From Primula veris (Eukaryota > Streptophyta > Magnoliopsida > Ericales > Primulaceae), in the NCBI GenBank assembly GCA_963682055.1, contig OY821745.1:1743501-1807500 (forward strand): a stretch of DNA of 64,000 bases. The letters run 5' to 3'. The notes under the pieces are model-generated. The model did not search any database, was not told the origin of the DNA, and was given only the letters and a program-made list of their open reading frames with translations. Made by a program: the position numbers and the translations under genes. Shown piece after piece: positions 1 to 64,000 of this stretch (position 1 is its first letter; each line of letters opens with the position of its first letter).

Positions 1-539
1 AAAACGACCTGAAAAATTCAATATTTTTAAGTTAAGGACAAATACCATTCAAATTATAATCTTTCTGACATGTACCGATTTTAAAGATAACATCATTAGT
101 GAATATTACAATAGTTATATATGATTTGCAAATTAGAATAATTGTTACCCATGATCATAAACACTAATTTAAACAATAAATGGGGTGAATTATTGATCGT
201 TGCTTTAGGACATCGAAAATTTTAACCTTTCTCGAGCTACGCAATTAGCATGGCTAGTTACTTTTTAATGCATAAAAAAATTTAATGTTTAGCGGTACAC
301 TAAAATACTAGTTACCTTTTGATACAAGTCTTATAGTATAGTAAATTATAAGGTAAAATAAAAAAAAACGGGATTTACAAATAGATATATCTCAATCAAC
401 TTAATTACAAAAAACTCATCTGTGTACTTGTTTATGATTAGGTACATATGCCATAAAAAATAACAAAATATACAAAAAAAATCAAAAAATATTAAAAAAA
501 AAATCAAAAAAATCAAAAAAATTGTACATAGTATCAAAC

Positions 540-660
540 AAGATTAGACATGATTTGACATGATTAGACATCAAAGATTGGACATGATTAGACATCAAAG
601 ATTGGACATGATTGTACATAATTACACAAGATCAAACATGATTAGACATACATGATTGAA
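540..660. repeat. Degenerate minisatellite, about 24-bp period
   Basis: A unit of about 24 bp built on GATTAGACATCAAAGATTGG is repeated in tandem. It contains a shorter GACATGATT-like sub-period of about 10 bp, which recurs with decay up to about 660. Seen directly in the sequence; no function is apparent. Confidence 0.75.
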
Positions 661-864
661 CAAAATTAAACAGGATCACACATATTTTTGTAAAAAAAAT
701 GTATTTTTTAAAATTTTGGTTTTTAATTCTTTATTTATTTATTTATTTATTTTGGATTTTTTTAATGACATATGTATCTACTTGTAAATAAGTTCACAAA
801 TATGTATTTTTTTTATAAAAAAGTTATCAAATTCAAAATAACCGGCTTCTGTGAAGTCCGATCA

Positions 865-1012
865 ATCGGAATTCACAGCCGATCGATCAGTCAACGCCTT
901 TGGAAAATTTTCTAGAGAGCTTGGCCGATCGATCGGTAATAAACTCCGATCGATCGGTCAAGCTCTCTGAAAAATTTTCCTTGACCGATCAATCGGCTGT
1001 GAAAAACGATCA
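865..1012. repeat. Nested imperfect palindrome (foldback) with CCGATCGATCGG cores
   Basis: The inner arms 902-936 and 946-980 are about 35 bp each and nearly perfect inverted repeats around a 9-base loop (937-945). A second pair, 872-894 and 981-1003, extends the palindrome outward. Several copies of CCGATCGATCGG or CCGATCAATCGG lie in the arms. It could be a foldback transposon remnant or a hairpin-forming locus. Confidence 0.8.
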
Positions 1013-1139
1013 ATCGGTCTCTGTAAAATTTTATGATTTCAACGCATGCACAATTTGATAATTTCACAGTCAAAACCGTAAATTTGTGTTACTGTCCGTA
1101 AAACAGATAAATTACATTTGGAAAAATACATACACACAT

Positions 1140-1146
<7 letters not shown>

Positions 1147-1188
<42 letters not shown>

Positions 1189-1203
1189 AGAGAGAGAGAG
1201 AGA
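1147..1203. repeat. (AT)n/(AG)n compound microsatellite
   Basis: An AT dinucleotide run with two small interruptions is followed directly by an AG run ending near 1203. Seen directly in the sequence. Confidence 0.9.
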
Positions 1204-1432
1204 GGAGAGAGATAATCCCAATTTCAAAAACCCACTTTCATAAAAACCCAAGTATTTAGTTTTAAAAACCCAATTTCAAAAAACCAAAAACCAAAAGACC
1301 CAATAACAAAAACCCACTTTCAATCCACCACGGCGGCGCCACCGTACGCCGTCGTCCCAACCATGACAGACCCACCCTAAAAAAAACAAATAAAATCCAT
1401 TTTTTTAACATAAAGATATTAAAAAAATAACA

Positions 1433-4400
1433 ATGGCGGTGGAAAGGGGGTGGATAGAGAAGCTCCGTCGGTGTTTACGGACTGTTTATTTCATGGTGGC
1501 GATGATTGCGTCGCTAATGGTGTTATCCGCTCCGTTAGCGGTGGCTTTGGCGGATATTTTGGTGCCGTCTGTTTTAGTGACCAATTTTAGTTGCTTTCGT
1601 TGCTATAGTATCAAGGAGCATTTGGGTAGATACACTTTTAAGGGGTCTTTGTTGGACATACCGTTTGTTTCGGTCGTTAGATCCCTCGTTATTATATGTA
1701 TGTTTTTCTTCATTTTTGTTGTTAAGTTTATTTATTTATTTTGTGATTTGGGTATTTGTTGTTGCTACTTGCGATTTTATGCATATTCCTTTTTCTATGC
1801 TGCTTTAAGTAATTTTTGTGAATTGGGTTATTGTTAATAGTTATTACCATGTGTATGTTTCTGTTTTCTTACTTTAGTTAACTTTTATGATTGGTTGTTT
1901 GTTTTTTAGAGCTCTATGTTACCTTTTTTTTTGTTATTAAGTTTCATTTTTGTTGTTGTTGTTAAGTGTTACTCTTTCCGTTCTCATTTAATTGTCCACT
2001 ATGAAACTACGTGCAGTTTTGACCGGCTTATAACTTGTATCAAAATTGTCGAAATGATTTTTTTTTAAATGTAATCATAAAATTTAACATTTGAACTATA
2101 TGATCAGCTTTTGAAATTTTTCATTCCGACAATTTTGATACAAGTTCTTAACCGGTCAAAATTGCACGTAGTTTCGTAGTGGACAATTAAATAGGAACGG
2201 AGGGATTATTGATTTGTTAATTGGGGATTTGTTGTTGCTATAATATGTATGTTCCTTTTTTATGCTGTTTTAAGTGCCTTTTGTGAATTGGGTCATTGTT
2301 GTTCCTTTTTTTGGTATTTACGCCATCCCTTGTGAATTGGGTTTTTGTTATTACCATGTGTATGTTCCTGTTTTGTTACTTTAGTTAACTTGTATGATTG
2401 GGTGTTTGTTGTTAAGAGCTGTATGTTATCTAATTTTTGTTATTAAATCTCATTTGTGAATTGGGTGTACTTCCTGGTGGTGATGATTGCGTTGCTAGCG
2501 GTGTTATCCACTCCCTTAACAGTGGCTTTGACGGATATTTGGTGCCATCTGTTTTAGTGACCAATTTCAGTTGCTCTCGTTGCTATAGCTTTAAGGAGCA
2601 TTTGGATAGATACACTTCTAAGGGGTCTTTGATGGATATACCGTTTGTTTCGGTCGTTAGATCCCTCCTTATTATATGCATGTTTTTCTTCCTTTTTTTT
2701 TGAATTGGGTATTTGTTGTTTCTATTATTTGTTGTTACATTTTTATGGTACTCTAGTTAGCTTTTGTGATAGTTAGCTTTTGTGAATTGGGTATTTGTTG
2801 TTGCTATTATCTGCATGTTCCCTTTTTAAGCTACTTTAAGTAATTTTTGTGAACTGGGTTATTGTTTTTTTTTTATGTTTTTTTATGTTTTTTTTGGGTA
2901 CTTACACTATCCTTTGTGAATTGGGTTTTGTTATTCCCATGTGTATGTTCCTGTTTTGTTAGTTAGTTAATTTTTATGATTGCGTGTTTGTTGTTAAGAG
3001 TTGTATGTTTTGTTATTAATTATTAAATCTCATTTGTGAAATGCGTGTGCTTCGTTCGGAGGTTCTATCCCGTGTTTGTACTTTGCTAAAATTTTAACCT
3101 TTTTTCCCAATAATTAGGTGTTTATTCAATGTGTGATGGACCTGCAATGTCACATGGGCCGTACCTTGGGACTGTAATGCTTTGTTCTTTCAGTTCAATT
3201 ATTCTCCTTTCAGTTAAGGCTTGTGTCTTTTCTGTTAATTCTCAAATCGAAGAAGCTTCAAATTCCCCCTCAAGACAGAGACTTCATTTGAAGAAGTCAT
3301 GGGGAATGCCCGTATTGTTTCTATCATCTGTTGTATTTGCCCTTGGGCACATTGTAGTCGCTTATCGAGCAAGCTGTAGAGCCCGGCGAAAGCTCCACTT
3401 TCACCGTGATCCAGAAGCTGTAAGACTCTCTCTTTCTCTCTCTCTCCGTGCCCTTTCTTTCCCATGACAAGAAAGACTGTTTGAGATTACTTCGATCCTT
3501 GTAATATGAATTGTGCCCAAAATTTTGTTTGTGGTAATATTTTTGAAACGTTGTGAAAGTTACTTTTGTACCCCAACCTATCAGATGTAAAGAATTTGAC
3601 ACTGCCTACTAATATTGGAGTCTGTATCCTCTGTCCCCTATTCCCTGTCCCCTTTCGTGCTCCCCTGCTTATTTTCGCCCAAAATTTAAAATTTTCCAAC
3701 TTTTTTCGCACTTTTATCGACTTTTATAATATATTCTATGCAAACTTTATAATATTTGGACATAACATTGCTCTAAATGATTTTTTTAATTTCACTAATT
3801 AAATTGTACTAGTTTTTCCATTTATTCCAAATTAAATTGTGTGGCTTTTCTTTTAAAAAAAAAATTGTTGGAGTGTATCAATATAAGTATAATCGTAATT
3901 GTAGAATTTTTTTCAATTTTTTTCAACAAATTTTTTGAGTTAAAAAGGTAAGGGGGCACGAAAGGAGACAGGGAATAGGGGACAGAGGATCCGGACTCCT
4001 AATATTGCTGATTTGATAATTGATCTACGTGCTTTATCACAGTTGAGCCACTTCTGTCTAGATTGGAGATGAAATGGAAAATATGGTTTTACTCTTAATT
4101 GTTTATGATGCTGTAGGTATGGTAAAAAACGGATAGTTTGATGTATAAAATTATAGATTTACCCTTACTAGTTCAGACTACTAGCAGGCGTTGGAAATAA
4201 CTGATAGAAGAAGTATTTCCATTGAAAGAACAACATGTAGATTACTAATCAAATTATGAATATTTGTCCTACATTGTACAGATTGTTAAACTTGATAGGT
4301 TGGTGTACGAAACAACTGGGTACAAGTTGTCCTTGAGATTGACATTTGTTTCACCCAAGTAGATAAAGTAATATTTTTCTCTCTGTCATCTGTTAATATC

Positions 4401-7400
4401 TGTTTTAAACTGACAGGTACTATCCTGTAAGATTGTTTTCTCGAGCTTACAGAAGGTCCCACGTTCTCCCACTCCCTCTATAAGCAAAACACCAAAAAGC
4501 GAAACCGAAATGAGGCACAAATATAATAATGGGTTAGCTCGTGAAAAAGGAGAATTTTCTGTTAATTTCCTCGCTGACGTGGACAGCTTATTCATTAATT
4601 GCCAAGGACTCACTCTCCACTACAAGCTTAGCCTGCCTGGTTCACCACCTCACTTGTTTTCATCACAAACTTTCTTTGACAAACCAAGGCTCAATAATGT
4701 ACCGAAAAATCACTATAATCTCAAGAGGAGCTATAGCAATCAATTTTACAGTTCTCCTTTATATGATCCACTTATAGAAGCACCTGAAGAAGTACCTGTT
4801 TTGAGTTTGGATAATTTTGGGGAACCTAGCGCATTTAATTCTCCGACATTGGAGCAAGATTTAGGAGAAAACAGTGAGGTTGGTATCGTTCTAGTACATG
4901 GTTTTGGTGGAGGGGTGTTTTCGTGGAGGCATGTGATGGGTGTGCTTGCTTGTGAGGTTGGTTGTACAGTTGCTAGTTTTGATCGTCCTGGTTGGGGATT
5001 GACGTCGAGACCGAAGAGAGAGAATTGGGAAGAGAATCAATTATCTAATCCTTACAGTCTAGAAAGCCAGGTATTCTAATAAGAATTGACAAATAAGTAG
5101 TTGAAAAAACAATTGGGTTCATTACAATTCCGTACACTGGCATCATTACATTTTGATTTTATACAAGACCTGCTAAGTTAGCACACTTGTTGGACAATAA
5201 CTTTACGGTTTTCGTTGATTTAGCACACTTAGCGTACCGAATAGTAGAAAACATGAGCCGGATACTAATTTCTTCTTTTTTTTGTGAAGAAAACAGATGT
5301 TTTATACATTAGTTAATTATGCTTTCTATATTTTGAACAACTTTTTCTATGTAGTATTTAGAGGCTGGAGGCAATGTCACGTTGCTGTAGTAACAGTTTT
5401 TATTAGGTTGTCATGCCTGATGAGGAGAACCAGTAAAACTAGAGAGAATCAGTAAGCTGGTGTGAGGGATTAAAATACCTTTGTTTCCATTTTGTTGGCC
5501 GAATTATAATCGGTTAAAATTTGCGGATACACATATTTTTCTTCCCTGGAATATAGAGAAATACAAACTCTCTAGAGTATGCATTAGGCAGAACATTAGA
5601 AGAGTGGCGTATCTATATATAAATTATAGTGGACAGAAATTCATTTTGAATTGAAAAAAGAAATACTTCTCGAGTATGAGAGGCTTTGTTTTTCAAATTA
5701 AATTAGGGGTACAAAGTACAAACTGTATTAAATTGACCAAAAAAGTTACTGGAGTGTAATGAATTAAAATTTATGTAGTTTGGTGTTCTGGATCGAAATT
5801 ACGTACTGGTTGGATGCACTAAACGTTAACAAAATATATTGGGTTTTTTTTTCATGGACTTAATTTGTTTCTGATATATTGACATTGGTGTTTTCAGGTA
5901 GACCTGCTTCTATCTTTCTGTGTTGCAATGGGATTTTCTTCGGTTATTCTTGTGGGACATGATGATGGGGGTCTGCTTACCTTAAAAGCCGCACAGAGGG
6001 TCCAGGCATCAAATGGTTCTGCCAATGTGAGTATGCAAGGCTTTGTTTTCAGCAACAAAAATATGTATTCTCTCCTTAGTTTATTATCATACTTATAAAA
6101 GTATGCATCCTATTAAGTTATTATGCAACAGTTTGAGAACTCTCTTGCACCAAAGCCTCACGCTAGGAAGAAAGCCTTAGTCTTAATGTAGAAGGCATTT
6201 ACTTGTAGTATTATTCTCTACTTTCAATAATTTCTGTAGATTACCAGAAAATTTGAAAATTAGATCTAACCTTTCATATCATGTTATAAAGGGTGAAACA
6301 AAGCAATGGTTCCCATAGATTCAGTTGAAGCATTATCGGTCCTTATAGATTTAATAGGTTACACCAATGGTCCCCATATTTTCAGCATGTTATACCGGTA
6401 TTACGTCCATTAGGGGCCAATATTGTCATGGATGGGGACCACCTTTGTAATCTAATTAAATTTTGAGACTATTATTACTCCCTCCTTTCTAATTTATAAG
6501 TGAACATCGTCATTATCCTACTTTTACACTTACTTTCCAAACTTTCCCATTACTTTTTCACACATTTTTTATTTATTAAAGTTAATGTTAAAAGAGCAAA
6601 AATGTAAAATTACCCAACAAAACTTTCTATTTATGGAAAGTGAACTTATTAAGTGGTACGGCCCAAAATAGTACATTAGACTTATAGTGTGGAACGGAGG
6701 GAGTGTAATGTAGTCATACTATGGGGAGAAAATATAAATTCGACTAAAATCAGGGGAACCATTAATGTTACAATTGATACTTGAAACTATGGACATCAAA
6801 ATCAAAATTTGATCCAAAATAGGGGAACTACTGATGTATCTCACCTTTTTACTTCTTTCTATGTTATGAAAAGGATCTAAGGACTTCACTCCTACCTCAT
6901 GAGATTCGAGCCCACAATCTCTTATATTTTGAAAGGATGAGTTCTGCCACCAGGCTATCCCTAGTGGATATATACTTCACCTTATTGTAGATAATATATT
7001 TACTTATATATGTTGATTACTTCTTCTGCATGTAGGTTGAGATTAAGGGAGTGGTATTATTGGGCACAAGCTTGTCACGGGAAGTGCTTACTGGTTTTGC
7101 AAGAATACTACTGCGTACTTCGCTTGGGAAGAAACACTTAGTGCGCCCTTTATTACGGACTGAAATTACTCAAGTTGTTAATCGGCGTGCATGGTATGAT
7201 GCTACCAAGTTAACGACGGACGTCTTGAGCATCTATAAGGTTTCATTTCCGATCATTCAAATCCTTCTTCATGACTATTATTATCTTTATTTTTTACCTG
7301 TTGTGGATTTGTTTGCGCTAGTTACCATCAGTGTTAAGCTATTTTGTACAAAACCCTCTCTACGACTCTATCAACCATGTATGTTTATTTTTGCAATTTT

Positions 7401-9163
7401 CGCTAGTTTTCAAGGATCTCAACCCAAAGTGATTTGCTGCCTTTTTATCTCCGTTTTTATTCGACATGATATTGGTGGTTATATAGGATTTAAGGAAAAA
7501 GCAATTTAGTGTCAGCACAGTGGAGTAAAAATTATGTGTGTTTTCTTGGATGATTCTTGATGATAGAGACTGAAGTTGTGTTGTATTTTTTATTTACTTG
7601 GAGAAAATATGTTTAAAATGTGGAGCATTGGCTTCTCTAAAGCTTGAGATTAGGGGTTAGCTTGGATGGCAGTTTCCTCTTCTGGAAGTAATTGAGATTA
7701 AGTAAGAAAAAAGTGACTTAGTGATCCTGTAACATAAAGCTCATGATAAATTATTAGACTTAGAAACCGTGCCTTATTTCTTTTGGTTTTGCTTGCTATC
7801 CGGCTTTTGTCAAAAAAATTCATTCTGTTATCTTTTCATTTTTAATATACAACTGGCTGAAATTACACTGCTGTGCCGATACATATTGGAGACTATCTCA
7901 ACTCTGCTTTTTTGTATAAATTCTTTAATATAATTTAGATCTGGTCATGTGGCAGTAAGTTGTGTGTGTCCATTACAGTTTTAGTTGGATGATTCATTAT
8001 TTGTCACTGCACCCTTTTCCCATTGAGAAGCCAATTCCCATCCAGAAGCAAATTCTAGATATTGCCTCTAATAAAATGTTTAAAACTGCAACAAAATGTT
8101 AGCTGCTTCCCTAATTCGATGTTTTCTACGGTGTCAGGCTCCGTTGTGTGTAGAAGGTTGGGATGATGCTCTTCGCGAGATAGGAAAACTGTCCTTTGAA
8201 ACTGTACAAACACCACAAAGTGCAACCGTATTGTTGCAAACTATCGAGGATTTGCCGGTTTTGTTCATTGCGGGCGCTGAAGATGCTCTTGTACCTCTAA
8301 AATCAACTCAAGTCATGGCTTCAAAGCTTGTAAATTCTGTAAGTTTTCTTTCCTATCTTCTAATTCTGCAGTTTTGTGATGGTATGTTTGAGAAAATTAG
8401 GGAGAACTGTGAATATTTTTTCTTAAAATTGAAATAAAAACGAAATGAGAGGAATATATTATCTACAGTGGCCATGACTGATTGGGTTTAATCTCGAACT
8501 TATATTTAAGTAGAAGAATTGAGGTCTTTTTTCTGGGAATCCAATAAACATATCGGGATCCCTGCTTGGCTACTGCACATGGTACAGTTGTTTTAATTAT
8601 ATTAGAGATAGAGAACAGTTTGATTTTGGTGTTCTGGAGATTCTTTAGTCTATACGACTTTGAGTGTCTGTCTAATGGTTAATACAAAAACAGACACACC
8701 TAATATCTTTGGATAGCTAAAGGTATTTTGGAATTATGGATAGTCATCTAAATAACATTTAACGGAAACCATTTTATCCTAGTTAAGTGAAAAAACTAGA
8801 CTTATCAGGACTTGTTTGTCAACCAATTTACTTGAGTTTCAGAAAAAAAGGGTGGGTTCATTCAGCTTATAAAGTTAAAAAATATTTTTCAGGCCAGAAA
8901 ATCTAAAAAGCTCTGGTTGTTGATTTAGCCGGCCAACCAAATTTACAACATATAAGAAAAACAGCAATGAAAAATGATTTTAGAAGGTGCAAACCAAATA
9001 GACCCTTAGTCATCTTTGGCAATAAATAATAAACCTTGTTATGTTTATTGATTTGCAGAAACTAGTAACAATATCTGGGTGTGGCCATCTTCCACATGAA
9101 GAGTGCCCCAAGGCACTGCTCGCAGCTATGTCACCTTTTATTAGCAGAATTTTAACACGATAG
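1433..9163 (+). CDS. Membrane-anchored alpha/beta hydrolase family protein (seven exons, about 619 aa)
   Basis: Exons inferred from GT..AG sites with consistent phase are 1433-1697, 3118-3419, 4417-5070, 5898-6026, 7036-7239, 8138-8338 and 9059-9163. The start is the ATG of a TM-like N-terminus. Hydrophobic stretches lie in exon 1 (about residues 18-45) and exon 2 (around YLGTVMLCSFSSIILLS and VLFLSSVVFALGHIVVAY), suggesting three or four membrane segments before a soluble hydrolase domain. That domain shows an oxyanion-hole motif (VLVHGFGGGVFSW), a nucleophile elbow GHDDGG with Asp (about 429) in place of Ser, an acid motif GAEDALVP (about D567) and the catalytic His in GCGHLPHEE (about H595). 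The order and spacing match plant alpha/beta hydrolases like Arabidopsis AT1G15490/AT1G80280. An Asp nucleophile occurs in epoxide hydrolases and dehalogenases; the substrate here is unknown. Introns carry a Stowaway MITE, a 381-bp MITE and a SINE. Exact exon edges are predicted, not transcript-supported. Confidence 0.92.
1972..2206. mobile_element. Stowaway-like MITE in intron 1
   Basis: About 235 bp with long terminal inverted repeats: the left end reads CTCTTTCCGTTCTC and the right end ends GAACGGAGGGAT. Both sides continue through ATTTAATTGTCCAC and its complement. A TA target duplication is present at 1970-1971 and 2207-2208. The TIR start (CTCCCTCCGT type) and TA target are typical of Stowaway (Tc1/mariner) MITEs. 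Confidence 0.85.
2460..2697 (+). pseudogene. Decayed duplicate of hydrolase exon 1 inside intron 1
   Basis: This block repeats the second half of exon 1 (from about 1495 to 1697): the encoded stretch from LVPSVLVTNF to VSVVRSL recurs with a few changes. It has lost one T in the GGATATTTTGG run, so the upstream part is out of frame. It has no matching start codon. The position of the exon 1 donor (GTATGT at 1698) reads GCATGT here. The flanking intron text is duplicated too, so this looks like tandem duplication rather than retroposition. Probably not used as an exon. Confidence 0.82.
3618..3998. mobile_element. 381-bp MITE with about 48-bp TIRs in intron 2
   Basis: The left end (GAGTCTGTATCCTCTGTCCC) and the complement of the right end match over about 48 bp. 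The flanks repeat CTAATATTG (3609-3617 and 3999-4007), a 9-bp target duplication that can also be read as 7-8 bp because of overlap with the TIR. The interior is AT-rich with no ORF. A 9-bp duplication with long TIRs fits a Mutator-like MITE; hAT (8 bp) is the alternative. Confidence 0.85.
6478..6703. mobile_element. Stowaway-like MITE in intron 4
   Basis: The element begins CTCCCTCCTTTC and ends GAACGGAGGGAG, about 226 bp. The arms share TTATAAGT-like text in inverted order. The left flank is TA and the right flank TG, so the target duplication is decayed by one base. Confidence 0.7.
6840..6968 (-). mobile_element. tRNA-derived SINE-like insertion
   Basis: On the minus strand the segment starts GGGATAGCCTGGTGGCAGAA, which fits an RNA polymerase III box A (TAGCCTGGTGG, about 6947-6957). 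GGCTCGAATCT follows at about 6902-6912, close to box B (GGTTCGANNCC). The spacing fits plant SINEs. The 3' boundary is unclear. It lies in intron 4 of the hydrolase gene, antisense to it. Confidence 0.55.
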
Positions 9164-10177
9164 CACAGACAAGTCTGTTAATTTATTTATAATTATTTAT
9201 AAAAAAAAATGGGCTTCTTCTTCTTATTGAAAGTTCTATTTCTCCCCTCGTTATTATTCAGCTCACAGTGAAGAGGCAAATCTCGAATCTCTTTCTTACA
9301 GGCTTTTTCTATCTAATAGGAAGGTTAACCCTTGTTCTGCTGGGTTTACTTGTATCGTTTAGCTTTGTATTTTAGTTTTCTAGTGGCAGATGGTGTTTTT
9401 ACCACTTTAAAGGAGAGTGGGAATAACACGAATATGTATATACCGAAAATTACTTCTAAAAGCATGCAATTATAAAAACTAATTTTGTCCAAACTCGTTT
9501 ATTTTCTATAAGATATTATTTACAGTTTCCACTTTATCCACTTCAATTTAGTTTACTATTTTTTTCTTGATTAATTTCTGGGGGTTTTGGGGGCATTTTC
9601 CAGTCTTTGCCCGATGCTATGAAGTTAACGGCTCGTGGTTTATCTTTACTGATAGTTCGGCTAAGCTTAACCATAATCTCTGGGGTATATTTGAATCTGC
9701 TTATGTTATGTTTTTCTATTTTCTTCCTTCTATTTTTCTGGTTGAAATTTTCGAAGATTACCTTCACAGTTGATTCCTTGTATACCACTTAACAAGCATA
9801 GTATATGCCAAAAATACATGAAATTTATCTAAGTACAAGATTAATTATTTTACATTTGCCAATATTTTAATAAGCTGATTGACTTACCTTTCCTGTATTT
9901 TCACATTTTGTCGAGGTTTTACTTGATTGAAGCAGCTATAGATTAATAAAGTTTTAACAATCAAAATAACCTTGAGAAGACTTTAATTAGTGTTTGATTG
10001 CAGCTATTCAAATTAAATAAAAGTTCTAACTCAATTAAGGCAAAAAAGATGGGTCTGTATCAATAGCATTTTTCTAAAAAGTGGCGTTGCGGCTGTACTC
10101 CTTTCTTCCTCTGAGCCTCGCCCATGCAAACGGTTGTCCTCGACTCATCCTTACCTACATCAAATTTCTTCTGATCT

Positions 10178-11262
10178 ATAATAGGGAAATGCAACCTTGC
10201 TAAGCATTCCACGAATGATATGATCTATCAGAAAGTCTCGTGCATTTCTTTGATGTCAAAGTATGTTTGTCATCAAAAGTTTCAAAGAAATGGAGAAATG
10301 CAACCAATCTAAGAATTTTAATACTACCTTATTCCGTTTAAGTTTGAATTATTGTCCACGAATGATATTTGATCTATCATAAAGTTTCATGCGTATATAT
10401 CTGGTGTCAAAGTGTGTTGTCATCAAAAGTTTCAAAAAAATGAATCTTTTACTTTGAAACTTTTGATGAATCCATTTCTTTGGTGTCAAAGTATGTTGTC
10501 ATCAAAAGTCTCAAAACAATAACTACTCTCTACGACTCTGCTTACCTAAAAATCCGTAAACCCAACCCGTAATCCAATCTGTGCGGATTAGGACGGGTCG
10601 GGACGGTCCAAAAAAATTAACCCGTTCCGCTTCAATCCGTTATATATTTTACGGGTTGGGTTAGGGTTGGAGTTACCAAACCGTGTGTTAATCCGTCACA
10701 ACCCATTTTAACCCGCTATATCTATAAAAAATAAAAATACATATATTTATATATACATTGTGTGTATTTAAAGATAACAACCTTCCGGTATTATTATATT
10801 TTAGTTTTCTTACTTGTTGTGAATGTTATAAACGTATTATAATTTGTTTCAATTTTTATTTCTCTTTGAAACATACAATTTATTTTAAAATTTAGGATGA
10901 TGTGCAAACTATGAAAAATAAAAGAATAAAATGAAAATTTAAGAATAAACCCTTCCCAATCCGTATTTTTTTTTCCGGATTGTATTGGGTTGAGATTTAA
11001 ATTTTAATAATCCGTTCCAATGCGTCCCGTAATTTATTTTATGGGTTGGATCAGGTTTGAAATCAATTCGTCTCGTGTGCACCCCTACTTACCCAAAACA
11101 AATTTCTTCAAAAGCACAATGTTATCAATTTCTATTTTTTTGAAACTTTTGATGACAACATGCTTAGTATTTTGACACAAAATATTTAGTGGACATTTAT
11201 TCAAACTTACACGGAATATGGTAGTAATATCGGAATGCTTAGCTTGGTTGCATTTCCCAATT
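10178..11262. mobile_element. Foldback/TIR element with nested insertion
   Basis: The outer ends 10178-10210 and 11232-11262 are inverted copies (GGGAAATGCAACC...GCTAAGCATTCC and its complement). A second inverted pair, about 10318-10450 and 11125-11230, includes TGTCATCAAAAGTTTCAA and its complement. Parts of the left arm are themselves repeated in tandem. No transposase ORF is seen, so it is non-autonomous. Confidence 0.7.
10549..11087. mobile_element. Nested hAT-like non-autonomous element
   Basis: A segment rich in CGGGTTGGGTT-type motifs lies inside the foldback element. CTTACCTA (10541-10548) and CTTACCCA (11088-11095) flank it as a possible 8-bp target duplication. The right end, GTGTGCACCCCTA, is the complement of the common plant hAT terminus TAGGGGTGCAC. 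The left terminus does not match well, so the boundary is uncertain. Confidence 0.5.
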
Positions 11263-11419
11263 ATAGATTATATATGAGCATTTTCGTGTACAAATGTAGA
11301 ATCCTTTCATGGAAAAAGTAAATGAATGATTAATAAGTTTGAACAAATAAATAAATTTTCAGCTGGTGAAAATAAATACAATCGAGCATCGACAAAGTCA
11401 AGACTGCAGTTTAAAGGAG

Positions 11420-11524
11420 GGAAGCAGTGTGACTCAGAGTCCAAAATTGCTAATAAAATTAAACGTTTTATTAGCAATTTTAGACTCTGAGTTATCCCGA
11501 CTCAGAGTGAGACACACTGTTTCG
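11420..11524. mobile_element. 105-bp hairpin MITE with 9-bp target duplication
   Basis: TTAAAGGAG flanks the element on both sides (11411-11419 and 11525-11533). The termini GGAAGCAGTGTGACTC and, in complement, CGAAACAGTGTGTCTC are inverted repeats. Inside is an almost perfect hairpin: arms 11433-11458 and 11466-11491 match at 25 of 26 positions around a 7-base loop. The 9-bp duplication suggests the Mutator superfamily. Confidence 0.8.
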
Positions 11525-13192
11525 TTAAAGGAGTAAACATGGAAAAAAAATTGGGATAATAAGCCGAACGGGTTAATAAATTAATGAAAATGAAAGTGTT
11601 TATATATAGTTAAAAATTTACTTCATCACAAGATTCACAACACGACAAACTTTGACCCATTTCAATTTTCATCATCACTTTTTCACATTATTGTTTACCA
11701 TAGTATTTTGTTTCAAAATAATAATAATATTTTGTTTGACCCCAGAAATGCATAAGAGCAAGCACAGAGGTTTCTCATTATTTTTTTCCAAATCCAACAA
11801 AAAAAAAAAACTACATCCCTTTCCATTATACTTGACACCTTTTCATCCATACAAATTATCATATTTCTTATAAAACTTCTTATTTTCTATCTCTATCTTT
11901 TTAAACATTTTTTTATATAACCATGATGTCATATTACTCGTGTAAAATAGTGTATGTGTAACATTTTTGCTTTATATAATAAATATTGGTCCACGATCAC
12001 ATTTTGAATATTTTTATGATAAAACTGATAATTGAGATTGTTTTTTTTGTCAAAAATAACAAGATTTATAAAAATATGAATTAAAACTTATATGATTCAA
12101 CACTATAAGTCCATAAATTAATGCACTGCATAAGTATCGGTCTCTGTCAGGCTATGACTATATATACGAGCATTTTCGATCACAAGTCACATCCCTTCTC
12201 GAGGGCAATAAAACACACAAACTCCTAAATTTTAAATATATTTTCACTATTCTAACACTGTTTCTTATAGCTCTTATGAGAGCAATGAGTATAAAACTTG
12301 TAGTTTTATGTGTTAGAATAGTCAACATAACATTACTGCTAAATATTCAATGGCTAATAAGTTTATTCTTAACATGTTCAAACTTTCCTAAAGATTTTAC
12401 AATGGTTATTTTTTTTTAATGTTTGGTACCTTAACTTTACTATAGTCTATCCAATTAACATTTAAACTAGGTGAAGGCCCTGAAACACTCATTTGAAAGT
12501 TAATTTCTTAACAAGCCAACGAAAAAGAAATGACTTTATATTAAGTCGATTGTTCCTTGTGTTTACACAACTCTTTTGAACATCTCAATCATAGCTTTTT
12601 TCTTAAGAATATACAAAGATTACTTGATATAAATATGTTTTGAACAAAGGCACAAAGTACCAACCATAGATTTTAAATCATCCATAAAAGCTTTATGTAA
12701 GAAATATCAATTAGAAGCGAGACAAGGCAAAAACAAATGTATGGCTTAAAGCCTTAGACATAAGCAAAAATATTTGGATTACCACATTGCTCTGTAATCT
12801 AAATTCTCAAGAAATCAAATGATATAGTCATATGATTCTTGAATACTGCAAGTTTTGATAAGCACTCGGACGAGGGGTTGAGAAAAAATTTCATCGAGTG
12901 AGTGTTCATCGTGAAGTGGAACATGTCAAGACTCTATCAACAATTATGTAACAACTCGTTTACACCGCAAACCGATTGTTTTTAAAATGAATAATAGTTT
13001 CAATAATTGTTTTGATTTCTCTACTTGATTTCATATGGTTACATATAGTTAAGGTTCTAAAAGGCGCAATGCAAAATTTATGCGGAAATTGGTCGGTTAG
13101 CGCCCAATTTCAAGCTTCGCCTACCTTCTAGTCATCGTCTTATAATTTACGTCTATACGTGCCTTTTAGAACACTGCATATAGTAATAAATT

Positions 13193-13612
13193 CTCCAATA
13201 ATAAAGTAAAATGTAAAATACAGACTATTTGTATTATTCTCCAATTTGAACCAGAGCATAATAAAAAGTAGTCCAATAAATATTACAAAAAGTTAAAAAA
13301 ATATATATAATAAATTCCCCTATTATCAAGTTAAATATAGACACTTGTATTTTCTCCAATTTGAACGAGCCCATAAAAATCACTAGTACAAAAAGTAATA
13401 CTACAAAAAGTTTAAAAAAACATATAATAATTCCTCTATACACGCTTTTCTATTTTTATCCAATTTGAGCAAGCGCATAAAAACTAGTATAAAAACTAGT
13501 GCATAAAATTTTAAAAAAACATATAATAAATTCCCCTGTAAATAAGTAAAATACAGACTTTTGTATTTTTCTCCAATTTGAACAATCTCATAAAAAGCAT
13601 AACAAAAGAGGG
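13193..13612. repeat. Four-copy tandem repeat, about 90-116 bp unit
   Basis: The anchor TAATAAATTCCCC or a close variant recurs near 13193, 13308, 13424 and 13524. Each copy contains a TCCAATTTGAAC-like motif followed by CATAAAAA. Copies are diverged and differ in length. Confidence 0.75.
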
Positions 13613-13639
13613 TAGTTACTTTGTTCCTACTTAACTGTT

Positions 13640-13805
13640 CATTACCAAATGTTTAAAAATTTATTTTAAAATTATTGAAATGAAAATTTTAAAAAGTTGA
13701 TCATATAGTTTAAATGTTAAATTTTATGATTAGATTTAAAAAAAAAATTTATTTCGACAATATTGACAGACGATCAAAATTACACGTAATTTCGTAATAA
13801 ACCGT
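13640..13805. mobile_element. Decayed Stowaway-like MITE
   Basis: The text resembles the interior and right arm of the element at 1972-2206: TTATTTCGACAAT...ATCAAAATTACACGTAATTTCGTA. The terminal GGAGGGAG motif is lost. A remnant only. Confidence 0.5.
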
Positions 13806-14126
13806 AAAATCATAAGTAATTACTATTACAAACAGTTAAAAAATAAAAATAAAAATGAAAATGAAAATGAAGCTAGCTGTAAATTATCAAAAACAGAAAC
13901 TGTTACCAACTTTTCTCACGTACACCCAGGCCTCCAAAATTAGCAAACTCTCACGCGCCAAATTACACAATTTCAACACACGCGCCACAAAAAGACAAAT
14001 CACATTACACGTCACGTCACCATTTCCCGCCACTCCCTTGCTAAAAATCCACAACGATCACCTTTTTTATTTTTTTTATTTTTTTATTTTTATTAAATAA
14101 AAACAAAATAAAACATGATAATATTA

Positions 14127-14333
14127 CATTATAAAATAATGTTTGATTTATTGAGAGTTAAAAACTGTCACAAATCCGTTACTAATTTAAAAAGCTGTCA
14201 CAAATCTGTCATAAATTGACTAAACTGTTACAAAGCCGTCATAAAAACCGTCATTAATAAGTTCGTAACAAAAAATACCGTCATTAATTCCGACGCTATT
14301 TGAGTTATTTTTTTTATTTTTTTTTTTTAAGTG
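14127..14333. mobile_element. CACTA-type MITE (copy 1)
   Basis: About 207 bp with a TTA 3-bp target duplication (14124-14126 and 14334-14336). The ends are CATTATAAAATAATG and TTTTTTAAGTG, diverged from CACTACAA/TTGTAGTG. The interior carries repeated CTGTCACAAATC-like subterminal motifs. It is clearly the same family as 62290-62483, where the CACTA terminus is intact. Confidence 0.78.
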
Positions 14334-14389
14334 TTAGTCCATTTATTTATATATATATATATATATATAACCATGTAACATTTATTTAT

Positions 14390-14480
14390 ACTTTCTCCCT
14401 CTAGAAAATAAAACACACTCTCTCTCTCTCTAGATTTTCTGCGAAAATCGAGGCGGAGCTAAAATGAATTAATTACAGGT
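14390..14480 (+). promoter_or_regulatory. Possible 5' leader start of the ASI1-like gene
   Basis: A (CT)n-rich tract (CTCTCTCTCTCTCTAG) is followed by a GC-richer patch (GCGAAAATCGAGGCGGAGC) and a potential splice site CAG/GTACAG. This looks like a plant 5' UTR with a leader intron. The assignment to the gene starting near 20671 is inference and needs transcript data. Confidence 0.35.
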
Positions 14481-14621
14481 ACAGGTGGAGATAATGCATG
14501 TATACATATATACTTATATGTGTGTATATATATATATATATGACTCTATTTTCTCTTAATGATCTGTTTTATTTACCTGTTTATTGCTTTTCTAATTTTT
14601 TTTTATATGCATCTTATTTAG

Positions 14622-14730
14622 TGTATGTAATTTTGACCGGTTATTGAATGAAAATTTTTATTTCGACAATTTTGAGTCGGTTAAAATTGCAGGTAGTTTG
14701 ATGAGTACGGTTAATTGGGGACGGAGGGAG
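14622..14730. mobile_element. Stowaway-like remnant
   Basis: It contains TTTTGACCGGTTATTG and ends GGGGACGGAGGGAGTA, the typical right terminus with a TA target. The left half resembles the inner arm of the 1972-2206 element. Truncated. Confidence 0.6.
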
Positions 14731-15885
14731 TATTCGGTTTTTGTTTGAATATTTTATTTAGTGAAAATCACAAACATGTATACATTTATGATTATGAGTA
14801 TATGTATATATAGTACTATTTCTTTTACCATAGTGATCTATTTTTTACCTATTTATTGTTTTTCTAATTGTTTGTAAATGTATCATATTCAGTCTTCCGT
14901 TTTTGTTTGGCAACAAACTTTTTTAGTTGATTTTTGGTTTTTATGAGTTTTGTCAGTCAGATTTTTAAGTATTTGTATAAATCACATTTTTAGCCTAAAA
15001 AATAAAAAAATACAAATCAGGTTTTTTGAAGGTGATTTTGCTGGTTAAGTTTTGAGTTTGGTTGGTGAGATTATTAAGTTTTTATTTATCAGATTTTTAG
15101 GCTAAAAAATTGAAAATTAAAAAAACAGGATTTTTAAGCTGGTTTTGGACCAAAAAATCTATTGACAAACATAGCTATACACACATATATGTATATATTG
15201 TTCTGTTGTTGATCTATTTTATTTACTTGCTTATTTGTTTTTTTTTTAAAAATAAAATAAAATAAAATGGTTGTACTACTGAATATGAGAAGCTCTGTTA
15301 TATTTTAAATGAAAAATATCTGTATTTTTTTATTAGATTGCTTATGAACTAGTATATATTTTGGTTAAATAGCAGTTTATTGTTCATTAAATGATGTATT
15401 TTTGGGAAAATCACAACAGAAGAGATTATGAGACGCTTTAATATTTTTCCCTCTGGTAAATAAATCTTTGTATTTATTAAATAGATTGTTCCTGAACTCT
15501 ATATTTGGTTAAATAACAGTTTTATTTGATTTTTTAGCAGATGTGTTGTATTGTATTTAATTAAAATCAGATTTACTTATTATTATATTTTATTTGGTGA
15601 AAATTACATTTACTAGACTCGTTTTATTATTCAGTTAGTTCACAGTTTTTTATCTAATTGTGTAAATTTGTTGTGTTTTTATTTAGTGGAAAATGCATTT
15701 ACCAGCCTCCTTTGTATTTAGTGAATTTCACATTTACTACTTACTTTATTATTCAGTAAATGGTGAAAATTAGTAATGTAGTTCATAGAGGTTCTGGTAA
15801 TTTTTTTTTCCAGGGACAATTTCAGTTTCTAAACTTTTTTCTGTGATTAAATTATGACAGAGGAGGCCCTGATGTTTCTGAGGGG

Positions 15886-16046
15886 GCTGGGTCCGGTTCG
15901 GTTCGGTTTTTGGCAAAACCGAAACCGAGCAGATTTTTCGGTTCGCTTTTATTGTAAACTGAAACCGACCCGAAAAAGTTTCGGTTTTTCTTTTTCGGTT
16001 CGGTTTTTCCGGGTTTTCGCTCAGCCTTGGCTCGGTGTGGAAAAAA
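15886..16046. mobile_element. TTCGG-rich hAT-like non-autonomous element
   Basis: Dense CGGTTCGG and CCGAAACCGA motifs in both orientations lie between GGGGCTGGGTCC and CTCAGCCTTGG, which resemble inverted ends of the type GGGCTGAG/CTCAGCCC. A related copy lies at about 43157-43430. Small ORFs here are by-products. Confidence 0.55.
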
Positions 16047-16160
16047 AAGGGTGTACTTTTTTAGTTGTCATTCCCTAGTATTAAATTTCATAAAAAAAAA
16101 GAATTATATCAAATAAACATTTTTCTTCACCACGATCGTCTTAAGTGCGTTCTTCTTCAT

Positions 16161-16219
16161 TTTTTGTACTTCATATATTTATTCATATGTTTTTTTGTAC
16201 TTCATATATTTATTCATAT
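16161..16219. repeat. Two tandem copies of a 31-bp unit
   Basis: TTTTTGTACTTCATATATTT followed by ATTCATAT occurs at 16161-16188 and again at 16192-16219. The two copies are identical over 28 bp, indicating a recent duplication. Confidence 0.85.
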
Positions 16220-16774
16220 ATATATATATTTGTTTGTCGGCATTGTGAGGCCCTAGACTATTCCCGAAATCGTGAGACCCGATGCGATTGCACCTCCTGC
16301 ACCAATTTTGTGCCACCCTTGAATTATGAGTATATACTAAAAATGGTTAATTGTAACGCTAGCCTATAGAAGTTGGTGGTATATATATCATCATTTTCTA
16401 TTATAATAATACAACCCAAGTCAAATGAGCCTACCCAATTTAGCCACTTTTTTTCAAAAATACTCCGACACCTTTATATTAATTGCAATAATACCATACT
16501 CACATAAAAATATAAAAAGTAAAAACTAATAAAACTATTTATCCCTCTACAACCAAACATTCTTTTAAATCTTAAACTATGCTTTTTTCTTTTGTATTAT
16601 CCACATATTTATATTATAACTATACCTATTTTCTATATTTTTATTGCATTACGCGCCGCACACGCAACGCGTGGGGCACGATTACTAGTATTTATAATAA
16701 ATTGTGAAATAAAATCTTAGATTCTCATACTACATGGTTCTTTTTCTAGTTGATCCTTATTGTGTTAAAAAATA

Positions 16775-16884
16775 CTCCCTCCGTTCCTAAACAAGTGTCT
16801 AATGCGAATATGACAATGTGGAGTTAATTCTTATTTATAACTGGCTCAAGTCAGGAGCGTAAATTTTTATTCCTATGTATGGAG
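16775..16884. mobile_element. Small Stowaway-like MITE
   Basis: The left end is CTCCCTCCGTTCCTA, the right end CCTATGTATGGAG, and both sides carry TA (16773-16774 and 16885-16886). The TIR is partly degraded on the right. Confidence 0.5.
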
Positions 16885-17282
16885 TATTACTATAGGGAGG
16901 TTTTACTCTATTTGTTAACGAATGGCGAATGCAATATATGTCCTGAAATTTAAGAATTTAAAGTTGCCTTTTTACCATTCATCGATTACGGTTCTTTTTT
17001 CTCCATAAAAACTGTTATAGTCATTATGTAACCATTGGGATTTGGGATTATAATTCTCAACTATTACTGTATAAACAAAACCTGGAGTAATAAATTATCA
17101 TTATCTTACAAGGAAGAACTTATTGAAGAAAGACAGTGATATATATTCATTTTTAACTCCAAATGTGCAAGGACAATATAAAGAGGAGCCCGAGTGCATC
17201 TTGTTTTGCTTCACAGTTTATGAGCGATGATTATTGTATTTTGAATTCATTTTTTTGGACTAATTTGTGTTTTTTTCCCTCT

Positions 17283-20068
17283 GTAGAAACAGCAAACGTG
17301 CATCTACAACTGAGCTTGGATCATGTCACATTGGGTCCTCTGCCATACTTGTGTAGGTAATAAATGGGCATGTTTCAGTAATCAGTATCATACATTCAAG
17401 TCCGTAATCTATACGTTTTTGTGCGGTGTCACTTTTCAGCTCTTGAAAGCTTCTATCAGAAAAGTTGTGAACACAATTAAAAGATGAAAGACCAATGAAC
17501 GTATCACTAAACGAGAGGTTTCATTGATAGACATAGCTGTTGAACAATAGAGATTTGGTCTCTACGCTAATTATATACCCATAATTAGGAAGATTTGTTA
17601 AGGCAAATTTCCCATTTATATCAGGGACCAAGAAGTTTATTACCAGACTTTGGGTTTGATAGTCCTTCTTAGTTCCTTTAACTTTACTCGTATTCTTATA
17701 TATGTTGGCCTGTTATGGAGACCCCGAATTCAAAATTCTCTTCGAATTTTGATTATGCAAGATGTTTTAGTGTGGATATATCCAATAAATTACTGCATTT
17801 TCTTGTTTCCTTTTAGGTTGCCCAAGACTTGCTTACCGAAACTTCCATACGTAGCCATAAACTTGAGTAATATATTACCCTTGGAGAATTAGCCAAAGAA
17901 TGAGGGCGTTCAGTTTTCTACATTAGACAGTAAAAAGATTAGATTTAGTGTACCAGACAATGATTTTCTGCCAATTTAGTGATGGTTAATGTGACTTTTT
18001 TTTATCCTTACATGGTTTTCGATTTTCAAGGGTATTTATGTTATTTTGTCTCTAATGGACGGAAAAAAAGTGCATTTAATTGAAAATTCATGTAAGTTGA
18101 GGAAAATCAAAATTTAAGACATTGTACTAAATTTACCTAAATCATTGTTTGGCAGACTAAATCATTTTTTTGCTGTCTAGTTTACAAAATTACAATTTTG
18201 TATTAGTTGAGGAATAATGATGTGCACGCAACTTGTGATGGATTTTGAGATGTGTATCTTTTCACAAAAATAGCCTCTAAATCCTTCTGCCATATTTCAT
18301 GGAGGGCATACTCCTACAAACATCGACCCACACGTTTGCCGAATCCCGTGTACAATAGATTAAATATAACTAGCTTGTGGTTGGTTGGTTGGTGTTTGTT
18401 GAAGGATGTCCAGACCAAATATAACTTTTTATCTTACATGGAGTGCACGAGTTGTGTAGTTGTGTGAGTACCTAGACCCCGTAACGGGGTAAACTAAACC
18501 CTTTTTAAATCTAAGGAACAAATATTCATACAACTCGTGCGTTCTCTAAATTTCTCTCACAAAAATCCCTCTCGCAAAGAGTGTGCGTAGGAGTGCATGA
18601 GTTGTGCAGTTAGCATTATGTTTTTTGTGGCTCCAACATTCCTTTGTTCCTTAGTTGTTGCTCCTTTTTTCTACTTATTATATATATAAATGATAAGGAA
18701 AACCCACTTTTTTATTTATTAATATTGCAAAAATACAAAGTGGGGTATAACCTGACAAATTAAAATTACAAGGTTCAGGAGATAACAAAAAGAAATACAA
18801 ATGACTGATTAATAAATTACTCAGTAACAGGACTTGTGAAAATAATTTAATGAAGTCAATGTGGCCTGCTCCTTGTTCCATAATGAAAGTTTCTCATTGT
18901 TCCATAACGAAAAACATATATTTATTGTGCCTAAAGTACGGTAGGACAATTTTTTTTGTTAGACCTAGCTAATCTGTAGTTAATTGCCACTTGTTTTAGA
19001 ATGGTAATGTTTTCCATTTATTGTTTTAATTATTTGACATAACAATATATGATCTAGTTGATTCTTTTCCCCTCTCATAATATAAAATTATATATTCGTA
19101 TTATAGAACAACTAGTAACACGCTAAAACTGTTAGTTTTATCTTTTACGATCCACGATTTAATGAGTAGAAAATTGTATTATAGGACGTATGTTCTCATC
19201 AGCGGCGGAACCAAGATTTGGATAGCAGTGGGCTAAAATATACGTGTACACTTTTTTGTAATTATGGTAGGTGCTATAGTCCCTTTTTAGGATACTCCTA
19301 GTTCATCCCGTGAATCTCATTAAGAAAGATGGAGCTACTAACTAAAGACAAGACGGTGGAATTTACCTTAATTTGCTGCTTGATTATTCTCCCCCTTTAT
19401 CATTTATCTTTGGTTTCCTGTTTAAACTGTTAATGTGTGGGAATGAATAGAGTGATAAAGGCGAACATAGTGATTATGCTCAATTGATTGTCATGATATT
19501 GCTTTTATTTTAAGGGTCCAGAATCCTTTACATCCTTTTGCGGTTCCAATCTCTCACAATGAATTTCGTATTCCATATCCAACTGTTTACTTCGTTCTTC
19601 ACCTGTTTGCACAATGACTTGTGACTAAAAAGTTTTCTTAACTTGACAAGTTTTCATATTTTTGGTTGTCTGGGTTAGATGATTTGCTAGCATATGTTTA
19701 ACTACATTTTAAGATAGACTAATTGAAGCTTGTTTCTAACTCATTATTTCCTGTAAAGTACTGATAATCCACACAGAATCTTGGTCCCTAAGACGACATA
19801 TACCGCCACTACTTAAATTTAAAGGAATACGTTATTACTGATTCCAAAAATCTGCATCTCATAAAAGAACATAGTCTTTAAATTGAAAAATTTGGATTGG
19901 AGATTCCATTTATAAGATTTTTTTTCAAATTTTGACTATGCAAGAAGTTATTCAGTGTGGAAATATTTTATAAGTTACTGCAATGTTACTTTCTCTTATA
20001 GGTTGTCAAAGACTTGCTAAGCGAAGGTTCGATCAATGTCAGATTTGGGTCTCTGTCAAACGTTTATA
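17283..20068 (+). other. Duplicated exon-like modules before the BAH exon
   Basis: An acceptor plus the coding-like text VAQDLLTE at 17821 is matched by VVKDLLSE at 20003-20068 (after TCTCTTATAG). Both are preceded by similar TATGCAAGANGTT...TTACTGCA tracts, which also precede the real exon at 20625. The 17821 copy also has AATATATTACCCTTGGAGAA, which matches the start-codon region at 20668. It runs into stops, so it is a decayed copy. The 20003-20068 segment ends with a GTAATT donor in a phase that could join the exon at 20625, so it may be a real upstream exon. Confidence 0.5.
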
Positions 20069-20670
20069 GGTAATTTATTGGCATTTCTTTAGCGTCATAC
20101 GTCCAAGGCCGGAATTTAAAGAAGAAACATTACATCTTATCGTTATCTTAAAAAAATTACATGGTTTTAATTTTCAGTTCCAAACATTTTTATCTTAAAC
20201 GTTCTTGACACGGTTCATACATGAATGACGGATGATAATTTTACTTAGCAACATGTTCAATTAATATGCCAAGCCATTGAATAAATCAGGTACCGACTCA
20301 AAGCTAGATTATGCACTGCAGTTGGGAAGCCATGGGTTTCTATATCTGTTTTTTTTTTGGTAAATCAAATTATATTAAGAGAACCTCACATCTGACTCTT
20401 CATTTCCTGTAAAGTGCTGATAATTACGCTCAGTTCATAGTCCCAATCTATATTCATTGAATACATTAATAAATATTCTCACATTTAACAAGATGATAGC
20501 CTTTTAGGTCAGATACCTGGATTCTAGACTCTAGATAGATTTTTTCTCTGATTTTTGCATATGCAAGACGTTAGTATGCTTTGGAAAATCCAATATGTTA
20601 ATGCATTTTCTCCTTTTCTTTTAGGGACTCACAGAAAGAGATTTCCAATTTTAATAACAACTTACAGAAT

Positions 20671-23600
20671 ATGTTAACCGTTGGAGGAATAGCGAAAGAA
20701 GAGGCCATTGGGGAAATAACCAAAGAAGAGGAGGTTGAATTTTGTTGGGGTGAGAAAAAGGATTCTAGTAATAAAAACGTGCAATTCTACAAGTCCTTCA
20801 AGTATGATGGAGTGACATACTCTTTATTTGATTGCGTATATGTTTGGTGCGGGGACGAGCCTGAACCATCCATTGGCAAGATCTTAAAAATGTGGGAGAC
20901 ACCGACTCACGAAAAGAAAGTGAAGTATGTTTGGTTCTTTCGTCCCTGTGAGATAAGTAATTTCCTAGGAGATGTTAAGCTACTCGAGAAGGAGATTTTT
21001 CTAGCTTGTGGAGAGGGAACTGGGCTATCCAGAATTGGTTCCCCGGTAAATTTATTACTCGCGCGTATAATATTTCCTACGAACTATCTATTTCTTTCCG
21101 GTTTTAATCAGTCACATATTAGTCATTTTACACTCACATATGTTCAGTCAAGTGCCATCGAGCATAGTGTGTGAGTAATTCTGTTATGATTACTTATTCT
21201 AGTCACTTATGATTGTATTAGGAGGCTGTTGCTGGAAAATGTAAAGTTATATGCATGAGTTCAGATAAGAGAAATGCCCAAGTTTCCAATGAAGAATTAC
21301 GATCTGCCAATCATATTTTCTACCGTACCTTTCATGTTGAAAGATGCAAAATTTCTGAAAGATTTCCAGATAAAATTGCTGATACTGAAGGTCAGAACCT
21401 ATTGTCTGGGTATATTAGTATTCAATGTGTTCAAAAGTTTTTTCCCAATAGTTTTGGCCTCTCAGATATATAGTTGTCAATGTCTAGTTCACGTTTCTTT
21501 CCTATTTCACGTCGTAATTTTCCATAAAACTTGGTTAATGTGGTATACTATGTAGGTTAAAGAGATATGCATATAGTCAATGGCTTTGTTCAGCATTATT
21601 TTATTCCCCCTATAGATCAGAAAACTATTTGCATATGCTCAATTGTCTGATCTAACTGCAATGTTTCTAGCATTACATTAATATGTTAGCATATGCAATC
21701 TTACAAAATATAATTTCTAGCACTTCGTATCTTGTTATTTTGTTGTTGTTATGTTATATGTTGGGTTAAAGGATTAACTTCATAGTCCTGGTATATTTAA
21801 TATATACTGTTGGGTTGTTATCAAGTTTATAACATTGTTTTATCGTTTATTTTACATACGGGTTGAGTACCTGTAGGCATACGTATCCACTGGAGGCCTG
21901 TTATCATGTTTTCTTATATTGCTGTATTGTTTATTATATGTAATCAAAGTACTTATAGTAGTCACATCTACTGGATGCCAGTTATCATTTTTGGTATGAT
22001 TGATTTGGTTTATATTAAATAATGAAATTCCTATCCGTTGTTCTAGATGCAGTTTTGCAATAAGGTTCCAAGTGGGGTTGGAACTGCAGTTTGAACCAAG
22101 TGTATAAGGTTTCAAGTGAGGTTGGAACTGCAGTTGGAACCAAGTGTATTAATGGACAGAAACTGTTTTAAAATTAAATGTACTTGGAAATAATTCACAC
22201 GCACATTTAACAACGGAGTTCACCTAACTAGGCTACGTCTCCGGGGCACTTACCCAGATTATGATATTATAAAAAGCTTACAATATATGACTCAAGTCTT
22301 AATGAAAAACTTAGACTCCCTCTATGTTTTTCTGCCTATCACTATATTGCTCCTACTCTATAACTATCACTTATAAATCAATGGCATCCCACCATTGTTT
22401 TTCTTTTTAAAGCTCACGTGTATTCTCTCTAGAAAATAAGTTCTTTATAATTTAGAACACACACCTTTACAAGCTTAAGTTACTAAGTATATAAACAAGT
22501 AAAAACAATCTTCTATCTTCAATATCTTTTGATTGCTTTTGACTTGGTTGATTAGCTTCAATCTCTCCAAGTATCACGAGATTCTTCAGCATGGATTGAC
22601 TCTAATCATCTTTGATTAACACCTGTTTAGTAACACACTTGAAAGTAGGAGTTAATCTTTTCCTTTGAAAGGAAACATATAAAGATATGATCTCTTAAAG
22701 ATAATATCTTTTCATAAACATATGAAACATTTAACTCCACATATCAATCAATCTTTATACATATCTTTACTGAATATTATAAGAATCAAAAGATTGAATC
22801 AAGTGATAAGGACAAGCATAAGAATAGAGATATATAAATTAAAAGGAAACATAACCTTATAAACTAATCTCTTTATATCTTTTATAAACATCTTTCCTTA
22901 ACACATTAGTATTCTCAATAAACACATATACACGTTTAAGACCTTATGAGAATATATCCTACATACTTTAAAACAAATGATTAGCATTAAACAATTAGTA
23001 ATGTAGAATAATGAAACAAGACAGAATTCTGTTTTAACAGCAGGTTGAACTGTGGTTGCAACTGAGGTTGCAACTGGTACTTGAAACCTGTCACCACAGG
23101 TTGTAACTTAGGTTGCAACCAGTACTTGAAACCTAATACAACTAACTTAGTAGGTTGTAACTGAGGTTGCAACTGGTACTTGGAACCTGTCAATCCTGTC
23201 TTAGTTATTAATAACAGTTAGGATTTATTTAGTAAAAACCAATAGACAATTAACAATATTTAGACCAGAAATCTGGTCCTAACAATCTCCCCCTTTGTCA
23301 TTGGTTTTGACAAATCAATAAAGTTTATAAATCATCCCAACCACCTGCAAATTCCATATCAGTAAGCTCCCCCTGTATGTTAGAATTGCAGGCAAAATAT
23401 ATAAGCACAATGTATGTGCACACAATTAGTTTTCAGACCTGTTTCAAGTTTAAAGCTTTCATACTTCAACAAGATATCAAGATATTTGCAGAAAGAAATT
23501 GCAGAATGATTAAAGCCAAACAGGCATAAACTTGTCTTAATACAGCAGAATTGAAAAACAGATTAAAGTCTTGAAAACATCAAAATGAAACAAAACATAA

Positions 23601-26600
23601 AACAAAAGCATAAACTTCAAACTTCACTCCCCCTATTTGTCAGCAACCAATGGAATTAGTCACTTGGAATATCACATTGTGGGGGTCTTTCTCTTAGAGG
23701 ATTCTGCCTGACCACTTCTTCATCTTCTTCATTGTCATCCTCACTGCTGATTGAGACACCATCACTATCATCATCATCCTCACTCTCAATAATGTCCACC
23801 AGCAGCTTATTGATTTGATAATCATCAGCATCCAATTCAGCTCTCCTTTCTTGATTATAAGCCAGCTTCTGGAGTAAGTACCACTTTACTCCTTTCTTCT
23901 TTGCTGAAGGAGCAGATGAAGGTTCTTCTTCCTTTTCTTTCCCTTTGTCCCCAGAAATGTCATTGACATGTCCTTCCTTCAGTAGTTTGGCAGAAATATA
24001 AAGAGCAGAGGGACAATCTGTGATTGGTTCATGAGTGATACTAATGGGAAAATCTCTATGCATAGAAGAGACTTGGCCCAGAAGTAGACTAGATATGAGG
24101 CAAGGGAAAGGAAGCAGAATGGAAGGTGAATTATCATCACTAAATTCCTTTATAAGATTAAAAATATGAAGGCCAAGGTTGATGGGTAGTGAAGACATAA
24201 TCCTGTATAGAAAAATAGCCATATCTTTGTTGACTTTGGAAGATTGTTTGGTGGGTGTCCAGTTAAACCTAGCAATTTTGTGCAACACAGCAGCACTTAA
24301 TGTGAGAGAGGATGTTTTGATGGAATGACCATCAAACCTATTGTTCTTTCCAGTTAGAATTAAAGCTAGAATTTCTAAATCTGGTTCAGCATTGTTGTCT
24401 ATAGTAGGACTGGGACAACACAGATAGTCATTAATCAACTTAGGTGTGAAATCCAAAGTTACACCTCTCAAAAACACTCTTCCATACTTAGGATTACCCT
24501 CTTCAAAGACACCACTGCTTAAATTGGAATAGAATTCTTTAACAACAGCAGGGTAATAGGAGTCTGCATAACAAACAGTTTTGGCTAATCCAACAGCAGA
24601 GAGTAATTTCTCAACATACACCTGTATGTGAGGATAGCTAACTAAATTGAGCCTTCTTTCACACAGAATTTCTTTACTAGCCATTCCTCTAAACCTCCTA
24701 TATGTTGTCCTACTCCAGAAACGAGGATCAACATTATTGTTTGTTGGAACATACTCAAACTTAGCAGTAACAGGGTCATTATCAAAATTCCTTCTAGCAC
24801 GCTTCTTAGTGCGCTTAATTTTGGGAGAGGAAGACTCACTTACCTTTGATTTGGAACCTTGACGTGATGGAGATTTATTCATAAAATCTCTGAGGGTGCA
24901 ATCATCATCAGAATTGGGGTTTTTAGAAGGGATTGATGACATGGTTGCAACTGGGGTTAGAACCTTACTTAGAACCTTGCAGTGGGTTTCTACAGCAAGC
25001 CTAGGGTTTTACAGAGATGAGAGAGAGAGAGTTATTCTGTAAAAAGTAATTGATTTTGGATAGTAAAAAGATGTTTGTATAAATAGCAATAAAGACCATA
25101 TCTTTTTGAAATTGGAAATAGATACATGCAAATCAATTAAGCAGCAAATTTAGGCTTAAACATAGGAAGTATTTAATCAACAGATTTTAAAAGAAAATCA
25201 TACTAAGATTACGCAAGAAACAGTTGGCAATAAGATAACTTCAGCCAATTAAACAGATAAACATTCCTTTTTCAAAACAGATTCATCCAAAATTTGAAAA
25301 ATCAAACATTGAAGCTTTAAGGAAATTTGACTTGATTCAAGATAAAAACAAAACTTAAACAGATATCTAGCTTTTAGGAGAACAAAAGAAATCTAGCAAT
25401 TTACTCATGAAAATATGTTTATCAAAGAATAACACTAATAAAGATTAAATTTTAGGAGCTTAAAATGAGCAAATCCGTTTTTATTTCTACACAAAAACTA
25501 GTTTGATGACCTCAGCAAGGAAAGAGTATAAGTGATGTCAAAATTTTACAAGACTTTGTCTTGACAGCTATAACAGAGACTGAGGTTTCAACTGATGTTT
25601 CAACTGAGCTTGCAACCAGTATTTTTAACACAAGGTTTCAACTGATGTTGCAACTGAACTTCCAACCAACTATAGAGAGTGTGAGGTTTCAACTGATGTT
25701 GCAACTGAACTTGCAACCATCATATAAAATTGCACTTTGTGCTAGCAACTCTATTACCAGAGAGGTTTTTAAGGACAAGTTACCTCACATCTGTTTTTGA
25801 GACACCAAAAAAGCGGTTTTTTCAAGACAAAAACATCATAGCTCAAAATAAGACTTTAACCTTAGAAATAAAACTTATTAAAGATACTCAATACAGACAT
25901 ATTTAGCAAAAGTATTCAATTAGATTGATAATGACATACCCCTATGTCACTTCTTAATGATTCAAACTTGTTTGTATCAAGGGGCTTTGTGAAAATATCT
26001 GCTAGTTGTCTTTCAGTTGAAACATGTTCTAAAATTAAGCTCTTTTCTTCAACTAGTTCTCTAATAAAATGATGCCTAAGATCAATATGTTTGGTTCTGG
26101 AATGTTGAACTGGATTTTTGGCTAAATCTATAGCACTTTTGTTATCACAAAACAGAGTTAATATCTCTTGTTTAACATTGTAATCAGTTAACATTTGTTT
26201 CATCCAAATAAGTTGAGTGCATCCACTTCCAGCTGCAACATATTCTGCCTCAGCAGTAGATAAAGATATGCAATTTTGCTTTTTACTGAACCAAGAAACA
26301 AGATTATTTCCAAAATAAAAACAACCACCAGAAGTACTCTTTCTGTCATCTATGTTTCCTGCCCAATCTGCATCACAGTAGCCACTAAGAAAATGGTTTG
26401 TATCTTTAGAATACCATAGGCCTAGATGAGGTGTTCCTTTTACATACCTTAGAATTCTTTTGACAGCTAGAAGATGAGGTTCTAAAGGATTTGCTTGATA
26501 TCTGGCACAAACTCCTACACTTAAGCAAAGATCTGGTCTACTAGCAGTTAAATACAGCAAACTTCCAATCATGGATCTATAAAGACTGGGACAAACATTT

Positions 26601-29600
26601 TTACCTTTATCATTTTTGGACAGTTTAAGGGTAGTACTCATAGGGGTTCTCTTCTCTTTACTCTCACTCAGACCAAACTTTTTAACAAGATTGTCTGCAT
26701 ACTTACTTTGGCACAGAAAAATGCCTTTCTCATTCTGTTTAACTTGCAATCCTAGAAAGTAAGTTAGTTCACCTCCTCCACTCATTTCAAATTCATTCTT
26801 CATGTCAGAAATGAATTCTTTTATTCTGTTATTAGAAGTAGAACCAAAAACAATGTCATCAACATAGATTTGAGCAATTATTATGTCCTTTGTGGTTTTC
26901 TTAGTAAACAGAGTTTTATCAACTCCCCCTCTGTTAAAACCTTTTTCAATCAAGTACTTGGTTAATCTATCATACCAAGCTCTAGGAGCTTGTTTTAGAC
27001 CATACAAGGCCTTTTTCAACAAATAGACATGTTCAGGAAAGTTAGGATCCTCAAATCCCTTAGGTTGACAAACATAAACTTCTTCATTAATCACACCATT
27101 CAGAAAAGCACTCTTTATGTCAAGTTGAAACAGTTTAAAATCATACAGACATGCAAGAGACAGCAGCATTCTAATGGATTCAATTCTAGCTACTGGAGCA
27201 AAGGTTTCATCAAAGTCAATTCCCTCAATTTGTGTATAACCCTGAGCTACCAACCTAGCTTTATTCCTGATAATCACTCCATCCTCATCACTTTTATTTC
27301 TAAAAATCCATTTAGTTCCTATAACATTTTTATTAGAAGGTCTGGGTACTAAAGTCCATACATCATTTCTCTCAAATTGGGCCAATTCATCCTGCATAGC
27401 TAAAATCCATTCACTATCTTCTAGAGCTTCTTTTATATTCTTAGGTTCTAACTGAGAGATATAACAAGCAAAGTGAACAACATTATTTCTTTTACCTCTG
27501 GTTTTCATACCTGAAGTAACTTCTCCTATGACATTGTCAAGAGAATGATTTTTCTGAGTCCTTACATAGCGAGGCCTGCTAGTTGACTGAGCATGAGAAC
27601 TTTCTTCTTCTTCTTCTTCAGATTCAGCAGCATTTTGGGTTTCAACTGTGGTTCCAACCTCAGTTCCAACCTCAGTTGTAACCTCAGTTGCAACTGGACT
27701 TCCAACCACTCTGGGACTTCCAGTTTGTTGTGTTTCTTCTTTCTCTTTTTCTGTAGTCTCAGACTGTTCATTATCACCTGTAATCTCATCAACAGTTTTT
27801 AGGTCATCAAATAACACATTATAAGATTCCATAACACAGTTTGTTCTTTGATTGAAGACTCTAAATGCTCTACTGTTCTGAGCATAACCAAGAAAAATCC
27901 CTTTATCACTTTTAGAGTCAAATTTACCAAGATGCTCTCTATCTCTGAGAATATAGCAAACACATCCAAACACTTGAAAATACTTTACATTGGGTTTTCT
28001 ACCTTTCCATATTTCATAAGCTGTCATGGAAGTACCTTTAGTAATATAAACTCTATTAACTATATGACAGGCAGTATTAACAGCTTCAGCCCAAAATCTA
28101 TTGGCAAGTTTCTTAGAGTTAAGCATTACTCTAGCCATTTCCTGAATGGTTCTATTTTTCCTTTCAACTATGCCATTTTGCTGTGGAGTCTTAGGAGCAG
28201 AGAACTCATGACATATTCCTAAGGAGTTGCAGAATTCTTTAAACCTGATATTTTCAAATTCAGTTCCATGATCACTTCTAATCCTAGCAATATTACCACT
28301 AGTGGAACCTTTTTCAACTTGCAGTTTTAAGCACAGAGTTTTGAATAGTTCAAAAGTTTCAGACTTATCCTTTAAGAACACTACCCAAGAGTATCTAGAG
28401 AAATCATCTACAACTACTAGAATGTACTTCTTACCACCTATACTGGCAGTTTGCATAGGACCCATCAAGTCAATGTGAAGAAGTTCTAAGACTCTTTTAG
28501 TGTAGATTAGACTAGTACTTTTGTGTATACTTTTGGTTTGTTTTCCTATAGCACAATCACCACAGACACTTTGAGTTTTAGCACTGAGTTTAGGAATTCC
28601 TCTTATCAACTCTTTTTTAACAAGCTTATCTAAAGTTTTGTAATTCACATGCCCAAGCCTTTTATGCCAAATATCTGCATTATTAGTAATAGCTTGATTA
28701 CACCTACTTTGAGGCAATTCTTTTTCAGCTTTTTCAAACACATAGCAACTGTTGGTTGATCTAACTCCAGTCATGATTAAATCATTGTTAAGATTAGTAA
28801 TTAGACACCTTTCTTTGTCAAATTTAACAGTCATTTCATTATCACAGAGTTGACTGATACTAATTAGATTAGCTTTTAGACCATCTACAAGAAAAACATC
28901 CTCAATATCAGGCATTCCAGGTTTGTTTAAGGTACCTTTACCAATAATTTTACCTGTATCTCCTCCTCCAAACACAACAGTGTTACCTGTAAGAATGGTG
29001 ACATTTTTTAGGAGGCTTGCAGTACCTGTCATATGCTTAGAGCATCCACTGTCAAAATACCAATCATTAGAAGTAACAGCATTCAAAGAGTTGATAACAG
29101 CTTTGTTGTTAGCAACTAAGATTGCTTTTTCTTTAACTTTCCAAACCCATTTCAAATTTTTATTGACAGAAGCCAACCAGGTTTTCTGGGAAATGTACTT
29201 TCTGTTCCTTTTTAAATAACACTGGACTTCAGAATGACCAGGTTTTTTACAAAAATTGCACAATTTCAACCTACAGTTATTCAGTTTGTTCATGGTTGCA
29301 ACTTTGGTTGTAACTGAGCTTCCAACCTTCTTTACATAAACCTGCGTTTTATTCCTGGTTGCAACTCTGGTTGCAACTGAGCTTCTAACCTTGTGATCAA
29401 AATCATGAGTTTTAGCTTTAGCAACAGCTTCAATAAAAGTAGTTTTTCCTGTACTCTTACCACCATAGTACCCTAGACCACTGATATCTTTGGATCCTCT
29501 AGAATATGACAGCATGTCATCTAATTTATCTGAAGCAGAGACATTCAGCAATTTTATTATCTTTTTAGTTTCAGTAAGTTCAGCCAGTTGTAATTTAAGC

Positions 29601-32600
29601 TTCTCAGTAAGATTTTTGACCTCATCCTTTAGATCAACATTCAGCTTGCTTATGATCAAACATTGTTTACTCAGACTTTTATACTTTTCATACAGAACAA
29701 GGTATTGCTTAGTAATGTTTTCATCAGAGGGCTCTTCCTCATCACTGCTATATGTTTCACAGGCAGTTGTAACTGGGGTTGAAACATGCTCACAGTCACT
29801 TTCATAAGTAGGTTCTTTTTCAGTGATTATTCCCATGAAATTAACAAAATTTGAACCATCCTCTTCATCACTGTTACTCTCAGAATCACTATCACTATGA
29901 GTGGTTATATAAGCATTTTTGTTTCTTTTTAAAGTGTTTGCACACTCAGCCTGAATATGACCAAAACCTCTACATTCTCTACACTGAATCTCTTTAGATT
30001 TGTATTCTTTGTTATCCTTTTCTTTGGAATTCCACTTTCCTGTAGAGTTATTATTGAATCTAGACTCTGTCTTAAACTGGTTATCCTTTTTCTGAAAGTT
30101 TTTAGATGAACCAGTATCATCCTCCTTTTTCTTATAAAACTTCTTGTACACCTTTTTTGCAAAGAAAGCTAGTTGTTCTTCATCACTCATTTTATCACAG
30201 GTATTAGATTCAGATTTCTTAGCTTGAAATGCTATTCCCTTTTCTGGTCTTTTATGTTTGAAGAATTTCAGTTCATGTGTACTAAGATTTCCTATGAGTT
30301 CTTCAAGTTTAAGATTATCTAAGTCAGTTGATTCTTCAATAGCTGTGACCTTAATTTCAAACCTTTCTGGGAGTGACCTAAAAGTTTTCTTAACAAGCTT
30401 AGCATCACTGTATTTTTCACCTAATGTTCCAGCTTGATGAGCAATGTGGCAGATTCTACCATTAAATTGTTCAATGTTTTCATCTTCCTCCATTCTTAAG
30501 TTCTCAAATTGGGTAGTTAACTGTTGAAGTTTGAAAGCTTTTACTTTAGTTGTTCCTTCAAAAGTAACTTGCAAAATATCCCATGCTTCTTTAGCTGTTT
30601 CACAATGAGAGATATACCTGAATACGCTGAGAGTTACACCAGCAAAAATCAAGTTTATGGCTGTTGAGTTGGCACTTGATTTTCTGTCTTCTTCAGCAGA
30701 CCATCTGTCTTCAGGTAAGAGAATCAGTTCTCCTTCATTATCCATGGTAGTTGGAGCCTCCCATCCATACATAACAGTCTTCCATGCATGTTCATTCTGC
30801 TGTTTGATGAAGGACCTCATTCTAATTTTCCATACTCCATAGTTTACTCCTCCTTCAAGCAATGGAGGTTTGTTGAAGGCGTTTCCTTCCCTCATTAAGT
30901 CCATTTTTACTAGAACACAGGATCCACACTAAGTAAGATCTAGTGTGAAGCTCTGATACCAAATGAAATTCCTATCCGTTGTTCTAGATGCAGTTTTGCA
31001 ATAAGGTTCCAAGTGGGGTTGGAACTGCAGTTTGAACCAAGTGTATAAGGTTTCAAGTGAGGTTGGAACTGCAGTTGGAACCAAGTGTATTAATGGACAG
31101 AAACTGTTTTAAAATTAAATGTACTTGGAAATAATTCACACGCACATTTAACAACGGAGTTCACCTAACTAGGCTACGTCTCCGGGGCACTTACCCAGAT
31201 TATGATATTATAAAAAGCTTACAATATATGACTCAAGTCTTAATGAAAAACTTAGACTCCCTCTATGTTTTTCTGCCTATCACTATATTGCTCCTACTCT
31301 ATAACTATCACTTATAAATCAATGGCATCCCACCATTGTTTTTCTTTTTAAAGCTCACGTGTATTCTCTCTAGAAAATAAGTTCTTTATAATTTAGAACA
31401 CACACCTTTACAAGCTTAAGTTACTAAGTATATAAACAAGTAAAAACAATCTTCTATCTTCAATATCTTTTGATTGCTTTTGACTTGGTTGATTAGCTTC
31501 AATCTCTCCAAGTATCACGAGATTCTTCAGCATGGATTGACTCTAATCATCTTTGATTAACACCTGTTTAGTAACACACTTGAAAGTAGGAGTTAATCTT
31601 TTCCTTTGAAAGGAAACATATAAAGATATGATCTCTTAAAGATAATATCTTTTCATAAACATATGAAACATTTAACTCCACATATCAATCAATCTTTATA
31701 CATATCTTTACTGAATATTATAAGAATCAAAAGATTGAATCAAGTGATAAGGACAAGCATAAGAATAGAGATATATAAATTAAAAGGAAACATAACCTTA
31801 TAAACTAATCTCTTTATATCTTTTATAAACATCTTTCCTTAACACATTAGTATTCTCAATAAACACATATACACGTTTAAGACCTTATGAGAATATATCC
31901 TACATACTTTAAAACAAATGATTAGCATTAAACAATTAGTAATGTAGAATAATGAAACAAGACAGAATTCTGTTTTAACAGCAGGTTGAACTGTGGTTGC
32001 AACTGAGGTTGCAACTGGTACTTGAAACCTGTCACCACAGGTTGTAACTTAGGTTGCAACCAGTACTTGAAACCTAATACAACTAACTTAGTAGGTTGTA
32101 ACTGAGGTTGCAACTGGTACTTGGAACCTGTCAATCCTGTCTTAGTTATTAATAACAGTTAGGATTTATTTAGTAAAAACCAATAGACAATTAACAATAT
32201 TTAGACCAGAAATCTGGTCCTAACAAATAACCAGTTGAATACTTGTAAAAATTCATACTAATCAGTAGTTATTTCAGTGGTGCATTATTTCAACAAGGAA
32301 AATGATCGGAATCTTAGAAGACCAGAAACAGAAAAGAAGAAACCACTAATTGTGCGATTGCAAGGGGTCGTTCCACCAGTGGGAATCTCTATAAAAGAAG
32401 GTAAGTGTGACATTCAAACATGATCAAAAGCTAATAGTAATTTAACTGAAAAAGATTCTTTGATATCCCATCTTTAATTTCTGTAAAATTATATTGTGGT
32501 CTGTAGAACCAAAGATTGAAGAAGGAAATCTACTTAAACGACGATGTTCTGGAGTTGATAGCACAACTGACCCTTTGCCAATGAAGAAAAGAAAGGTGCA

Positions 32601-35600
32601 CTTTAATTTAGGTAATCTACCAAGTTCTGCTCTCTAATTTTTACTTTTTCTACTATCAATCTCAGCTCTGTATATATTTCCGAGGTCATATTTAGTATTA
32701 TATTATCTTTGAATACCTAGATCCAGTAGTTGAAAAAATAGAGCAATCCAAGGGTTGGTCGGGTGAGAAGATTTCAGACACATATACTGCTGCAGAGGAA
32801 CATGGAAAGGGGTCCCGAACGTGCAATAACCCATTTACAGTAACTAGAAAACCAGATGAGGCAAGTTTGTATGTTTTCTTGCGCTGCAAAAATTATTTGG
32901 GTGTTTTGCGAATAGCCATATCAAACTTTGAAATTGCATAACCCATTATAGTTCGTCTAGATTTTTTTTTCACCATCTACTTCTCTGACATTTATGCATC
33001 GGAGGCAGCATAATTAGTGCTGACATTAATTTAATATAAAAAAAAGTCTGCTCGTCTTTTTTAATGGAGTTTTACGTCAAATTGCTCAAAATGATATATT
33101 TGTTAACTCTATCTTGAACAATAAATTTAGACCTATGAAAACAACCATTTCCAAATCAGGAACTCAAAACACATCTTGACATTTGAATATTGGTCATCTG
33201 GTTTGCAGAAAAATTATGGCATGTTAGTAACCGAAGTATACGAGTGTCATGTGCAAAAAACATGTAGTACTTGGGGGGTTATTTACATTTGAACCCACAT
33301 TCGTTTCAAAGTGCTGTAGTATCGCTTCACTGTGTTTTTCTACAAAAGTACCCTAGGCTGATGAAACAAATATTTATGTGAGCAAGATAACAATGTTGTC
33401 CACTACCCTTTCTCATGTTTAAACCTGATGTTGCACAACATACATTGAAATCAGTTCCAGTTGTTTAGGCCATTCTTGACATGCTTTTTCCTTTTGTGCA
33501 ATTTGAAAGTTTGTACTGATATGAACCATGAGTCATTTCATTTGAGTGAGAAATGGAAAATTGCCTAGTAATGCTTTGCCTTCTGGGTGTTTCATCTTTC
33601 TCTTTCTTTTTTCTATCGTTCTCAATTTTTTTTTTTTGATGCAGGAGTCAAATAAATGGTTCAGGGAACAAGTAAGTTATCTTTTAATGATGCTTTTGCT
33701 ATCAGTGCAAAACTTTGATTTCCTGTAATGACGATGAATCAAGATTTGTTTTATAAGTTTATATTTGTTGCGGAAAGCGCTGTCCTGCTGCAATTATGAC
33801 CTTAACAATTCAGAAACATGGAACGCAAAAAAATAGTTCTAGGAATACTAAGAATGGGGAAATTTTAAAAGAATTGGGCTTTTCTGTACGAACAACAATC
33901 TTTTGATGAAATTACTTAAATAGTGAATTGAAAACTGTTTAGGTAGTGGATTAAATAAAAATTTGTTTAAAATTCAGGGATACAGAATTGAAGGAGGTGC
34001 TGAAAATCAACTAAAAAGTTGTAGTTCAGTACCCTCAAAAAAGAAACCAATAGTTGACGATTCTGAACTGGGATTGCCCCGTCGTTTGGTGTAGAAGAAT
34101 TAATTACCATGTACTTTTTGCATATTTATGTGCCTTTTGGTTTGCAGCCTTGGGAAATAAAGATGCAGAGGGCTCATGAAACGGACGCTCTTGTACTACT
34201 GGAAAACCTGGATCCTTCTTATACTTCATCAGAGATTGAGGTTGTCTAGTCTCAATTTAAAGTTATTAATACTAGCTTTTGGGCCTTGTTTGGAATAACA
34301 TAAACTCAAGTAGCAAAATGAATAAAGGTTGTACGACTAACAATCAAGACCTCTTCAGGTTTGGGTCAAAACAAAAAGCACCACACGCACTTCAAGTTCA
34401 ATCAAACATGCTCCCTAAGTTACATACTTATTACCCTTATTTTACTTTTTTGACAGGTTAAAAGTTCTTTAAACCTTTCATAAGTACTCCCTCGCTCCCT
34501 TTATAAGTATCATGTGCGAAAATAGCACTTATTTATGATGGAAAAAATCGTAGCTAAATTGTTATGATGCATATATTTTACCTAAAACTTTTAATATAAT
34601 GCAAAATACTTGTACCTAAATTTGTATTAAGAATATATTTGCCAAGCCTATATGAGAATTCTTTTAATGTCCTCTTAGAATATCATATAGTATATGAGAG
34701 GCTTCTTTTTTTATAGTATCTGGTTTTAGATGTGGATTTCATCAATTCATTGTATCAATTTCCCCTTACTCTACACTTTTTTGTATGACTTCTTGTAAAA
34801 CTCTCTCTAAGTTGAACCTTTTATAGTGTATATAACATTTACAAGATACCAGCCAGTGATAGCCCAGTACAAAACATGCTGATTCATATCAAGTTTAGTT
34901 TTCAATAGTATTGAGTACAATGGAAATATCATCTTGTAACCCAAATAAATTGGAACTTTTCACTCCTTAATTGTGTCCTAGAAGTTAACTAGATACGCAT
35001 CTGATAATCCTAAACAAACTTTTTTTCCTATAGGACATTGTTTGGAATGCCTTACATCGGAAAGTTGATGCAAAGATGATTCACTGCAGCATACCCTCCA
35101 GCAGCATACCTTCAAGTTCTCATAATGGTATAACATTCATTATTATTTCTTTGTAATTATTTTGCTTAAATGGAAGCACTTGATCTCTCGTGATGGAATA
35201 CTAAATTTTCCATATCTTATCAGGAAAAGCCTTTGTTATATTCAAATCAAGAGAGGCAGCTGAATCTGCAATCTGCGAATTAACCAGGAAGTGCCTGGTG
35301 CTCACAGACGGAAGGTAGATTTTTCTCTTTTTTTAAGTGTTTCAAACTTTTTAAAGTTAGATAGCGGTGCTTTTTCTTTTTCCCGAATTTGTTAGAATAA
35401 CTAATGATCTTCTTACCTTGTATGTCTTTCTGTTTCTAGTGATCATAGGCCAGTTGTCGCTAGATATCTAAAGAACCTCAGAGAAAAAACAAAATTTTCC
35501 GGCCATCTTATAATTGACAGGAGGAGATATCAGAAGCAATATCATGATATGGTACTATTCCACTTTGTCCATTTACTTGAGCCTATTATATGATGTATCT

Positions 35601-36259
35601 GTCGATGGATTTTTTTAGCAAAAATTAATAGTGCCTCAAGACCCTCAACTCTATTTCAAACAAGTCAATAGTATAGGTTCTAATAATTTGTACACTTCCG
35701 CCACCAATATTTTTAATCTGGTCAGTAATCTACTTGCTGTTTGTAAAACCTTGTCACTTTGGTCTAAACTGGCGATGAAAATTGAGATGTACTAAAGTTT
35801 CCTCCCTCATTGTGTCAAGTGATGTGCAAATTAATGGAAGTAGAAGTACCCCAACTGAAAAGACCAATTAGTGTTCAAACTAGTAATGTTGGTAATACAG
35901 TGTATAAATTGTTAAAAGTAGATAGATCAATATACAGAAGTATTATTAACGCCCTTTCTTTTTTCATAAAGGGGCGAGCATCAACATCACATTATTCTCA
36001 GCCAAACAACCTTGAACATGAGCTAGCGTTAGAATGGTGTGCTTTGCAAGAGAAATGGACACTGTCGTGGAATGCACTGTATGAGGCAAGTAAAACTGCT
36101 CATTTGCACTTACCTATGGTTATAAACTTCTACCTTTTAAAACTTGAGGTTCCTATCCGTTATTGACAGCAACAAGATAAAGAGAGAGATGAAATCCAGA
36201 GCAAGTTAAAGATCCCTCGTGAAGAGCAAGATCTTCATAAAGAAGATGTAATTACTTGA
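20671..36259 (+). CDS. ASI1: BAH and RRM domain protein of the ASI1/IBM2/SG1 family (about 547 aa)
   Basis: Predicted coding exons: 20671-21045 (the exon itself starts at 20625), 21222-21390, 32278-32400, 32507-32611, 32721-32860, 33645-33671, 33978-34088, 34148-34240, 35034-35127, 35224-35314, 35440-35551, 35972-36085 and 36170-36259. The N-terminus is a BAH domain (VEFCWGEKK, YDGVTYSLFDCVYVW, VKYVWFFRPCEI). A basic NLS-like PMKKRKV follows. Residues about 360-455 form an RRM with ALVLLENLDP (RNP2-like) and GKAFVIFKSREAAE (RNP1-like). A charged tail ends the protein. BAH plus this RRM is the layout of Arabidopsis ASI1/IBM2/SG1 (AT5G11470), which works with EDM2 and AIPP1 to keep transcription going through introns containing heterochromatin. 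Two introns use GC donors (GAG/GCAAGT at 32861 and 36086). The second coding intron (21391-32277) contains the Copia element. The first Met is chosen because BAH begins soon after; an upstream exon at 20003 is possible. Confidence 0.88.
22023..23284 (-). repeat. 3' LTR of the Copia element
   Basis: 1,262 bp. Read on the minus strand it begins TGTTAGGACCAG and ends GGAATTTCA. It contains about three tandem 50-bp units built on GGTTGCAACTGAGGTTGCAA (about 23040-23193). It appears identical to the LTR at 30964-32225 in every stretch compared. Confidence 0.95.
23286..23296 (-). promoter_or_regulatory. Polypurine tract of the Copia element
   Basis: The minus strand reads AAAGGGGGAGA immediately before the 3' LTR. 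This is the expected primer for plus-strand DNA synthesis. Confidence 0.85.
23656..24942 (-). CDS. ORF2 of the Copia element, env-like position, plant transposon-type protein (428 aa)
   Basis: An uninterrupted 428-aa ORF lies downstream of pol in the same sense, where Sireviruses carry an env-like gene. The sequence has a basic Ser/Lys-rich start (KIKRTKKRARRNF), then a block with RFRGMASKEILCERRLNL, YPAVVKEFYSNL and FLRGVTLDFTPKLINDYL, and an acidic C-terminal tail rich in D/E and S. The middle block resembles the putative plant transposon protein family (Pfam PF20167 type) found in many plant retroelements. I see no signal peptide or clear transmembrane helix, so a true envelope role is not supported. 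Expression may need a spliced RNA, since 973 bp separate it from pol. Confidence 0.8.
   Translation of the reverse strand: MSSIPSKNPNSDDDCTLRDFMNKSPSRQGSKSKVSESSSPKIKRTKKRARRNFDNDPVTAKFEYVPTNNNVDPRFWSRTTYRRFRGMASKEILCERRLNLVSYPHIQVYVEKLLSAVGLAKTVCYADSYYPAVVKEFYSNLSSGVFEEGNPKYGRVFLRGVTLDFTPKLINDYLCCPSPTIDNNAEPDLEILALILTGKNNRFDGHSIKTSSLTLSAAVLHKIARFNWTPTKQSSKVNKDMAIFLYRIMSSLPINLGLHIFNLIKEFSDDNSPSILLPFPCLISSLLLGQVSSMHRDFPISITHEPITDCPSALYISAKLLKEGHVNDISGDKGKEKEEEPSSAPSAKKKGVKWYLLQKLAYNQERRAELDADDYQINKLLVDIIESEDDDDSDGVSISSEDDNEEDEEVVRQNPLRERPPQCDIPSD
24943..25915. other. Spacer between pol and ORF2 of the Copia element
   Basis: No ORF of note. It holds another cluster of GTTGCAACTGA-type motifs at about 25575-25725 (three units) and one just before the ORF2 start (about 24943-24965). 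This spacer would be removed if ORF2 is expressed from a spliced RNA. Confidence 0.6.
25916..30904 (-). CDS. Copia gag-pol polyprotein (1662 aa, intact)
   Basis: A single ORF without stops. Order: gag core (about residues 15-230); zinc knuckle CRECRGFGHIQAEC (308-321); a coiled-coil-like acidic region (about 395-455); a second zinc knuckle CNFCKKPGHSEVQC (549-562); protease with DSG (618-620); integrase with the HHCC zinc domain (HKRLGH...CGDC) and D,D,E core (HIDLMGP, SDHGTEF, PQQNGIVERKN); reverse transcriptase with the YVDD box; and RNase H (YCDADWAG, STAEAEYVA, FCDNKSAI). All catalytic signatures I checked are present, so the element may be autonomous. Two places in gag-pol contain VAT/TEV repeats encoded by the GGTTGCAACTGA motif seen in the LTRs. 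Confidence 0.97.
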   Translation of the reverse strand: MDLMREGNAFNKPPLLEGGVNYGVWKIRMRSFIKQQNEHAWKTVMYGWEAPTTMDNEGELILLPEDRWSAEEDRKSSANSTAINLIFAGVTLSVFRYISHCETAKEAWDILQVTFEGTTKVKAFKLQQLTTQFENLRMEEDENIEQFNGRICHIAHQAGTLGEKYSDAKLVKKTFRSLPERFEIKVTAIEESTDLDNLKLEELIGNLSTHELKFFKHKRPEKGIAFQAKKSESNTCDKMSDEEQLAFFAKKVYKKFYKKKEDDTGSSKNFQKKDNQFKTESRFNNNSTGKWNSKEKDNKEYKSKEIQCRECRGFGHIQAECANTLKRNKNAYITTHSDSDSESNSDEEDGSNFVNFMGIITEKEPTYESDCEHVSTPVTTACETYSSDEEEPSDENITKQYLVLYEKYKSLSKQCLIISKLNVDLKDEVKNLTEKLKLQLAELTETKKIIKLLNVSASDKLDDMLSYSRGSKDISGLGYYGGKSTGKTTFIEAVAKAKTHDFDHKVRSSVATRVATRNKTQVYVKKVGSSVTTKVATMNKLNNCRLKLCNFCKKPGHSEVQCYLKRNRKYISQKTWLASVNKNLKWVWKVKEKAILVANNKAVINSLNAVTSNDWYFDSGCSKHMTGTASLLKNVTILTGNTVVFGGGDTGKIIGKGTLNKPGMPDIEDVFLVDGLKANLISISQLCDNEMTVKFDKERCLITNLNNDLIMTGVRSTNSCYVFEKAEKELPQSRCNQAITNNADIWHKRLGHVNYKTLDKLVKKELIRGIPKLSAKTQSVCGDCAIGKQTKSIHKSTSLIYTKRVLELLHIDLMGPMQTASIGGKKYILVVVDDFSRYSWVVFLKDKSETFELFKTLCLKLQVEKGSTSGNIARIRSDHGTEFENIRFKEFCNSLGICHEFSAPKTPQQNGIVERKNRTIQEMARVMLNSKKLANRFWAEAVNTACHIVNRVYITKGTSMTAYEIWKGRKPNVKYFQVFGCVCYILRDREHLGKFDSKSDKGIFLGYAQNSRAFRVFNQRTNCVMESYNVLFDDLKTVDEITGDNEQSETTEKEKEETQQTGSPRVVGSPVATEVTTEVGTEVGTTVETQNAAESEEEEEESSHAQSTSRPRYVRTQKNHSLDNVIGEVTSGMKTRGKRNNVVHFACYISQLEPKNIKEALEDSEWILAMQDELAQFERNDVWTLVPRPSNKNVIGTKWIFRNKSDEDGVIIRNKARLVAQGYTQIEGIDFDETFAPVARIESIRMLLSLACLYDFKLFQLDIKSAFLNGVINEEVYVCQPKGFEDPNFPEHVYLLKKALYGLKQAPRAWYDRLTKYLIEKGFNRGGVDKTLFTKKTTKDIIIAQIYVDDIVFGSTSNNRIKEFISDMKNEFEMSGGGELTYFLGLQVKQNEKGIFLCQSKYADNLVKKFGLSESKEKRTPMSTTLKLSKNDKGKNVCPSLYRSMIGSLLYLTASRPDLCLSVGVCARYQANPLEPHLLAVKRILRYVKGTPHLGLWYSKDTNHFLSGYCDADWAGNIDDRKSTSGGCFYFGNNLVSWFSKKQNCISLSTAEAEYVAAGSGCTQLIWMKQMLTDYNVKQEILTLFCDNKSAIDLAKNPVQHSRTKHIDLRHHFIRELVEEKSLILEHVSTERQLADIFTKPLDTNKFESLRSDIGVCHYQSN
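30950..30961 (-). promoter_or_regulatory. Primer-binding site, initiator Met-tRNA
   Basis: The minus strand reads TGGTATCAGAGC two bases after the 5' LTR. It complements the 3' end of plant initiator methionine tRNA, the usual Copia primer. Confidence 0.93.
30964..32225 (-). repeat. 5' LTR of the Copia element
   Basis: 1,262 bp, same length as the 3' LTR and apparently identical to it. It carries the element's own promoter on the minus strand, so it could drive antisense RNA across the first exons of the ASI1-like gene or be a target of DNA methylation. Confidence 0.95.
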
Positions 36260-36978
36260 AAATCTGAGATATCCGCTAGTTCTTTGTCGGCAATTCTTGA
36301 GTTACACGAGTTTCACAGTAAAGAAAAATCTACAAGTATTAAGACAGTTTTTTTGTGTATAAAGATCAAAGAGGTATAGGCATAGGCATACACAGTAGGT
36401 TGATCCAATTTTGGCCATAGTAAACATAGGCACTTCTCAAAAGGAGTGTATAGATAGTTTACACATTTCGAGTAGAAGTGAAATGCAGTTTTTTGGTTGC
36501 AATACTTTCACACCACCTTCCCTTACAAAAAGCGATTGATTTGTTTGTAAGTGATATTATTGATTAAAAGGTATTTAGTTTTTATATTTTTAATCTTTTA
36601 TGACTTGAGATGATATATTGGCTGGAAGGAAGCTGTTTTTTCATTGAAGTGGTATGTCTTATCATAAAAATTATCGAACCCTTGGACCACAGTTTATACC
36701 TATCGAGTTTTGGGCAAATCTGAGACGTAAATGCAATATTCATTAATGTTTAATAGCTTAATTACTACGCGTCTTCCTTCCATAGTTAAAATTTCAATTC
36801 CAATTTAATCCATTAATCAAAATTAACGACTTAGTACACTGTTATGGTATGGGTTAGTAAATGCCAACAATTGTTTACTGTGTCAATGTACACACTATGT
36901 TTGAAATCGGCATCCTTAACTCAAATGTTGATTTCTGACCAGCATTGTGATAGCTGAAAATAGAGGCAATTTCAATCT

Positions 36979-37240
36979 GGCATATTTAGAATTTATAGCT
37001 AAAAAAGGCAAATTCATGGTGCAACAACCTGATTTTCACATGTTTTTTTGGCAATATTACGTTATCTTTCGACTTTCAAGCCCTTTGTTGGCTATAGTTC
37101 AATATCTGTTCACTTATTTTTGACGTTCGAATAAATTCCTAACTCATCTTTGTCAACTCGATATGGCATATTTAGAACTTTATAGCTAAAAAACGAGCCA
37201 AATTCATGGTGCAACGACCCGATTTTCACTTGTTTTTTTT
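36979..37240. repeat. Direct repeat, about 80 bp, 185 bp apart
   Basis: GGCATATTTAGAA, TTATAGCTAAAAAA, AAATTCATGGTGCAAC and GATTTTCAC occur in the same order at 36979-37060 and 37164-37240 with small differences. No function is evident. Confidence 0.8.
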
Positions 37241-37701
37241 GGTAATTTTACAATGCACTTGTTTTTTTGGTATCTTAACTCGACTTATCATTGATAATTA
37301 CTATAATGCTAACGACATTCTTACACACAGAATGATGGGAGAGTAGCATGTCAATTGACAATTTTTTTATATTCATTTACATGAATAATAAAGTACATGT
37401 TGGATAACTAACATAGGACAAAAAGAAACTCATAGTTATGAACATAATAGTAACAGTATACAAGAAAGTACTGAAAGAACAAAATTCACACAAATTTAAT
37501 GATGTTTATAACTATATATGTTCTTAGCAATTCAGCATAATACAGAATAAGTTATAGACATGGTATCCCACTAGCAGTCGTCTCTCTAAGACAGTCAACG
37601 TGTGACAGGATATCAAGCAGGGCCAATCTCCTCCTCCCGATCATGGCCTTCCATCATGAACCAAAAATGTGCAGTCCAGATTCATTTGAATTCAGTCCGT
37701 C

Positions 37702-37938
37702 TTAATTATCCCGAGGCGTGCACAACAACAAAGAATCAAAATATTTGCTTATATTCTGTTTGGGCTCGGGGCCTGCAGGTGCATTCGGCAAAACCTGGCC
37801 AAACTCCAAACTAGGATAGCCATTGCCATAATATTGCAAAGGTTTAGATTTCCTTCTTGCCCCTGGCTATTGGCAGGCACCAACGGCTGTGATGATTCTT
37901 AATCCCTCAATACGTGCAAAGACTGTATTACCCACTGT
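37702..37938 (-). pseudogene. Unidentified exon-like open segment with one in-frame TAG
   Basis: On the minus strand, after a plausible acceptor (TTTTCCGACAG), one frame reads GNTVFARIEGLRIITAVGAC, Q, then a TAG at about 37867-37869. The same frame continues for 54 codons (LQYYGNGYPSLEFGQVLPN is part of it) to a TAA at 37702-37704. The composition is less AT-rich than the flanks and looks coding. TAG could be a C-to-T change of CAG, or CAATAG could be a second acceptor. No family is recognised and no upstream exon is found. It could also be UTR. Confidence 0.3.
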
Positions 37939-39341
37939 CGGAAAATTAAAAGTGTAAGCACTTGAAATGCTAATTTCTTAAGAGGAATTACTCTCCCCTG
38001 TCCTGCTAAGATAGGTCTACACTCTACAGTACTTTTTTAATTAGAGGCTGCTTACAATTAGAGGCTACTAATCATGTAATGATATAAAAAGTTCAAGCCA
38101 TCATAATTAAGAATAAAGCTAAACTAGTTAAAAAAAACATATGTAGCCTTTTCTAACTCTTCTACCTATAGAAGTAATCGACCGAGACCTCAGCTAAAAT
38201 AAAGCTGTAAAGCGCCTTAATAGCCTGCATGATTGCATCTAGAAATCGAAAAAAAAATTGACCAAAACAAGAAATATATCTAGACCTCTCTGCAACAATA
38301 ATGTACAACTCGAGATAAAAACAAGACTCAAATGCTTTGAACTCTATCAAAGCTAATTACTTTTTAAGCAAATCGAAATACTCACGAGAATAAAGTTTGT
38401 TAATTTAATTGATTTTTAAAGCTTTTCTATCCTTTAAATAAATTCAAACCAACAAAGATGCACACAACTTTCCAGATTTTAAGAAATTCACCCTTGAAAA
38501 AAATGATAAAAATCCAACAAAAAGTGTGACGTAAAAATCAAAAACTATAACACGAGTCATGAATAATAATAAAATATCAGAAATATCGAAGTTCTCATAT
38601 CATAATAATAAATTATTGATCAACTTCATACCTCTAAAAGCATAATCTGAAAGCTTCAATCCTTGGCCATGGAAGTTCCAAGGAAATATTTGTAGATTCC
38701 ACAGAACATAACACCATGTGCTGCCGGATTACATGAAATATAATAAGCATAAATTCAGAACGAGGCTAGTAAAAAATCACATGGCGTGCGCGACAAACCC
38801 ACATTATAGAGTTTACATCATATGAAAACAACAGAATCAATAGATCTTTCTGACGTCCACCCCCCACTTTAAAGATTTAATATCTGCCGCCTCATACTTA
38901 TCAGAGCATGAAGATGAGTGTTGAACAGTGAAACAAGTCAAATAATCCCAGTTTCGTTAGGCAGGTGTATTTCCCTAAATTTGCATTCCCAATAAAAAAA
39001 ACTGTTCAATAATCACAAAAAACCACTTTACAGTATTTACCCCCACACTACCAGCTTACAAGGACAGGGCAAGAGTGAAATTCAGTAAGCCAAATTATCT
39101 ACTTGCAAAAAGTAAGCTACTGTCTAAATATAATAAAACTACTCAACATAAATATTGAAACTTATGAAACACAAATAATACAAAGTTGAAGCACATGCTC
39201 AGAAACAGGAAAGATATATGGAATAAATAAGTTGAGAAAATGTTATGCTTCTTACAAACTCATAAAATCACTACTCAAACTAACTGTTAAGCAAGACCAG
39301 AAGAATCAGAAATTTACAAGGAGTGTACGATAATATTCTTT

Positions 39342-41139
39342 TCAGCATGCGGTAATTCTAGTGTCAGTAGAGATCAAGTCTTTTATTTCCGCCAAATGTT
39401 CCTCATTTGATATATGCAATGCATCCATAAGCTCTACCATCTTCAATTCATCTTCCCAACTTAAAGGACCTGAAGCAAACAATGCCTTTAAAGCACTACG
39501 GTACAAAAGTAAACATAGTCTGTGCTCAAACAATTCCTCACTTTTCTCTGAGTAAAACGTTCCTTTATCATTCCTATTTTTGTTATCAATAGTGTCATCG
39601 ATGCTACAACTACCCACGGACGATGCAACACTACTAGTGAGTGTATAATCAAAATCATTGGATTCAATTATATCTAAATTAGTAGCAGAAAAGCTATTTT
39701 TTGCAACATCAAGCATTGCATGCACAGAATTTTCTCCTAGTGTTTCTTGTGGGTAAATATAACCATCTACCTTTCCAGTTAATGGAGATGGATGCTCTGA
39801 ACTTCTCCGTTTTAGCTTCTTTTGAGACTTGTTTGTTTCTGTCACACCACTTTTCTGAGGAGAATTGCTATCTCTCTCTAAGTCAGTTAAGGAAACAGGC
39901 GACGCCCTCTTCAGTACCTTGCCAAAAGTTTGTCGCGAAAATGTATTTGCATTTATTTTCGATGGTGTTGCACAAGCTCCCTGTTGCATAAACCAAAAAT
40001 TGAAGTTAGTAAAATGTAAAAGTTTTGGAGTTCAAGCCATCGAAGAATTATGGAAAACTATGGAAGACAGGTTTCTTAGGGAATGTCTGGTTGTAGCCTT
40101 TAACCAAAAGTCCAAAAGAGCTAAAATTTTAGGTTGAAAAAAAAAATAGACGCACCCAGTTTTAAGTTCTAGCTTTTCAAGCCGAAAAACACCATAACAG
40201 CCTAAAGCTTTAAGCGGCGTTAAAAGCCTCAAACCAAATGCAATCCAGATTATAAACAAAAGAGGACAAAGAGCCTGAGCACAAAAACTACAACCAAACA
40301 AAGCCTTGGAGTTCATATTTATGAATATGATATCCTTATGCTTATTGATAACAAAGTCGTCAGCTTTTCGCTGTTTCAAGACTTTTAGCGTATTAATATC
40401 AATAATGTATTTACTTTTAAATAGTAAAAGCCTAGCTAAAGTATTTTGCCAATCACTGAAGATTAAGCTTCTTATGTTGTGGGGAGCAGAAAAGGTGTAA
40501 AACCCGTTAGGTTTCGTCCAAAAAGCGTTTTTTCGTAGACGAGTAAAAGCGAATTTCAAAACAGAGATTAACATCAACTTTAACTGGTCAACCAGACAAT
40601 AGAGCTAAGGCATATAATAATTCACCACGATAAATATGCATTACAAAACAATCTATACCAATTACCACATGATAAAATAAAGCTGAAAAACAAAGCCAAA
40701 ATATATACAAGTGAGAAATTACCTTGCCAACAAGGAACCATTTACCATCTTCCCATGACTGTCGAACTCTGAGATACGACCTATGGACTTCAAATTCCCT
40801 TGAATCACCTAACAATCTAACTAAAAAAACATGTTGATCCAAATATTTTACCACAGTAGCTGTTTTCCAACACATGTTATGGTACACCTCCACGTGATCT
40901 CCGGGGACCCAATCGTCCACCTCACCAACTGGTGGAGGGCTAGGTCTGAGGGACTTTCTAGTAACCCTCTCTGTAAAAGCATCGTTTTCCTCGTTAGTCC
41001 AACGAAAACTTACGTATTTTACCTTATATGTATGACCATTCCCAGATATTACCTCAGCACAATGCCAAGAGCCTGTTGGGGCCTCCTTTTTACTCAGTAC
41101 CTCTACGAAATCCCCTTTACGCAATCTCATGATACCCAT
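39342..41139 (-). CDS. Agenet (Tudor-like) and ENT domain protein (two exons, about 351 aa)
   Basis: Coding exons are 41139-40723 (139 codons, donor AAG/GTAATT) and 39980-39342 (acceptor CAG/GGAGCT), joined in phase 0. The N-terminus has two Agenet-type modules: MRLRKGDFVEVLSKKEAPTG with SWHCAEVISG, then WVPGDHVEVYHNMCWKTATV with FLVRLLGDSREF and RVRQSW. The middle is Ser/Lys-rich with an NLS-like KSQKKLKRRS. The C-terminus (about residues 287-344) is an ENT domain: YRSALKALFASGPLSWEDEL and LHISNEEHLAEIKDLIS. This is the layout of plant Tudor-like proteins such as Arabidopsis AT4G32440. By family, Agenet domains read modified histones or other nuclear ligands; the role here is inferred. The 742-bp intron (39981-40722) holds transposon-like fragments. 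The 5' UTR may extend toward 42700 with an intron. Confidence 0.9.
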
Positions 41140-43097
41140 GCTTTCAATATGACGCTTGAAATTCTGTATAATATGAGATAATGGAGAGGTAATTAGTACT
41201 ACAAGAATAAAAAAAAAAAAGAAAAAGTGATGAAATAAGAGACAAGATATGGGTTCTTAAATCTTAATATTAGTCTCTGCTAAGCTTTATCAAAAAGCTC
41301 TTAAAGCACTGCTCACAACTTGGCATAAACAAACAAAAAAGCGATCAAATTCAGTACATGTAGTTTTCCTAAAGTGGGCAACAAAGGATTGTTTGGTTAT
41401 TGCTTTTAAGCTCAGGGTTTATTTCCTTACAAATTGCAATGCATTGGTTGACTAGATAACAAACTAAAGACTTTTTGGGTTTTTTGGCCAAAAAAAGCTT
41501 AAAGCTTTAAAGTGGTTTAACAATAATTTTTCTAGCATCGCAAAAAGCAGAGCTCATTAGCTTAAATTCTGCCGGAAAACAAGCAAATAATATGAATTAA
41601 GAAACAACAGGGACATATATGTAACATCCACAGCAATTATTTTTATTTGTAACATCGTGTTCCGATTTTAACACAAAAACATGGAAGTTGAGCTAATAGC
41701 CTACTATCAATATCATTACACCAAATAAAATACTAATCAAACCTCAAAACACGGTTTTTTTTAATTACCAACCTAATTAAAAAACGCAATCAGTTGAATA
41801 AACTGAGCTAATACCAAAACCATTACACCAAATAAATCACCTATCAAACCTCAACACTTTTTTTTTTTGTATTCACAAACTAATTTAAAAACGTAATCAG
41901 TCGCATACAAAATAATTGAGCTTTGATACATAAAAATTAAGAAAACTTGAGCTAATTCGAGTACAATTACAGTAAAAAAGATACAGTTTCGTGTTACCTA
42001 GTTACGAACCCAACGCTTATCCTTGATTGATGGAATACTTGATATTATACACACAAAAAAAGTTTTTTTTTTAGTTTTATCTCTCGATATCGATATCTAC
42101 CCTTAATTAAATAGAATTAAGGAAAAAAAAATACTAGCCCTAAGTTCAAATATCATAATCTTTTACACTAAATTCCAATTCTACCAAATTTGACAACAGA
42201 GGGGCATCAAAATAAAGGATAAAAACAAAACAAAATTACGAATAAAATTTGACATAAACTAATATACATACATAGAAGAACATGAAACCTGCATACACAA
42301 ATAATTTCGTAAAAGAAAAACGATTATATTTGATTAATTAATAAGCTGAAAAAACCAAAACAATTACATAAACACACAATCAAGCAATTCAACAGAGCAT
42401 AACACGAATAATTTTATAAAAGAAAAACAAAATAAATAAGATTCAAATAATTAATAACCTAGAAAAACCAAAACAAATATACATATACAACAATCAAGCA
42501 ATCAAAATAAGCAAAAAATTTGAAAAAAAAAAGAAGAGAAGTAGCTAAAGATAATTAAAAATAACAAAAAATCAAACAATTGTATGAATACAACATCTTA
42601 TATACAAATAAATGACATTCTAATAGAAACAATTGATGAAATAATCTTAATTGAGAAAAAAAAAAAGAATTAAGAGCAAATTAGAATACTAACCTTGTTT
42701 TTTATTTTTATTTTTCTTTTTTTGCCGTGTTGAATAAGAAATATGAAAAGACTCAGTTTTTGACCTTTTTGAAAGGCTATTTATATACAGTTTTGGTTGG
42801 TGTATGTATAATTTTGGTTACTTTAGGATTCTATTTTATTTTATTTTTATTATTTAAAATAACGAACCGACTTATATACCCAAATGGGCTTTCTATTGGG
42901 CTTGACTTTGTTTTTCTGGCCTTTAATTGGGCTTGGTTATTAAATGGGTTCAAATGTAAGACAAATTGTGATATTAACTATTTTCCGAAGTCGTATCGAA
43001 GAAGAAGTTATGATTAACGAGCTCGAGTCGGTCGCTTCACGAGCCCCGTCTGAACATGTTTCATTTTAAAATATATTTTTTACTTAGATAAAAAAAT

Positions 43098-43099
<2 letters not shown>

Positions 43100-43135
<36 letters not shown>
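43100..43135. repeat. (TA)n microsatellite
   Basis: About 18 uninterrupted TA units. Seen directly in the sequence. Confidence 0.93.
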
Positions 43136-43140
<5 letters not shown>

Positions 43141-43156
43141 TAATCAATCATACAAT

Positions 43157-43430
43157 AGGGCTGAGTTCGGTCCGATTCGGTTTTTAGCAAAACCGAAACC
43201 GAGCACATTTTTCGATTTCAGTTTTTTTTATTTTTTGGACCGAACCGGACCGGTTTTTTCCGGTCAAGTTTCGGTTTTTTTCGGTTTTTTTTCAGGTTTT
43301 TTCGGTTTTTTTCTGTTTCGGTCTTTTTCGGTTCGGTTTTATTAAAAACCGAAACCGACCCGAAATTTTTTCGGTTTCGGTTTTTTTCGGTTCGGTTATC
43401 AGTCCGGTTCGGTTTTTCACCTGGCCATAT
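43157..43430. mobile_element. TTCGG-rich hAT-like non-autonomous element
   Basis: It begins TAGGGCTGAGTTCGGTCCG and continues with many CGGTTCGG, TTTCGGTTTTTT and CCGAAACCGA motifs in both orientations. The right terminus near TTTTTCACCTGG is not a clear match to the left. Same family as 15886-16046. Confidence 0.6.
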
Positions 43431-44191
43431 CGTACATTGTGATTCTATTTTATTTTTATTATTTAAAATAAGGAACCGACTTAAATACCCGGATGGACTT
43501 GTATTGGGCTTGACTTTGTTTTCAGGCCTTTAATTGGGCTTGGTTATTAAATGGGTTCAAACGCAATATATTTGATACAATTACAAAATATACCGATAAT
43601 ATTAGCTAGAGATCAACTTTCATAATATTTTTAGAGTCCAAGTGTTGGGTCGGAGGACCGGAAGTAATTTAAGTTCCAGTCATCCGATCTAATAAAAAAG
43701 AGCTTAAAAGATGTTTTTAAGCTTAAAAAATAACTTATAATCTACACGAGAAATATATTAAAATGTAAAAAAACAGGTTTTAAGCTGTTTTTTAGTTGTT
43801 TATTAAACATAGTTTTGTATAAAAAAATACAGATACAATTATTTTTTTACATAGTTTTTTATCTTTTATATTTTTTTCATTAATAAATAAAAAAATATTT
43901 TTTATTATTTTATATTAAACCAACACCTAAACCAAGTAGCACTAAACTTAAAAGACTTGATTTTTCCACTGCAAAATATCTGTTTTCACGCCAAAACCGT
44001 AAATCCGAATTACAAACGGTTTACCTCTTTTTTTTTTCACCTATTTTTTATAAAAATAAAAAGATAGACCGTAATCTAGATTTACGGTTTTAAACAAAAC
44101 TCGAAAAACCGAGCTTTTAATGTTAAACTTAAAGTTAAAACCAAGACTTTAAAACAGTAATCTCATTCTCTGATCAGCTGAATCCCAAATC

Positions 44192-44192
<1 letters not shown>

Positions 44193-44226
<34 letters not shown>
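44193..44226 (+). promoter_or_regulatory. (AG)17 run in the COX5b 5' region
   Basis: An uninterrupted AG repeat lies 52 bp before the COX5b start codon, probably in the 5' UTR. GAGA repeats in plant promoters and leaders can bind BPC factors; that role here is inferred. Confidence 0.7.
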
Positions 44227-44229
<3 letters not shown>

Positions 44230-44277
44230 GAGTACGGGGCGACCTGAGAAAACAAATAAATAAACACAATTTCAATA

Positions 44278-47200
44278 ATGTTGAGACGATTCTCTTTTCA
44301 CATCCGAACCCTAACTTCCCCCACGCGCCGATCCCATCCCATCCTCCCACGCGCCGCCGCCTCCACCCTCCTCCCCCGTCACTTCTCCTCCGGTATCATC
44401 CCATTTATATATCTATTTCTATATCTATATCTATATCTATATGTCATGTATAATATACGCGCGCGCCCGTTTGTCAATAGATTTCCTTTAGTCAATATTT
44501 CGATTTTGGATCAAAATAACTGTTGCCAAACATTTCAGTGGATTAAATCACTTATCGGTGTGCGATAATTCGTTATTTTTTTTCCCGATAAAATCATATC
44601 TCTGTCTATTTACGGTGCGATTTGTGACAACAATACTAATTTCGCAATATATTAAAATATTATCAGTGGTATTCACCGCCGCAATACATTAAACTACGAA
44701 CCGCTTTGACTTGCAATTAAACTATATGATGATTTAAAAAAAAAATTAAAATTCCGGCAGTTTTAGGGATGTAATTTCGTAATGATCAACTAATTAGGGC
44801 CGGAGGGAGAATATGTCAATGTATGTATACACAGGGTTAGTCTTTTACGAGGTGAACACGACGGGATTATAATTAATATATATTGCGAAATTAGTGTTAA
44901 TTGTCACAAACAGAAACAGGGATTGCAAGCAAAAAGTATTGATTTATCTACCTGTGCGACTTTGACAGCTAACAAAAATGATTCATCACACACCGTAAAT
45001 AGGCGAAAAGTGATTTATGTACCTGTAAGACTTTAATTGCAGAAATGATAATGTATCGCAAATCCTAAAGAGATTAGAAATGTTATATATGGAAGACTTT
45101 AATTGCAAAAATAATGGTATATCACACACGGTAGAGAAATGAGAAGTGATTTATCTAGCTGAAAGACTATAATTGCACAAGACAATGATATGCCACACAC
45201 GGGAAATAAATGGGAAACGCATTACGTATTTGAAAGCTTTTAATTGCAAAAACAATGATATGTATATGACACAACGTAAATGATCGAGAAACATTTTATC
45301 TACTCGAAATCTTTAGTCATTTTATTTTCAGTAATAACTAGTTGGAGGTAGTTTGTCATTGTTAGTTGCATTACATAATGCTTGAATGTTTATTTTAAAA
45401 TTAATTTCACTTGTCTCTGTATGAAACATAACCTTTCTTCACACCAATTGCGTGTTTCTTCCCTGTTACGTAGGAAAATGCTGATATTAAAGGTATATAG
45501 GTGATTTGTTTATTAAGCTATACCTGACTTTATGTGAAATAGGACCCTTTTCCTAATAATAAAAACTGGTTCTTTTTGTGTGTATGTAGGAAAATGCTAT
45601 GAATGCAAAGTTATTTGTATAATGTATGTAATGATGTGGAAATGATAGTCTCAATAGTCTTATAAATTGAACGAATTTTTGCTGTTGCAGTTATGAGGGT
45701 TTTTTTTGTGGAAGAGAGGTGAGTGTACCAAATAGATGGTGTATATACTAAATTGTATAATTATCACTTCTGTAAATCGTTTGGTGTCCCATAGTAGGAG
45801 CTAGTTGACCCTTACTGAAAATAAAAACAATAGAAAGAGAAGTGATGGAACCAGAAAAGTAAAATAGGAGCGGATGGAATTTTATGTAGATTGTTGTTCC
45901 AAATTATAGGGGGCTAAAGTGCTACATTATGAGAAGTTGACTAAAATACATGGAAATGAGTTAAGTTTTCATTACTTCTTTAAAAATGGAGACCGGGAAA
46001 GGAAATAATGATAGTAGTGTTTTCATCTGATTCCTCCTCTATGAAAGAGTATGAGGACGGAGGAGTAGATAGCCCTGAGCATTTTTTTTAAATGAGCAAA
46101 ATGTAATTGCAAATTTCCAGTTTTGTGAGTCATACCCCAGGCTGCAATTTAATCGTATTGCTGCAATATATACACACATTTATATACGTATATAAATGCA
46201 TATATATGTATTTATATGCGTGTATGTGTGTTTTTGTGTGTGTATGTTTGTGTGTGTGTGTGTGATTGTGTTTGTCTTTTGGTTCCAGAAACTGTGGTAT
46301 CGAAGAAGACTGTGGAAGATGTGGTGCCTATTGCTACTGGGCATGAAAGGGAGGAGATAGAAGCTGAGCTTCAGGTAATTAGTTATGTTATATCATGCAC
46401 ATTATATTATGTACATGCCTTTTAGAATCTGAAATATTTTTTGGGGGTTTGTATACGTAATTTTAAGGCTTGTCTGTTTCTTTTTGCTTTATATAGGGAA
46501 GGAAAGTTATCGATATCGACAACCCAGAAGGCCCTTTCGGTACCAAGGTTAGTATGAAACACTGCGTGGCAGGTTTATATTCATATTTCTTCTCATTTGT
46601 TTTTTTATAGGAAATGAACTAAGCTAAAGGTTATTGATCCAATTAGCTACAATAGTTGGCCAGAAATAGCGTGATCGACGTGATCTGCAGCTAGTATGAC
46701 TATTATAACGGCTTAATTTTAATCAATTTTTGAATTTAGATGGATGGTTATGTGGATTAAGATCGTTTAATAGGTGGACTTGTAAATGCTAAAAAATATT
46801 TTCAATGGAAGTGAACCTTAGCCTCTTCTTTTCGATTTTGATAGTTCCGAGTTTCGGAGTAAAGATATTGTACAGTTGTAGTACTCACGTTATCTTAGGT
46901 TCAATGTGATACACTTGATCTTCTTGTGAGTTACAACTCTTAACCACAATTGATGGGTTAAACCAGATATGTATGTCAGTCAAGTCTTGATTTTCACATT
47001 CAAATTTCAAGAGCACAATCTGGATTACGATCCCGCACCCTAGGATGACTTTTATAAGATGTGTCTGGGTTGTTTTTTTGACATCTTTTCCTCTTCTTAA
47101 GAGAAATTTTAGGAAATATGTCTTCTTAAGTTATACCTTAAAATTATACTTTCTCATTCGATTGTGATACTTCTTTCCGCACGCCGAATGGTGTTTTTCC

Positions 47201-47519
47201 AGAGAGGAAAGCAATATAGTGTGTGCAAGTCACTAATAATGATTTGAACTCACAACCTCCAAGGTGAAATTGCAGGACAGATGCCACTCTCTAAGGCTTT
47301 TAACAGCATACTTGTGCACAATTCAATTCTATTTTGGGAAAATTACAACTAGATACATATGATGGGTAATTGATTCCAAAAAAAAAAACAAGGCTCTAAA
47401 AATGTTTCCTTTTAGATACAATGACCAGGTTAGCAAGTCAACATTTTTAAATTTTGAAAAAATTAGCTTTCTCTCTTGATTTAACTGATTCGTTCACCCA
47501 CCAATTTCTCAGATCCCTT

Positions 47520-47558
<39 letters not shown>

Positions 47559-50500
47559 ATATATATGTATAAGTTTGTATTTATATAATGAACTGGACAC
47601 TAAAATGAAATTAAATTAAATGGGCAGTGATAAAAACATCAAAGTTGTTAACTACCAGCAACTTTTATAAATTTGGATAAAAAAACTGTATGTATAGATC
47701 TTAGAAAATTTTTGGATCATAAAAAAACAGGTTTCCTTTTATATATACATTTGTTTATTTTTTATATGTATATATTTTTTAGAGAGAGAGAGTCGTAAGA
47801 GACTATGAGGAAGAAGGGGAATTTTTTGGTTAAATTAATGTACTGTATTAATTTGAGGGTTTCGGTTTGAAATTTATTTCTATGTTGGAGAAAGAGGGAG
47901 ATACAGAGGTTTTTTTGTTTAACAATGTCAAACAATTTAGTAAAGAAAAAGTCTGTATTTACTCTCTGGTGTGGAGAATCAGGAGAGAATATTAGGATGA
48001 CCGGGTAACTTTTTAACAGGTTATCTCATTTTAAACAAATGTATCTCTTTGGAATAAAGAACACAATATGTGTATAATGGAATCAAATTTTAAAATATGT
48101 ATCTATAGGTCATTTTCCCTTCTATTTTTTCTTCTATATTGTGTTTGTATATATATATTTTCTACTTGTATTAGGTAATGTTTGTCTAGTTCATGGTATA
48201 CATCAAATGGGGAATACTGGTTATTTCCTTTGATTTTTGTTAATACTAAATCCAAGATACAAACTAGAGTTTCTTATGTGGCTAGTTTTTGGCAGACAGC
48301 GTAGTAATCTGCCAACATCATATAACGCTTGGATCATCTTGGCAGACCGCTCTCGATTGAAATGTTTAGGACACTTTTTTTAAACATCATGATGCATTCT
48401 TCCCTGCATTTTGAGAATCTATTTTCTTATATTTCTCCCACATTAATGTATGGTTAATTCATTTTTCAAATATTTATTTAAGTTACTGTTAAGTAATTTA
48501 TCTTTTCTAAAGGTTATTCGTATGAGGTGAGTAGAAATTTTCGGTATAAAATTTCAATGGGCCTTCCATCTCTGTATATGTTTTTAGAAAAAGTCTGATA
48601 TGGAGATTGATAATGTGTCCTCCCTCTATAAGGAAGAATTGCACGTCCTTCATGTAGATGAGTTTATTTGTTTTACTTGACTACTATTGGAAAGAGTTTA
48701 GTTTTGTTATTAAGCAATTTTATTTATAGCTTTACAATGAGGCGATTGTAGTTAATACAGGAAAGTGAAGGGATGGACACGATTGTAGATACGTGTTCAC
48801 TTCAAAATTCATGGTGGTTTTTGACATTCCTCGTTGGGTTAATTGTTCTTCTAGTGCTATAGTATGTAAATACCCTGTACAATGAGGCGATTTTTGCACT
48901 ATGAAACTAGGATTGAGGTTTTTCTGAAAGGATTTGCATATAGTTAATTGAAAGAGCAGATAAAAAATATAGAAAATAGAAAGAGAAAGTTCTAAAATTT
49001 GTGTCATAAAGTAGGTGAAAGCGAAACACCTCCGCCTAGCAAATCATGGTGTCTCCTATTTCTAACTTCTAAGGAAGCTTGTTTTCGTTTCACAATTAGT
49101 TATATACCTCACAGATTAATGTATCATGTAATGCCAATTGTATAAGGAGAAATCTGATAAAGTGCCCTCTTATGGTCTGTTGATTTTTTGATCTCGTCTT
49201 TTTATTTTTTATCAGTCCCTAGTTTTTTGGTTGATTAGACTCATTAGAGTGCAAATTTCCACTTGTATTATATGCTAAAAAGCAGTCAATATTAGACACA
49301 AATATGTAATATCCAGAAGTGTCAATAAGTTTGGTCCCGACTCCTGAAACATTTAATGGTGTAAATGAGGAAAGCCAAGTTTAGTGCTCAAATGTCTGAA
49401 GATGGCGTGCTCATTGCACTTCTATAGTTTCACTTGTTTTGAGTCTTTTGACAGTATTGGGTGTCTTTCAAGGTTAACCTATTTGCCATATTGCTTAAAC
49501 TTTGGACTGTGTCTGGTTGATTTGCTTAAAAAGTAGGGCCTTTTTGGATTTTTTTCCTGAAAATGCTAGCTCAAAAGGTTCAAACTGCAACCAAATAAAC
49601 CCTGAAGCTTAATTGTATTAGTCTAAAATTGATACTTGATACTGCTATGGATTGAAAATTGATTTTCTTGCCATCCTTTCTTTGAAATTGGTAATAAGTT
49701 GGTTGATGATACCGAAGCAAGAACCTTAATCTTTCCTTGTTGTAATTTGATGAGCAAATGCTTTTGAGACCGGGTAACGTGGGAGCACTGGAGACCACAA
49801 AAAAAAAGTTTTATTTTGACCTGTTTAACTGGAAATCACAGTGACGTTAGACTAGTATATACGACTTCCAAAATGAAAAGGTGAATGTGCGTAAATTGAC
49901 CAGGCTGCTTTCTTTATAGCTCGTTTAATTAATTGACCTCATGTGATCTAACAAGCTAACTCTATAGCCCATAGAAAACACCAAATTCACTTGGTTAGAG
50001 TGCATGTATGCATCTAATTATTTGAGTTGAAAGTAGATCTTCAGATCTTGTCACCTCTTTACTAGAAGCTAATGTCAGCAATGTGATTTCGTGGCCAAGT
50101 TACGGAATGTGTTTGTGGTATCAACTGCTGTTACAGTTGCATGGAATCACCAAATTTTTTAGATATATTAACAGTTTATGTGCTTAAGTAAGTCAAAGGT
50201 TCAAACTGACCGACTGTTTTAGTAAAAAGTGCATTAAATTATTAGACAAAACCTTCTCAAAAGAGGCGAGGCGTGTACGCAGAGCGAAAAGGAGTAACTA
50301 AGCCTACAAAATAATAATTTCCAGGTTATCCACAAAATCGTGTATGGAAGGAGGGTAACTCAGACCGGGTCCTTTGAAAATGGATATTAAGATACTCTGT
50401 TAAGAATAATGTTTCTTTCTACTCCTCTAATTCTTGCGATTTCTTTCTTACCATTATCACACATATCAGTAGAGACTATTTTACTCACTTTTCAAAAAGC

Positions 50501-51935
50501 ATTAACATGAGAACCGTTTCCTTTTGGCATGGTGATAGAAATTGGAAAAACTAAAGCTGAAGTTGCCTATGTTACATCCACTATTTTTTCAGTTTAATAG
50601 ATGCTAAGCAAAAGTTGAGGTTATTTTGGAAATCAGATAAGCTTTGTAATTGCTTTTTTGGTTTAACTGCCTGTAGGAAGAACCTGCAATTATTAAGTCC
50701 TACTATGACAGAAGAATCGTAGGATGCCCTGGAGGTGAAGGAGGTAACCTTCTGATCCAGTAACTAGAGTTTTACAGGATAATTGATATCTAATTGATAA
50801 CTAGAGTATTGATCCAGAATACTTGTTTTTTTCTTAGCTTGTTGCTAAATACTATCTGACAGAATATTGCCTATTTTCTTCTGAACAGAGGATGAACATG
50901 ATGTTGTTTGGTTCTGGTTAGAGAAAGGCAAGCCACATGAATGCCCAGTCTGCACACAGTACTTTGCGGTGAGTTAATATACATATATAATGAATTCAAG
51001 TAATCGATAATTTTTTTGAATAAAAGTCTGAATATAAATGTGCCTTATATAAATTCCCACATCCATGAAAACACATCATTTCATAATGCTTTTTTTTTCT
51101 GGTCGTCATCACGGTGGGAGAAGGGGGGAAAAGGGAGTAGCTAGCAAAGTTAATTAGATTAATTTTTAATTTTGGTGTTTATTTGGATAAGCGATTTGAC
51201 TAGGATTGAATCCTGAGTTCAGTTTCAGACTTTCGGTCAGTTTTCATGCTTATGCTTTAGCATAATTTACCTGAGATATCACACGTTGAGATGCTTGTAT
51301 TCTAATTTTTTGCTCCAAGTACAGGGAACTAAATGGATGTAAATGAGTTTCAGTGTTCCATATTTTTAAAGCCCTTGTCGTAAATCAAATCCATTTGGAT
51401 AAGAAATAGTGTAGTTAACAAATAAACTAATCAAACTGAATTAGCTCTTAAATACCTGGCCATAAAAGGGTATTTGTGAGTATATTTTCCTTGCAACGGC
51501 AGACGGGCATAAACCTAAGATAGAGTTTTGATGGCCTAGATTTTCCGTAAAATCTGCCAATTCTTTAATCTTTGACTTGGTCAGTACCTGGGCCAAATCT
51601 TTTTTTTAACCGTGTCCGTTTTTTCTTATCGAAGTGTTTGTAATTATTATTTTTCCCGTCTAAATCCATTTGCAAAACATATTACTGTCAAGAAGTAGTG
51701 TTTAAAATGGCCCTCAGTGTGCATTTTTGGCAGGAGAATGTGTTAAGCCCATATCTATTTTTTTTAAAACACAGAGCTGATTTTTGCAATAAAGTGTGCT
51801 CTTACAAACATTAAATAAGCTTTTAACAAATTCAGAAAGTTAACCTCGGGTTTTCGCTACAATTTTTTTTCACAGCTGGAAGTGGTAGGCCCTGGAGGAC
51901 CTCCAGATGGACATGATGATGAAGATCATCATTGA
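44278..51935 (+). CDS. COX5B: Cytochrome c oxidase subunit 5b, mitochondrial, nuclear gene (six exons, about 152 aa)
   Basis: Coding exons: 44278-44392, 46289-46374, 46497-46547, 50677-50743, 50889-50968 and 51876-51935, all with GT..AG borders and consistent phase. Residues 1 to about 38 form an Arg/Ser-rich mitochondrial presequence without acidic residues (MLRRFSFHIRTL...RHFSS). The mature part has IATGHEREEIEAEL, PEGPFGTKE, IKSYYDRRIVGCPGGEGE, DEHDVVWFWLEKGKPHECPV and CTQYFALEVVGPGG, ending in an acidic His-rich tail. The VGC and CPVC cysteines belong to the zinc site of subunit Vb/5b. The protein is a structural subunit of respiratory complex IV in the inner mitochondrial membrane. Intron 1 has a 70-bp tandem repeat and nested MITE-like repeats; intron 3 is about 4.1 kb with a SINE. 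Upstream TGGGCT motifs fit the regulation reported for plant COX genes. Confidence 0.97.
44622..44910. mobile_element. Inverted-repeat element with nested Stowaway remnant in COX5b intron 1
   Basis: GTGACAACAATACTAATTTC plus GCAATATATTA near 44623-44653 is matched in inverted form near 44872-44908. Between the arms, about 44690-44809, is text resembling the 1972-2206 MITE and ending GGCCGGAGGGAGA. This looks like one small element inserted into another. Confidence 0.6.
44935..45320. repeat. Tandem repeat, about 70-bp unit, in COX5b intron 1
   Basis: The anchor GACTTTAATTGCA or a variant recurs near 44957, 45029, 45095, 45165, 45235 and 45307, giving a regular 66-72 bp period. Each unit also has CACACACGGTAAAT-like and GTGATTTATCTA-like parts. 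Copies are diverged. Confidence 0.82.
46223..46265. repeat. (GT)n microsatellite before COX5b exon 2
   Basis: An imperfect TGTGTG run just upstream of the acceptor at 46287-46288. It replaces part of the usual polypyrimidine tract, though TTTGTCTTTTGGTTCCAG follows. Confidence 0.75.
47190..47305 (-). mobile_element. tRNA-derived SINE-like insertion in COX5b intron 3
   Basis: On the minus strand CTTAGAGAGTGGCATC (about 47281-47296) resembles box A and GAGTTCAAATC (47241-47251) resembles box B, followed by a short tail. The layout is like the insertion at 6840-6968. Ends are uncertain. Confidence 0.45.
47519..47558. repeat. (CT)n/(AT)n compound microsatellite
   Basis: About ten CT units followed by about ten AT units in COX5b intron 3. 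Seen directly in the sequence. Confidence 0.9.
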
Positions 51936-54600
51936 TTGAAGACTATTGTATTCCTACCGGAATAAATCTGGCGAGACAATGAGATGGTGTTTGGTATATT
52001 CTACTGCCTCAGAACCTGAAGGCCATGTGTTTTATTTGGTTTTTGACGAATCCATAGATTTCACGGTAGAGTTGCCTTATCGACAATTTTTACGGATACT
52101 TTTCTCTCTGTTTTGAAAAATGACACTGTTTGATCTCCATTGGAACATTATTGCCAAATAAAAACTGATTATTATGGTATACTATTAAATTCTTGACGAT
52201 GCATTCTCAGATATTATTATTTATAATATTGATTCGATTCAATACCATTGAGAGGGAATTCATCCATTGAATTTACAGGAAAAAGAATTTATCATCTCTA
52301 TGGGATTAAATTCTGAGTTATTGTAAAATCAAATAAAAAAAAAGATTAAAATATGGAAGTAAATATTCTTCCTACTGCATTATTCGTTCTCGTGCCTACT
52401 GCTTTCTACTTATCATTTATGTAAAAGTTAGTCAAAATCAAAGTAAAAATGATTAATCAATTTGACCAAAACTTGAATTCTGAAGAAAAGGATCCAAATT
52501 CCGCGTCTTAAATGATATGTGCGGATTAGAGTCCTGGGTATTCTATACGATCCGATAGTATATGGTAGAAAGAAATATCTTCGTATCTTTTTCGTAGTTT
52601 TCTTAGTGTAAAAAAAAGTTATAAGGTGTATAAATACTGTAGTCAAAAAGTTGTATTCTAATAACAATACAAATTTAGGGTCCGTTTAGTATTAGATTTT
52701 TTGGATGATTTTCGGTTTTTTTTTTTTTTTTGAAAATCCATTGGTGTTTGGTTTGTTGGATTTTTTTTAATTTTTAAAATCCAGATTATAATCCAAGTTA
52801 CTCTTGAAAATCTAAAATATGATAATCCAACTATTTGATGGATTTCTTTGCTTGTTTCATCATTTGTATAGGGGGTTAAATGAAATATAGACGGACAGAC
52901 AAAAATACTTTGATATCTTAACAATGAAGTTTGAAGAACCTCAAATGACAATTGCGAAGTAATTTTAGTATAAGCTAAAGCTCGGACGGCCCGATCGGTA
53001 TATTTCTAACATTTTTTATATATAAAATTCTACCAGTGCAACACATGTTTTCTCAAAAATGAATTACATGGCTACAAGTTTTTTTTTTTCTTTTTAATTG
53101 ATTAGAATCCTTCCCAACAAGAAGTGATTGCCAGCACCATAATTTGTCGTAAGAACATTAAACCACTGAAATAAAAAAGCATCAACCTATTATATCTCAC
53201 ATATTCTATGTTTTATCAAATGCATTAGAATGAACAGGTTGACCTTTAACATGTTTATAAGGCTATAATGGATTTCTACTTTATCTTTTAAAAATTACTA
53301 ACCCTGAGAAATATTGAAATGAAATCAGATTCCCATCATAATTTGACATTTTTTTAAATACTCCACTCATTTTAGTCAAACCACGTAGATTAAATAGAGA
53401 TGGTTAATTACTTATCTAAAAGAAACTAAAAACTAACAATAATTTAGCATATCCAGTACTATATGTTGTGAGCATGTTTGCTACTTTGCAAGCTTATAAG
53501 TGATAACCAAATAGGCTTACAGTGACGGAAACAGAAATTGTAAATGGGATGAGCTGATATTTTATATATTTTTCTTAAATATTTTTATGAGTTTTTTTCC
53601 CGTAAGATGAGGGAGAGAGACAAACACTAATTTTTGAATATTTTGATCAAAATACACATAATTTTTTAGTTTTTCATTAATTTTTTATCAAAATTGCAGA
53701 AGACGGACGCCCACCCGATTGTCTCCACCTAGTTTCTTCACTGTAGGCTTCAATTGTAAGTTGAAAACAAATTAGTAAATACAAAAAATGTCAATTGGTC
53801 AAGCCAGTAACCAATGTTCCACACTTGTACATAAACTGATCATAAAATATAATGTGAGAAGCATACTTTCCATAGTAATAATCCAACATAGAATTGTTTC
53901 AAAGAAAAGAAAATCAGCATATAAAATGATTAATGATCTTATTATAACAATCCACTAGTGTCATGGTAAGAATTTTGGTTTCTTAAATCAGTATATCACC
54001 ATTATGTATATGATGTGTGTATTTTTTTTTTGGTCCCTTGTTAAAATCCTTTCCCAGTTCACCTCTCTGGCTTTTGTAAAGAATTTTCATGAAAAATCTA
54101 AAAATTTCATGATGAATATGAGACGTGAATCCCAACTATAGTCTGCAAGAAAACAAATGATAGGTAGATTGAGTGAAACCAGAAGACAAAAAAAGTTTTA
54201 TTCTTTTTTCCCCCCACAATCTTTTTCATGATTCCTTTTTATTCTATTTATTTTGTTCAAACTGATGAAACGCAAGAAAAAAAATTAACGGCTGAACTTG
54301 GCTTTCTATAAATTGGGTATCAACCACTTGAGAAATAACATAAACAAATGAAACTGAATAATGAGATGTGTTATCTTTTAATTTAAAATTCGGATTATTC
54401 CGTTTCTATTCATTTTTAGTAATATTCTGGAGCATTTTATTCTCTCTACACACTGCTCTTAGAAAAGATTTCCTCCCTTTGTCATTGTTTTTGCCTCTCC
54501 TTTTCATTGATGCTTTCTTCTAGTATGTTTTTTTTATGGCTTTATGTATAGTTTGCAGCTGGTTTGCACATTACATATTTTATTCCATTTTCACCTACCC
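51936..54600. other. Intergenic region between COX5b and thioesterase genes
   Basis: The COX5b 3' UTR probably runs from 51936 to about 52180. The remainder is AT-rich. GGGTCCGTTTAGTATTAGAT near 52678 resembles the end of a small TIR element, with related TTGGATT motifs up to about 52860. No supported gene. Confidence 0.6.
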
Positions 54601-54608
54601 ATGATGGT

Positions 54609-54616
54609 TATAAATA
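54609..54616 (+). promoter_or_regulatory. TATA box of the thioesterase gene
   Basis: TATAAATA followed by GAGTTGCACA, 88 bp upstream of the start codon at 54704. This is a good distance for a TATA promoter with a short leader. Confidence 0.7.
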
Positions 54617-54703
54617 GAGTTGCACATTCTTTGTTTTCTTCATTGCATTGCTGCTTATCATTTGGGAAACTTAATTAGTTAGTGTATCAGCAAAGACAGG
54701 ACA

Positions 54704-57700
54704 ATGAGTCGCAACACCACTTCAATGGGTTCGGGTTAGTTCCTTTTAGATAGAGTAAATGTAAACATACAAAAACCTCTTGAAAGACAAAGTGTCAATA
54801 TTGTGTTACGAATTGAAAAATTAAAGAGTTTATTTTTTTTATCCGATTCAGTGCTGACACTACCTCTTTTGTACTGGTTTTCATGCGAGCTTTCGTTCTC
54901 TATGTCAATATTAGTAGATAATTTTCTTTTCTCTTTTTCATAAATATTGTCATATATGGTATTGATTTATATTGTAAAATTTGAGTTATGGTTAGATTGT
55001 TATTTTGAAATTATAGGAAGTAGAACAACTAGGAGGGCAGTTGAGTTTGGTAGGACTTATGTGGTGAAGCCAAAAGGGAAACACCAGGCTACTATTGTAT
55101 GGATGCATGGCCTCGGCGATAATGGATCGAGGTAGATTTAATATAATTTTTGTTTATGTTGATTATTGTTATGCAGCATAATCACATTAAAGCAAAAAAA
55201 GGCCTTGATAGAAAATGCATATCTCTTGTTTGGACTTTGGATACTTATAAGTTTCCATTTGGAAAACCAATTCCTTATTTTGGAGAAACATCTATTTTTT
55301 GATCTTATTAAAGTTCTATAAGCTTTAAAAGTGTGTAAACAGCATAATCATACGGTTTAGTTCAACAGAATAAATTATGCTAATTAGCATTTTATTTCCG
55401 AAATATGCCTTTAGTTTTTGTATTGAACTACTTTTTATATTGCCAAAAGTTTTGAATAAGATAATGTGAGAACGCGAAAATATCATTGAATAAGTAAGGT
55501 TTCGCACTCATCCGCGTTCTCTCACTTAATTAGGGATTAAAGTATGAAATCTGAACTGTGAGAGGATTAGGTCCCACACGCACCCTCAACAAAAAGATTA
55601 ACTTTTGATAAAGAATATTGTGAAAGATGTAAATAAGCATATGTTTTTCTCTTTTGTGGATGTTTCCTAATCAGGATTATAAAGCGAATATATGTATTTA
55701 TTTGATTCATGCTTCTATTACTTCACCAATATGGCCTGATTCATGTTTTGCAAGTGCGTACATGTTCAATGCTGAAAAGGTGTATCTTTTTGCTTTCTTG
55801 ATAAAAGAATAAAAGTCACTTATTTTTTCCTATTTTTCCATTGCAGCTTGTCCCAACAATTGGAAGCCCTTCCTATTACAAATGTAAGGATTAGAGATTG
55901 TTTCATTTCTTATAGGAACTTTTGTTTTGTTATAACGATGAGTTATTATTATTCTACCATAAAGGGTAAGAACAAAAAAAGATTACCAAATAGACAGCAT
56001 AGATTTCTGCAATAAAGCAAGTATTCAAAATATGAGCAACAAAACAATATGTGGTTAGTTTGAAAAATAATAGTTCCATATTGTAGGCTTGTAGCCATTT
56101 TATAACTTAAAATCCACGTTTTGTCACCATTTGAAAAAAGAAAGACATTTTCTCGGTACCTAATTTTGTGATTAATTTCTTTTGACGCAGATTAAATGGA
56201 TATGCCCAACTGCTCCAACCCGTCCAGTAGCACTTCTTGGTGGATTCCCCTGCACTGCATGTAAGCCGTTTTTAAAGAAAAAAAAGAAAGTATGACTAAA
56301 TAAATTGTCCGTTGCTTCACCAATTGTATTATATCTCCTGGGGTGACTTTAATCGTAAAAGACCATTTTTTGACTTGGCTGCACACACAAAATCTAATAA
56401 ATGCAATTTTTGTTCGTATCAGGGTGTGACGTTGAAGAGATTTCAGAAGATAGTTCTGATGATTTTGAAGGTCTTGATGCTTCTGCGGCGCATATCGCGA
56501 CCTTACTCTCTTCTGAGCCCCGTGATGGTAAGTCTATCACGGCTTGTTTGGTTGTGAGATTCAGAAAAAGCTAGATTTTCCAGCTTAAAGCTTTTAGCTC
56601 TTTCAGGCCAAATTACAGAAAACTCGGTTTTAAACCTGGTCAACCTAATACAGTCCAACTCCTAATCCCCAAAAAGCAAAATCACTAAACTTAAAAGTTG
56701 CAACTGAACAAGGATTCTACGGTTCTACCATAATGGGTCAAAGAAACAATTTTTTTTTCATAATTCTCTTGTCTCATGATAATTTTTTCATCACATATCG
56801 GTACAAAATTACGCCTCTATTAGTGGCTGCATTGCCAATTTCTCACTTTTCAGCAATTATAAGTTGCTTTTTTATTGTCTTATTTTGCAGCTAAACTTGG
56901 TGTTGGAGGTTTCAGTATGGGTGCTGCAACGGCGCTTTACTCAGCAACTTGTTTCGCCCAAGGAAAATACGGAAATGGAATCCCTTACCCTGTTAACTTA
57001 AAAGCTGTTGTGGGTCTAAGTGGTTGGCTACCTGGTTCAAGGTCTCAATAATAAATTTAAGTTTTTTTAAATTTTTGAGTAACATAAGCTGATAAGCACA
57101 CGGATCTATTAATTTTTGTGACTGTATCATAATTAGCATTGTAAGTTGTAACTCACTATATTAACTAAACCAGCTTATAAGTTCATTCTAAATAGGCATG
57201 CTTTTCTTATTCGTGTTTTATACAGGAACTTGAGGAATAAGATAGAAGGATCTCACGAGGCTATGAGGCGTGCGGCATCTTTGCCTATTTTTATCTGCCA
57301 TGGATCAAGTACATATTTTCTCCAGATATTATATTTCAATAGTTTGCAAACTTTTAGTTATATAAATTTAAGCTTTGCTAACAGTCTCCTGAGTGCCGAA
57401 ATATTTTTTTAAGAAAATACAAGAATCAAGTTAGGGGCATCGTGCCCAGGGGATTTATCGATTTTATGATTCTTCAATATTTAATAGGGAAAAAAATATC
57501 TTTGGTGTGTTAGTTCTGAAATACTTTGCGGTGTATAATTTTTGAAGGCGATGATGTGGTTCCTTATAAATTTGGAGAAAAGTCTGCACAGTCCTTGAGC
57601 TTAGCAGGATTTCGATACCTTACATTCAAACACTATGACGGGTAACTTAAGTCTCTTATTTTTTTAAGATTAATTAAAGCACATTTTCTCAACTAATATG

Positions 57701-57831
57701 ATTTGAATCACGGAGAAGTTACACTTTTTTTTCTTTTGTATATCAGGCTTGGACATTACACGATCCCTAAAGAAATGAATGAAGTTTGCAATTTTCTGAG
57801 CGCAGGTCTTCGGCTCGAGGGATCACGTTGA
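54704..57831 (+). CDS. Acyl-protein thioesterase/carboxylesterase (phospholipase/carboxylesterase family, nine exons, about 256 aa)
   Basis: Coding exons: 54704-54734, 55017-55131, 55847-55883, 56191-56260, 56423-56527, 56891-57041, 57226-57308, 57548-57641 and 57747-57831; phases agree throughout. The protein is an alpha/beta hydrolase: WMHGLGDNG (oxyanion loop), nucleophile in GVGGFSMGAAT (about Ser128), LSGWLPGSR, acid in DDVVPYKFGE (about Asp199) and His in GLGHY (about His232). Length and motif order match eukaryotic acyl-protein thioesterase 1-type enzymes, which remove palmitate from cysteine or act on lysophospholipids and small esters. There is no signal peptide, so cytosolic action is expected. 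A Ser replaces the usual Gly or Lys in the HGS-S-DD loop before the Asp. Intron 5 carries a short TIR-like fragment (about 56535-56713). The substrate is not predictable from sequence. Confidence 0.93.
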
Positions 57832-58852
57832 TTTGATTGTCCCGTGTTTAAGGGTTTTATGCATGAATAATTTGGTGAAAAAATAAATGAAGTGAAAGAG
57901 GCATATATATCAGTTTAGATTAACGAGAGGGGTATACGGGCTGAGTATAAGAGAATACAGAGTAATATATATGTAGCTTTTGTGTTATATCTATTCATGG
58001 TTTCGTAAGTACTCGGTTGGGTGGGTGTTTGGATTGTTACTAATGATGTTATGGGCTTTTTGTATTCGTTCTATTAAGAATAATATTATAATTGCATTCG
58101 GTTTTTTCGTATTCACTCTCTGATGAATGCCATGACATTGGCAAAAATATATGAAATACCGGTTGGTAACCGGTATGGAATCTGGATCGATATATTTTAT
58201 AACGGAGACAAAATTTCTGATTTGCAGCAAAGTACCACAGTTATTTTGGGCCTAATTTGCATCCTGAGGACATTAAAGTGTGTACATCTTCCAGTTTTGG
58301 GACACATTCTCTTTGTTTTATACAACACTGTCGATTTCTCTTTGTTTTAGATACACTTCGATACATATCTACTTGAACCGGAATATAACATTGTCGCTTG
58401 TTGTTTTATAGATACAAAAAAAAAAATGAAAGTTTGTATAGATTATACAAATTACAATTATACAAATGCATTAAGTTTGGAACCCACCCTGTTCCTCGAT
58501 GCTAATTGTATCCTAAAGGTTATGTGGTGATCGTAATGTCCAGTCTCTTCGTTTTTTAGTAAAATCGAGCTACTTTATGTTTATGAAACAAAAAATACGG
58601 AATATTTCCTCGCTTTGTGTAACTCTAAAAAACCGACCTACTGTATGCGTACTAGCAAACAAAAGTAATTGACGGACTCCAATTCAATCTTGTAACAAAT
58701 CTGTCAACATTGTATTGCGAATACACATTCATAATAAGTCTAACAACATCAAAAACTAAACCAAGAATTCTCTTAAAACAGGCAAATACAAAAACTAAAC
58801 ATTCTTGGTAAAAGTAAAACCCTTGAAGAACCCGATCGATTATGTAGAAAAC
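57832..58852. other. Intergenic region, 3' of the thioesterase gene
   Basis: The first 300 bp are probably the thioesterase 3' UTR. The rest, including small open frames near 58123-58350, shows no family signature or coding bias that I can support. Confidence 0.6.
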
Positions 58853-59460
58853 TCAGACCCTTAAATAACCAGCTGTATTCATCCTTGGAGACCTTCTCAT
58901 CGGTCGAGTCCCAACCACACCTGCTGACGTGTCACTAGAAACAAATATACCCGTATCTATATCCGTACCACTCCCTGACGTGTCATTCTTGACGGGTTTA
59001 CGTCTCTTGTTTGGGATGGCGTAACCAATCTCTATCAACCTTGCCAACTTATTAGCCGAGTGTTTTATCCACCAATTAATGATCATTCAACTTCTCGCGT
59101 GTCCCACTAAACCCACAGTTCTCGTCTTCACAACTCCTCACTTCCAAATCCAAATACTCACGTGACCCTTCCACAACACGCTGACCGCTGACATCACCAC
59201 GGCAAAGAGGACACTTGAGATCACGTTGTGCTGATGTGGCAGTGTACTCACTGAGACAATTAAACTGGCATGGGGCATCGCATACGTAAGGGCGGCAACC
59301 TTTTTCGTGATTAGAACATATTAGTAAAACCGCGTTGAGGGGGTTCTAGACATACTGGGCATTGGATTTCTTGGTATTCTTTGTTCGAGTTTCTTGTCTT
59401 GCGGATATTAGGTTTTACCGGTATTTTGTAAGACTCGGTAGGTCTAGGGTTTTTTGGCAT
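58853..59460 (-). pseudogene. DUF1644 zinc-binding protein, frameshifted pseudogene
   Basis: The ATG is at 59460-59458 and opens MPKNPRPTESYKIPVKP, then QCPVCLEPP. At about 59333-59340 two bases are missing relative to the CxxC...PPHNA pattern of the paralogs, and the original frame stops at NMF. In the shifted frame the family signature continues: NHEKGCRPYVCDAPCQFNC, CPLCRGDV, CEDENCGFSGT. A second shift near 59080-59095 is needed to join the last part, which ends at 58853. Two disruptions and clear similarity to 62766-63422 support a pseudogene; sequencing errors would be the alternative. Confidence 0.82.
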
Positions 59461-60594
59461 CTTTTCAGATATTAATATGTATCTGTAAAGAAAGGTGTAA
59501 CCGAATCAAAAGGGTAAGTGTTTCTAATAAATAGAGGAAGTTAAGTTTGGTGTTCAAAAATTAGTGAAGTACTACATACATTTATTTAGTATTTCGTAAC
59601 ACTTGGGGTGCACGTTTATTTGCTGAATAGCATACATAATGAACAAAATTAATTTCCCAAAATCAAAGAATATATATATATATTCTTTCGCAGTTTGGTT
59701 TTGCAGTTTGCTAAATGAAAGTTTGACACATAAGCCATCATGCTAAAATATGCTTAAATTGAACTTCAACAAAAATTAGTAAGAGACAGAATTTTTAGCA
59801 TAATCTTAGTCAGTCTTGAGTGACAATGTTTATTTTGTTACCAAAATTTTTGCCATTGTATGACAGTCAATTTATGTCTCTAAACTCTCCAGATATTATT
59901 CGATAACTGTAAAGTCAGATAAATGAATCGTACAAATTGAAATTAGAAAATAACTTTACTTATCCATTAATTATTCATCGAAAAGCTCATTATTCCAATT
60001 GCTTACTGAAAATAATGACGTCCTTCATAGTTGCTTACGATAGACATAAAAGGTCGTTTTTAGCAGCCAAACAAGGTCCGGATCGGAAAATAAGTTGAAA
60101 TACGTAAATGGTTTTTTTCTTCTTGGGAAAACTACTTAATATGTTGGATTGCAAAGGTTTTTTTTTCAGTACGTAATAGAAAACGTTGAATTATTGAGTT
60201 TTTTCGCTGCAGTGCATGGAAGATAATTATTCATGTACTGATTCTGCTCTTTTGATACCCAATTAACATAACCTATGGTGGCACAAGAAAGCACTTTTAA
60301 TACCCCTTAAATATCAGAATTTACATGTCAACATGACTGATCCGTAAAAAAAAACGAGAAGAAAAGAAATTCAAGATAACACAAATCTTGGATTTAATAT
60401 ACTATTTTAGTCGTAGTGGTACGTAGTAGGGAATCTGTTTTCTCATGCCATATCAATATCGAAACCGAAAATCAATACAAGGACCTCACATTGAAAGGAA
60501 ATCAATTTCTGATAGATGAAAAATTCAAGAGAACAATAGCATAGATTGCATCAAAACAGAAAATACTACGCTAATAATCTAGAAAACCTCACAT
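59461..60594. other. Spacer between DUF1644 pseudogene and DUF1644 gene
   Basis: AT-rich with no ORF of interest. It probably contains the promoter of the former pseudogene and the 3' UTR of the gene ending at 60595. Confidence 0.6.
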
Positions 60595-61182
60595 TCAATA
60601 ATTCACAAATACACCGGGGTAATAAACAAATCGCCTAGGTTGGTTTCGTCTCCATATCGGGTAATAACCTCCCTTAATCCTTATTGTTCTCCTACCAACA
60701 TTCGACACAGGTCTCATCTCCTCTGAACTCGCCTTCACATGATTTTCCCTTGCATGCTCTATTAACTCCGAATATGTACCTCTAAATTCACAATTCTCTC
60801 GCGAACATTCCCTTAATTTCGAGTTCATGTACTCGAGGAGTGCGTTGCTTGCCGGTATTGGATCTTTCACTATCTCACCACGGCATAAAGGACAAGTAAG
60901 CCGTTCTAATGGCAATGATATATAGTATTGGACGAGACAATTCGATAAGAGTGGATTAGTGTCGCACATATAGGGGCGACAGCCTTTTTCGTGAGAAGAA
61001 CATACTAAGAGTACGGGGTTGTGAGGAGACTCTAAACAAGCAACGCAAGTAGCTTCTTTACATTCTTTTTTGTCGACTTCCGTTCGTTTTTCTTGGTGTT
61101 TTGGCTGCAGTTGGTTTGAATAGGGATGCGACCGGGATTGGTCACATGTGATTAACGAAGACTTTTTCGTATCCTTTGGCAT
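60595..61182 (-). CDS. DUF1644 family zinc-binding protein (195 aa, single exon)
   Basis: Complete ORF from ATG at 61182. A polar N-terminus is followed by CVAC (46-49), SPHNPVLLVCSSHEKGCRPY (52-71), MCD, NC, CPLCRGEI (97-104), and CSRENCEFRGTYSELIEHAR (126-145) with a C2H2-like C..C..H..H set. The C-terminus is short and basic/aromatic (RRNQPRRFVYYPG). These Cys/His positions define DUF1644 (PF07800), plant proteins with a RING-like or C2H2-like look; some rice members are linked to salt and drought responses. Molecular role unknown. Same orientation as the two flanking paralogs. Confidence 0.9.
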   Translation of the reverse strand: MPKDTKKSSLITCDQSRSHPYSNQLQPKHQEKRTEVDKKECKEATCVACLESPHNPVLLVCSSHEKGCRPYMCDTNPLLSNCLVQYYISLPLERLTCPLCRGEIVKDPIPASNALLEYMNSKLRECSRENCEFRGTYSELIEHARENHVKASSEEMRPVSNVGRRTIRIKGGYYPIWRRNQPRRFVYYPGVFVNY

Positions 61183-61544
61183 GTTGTTGCTGGTTTTGCA
61201 ATATAGAAATAAGTCGCTTTACTCTTAGGGAGGAGAGAAAAAAATCTCAGGTTAATTATAAACTAAGGAAATTGTTGTTATGGTGTTGAAGATCATTAGC
61301 ATGTATATACATACGATTAAGTGGGGTACACGTTTAATTTATATCCTTTTAGGAATGGGATTAGAATTTAATCAAAACCATGTTACTTTTGACCCAAGCT
61401 ATTCACTAGACAGTACAAACGCGTGTTATTTTTTGAGACTTTTATTTACAAGAGTGGTAACAACAATAATATAGGTTTTAGAAACCATACATATTTATAT
61501 ATACTTGCATGTAATGTAACACAATCAATATCGAAAATCCTCAA

Positions 61545-62145
61545 ATCCCGATCCGACCCGATTTTTTAATTAATTTATATTTTATATAAAAATATAAATT
61601 AATTTATATCAAATGCAAATGATTAGAATCGAACATTGTACATGTATGATACAATGTAAGCAATCTATCATATGAACTACATTCCTTTTTGTTTTATATA
61701 TTAGTTATAATTATATAAGTATATATAATATACTGTAAATTTATAGTTTTGAATATATGAAACTATTAAAATAAAAAATATAATTAAATTAAAAAATTAT
61801 ATTTTTATTTTCAAGAAATATAAATGATTATTATTTTCCGATTATAAAAATTATAATGATAATTGTTGCTTGTGTGAATAAAACTAAATATTAAAAGAAT
61901 CTAATAAAAAATGTATCAATATTTGTACTTTCACACTATTTTTTCTACTGCATGTTAATTTCTTTTTTCATTTATTAGGAATGTTATTTGTAAAATAAGA
62001 TTATGTTTCATCTATGGGATCCCAAAAATTCGGGTTACGAAAAAATCAGGTCCCGACTTTTGTCGGGACATGATCGGAATTTTTTGTAACTTTCAAAAGT
62101 AATCGGGTCGGGGATAGGATTAAGCATTGTTAACCCACCCCTATT
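61545..62145. mobile_element. Truncated hAT-like element with GGGTCGGG motifs
   Basis: CGATCCGACCCG on the left and ATCGGGTCGGGGATAGG on the right are inverted. The right edge reads ACCCACCCCTA, like a plant hAT terminus. The interior is very AT-rich. The left terminus is missing or decayed. Confidence 0.45.
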
Positions 62146-62289
62146 GTACTAAAACTATTTTGGATAGATTGAATGCAAAATTCTTAACAAGACGTGGTTT
62201 TGGGTGTCTGCAGTCAAATAGAAACCCTAATTTTTGTACAGTTGACTTGTTGGTATTTAAGAACTTTGTAAGTGACCTATGGTACTAAA

Positions 62290-62483
62290 CACTACAAAAT
62301 AATGTTTGATTTAGTGAGAGTTAAAAGCTGTCACAAGCCTGTCGCTAATTTAAAAAGCTGTCACAAATCTGTCGCAAATTGACTAAACTGTCACAAAAAC
62401 CGTCACAAAAACCGTCACTAATAAACTCGTAACAAAAAATACCGTCACTAATCCCGTCGCTATTTGAATATTTTTTTGTAATG
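62290..62483. mobile_element. CACTA-type MITE (copy 2)
   Basis: 194 bp. It begins CACTACAAAATAATG and ends TTTTTTTGTAATG, with an AAA 3-bp target duplication (62287-62289 and 62484-62486). Subterminal CTGTCACAAAT, GTCGCAAAT and CCGTCACTAAT motifs are typical of CACTA (En/Spm) elements. No ORF, so it depends on an autonomous partner. Confidence 0.85.
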
Positions 62484-62765
62484 AAAATTCCCGAAGGTAT
62501 GATATATTAAAAATTCCTCAATAAAGTATATACAATAATATCAAAAAAAGTATGCACACCCAAAAATAACTTCAAGTTAGAATATTAGTACCTAATTATC
62601 AAACTATTTTTGTTCAAATTAGTAAAGAAACAAATATTACAAAGAATTATGTTGCATAAGAGGAGCCACATATACGTTTTTATTAACTAAAACACAAGAT
62701 GATAATTTGATCTAATCTTGTCCTCTTTTGTCAAGATCAAGAAATCTGTTATTAATTTATTTTAA

Positions 62766-63422
62766 TCAAAACTCAAATGTCAGCTGTGTTACAATATTTA
62801 CTTGATAATAAAATCGCGTGCTGGTAAGAGTCAGCTCCCAAAGAAAGCCACTATAACGGAATTCGTCCACCTCTTCTTGCATGGGAGCCTCTTGTATGGG
62901 AGCAGACTCGATCGCATTACCAATCAATTCTTGTAACTCCCACTCCCGTTTTTTCCTCTCCCACTCCCTTTTTCGCCTCAACTCCTCATCTAACCGCGTG
63001 ACCTCATCATCATAGTGGCGGTCCCTCCAATGACTCGTTAGTTCCTCCCAGGTCCCACTAAACCTACAATCCTCGTTCTCACAACTCTTCACTTTTGAGT
63101 TCATATACTCGCGCACCCTCTCCACAACTCTCTCCTCAATAACTTGACCACGACAGAGAGGGCATCTGAAGTCTCCTGTTGCTGACATGGCACGATACTG
63201 GGCATGGCAGTTGAACTGATGAGGCCCATTACACATGAACGAACGACAACCTTTCTCGTGATTGGAGCAAACCAATAGTAAAGCGTTGTGAGGGTGTTCC
63301 ATGCATATTGGGCATTTAATGTTTTCCAAGTTTTTGTTCGAGTTTTTGGTCATACGCCTGTAAGGCTTTTTTGGGATGGATGTTTTAGTAGATCTTGAAG
63401 TGACCTGACTGTTCTTCGGCAT
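62766..63422 (-). CDS. DUF1644 family zinc-binding protein (218 aa, single exon)
   Basis: Complete ORF from ATG at 63422. A basic N-terminus (SRSTKTSIPKKPYRRMTKN) leads to CPIC (37-40), HPHNALLLVCSNHEKGCRSF (43-62), MC, NC (71-72), CPLCRGQV (87-94) and CENEDCRFSGTWEELTSH (114-131), then a Cys/His pair completed by H131/H136. A charged coiled-coil-like stretch (about 138-165, rich in E, R, K) follows, absent from the 195-aa paralog. Start peptide MPKN and the core match the pseudogene at 58853-59460 more closely than the middle gene. Function unknown; probably nuclear by its basic N-terminus, which is inference. Confidence 0.9.
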   Translation of the reverse strand: MPKNSQVTSRSTKTSIPKKPYRRMTKNSNKNLENIKCPICMEHPHNALLLVCSNHEKGCRSFMCNGPHQFNCHAQYRAMSATGDFRCPLCRGQVIEERVVERVREYMNSKVKSCENEDCRFSGTWEELTSHWRDRHYDDEVTRLDEELRRKREWERKKREWELQELIGNAIESAPIQEAPMQEEVDEFRYSGFLWELTLTSTRFYYQVNIVTQLTFEF

Positions 63423-64000
63423 CTTCGACTAATAATGTATCTACAATTAAGAGAGGAAATTATGAACTAACTGAAAAGATATTCTGATAAAGAATTATTA
63501 TTTTATTATTTCATTGCGTACGAACATGTGAGAAATCTGTTTCATGAAATTACATACAAGAAATATGTCATTTAGCAGGATGATAAGAAGGAGCCAAATA
63601 ACGCTGTGAATAATCATCACAACACAAAGATACAACAACAAAGCAATTAAGATATGTTTAGCAACATAACTAATAGCTAGGTTGCAACATATAATTAAGT
63701 TTAGATGCACTCTAATATATATGTTGCTAAAGTGGACGCCAAAGAATACCATATATATACTACAAGACATTGATGTTTTGTAGCTAATCTTAAATCAACA
63801 ATGTGCTCCATATTTCCAGTAGTTTTAAATAATTAAGAAATATATATACAGAAATTATAGAATAAGATAATCGTACTAAATTACGATACATTGAAAAATA
63901 GAAAAAAAAACTTAGAAATAACAACCTATCTAACTCCCGTATAAAAGCTCAATCATCATTAAAAGTTTAAAACTATTATTCGATCAAAAATCGGAGATAC
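63423..64000. other. Upstream region of the last DUF1644 gene
   Basis: AT-rich sequence, likely promoter and 5' UTR of the gene starting at 63422. I see no clear TATA box choice and no other gene. Confidence 0.5.

Follow-up and report, generated by a model that had tools for sequence, protein, structure and literature searches.

IBM2 in Arabidopsis and rice is described as guarding against transcript termination at cryptic poly(A) sites within heterochromatic introns (excerpts of PMC10241880, PMC7145194 and PMC11265718), and loss of OsIBM2 as leading to premature polyadenylation in such introns (PMC7145194, in part). Where an antisense ONSEN Copia lies in the 3′-UTR of GER5, the long isoform requires IBM2, EDM2 and SUVH4/5/6, according to the cited portion of PMC10241880.

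The window analysed here is a 64,000-nucleotide stretch of Primula veris DNA, which corresponds to C6:1743501-1807500 in a searched genome of 436.5 Mb and 34 contigs. It contains a gene that, like ASI1/IBM2/SG1 (At5g11470) and OsIBM2, encodes a BAH domain followed by a putative RRM and the C-terminal TSHxSQPN motif; unlike them, it belongs to a second clade. The gene also represents the class of locus on which ASI1/IBM2 acts in Arabidopsis and rice, with a young antisense Copia as intronic TE (PMC10241880 and PMC7145194, in the parts cited). It resembles IBM1, with its intronic heterochromatin sensor, as a putative chromatin regulator belonging to the pathway and having repeat DNA in a long intron. 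However, IBM1 is a demethylase, with mCHG-enriched introns counted in 27 of 65 orthologues in the cited section of PMC11265718, whereas the window presents a single young insertion, observed in one genome and affecting a gene related to the read-through factor. In the ROS1 methylation rheostat a TE at a methylation-pathway gene could likewise feed back on the gene; in that case the TE is located 5′ of the gene, whose expression has been shown to be methylation-sensitive (PMC4380477, in part), whereas here the TE is intronic and feedback hypothetical. Compared with ONSEN/ATCOPIA78, the window element is longer and carries a third ORF, and its internal coding part, too, is nearly CG-free, while the element keeps 314 CAG/CTG sites.

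Among the open-licence PMC matches listed, none describes a TE within an intron of an ASI1/IBM2 gene or reports a second ASI1-like clade. On the best reading, the event is of an ordinary kind, the insertion of a young TE into an intron; what is unusual is where it happened and that the element is nearly CG-free.

The host gene and its place in the ASI1 family

The window gene (20671-36259, plus strand) has 12 coding exons, which encode 507 aa in an open frame with a single terminal stop; two of its introns are of the GC-AG type (Table 1). The BAH domain is recognized by Pfam (PF01426, 44.6 bits versus a cut-off of 30.8) and matches the BAH of PDB 7xpj/7xpk (E ~4e-44). The RRM scores 19.4 bits in Pfam, just below the cut-off of 20.7, and the RRM/C-terminal part aligns to all nine relatives that have the region, with 68-101 of 158-176 positions identical. 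A sequence-only reading of this DNA had placed BAH exons at 20671-21390, as exons 1 and 2 confirm, and RRM exons from 32278 onward; the downstream exons are present, but 32278-33671 encodes a linker and the RRM lies in 34148-35551.

An earlier 13-exon model included an exon at 33978-34088 (37 codons), which had a counterpart in none of eight aligned database relatives, the ninth relative in that comparison being C7 (see below), a hand-built model; skipping this exon brings WFREQ|PWE back in frame, and it was rejected. The start of exon 10 was shifted from 35440 to 35449, to fit the conserved GRP motif.

Table 1. Features of the window gene and of the element in its second intron
Feature	Positions	Strand	Remarks
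Coding exon 1	20671..21045	+	start codon, first part of BAH domain; Pfam BAH
Coding exon 2	21222..21390	+	remainder of BAH domain; 169 bp
Intron 2	21391..32277	+	10,887 bp, GT-AG; 679 bp minus element and one TSD
Read-through tail	21391..21473	+	hypothetical end of BAH-only protein
Target-site duplication, left	22018..22022	.	AATAA
Copia LTR retrotransposon	22023..32225	-	antisense to window gene; 10,203 bp, 27 CpG
3′ LTR (left end)	22023..23284	-	identical to other LTR
Purine-rich tract	23285..23315	-	adjoins 3′ LTR; PPT-like
Third ORF	23656..25008	-	450 aa between stops; PF20167 (putative plant transposon protein)
Gag-pol frame	25916..30928	-	single, no inner stop; gag PF14223, integrase PF00665, RT PF07727
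Primer-binding site	30935..30963	-	TGGTATCAGAGC, adjoins 5′ LTR
5′ LTR (right end)	30964..32225	-	
Target-site duplication, right	32226..32230	.	AATAA
TACTAAT motif	32256..32262	+	between element and 3′ splice site
Coding exon 3	32278..32400	+	linker
Coding exon 4	32507..32611	+	linker
Coding exon 5	32721..32860	+	linker; then GC-AG intron
Coding exon 6	33645..33671	+	ESNKWFREQ micro-exon, 27 bp, same size in C7 copy
Coding exon 7	34148..34240	+	RRM start, PWEIKM...
Coding exon 8	35034..35127	+	RRM
Coding exon 9	35224..35314	+	RRM
Coding exon 10	35449..35551	+	RRM end; start set by conserved GRP motif
Coding exon 11	35972..36085	+	conserved TSHxSQPN motif; then GC-AG intron
Coding exon 12 and stop	36170..36259	+	

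A whole-genome search with the window protein as query returned, besides the window exons, two loci, named C7 and C2 after their contigs, and a lone ASI1-family exon-2 fragment (C2:7180975-7181124). Exon 2 has the same length and phase in the window gene, C7 and C2. In C7 (minus strand), nine GT-AG exons join in frame to 624 codons with no stop, in the order BAH, long linker exon, ESNKWF micro-exon, RRM and SQPN motif; the last exon was not located and this model stands without it. Some raw search matches in C7 contain a stop, and in the joined model these lie in introns. The C7 intron equivalent to intron 2 is 112 bp long and has no insert there. The sequence-only reading had named, as a circumstance that would count against its proposal, that the allele could be one of several functional copies. 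An open copy with BAH and RRM does exist in C7, which we infer from its open exons to be a functional ASI1-type gene.

The C2 copy (C2:4337756-4339727, L011) has three exons that run to a stop of their own (318 aa, BAH and linker) and an intron 2 of 421 bp. No RRM exon was found in the 46 kb following it (120 homologues as queries, E 0.001), nor, in a genome-wide search with P0035 as query, beyond those of C6 and C7. Its predicted product is that of a truncated, natural RRM-less ASI1-type paralogue. About 6 kb from this copy there are two long tandem arrays, with spacings near 155 and 110 bp (L012:1196-8508).

Two phylogenetic trees were built, both with the 544-aa window model that still contained the 37 codons, and with columns less than 60% filled dropped. 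The quick tree of 119 rows (116 of 120 proteins, four being left out, and the three own loci) set the window gene apart from C7 and C2. In the careful tree of 49 rows (45 proteins hand-chosen from 229, the window gene, C7, C2 and a PDB BAH), the window gene was included in a 20-row clade (support 100/99) and, inside it, in a 12-row group (95/91) whose named rows are all asterids, which makes an asterid the probable host; Arabidopsis ASI1, C7 and C2 were grouped in a 24-row clade (99/97). The window clade contains no Arabidopsis row and no monocot row in either tree. Since the two clades are separate, the window gene is an ASI1-like paralogue and not the ASI1 orthologue; its membership of the ASI1 family, as initially read, is supported. 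The window BAH is identical to that of Arabidopsis ASI1 at 73 of 146 positions.

Eight named genera have rows in both clades (Tetracentron, Morus, Senna, Cornus, Lonicera, Nyssa, Camellia and Lycium), which indicates that the duplication is old. We propose an old ASI1-family duplication in eudicots, the second clade apparently lacking in Arabidopsis, for which the cited part of PMC3880313 gives a single SG1 gene. The branch leading to the window gene is long (0.90), and constraint on the gene may be weak. Since the C7/C2 lineage is likewise fast (0.39 plus 0.41 or 0.54), branch length alone does not indicate decay.

The Copia element and the intron that carries it

The 10,887-bp intron and the 10,203-bp antisense Copia, both proposed in the sequence-only reading, were recovered at the base, the former with GT-AG ends and the latter with paired LTRs and a TSD. 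The two LTRs have 1,262 bp each, 0 mismatches and TG..CA ends, and are flanked by the 5-bp TSD; two identical repeats of this length with a matching TSD show that the element is not a product of chance. On the minus strand, the order is gag (30.1-30.9 kb), integrase (28.0-28.9 kb) and then RT (RVT_2, 26.5-27.4 kb). The purine tract adjoining the 3′ LTR is presumably PPT-like, and the primer-binding site we take to be of the initiator-Met tRNA type. Paired LTRs, TSD, PBS, PPT and an integrase placed before the RT are those of a Ty1/copia element; its size, LTR length and extra 3′ ORF are, in our assumption, only suggestive of the Sirevirus lineage of Copia. The element is structurally complete.

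As the LTRs show no difference, the element is likely young and a recent arrival. With substitution rates of 7e-9 to 1.3e-8 per site per year, 0 differences place the upper 95% limit on its age at 0.17 to 0.09 million years. An LTR search, in which 40 of 2,617 first-look candidates were scored (among them the two LTRs of the window, and each at 99-100%), gave 10 further LTR pairs of the family with 0-2 substitutions each and 0 in four of them, in a sample biased to near-identical copies by the way it was drawn. A 5-bp TSD was present at a fixed offset in eight of the 10 pairs, and the remaining two had a shifted LTR length. These small differences indicate that the family moved recently. The substitutions, eight in the 10 pairs, are too few for their context to serve as a methylation footprint.

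The insertion left the splice sites of intron 2 untouched. Between the element and the end of the intron there are 52 bases, in which the TACTAAT is presumably a branch-point-like motif; the insert is likely spliced out. Read-through of the exon-2 donor would give a product of 208 aa with its stop at 21471-21473, the frame already noted as BAH-only and ending near 21473, and a BAH-only protein made in this way is possible.

Depletion of CG in the element family

The 27 CpG of the element correspond to an observed/expected ratio of 0.09, compared with 0.45 to 1.55 in the rest of the window (2.5-kb steps), and the longest CpG-free runs in the element (1.8 kb) exceed those in other parts of the window (0.54 kb). 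In the gag-pol frame there are 4 CpG, versus a mean of 152 and a minimum of 114 in 1,000 synonymous draws, with codon usage derived from the host CDS together with five further ORFs of the window, which were read between stops and some of which may hold intron bases. Within this frame, only one of 72 Arg codons is CGN; NCG codons number 1 versus 75 NCA codons; and codon-bridging CG number 2 versus 61 expected.

All six family copies compared, the window copy and five further ones (L058-L062), have 0 CpG across 1 kb of the RT, the five being 99.6-99.9% identical to the window copy and therefore not independent. On the other hand, each of 14 RT stretches from other Copia elements in the genome has 13-35 CpG per ~0.73 kb (ratios 0.55 to 1.23); these controls were hand-picked from 150 scored of 6,658 first-look candidates, and several look like one family, so they represent fewer than 14 independent families. 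The control nearest to the element (67% amino-acid identity) has a CpG ratio of 1.03, and a Copia-gag-like ORF adjoining the C7 gene, labelled by eye, has 0.71. Because other Copia RT stretches keep their CpG, the loss is a trait of this element family and not of the genome's Copia at large. Loss of nearly all CG is thus compatible with recent movement in a plant Copia family.

The TG excess is 1.39 in gag-pol and 1.26 in the host CDS, which fits an old deamination of methylated CG that protein-level selection would have checked. The same pattern would result if escape from CG methylation had been selected for, and these data do not separate the two. With hardly any CG in the element, maintenance CG methylation would find almost no sites, and any silent state of the intron would be mostly CHG/CHH methylation and H3K9me2, a state linked to the ASI1/EDM2 pathway. 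CG methylation may nevertheless matter to this pathway, since the Arabidopsis CG-methylation mutant met1 also lowers the long IBM1 isoform, according to the part of PMC11265718 cited. Offering CHG and CHH sites with hardly any CG, within a gene of the pathway's own family, the insert would give a natural test of whether ASI1/EDM2 read-through needs CG methylation.

Possible consequences of the insertion

The reading that best joins these observations, to which we give slightly less than an even chance, is that of a nearly CG-free antisense Copia in an ASI1-like gene, spliced across with predicted help from C7. The element in intron 2 would become CHG/CHH-methylated and H3K9me2-marked, and an ASI1-AIPP1-EDM2 complex assembled around the C7 protein would suppress cryptic polyadenylation in the intron. 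Precedents are the GER5 and OsIBM2 cases given above and new full-length ONSEN insertions in genes, most of which were spliced out as introns, with methylation of the new copies (PMC12112155, in part). The window gene would then be a trans target of the pathway, its own product giving at most partial help, and some of its transcripts would end early, with a lower dose of full-length protein. Intron 2 is a good candidate target of IBM2-type read-through. As there is a separate ASI1-type gene with no insert at that intron, the window gene is probably independent of its own product for read-through, and a complex built on the C7 protein gives no reason for a closed loop. If proteins of the window clade join the complex, partial self-help is possible. 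An element so poor in CG may also carry little methylation and need no read-through factor.

The next reading, which we consider somewhat unlikely, takes the insert as a neutral passenger, a plain long intron that is spliced unaided and leaves the dose unaffected. The remaining GT-AG ends, the TACTAAT and the distance of the element from the intron end argue for it, as does the splicing out of most new full-length ONSEN insertions in genes (PMC12112155, in part). However, the same portion of that source has seven ONSEN insertions with partial exonisation and short transcripts, and genes whose introns contain heterochromatic TEs often require IBM2 in Arabidopsis and rice, going by the excerpts of PMC10241880 and PMC7145194.

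It is improbable, though less so than the readings that follow, that the insertion is damaging, in which case premature polyadenylation or antisense transcription from the LTR would make this a weak allele, covered by the C7 gene. A complete element in antisense orientation would have its promoter directed towards exons 1-2; intron 2 has AATAAA hexamers, nine on the host strand and 14 on the other as raw counts without a control; and paralogues exist in the genome. All modelled exons are still open, which speaks against damage, but weakly, since the insertion is too young for visible decay.

The self-regulating loop of the sequence-only reading, in which the gene would need its own ASI1-like product to make full-length mRNA and a BAH-only product would compete, now appears very improbable. 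In its favour, the gene has both a BAH and an RRM part, each alignable with relatives, and the BAH-only frame exists; yet the gene is a paralogue and not the ASI1 orthologue, an open ASI1-type gene with BAH and RRM and no insert at this intron lies elsewhere (C7), and the Arabidopsis stop sg1-1, which removes the RRM, gives the mutant phenotype in the cited part of PMC3880313. Just as doubtful is the idea that the CG-free, CAG/CTG-rich insert would be a MET1-independent, CHG/H3K9me2-only sensor, on which the C7 ASI1, and perhaps the gene's own product, would determine how much full-length relative to BAH-only protein is made, with the C2 copy joining in, so that the pathway would meter its own dose.

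An Rfam scan of the window gave no family at its gathering score. The window gene has as neighbour another chromatin-type gene, represented by minus-strand ORFs at 39345-41256 with ENT and Agenet domains. At 60595-63428, two similar minus-strand ORFs (207 and 220 aa) share the motif LLVCSxHEKGCRxxMC and form, as judged by eye, an apparent tandem pair.
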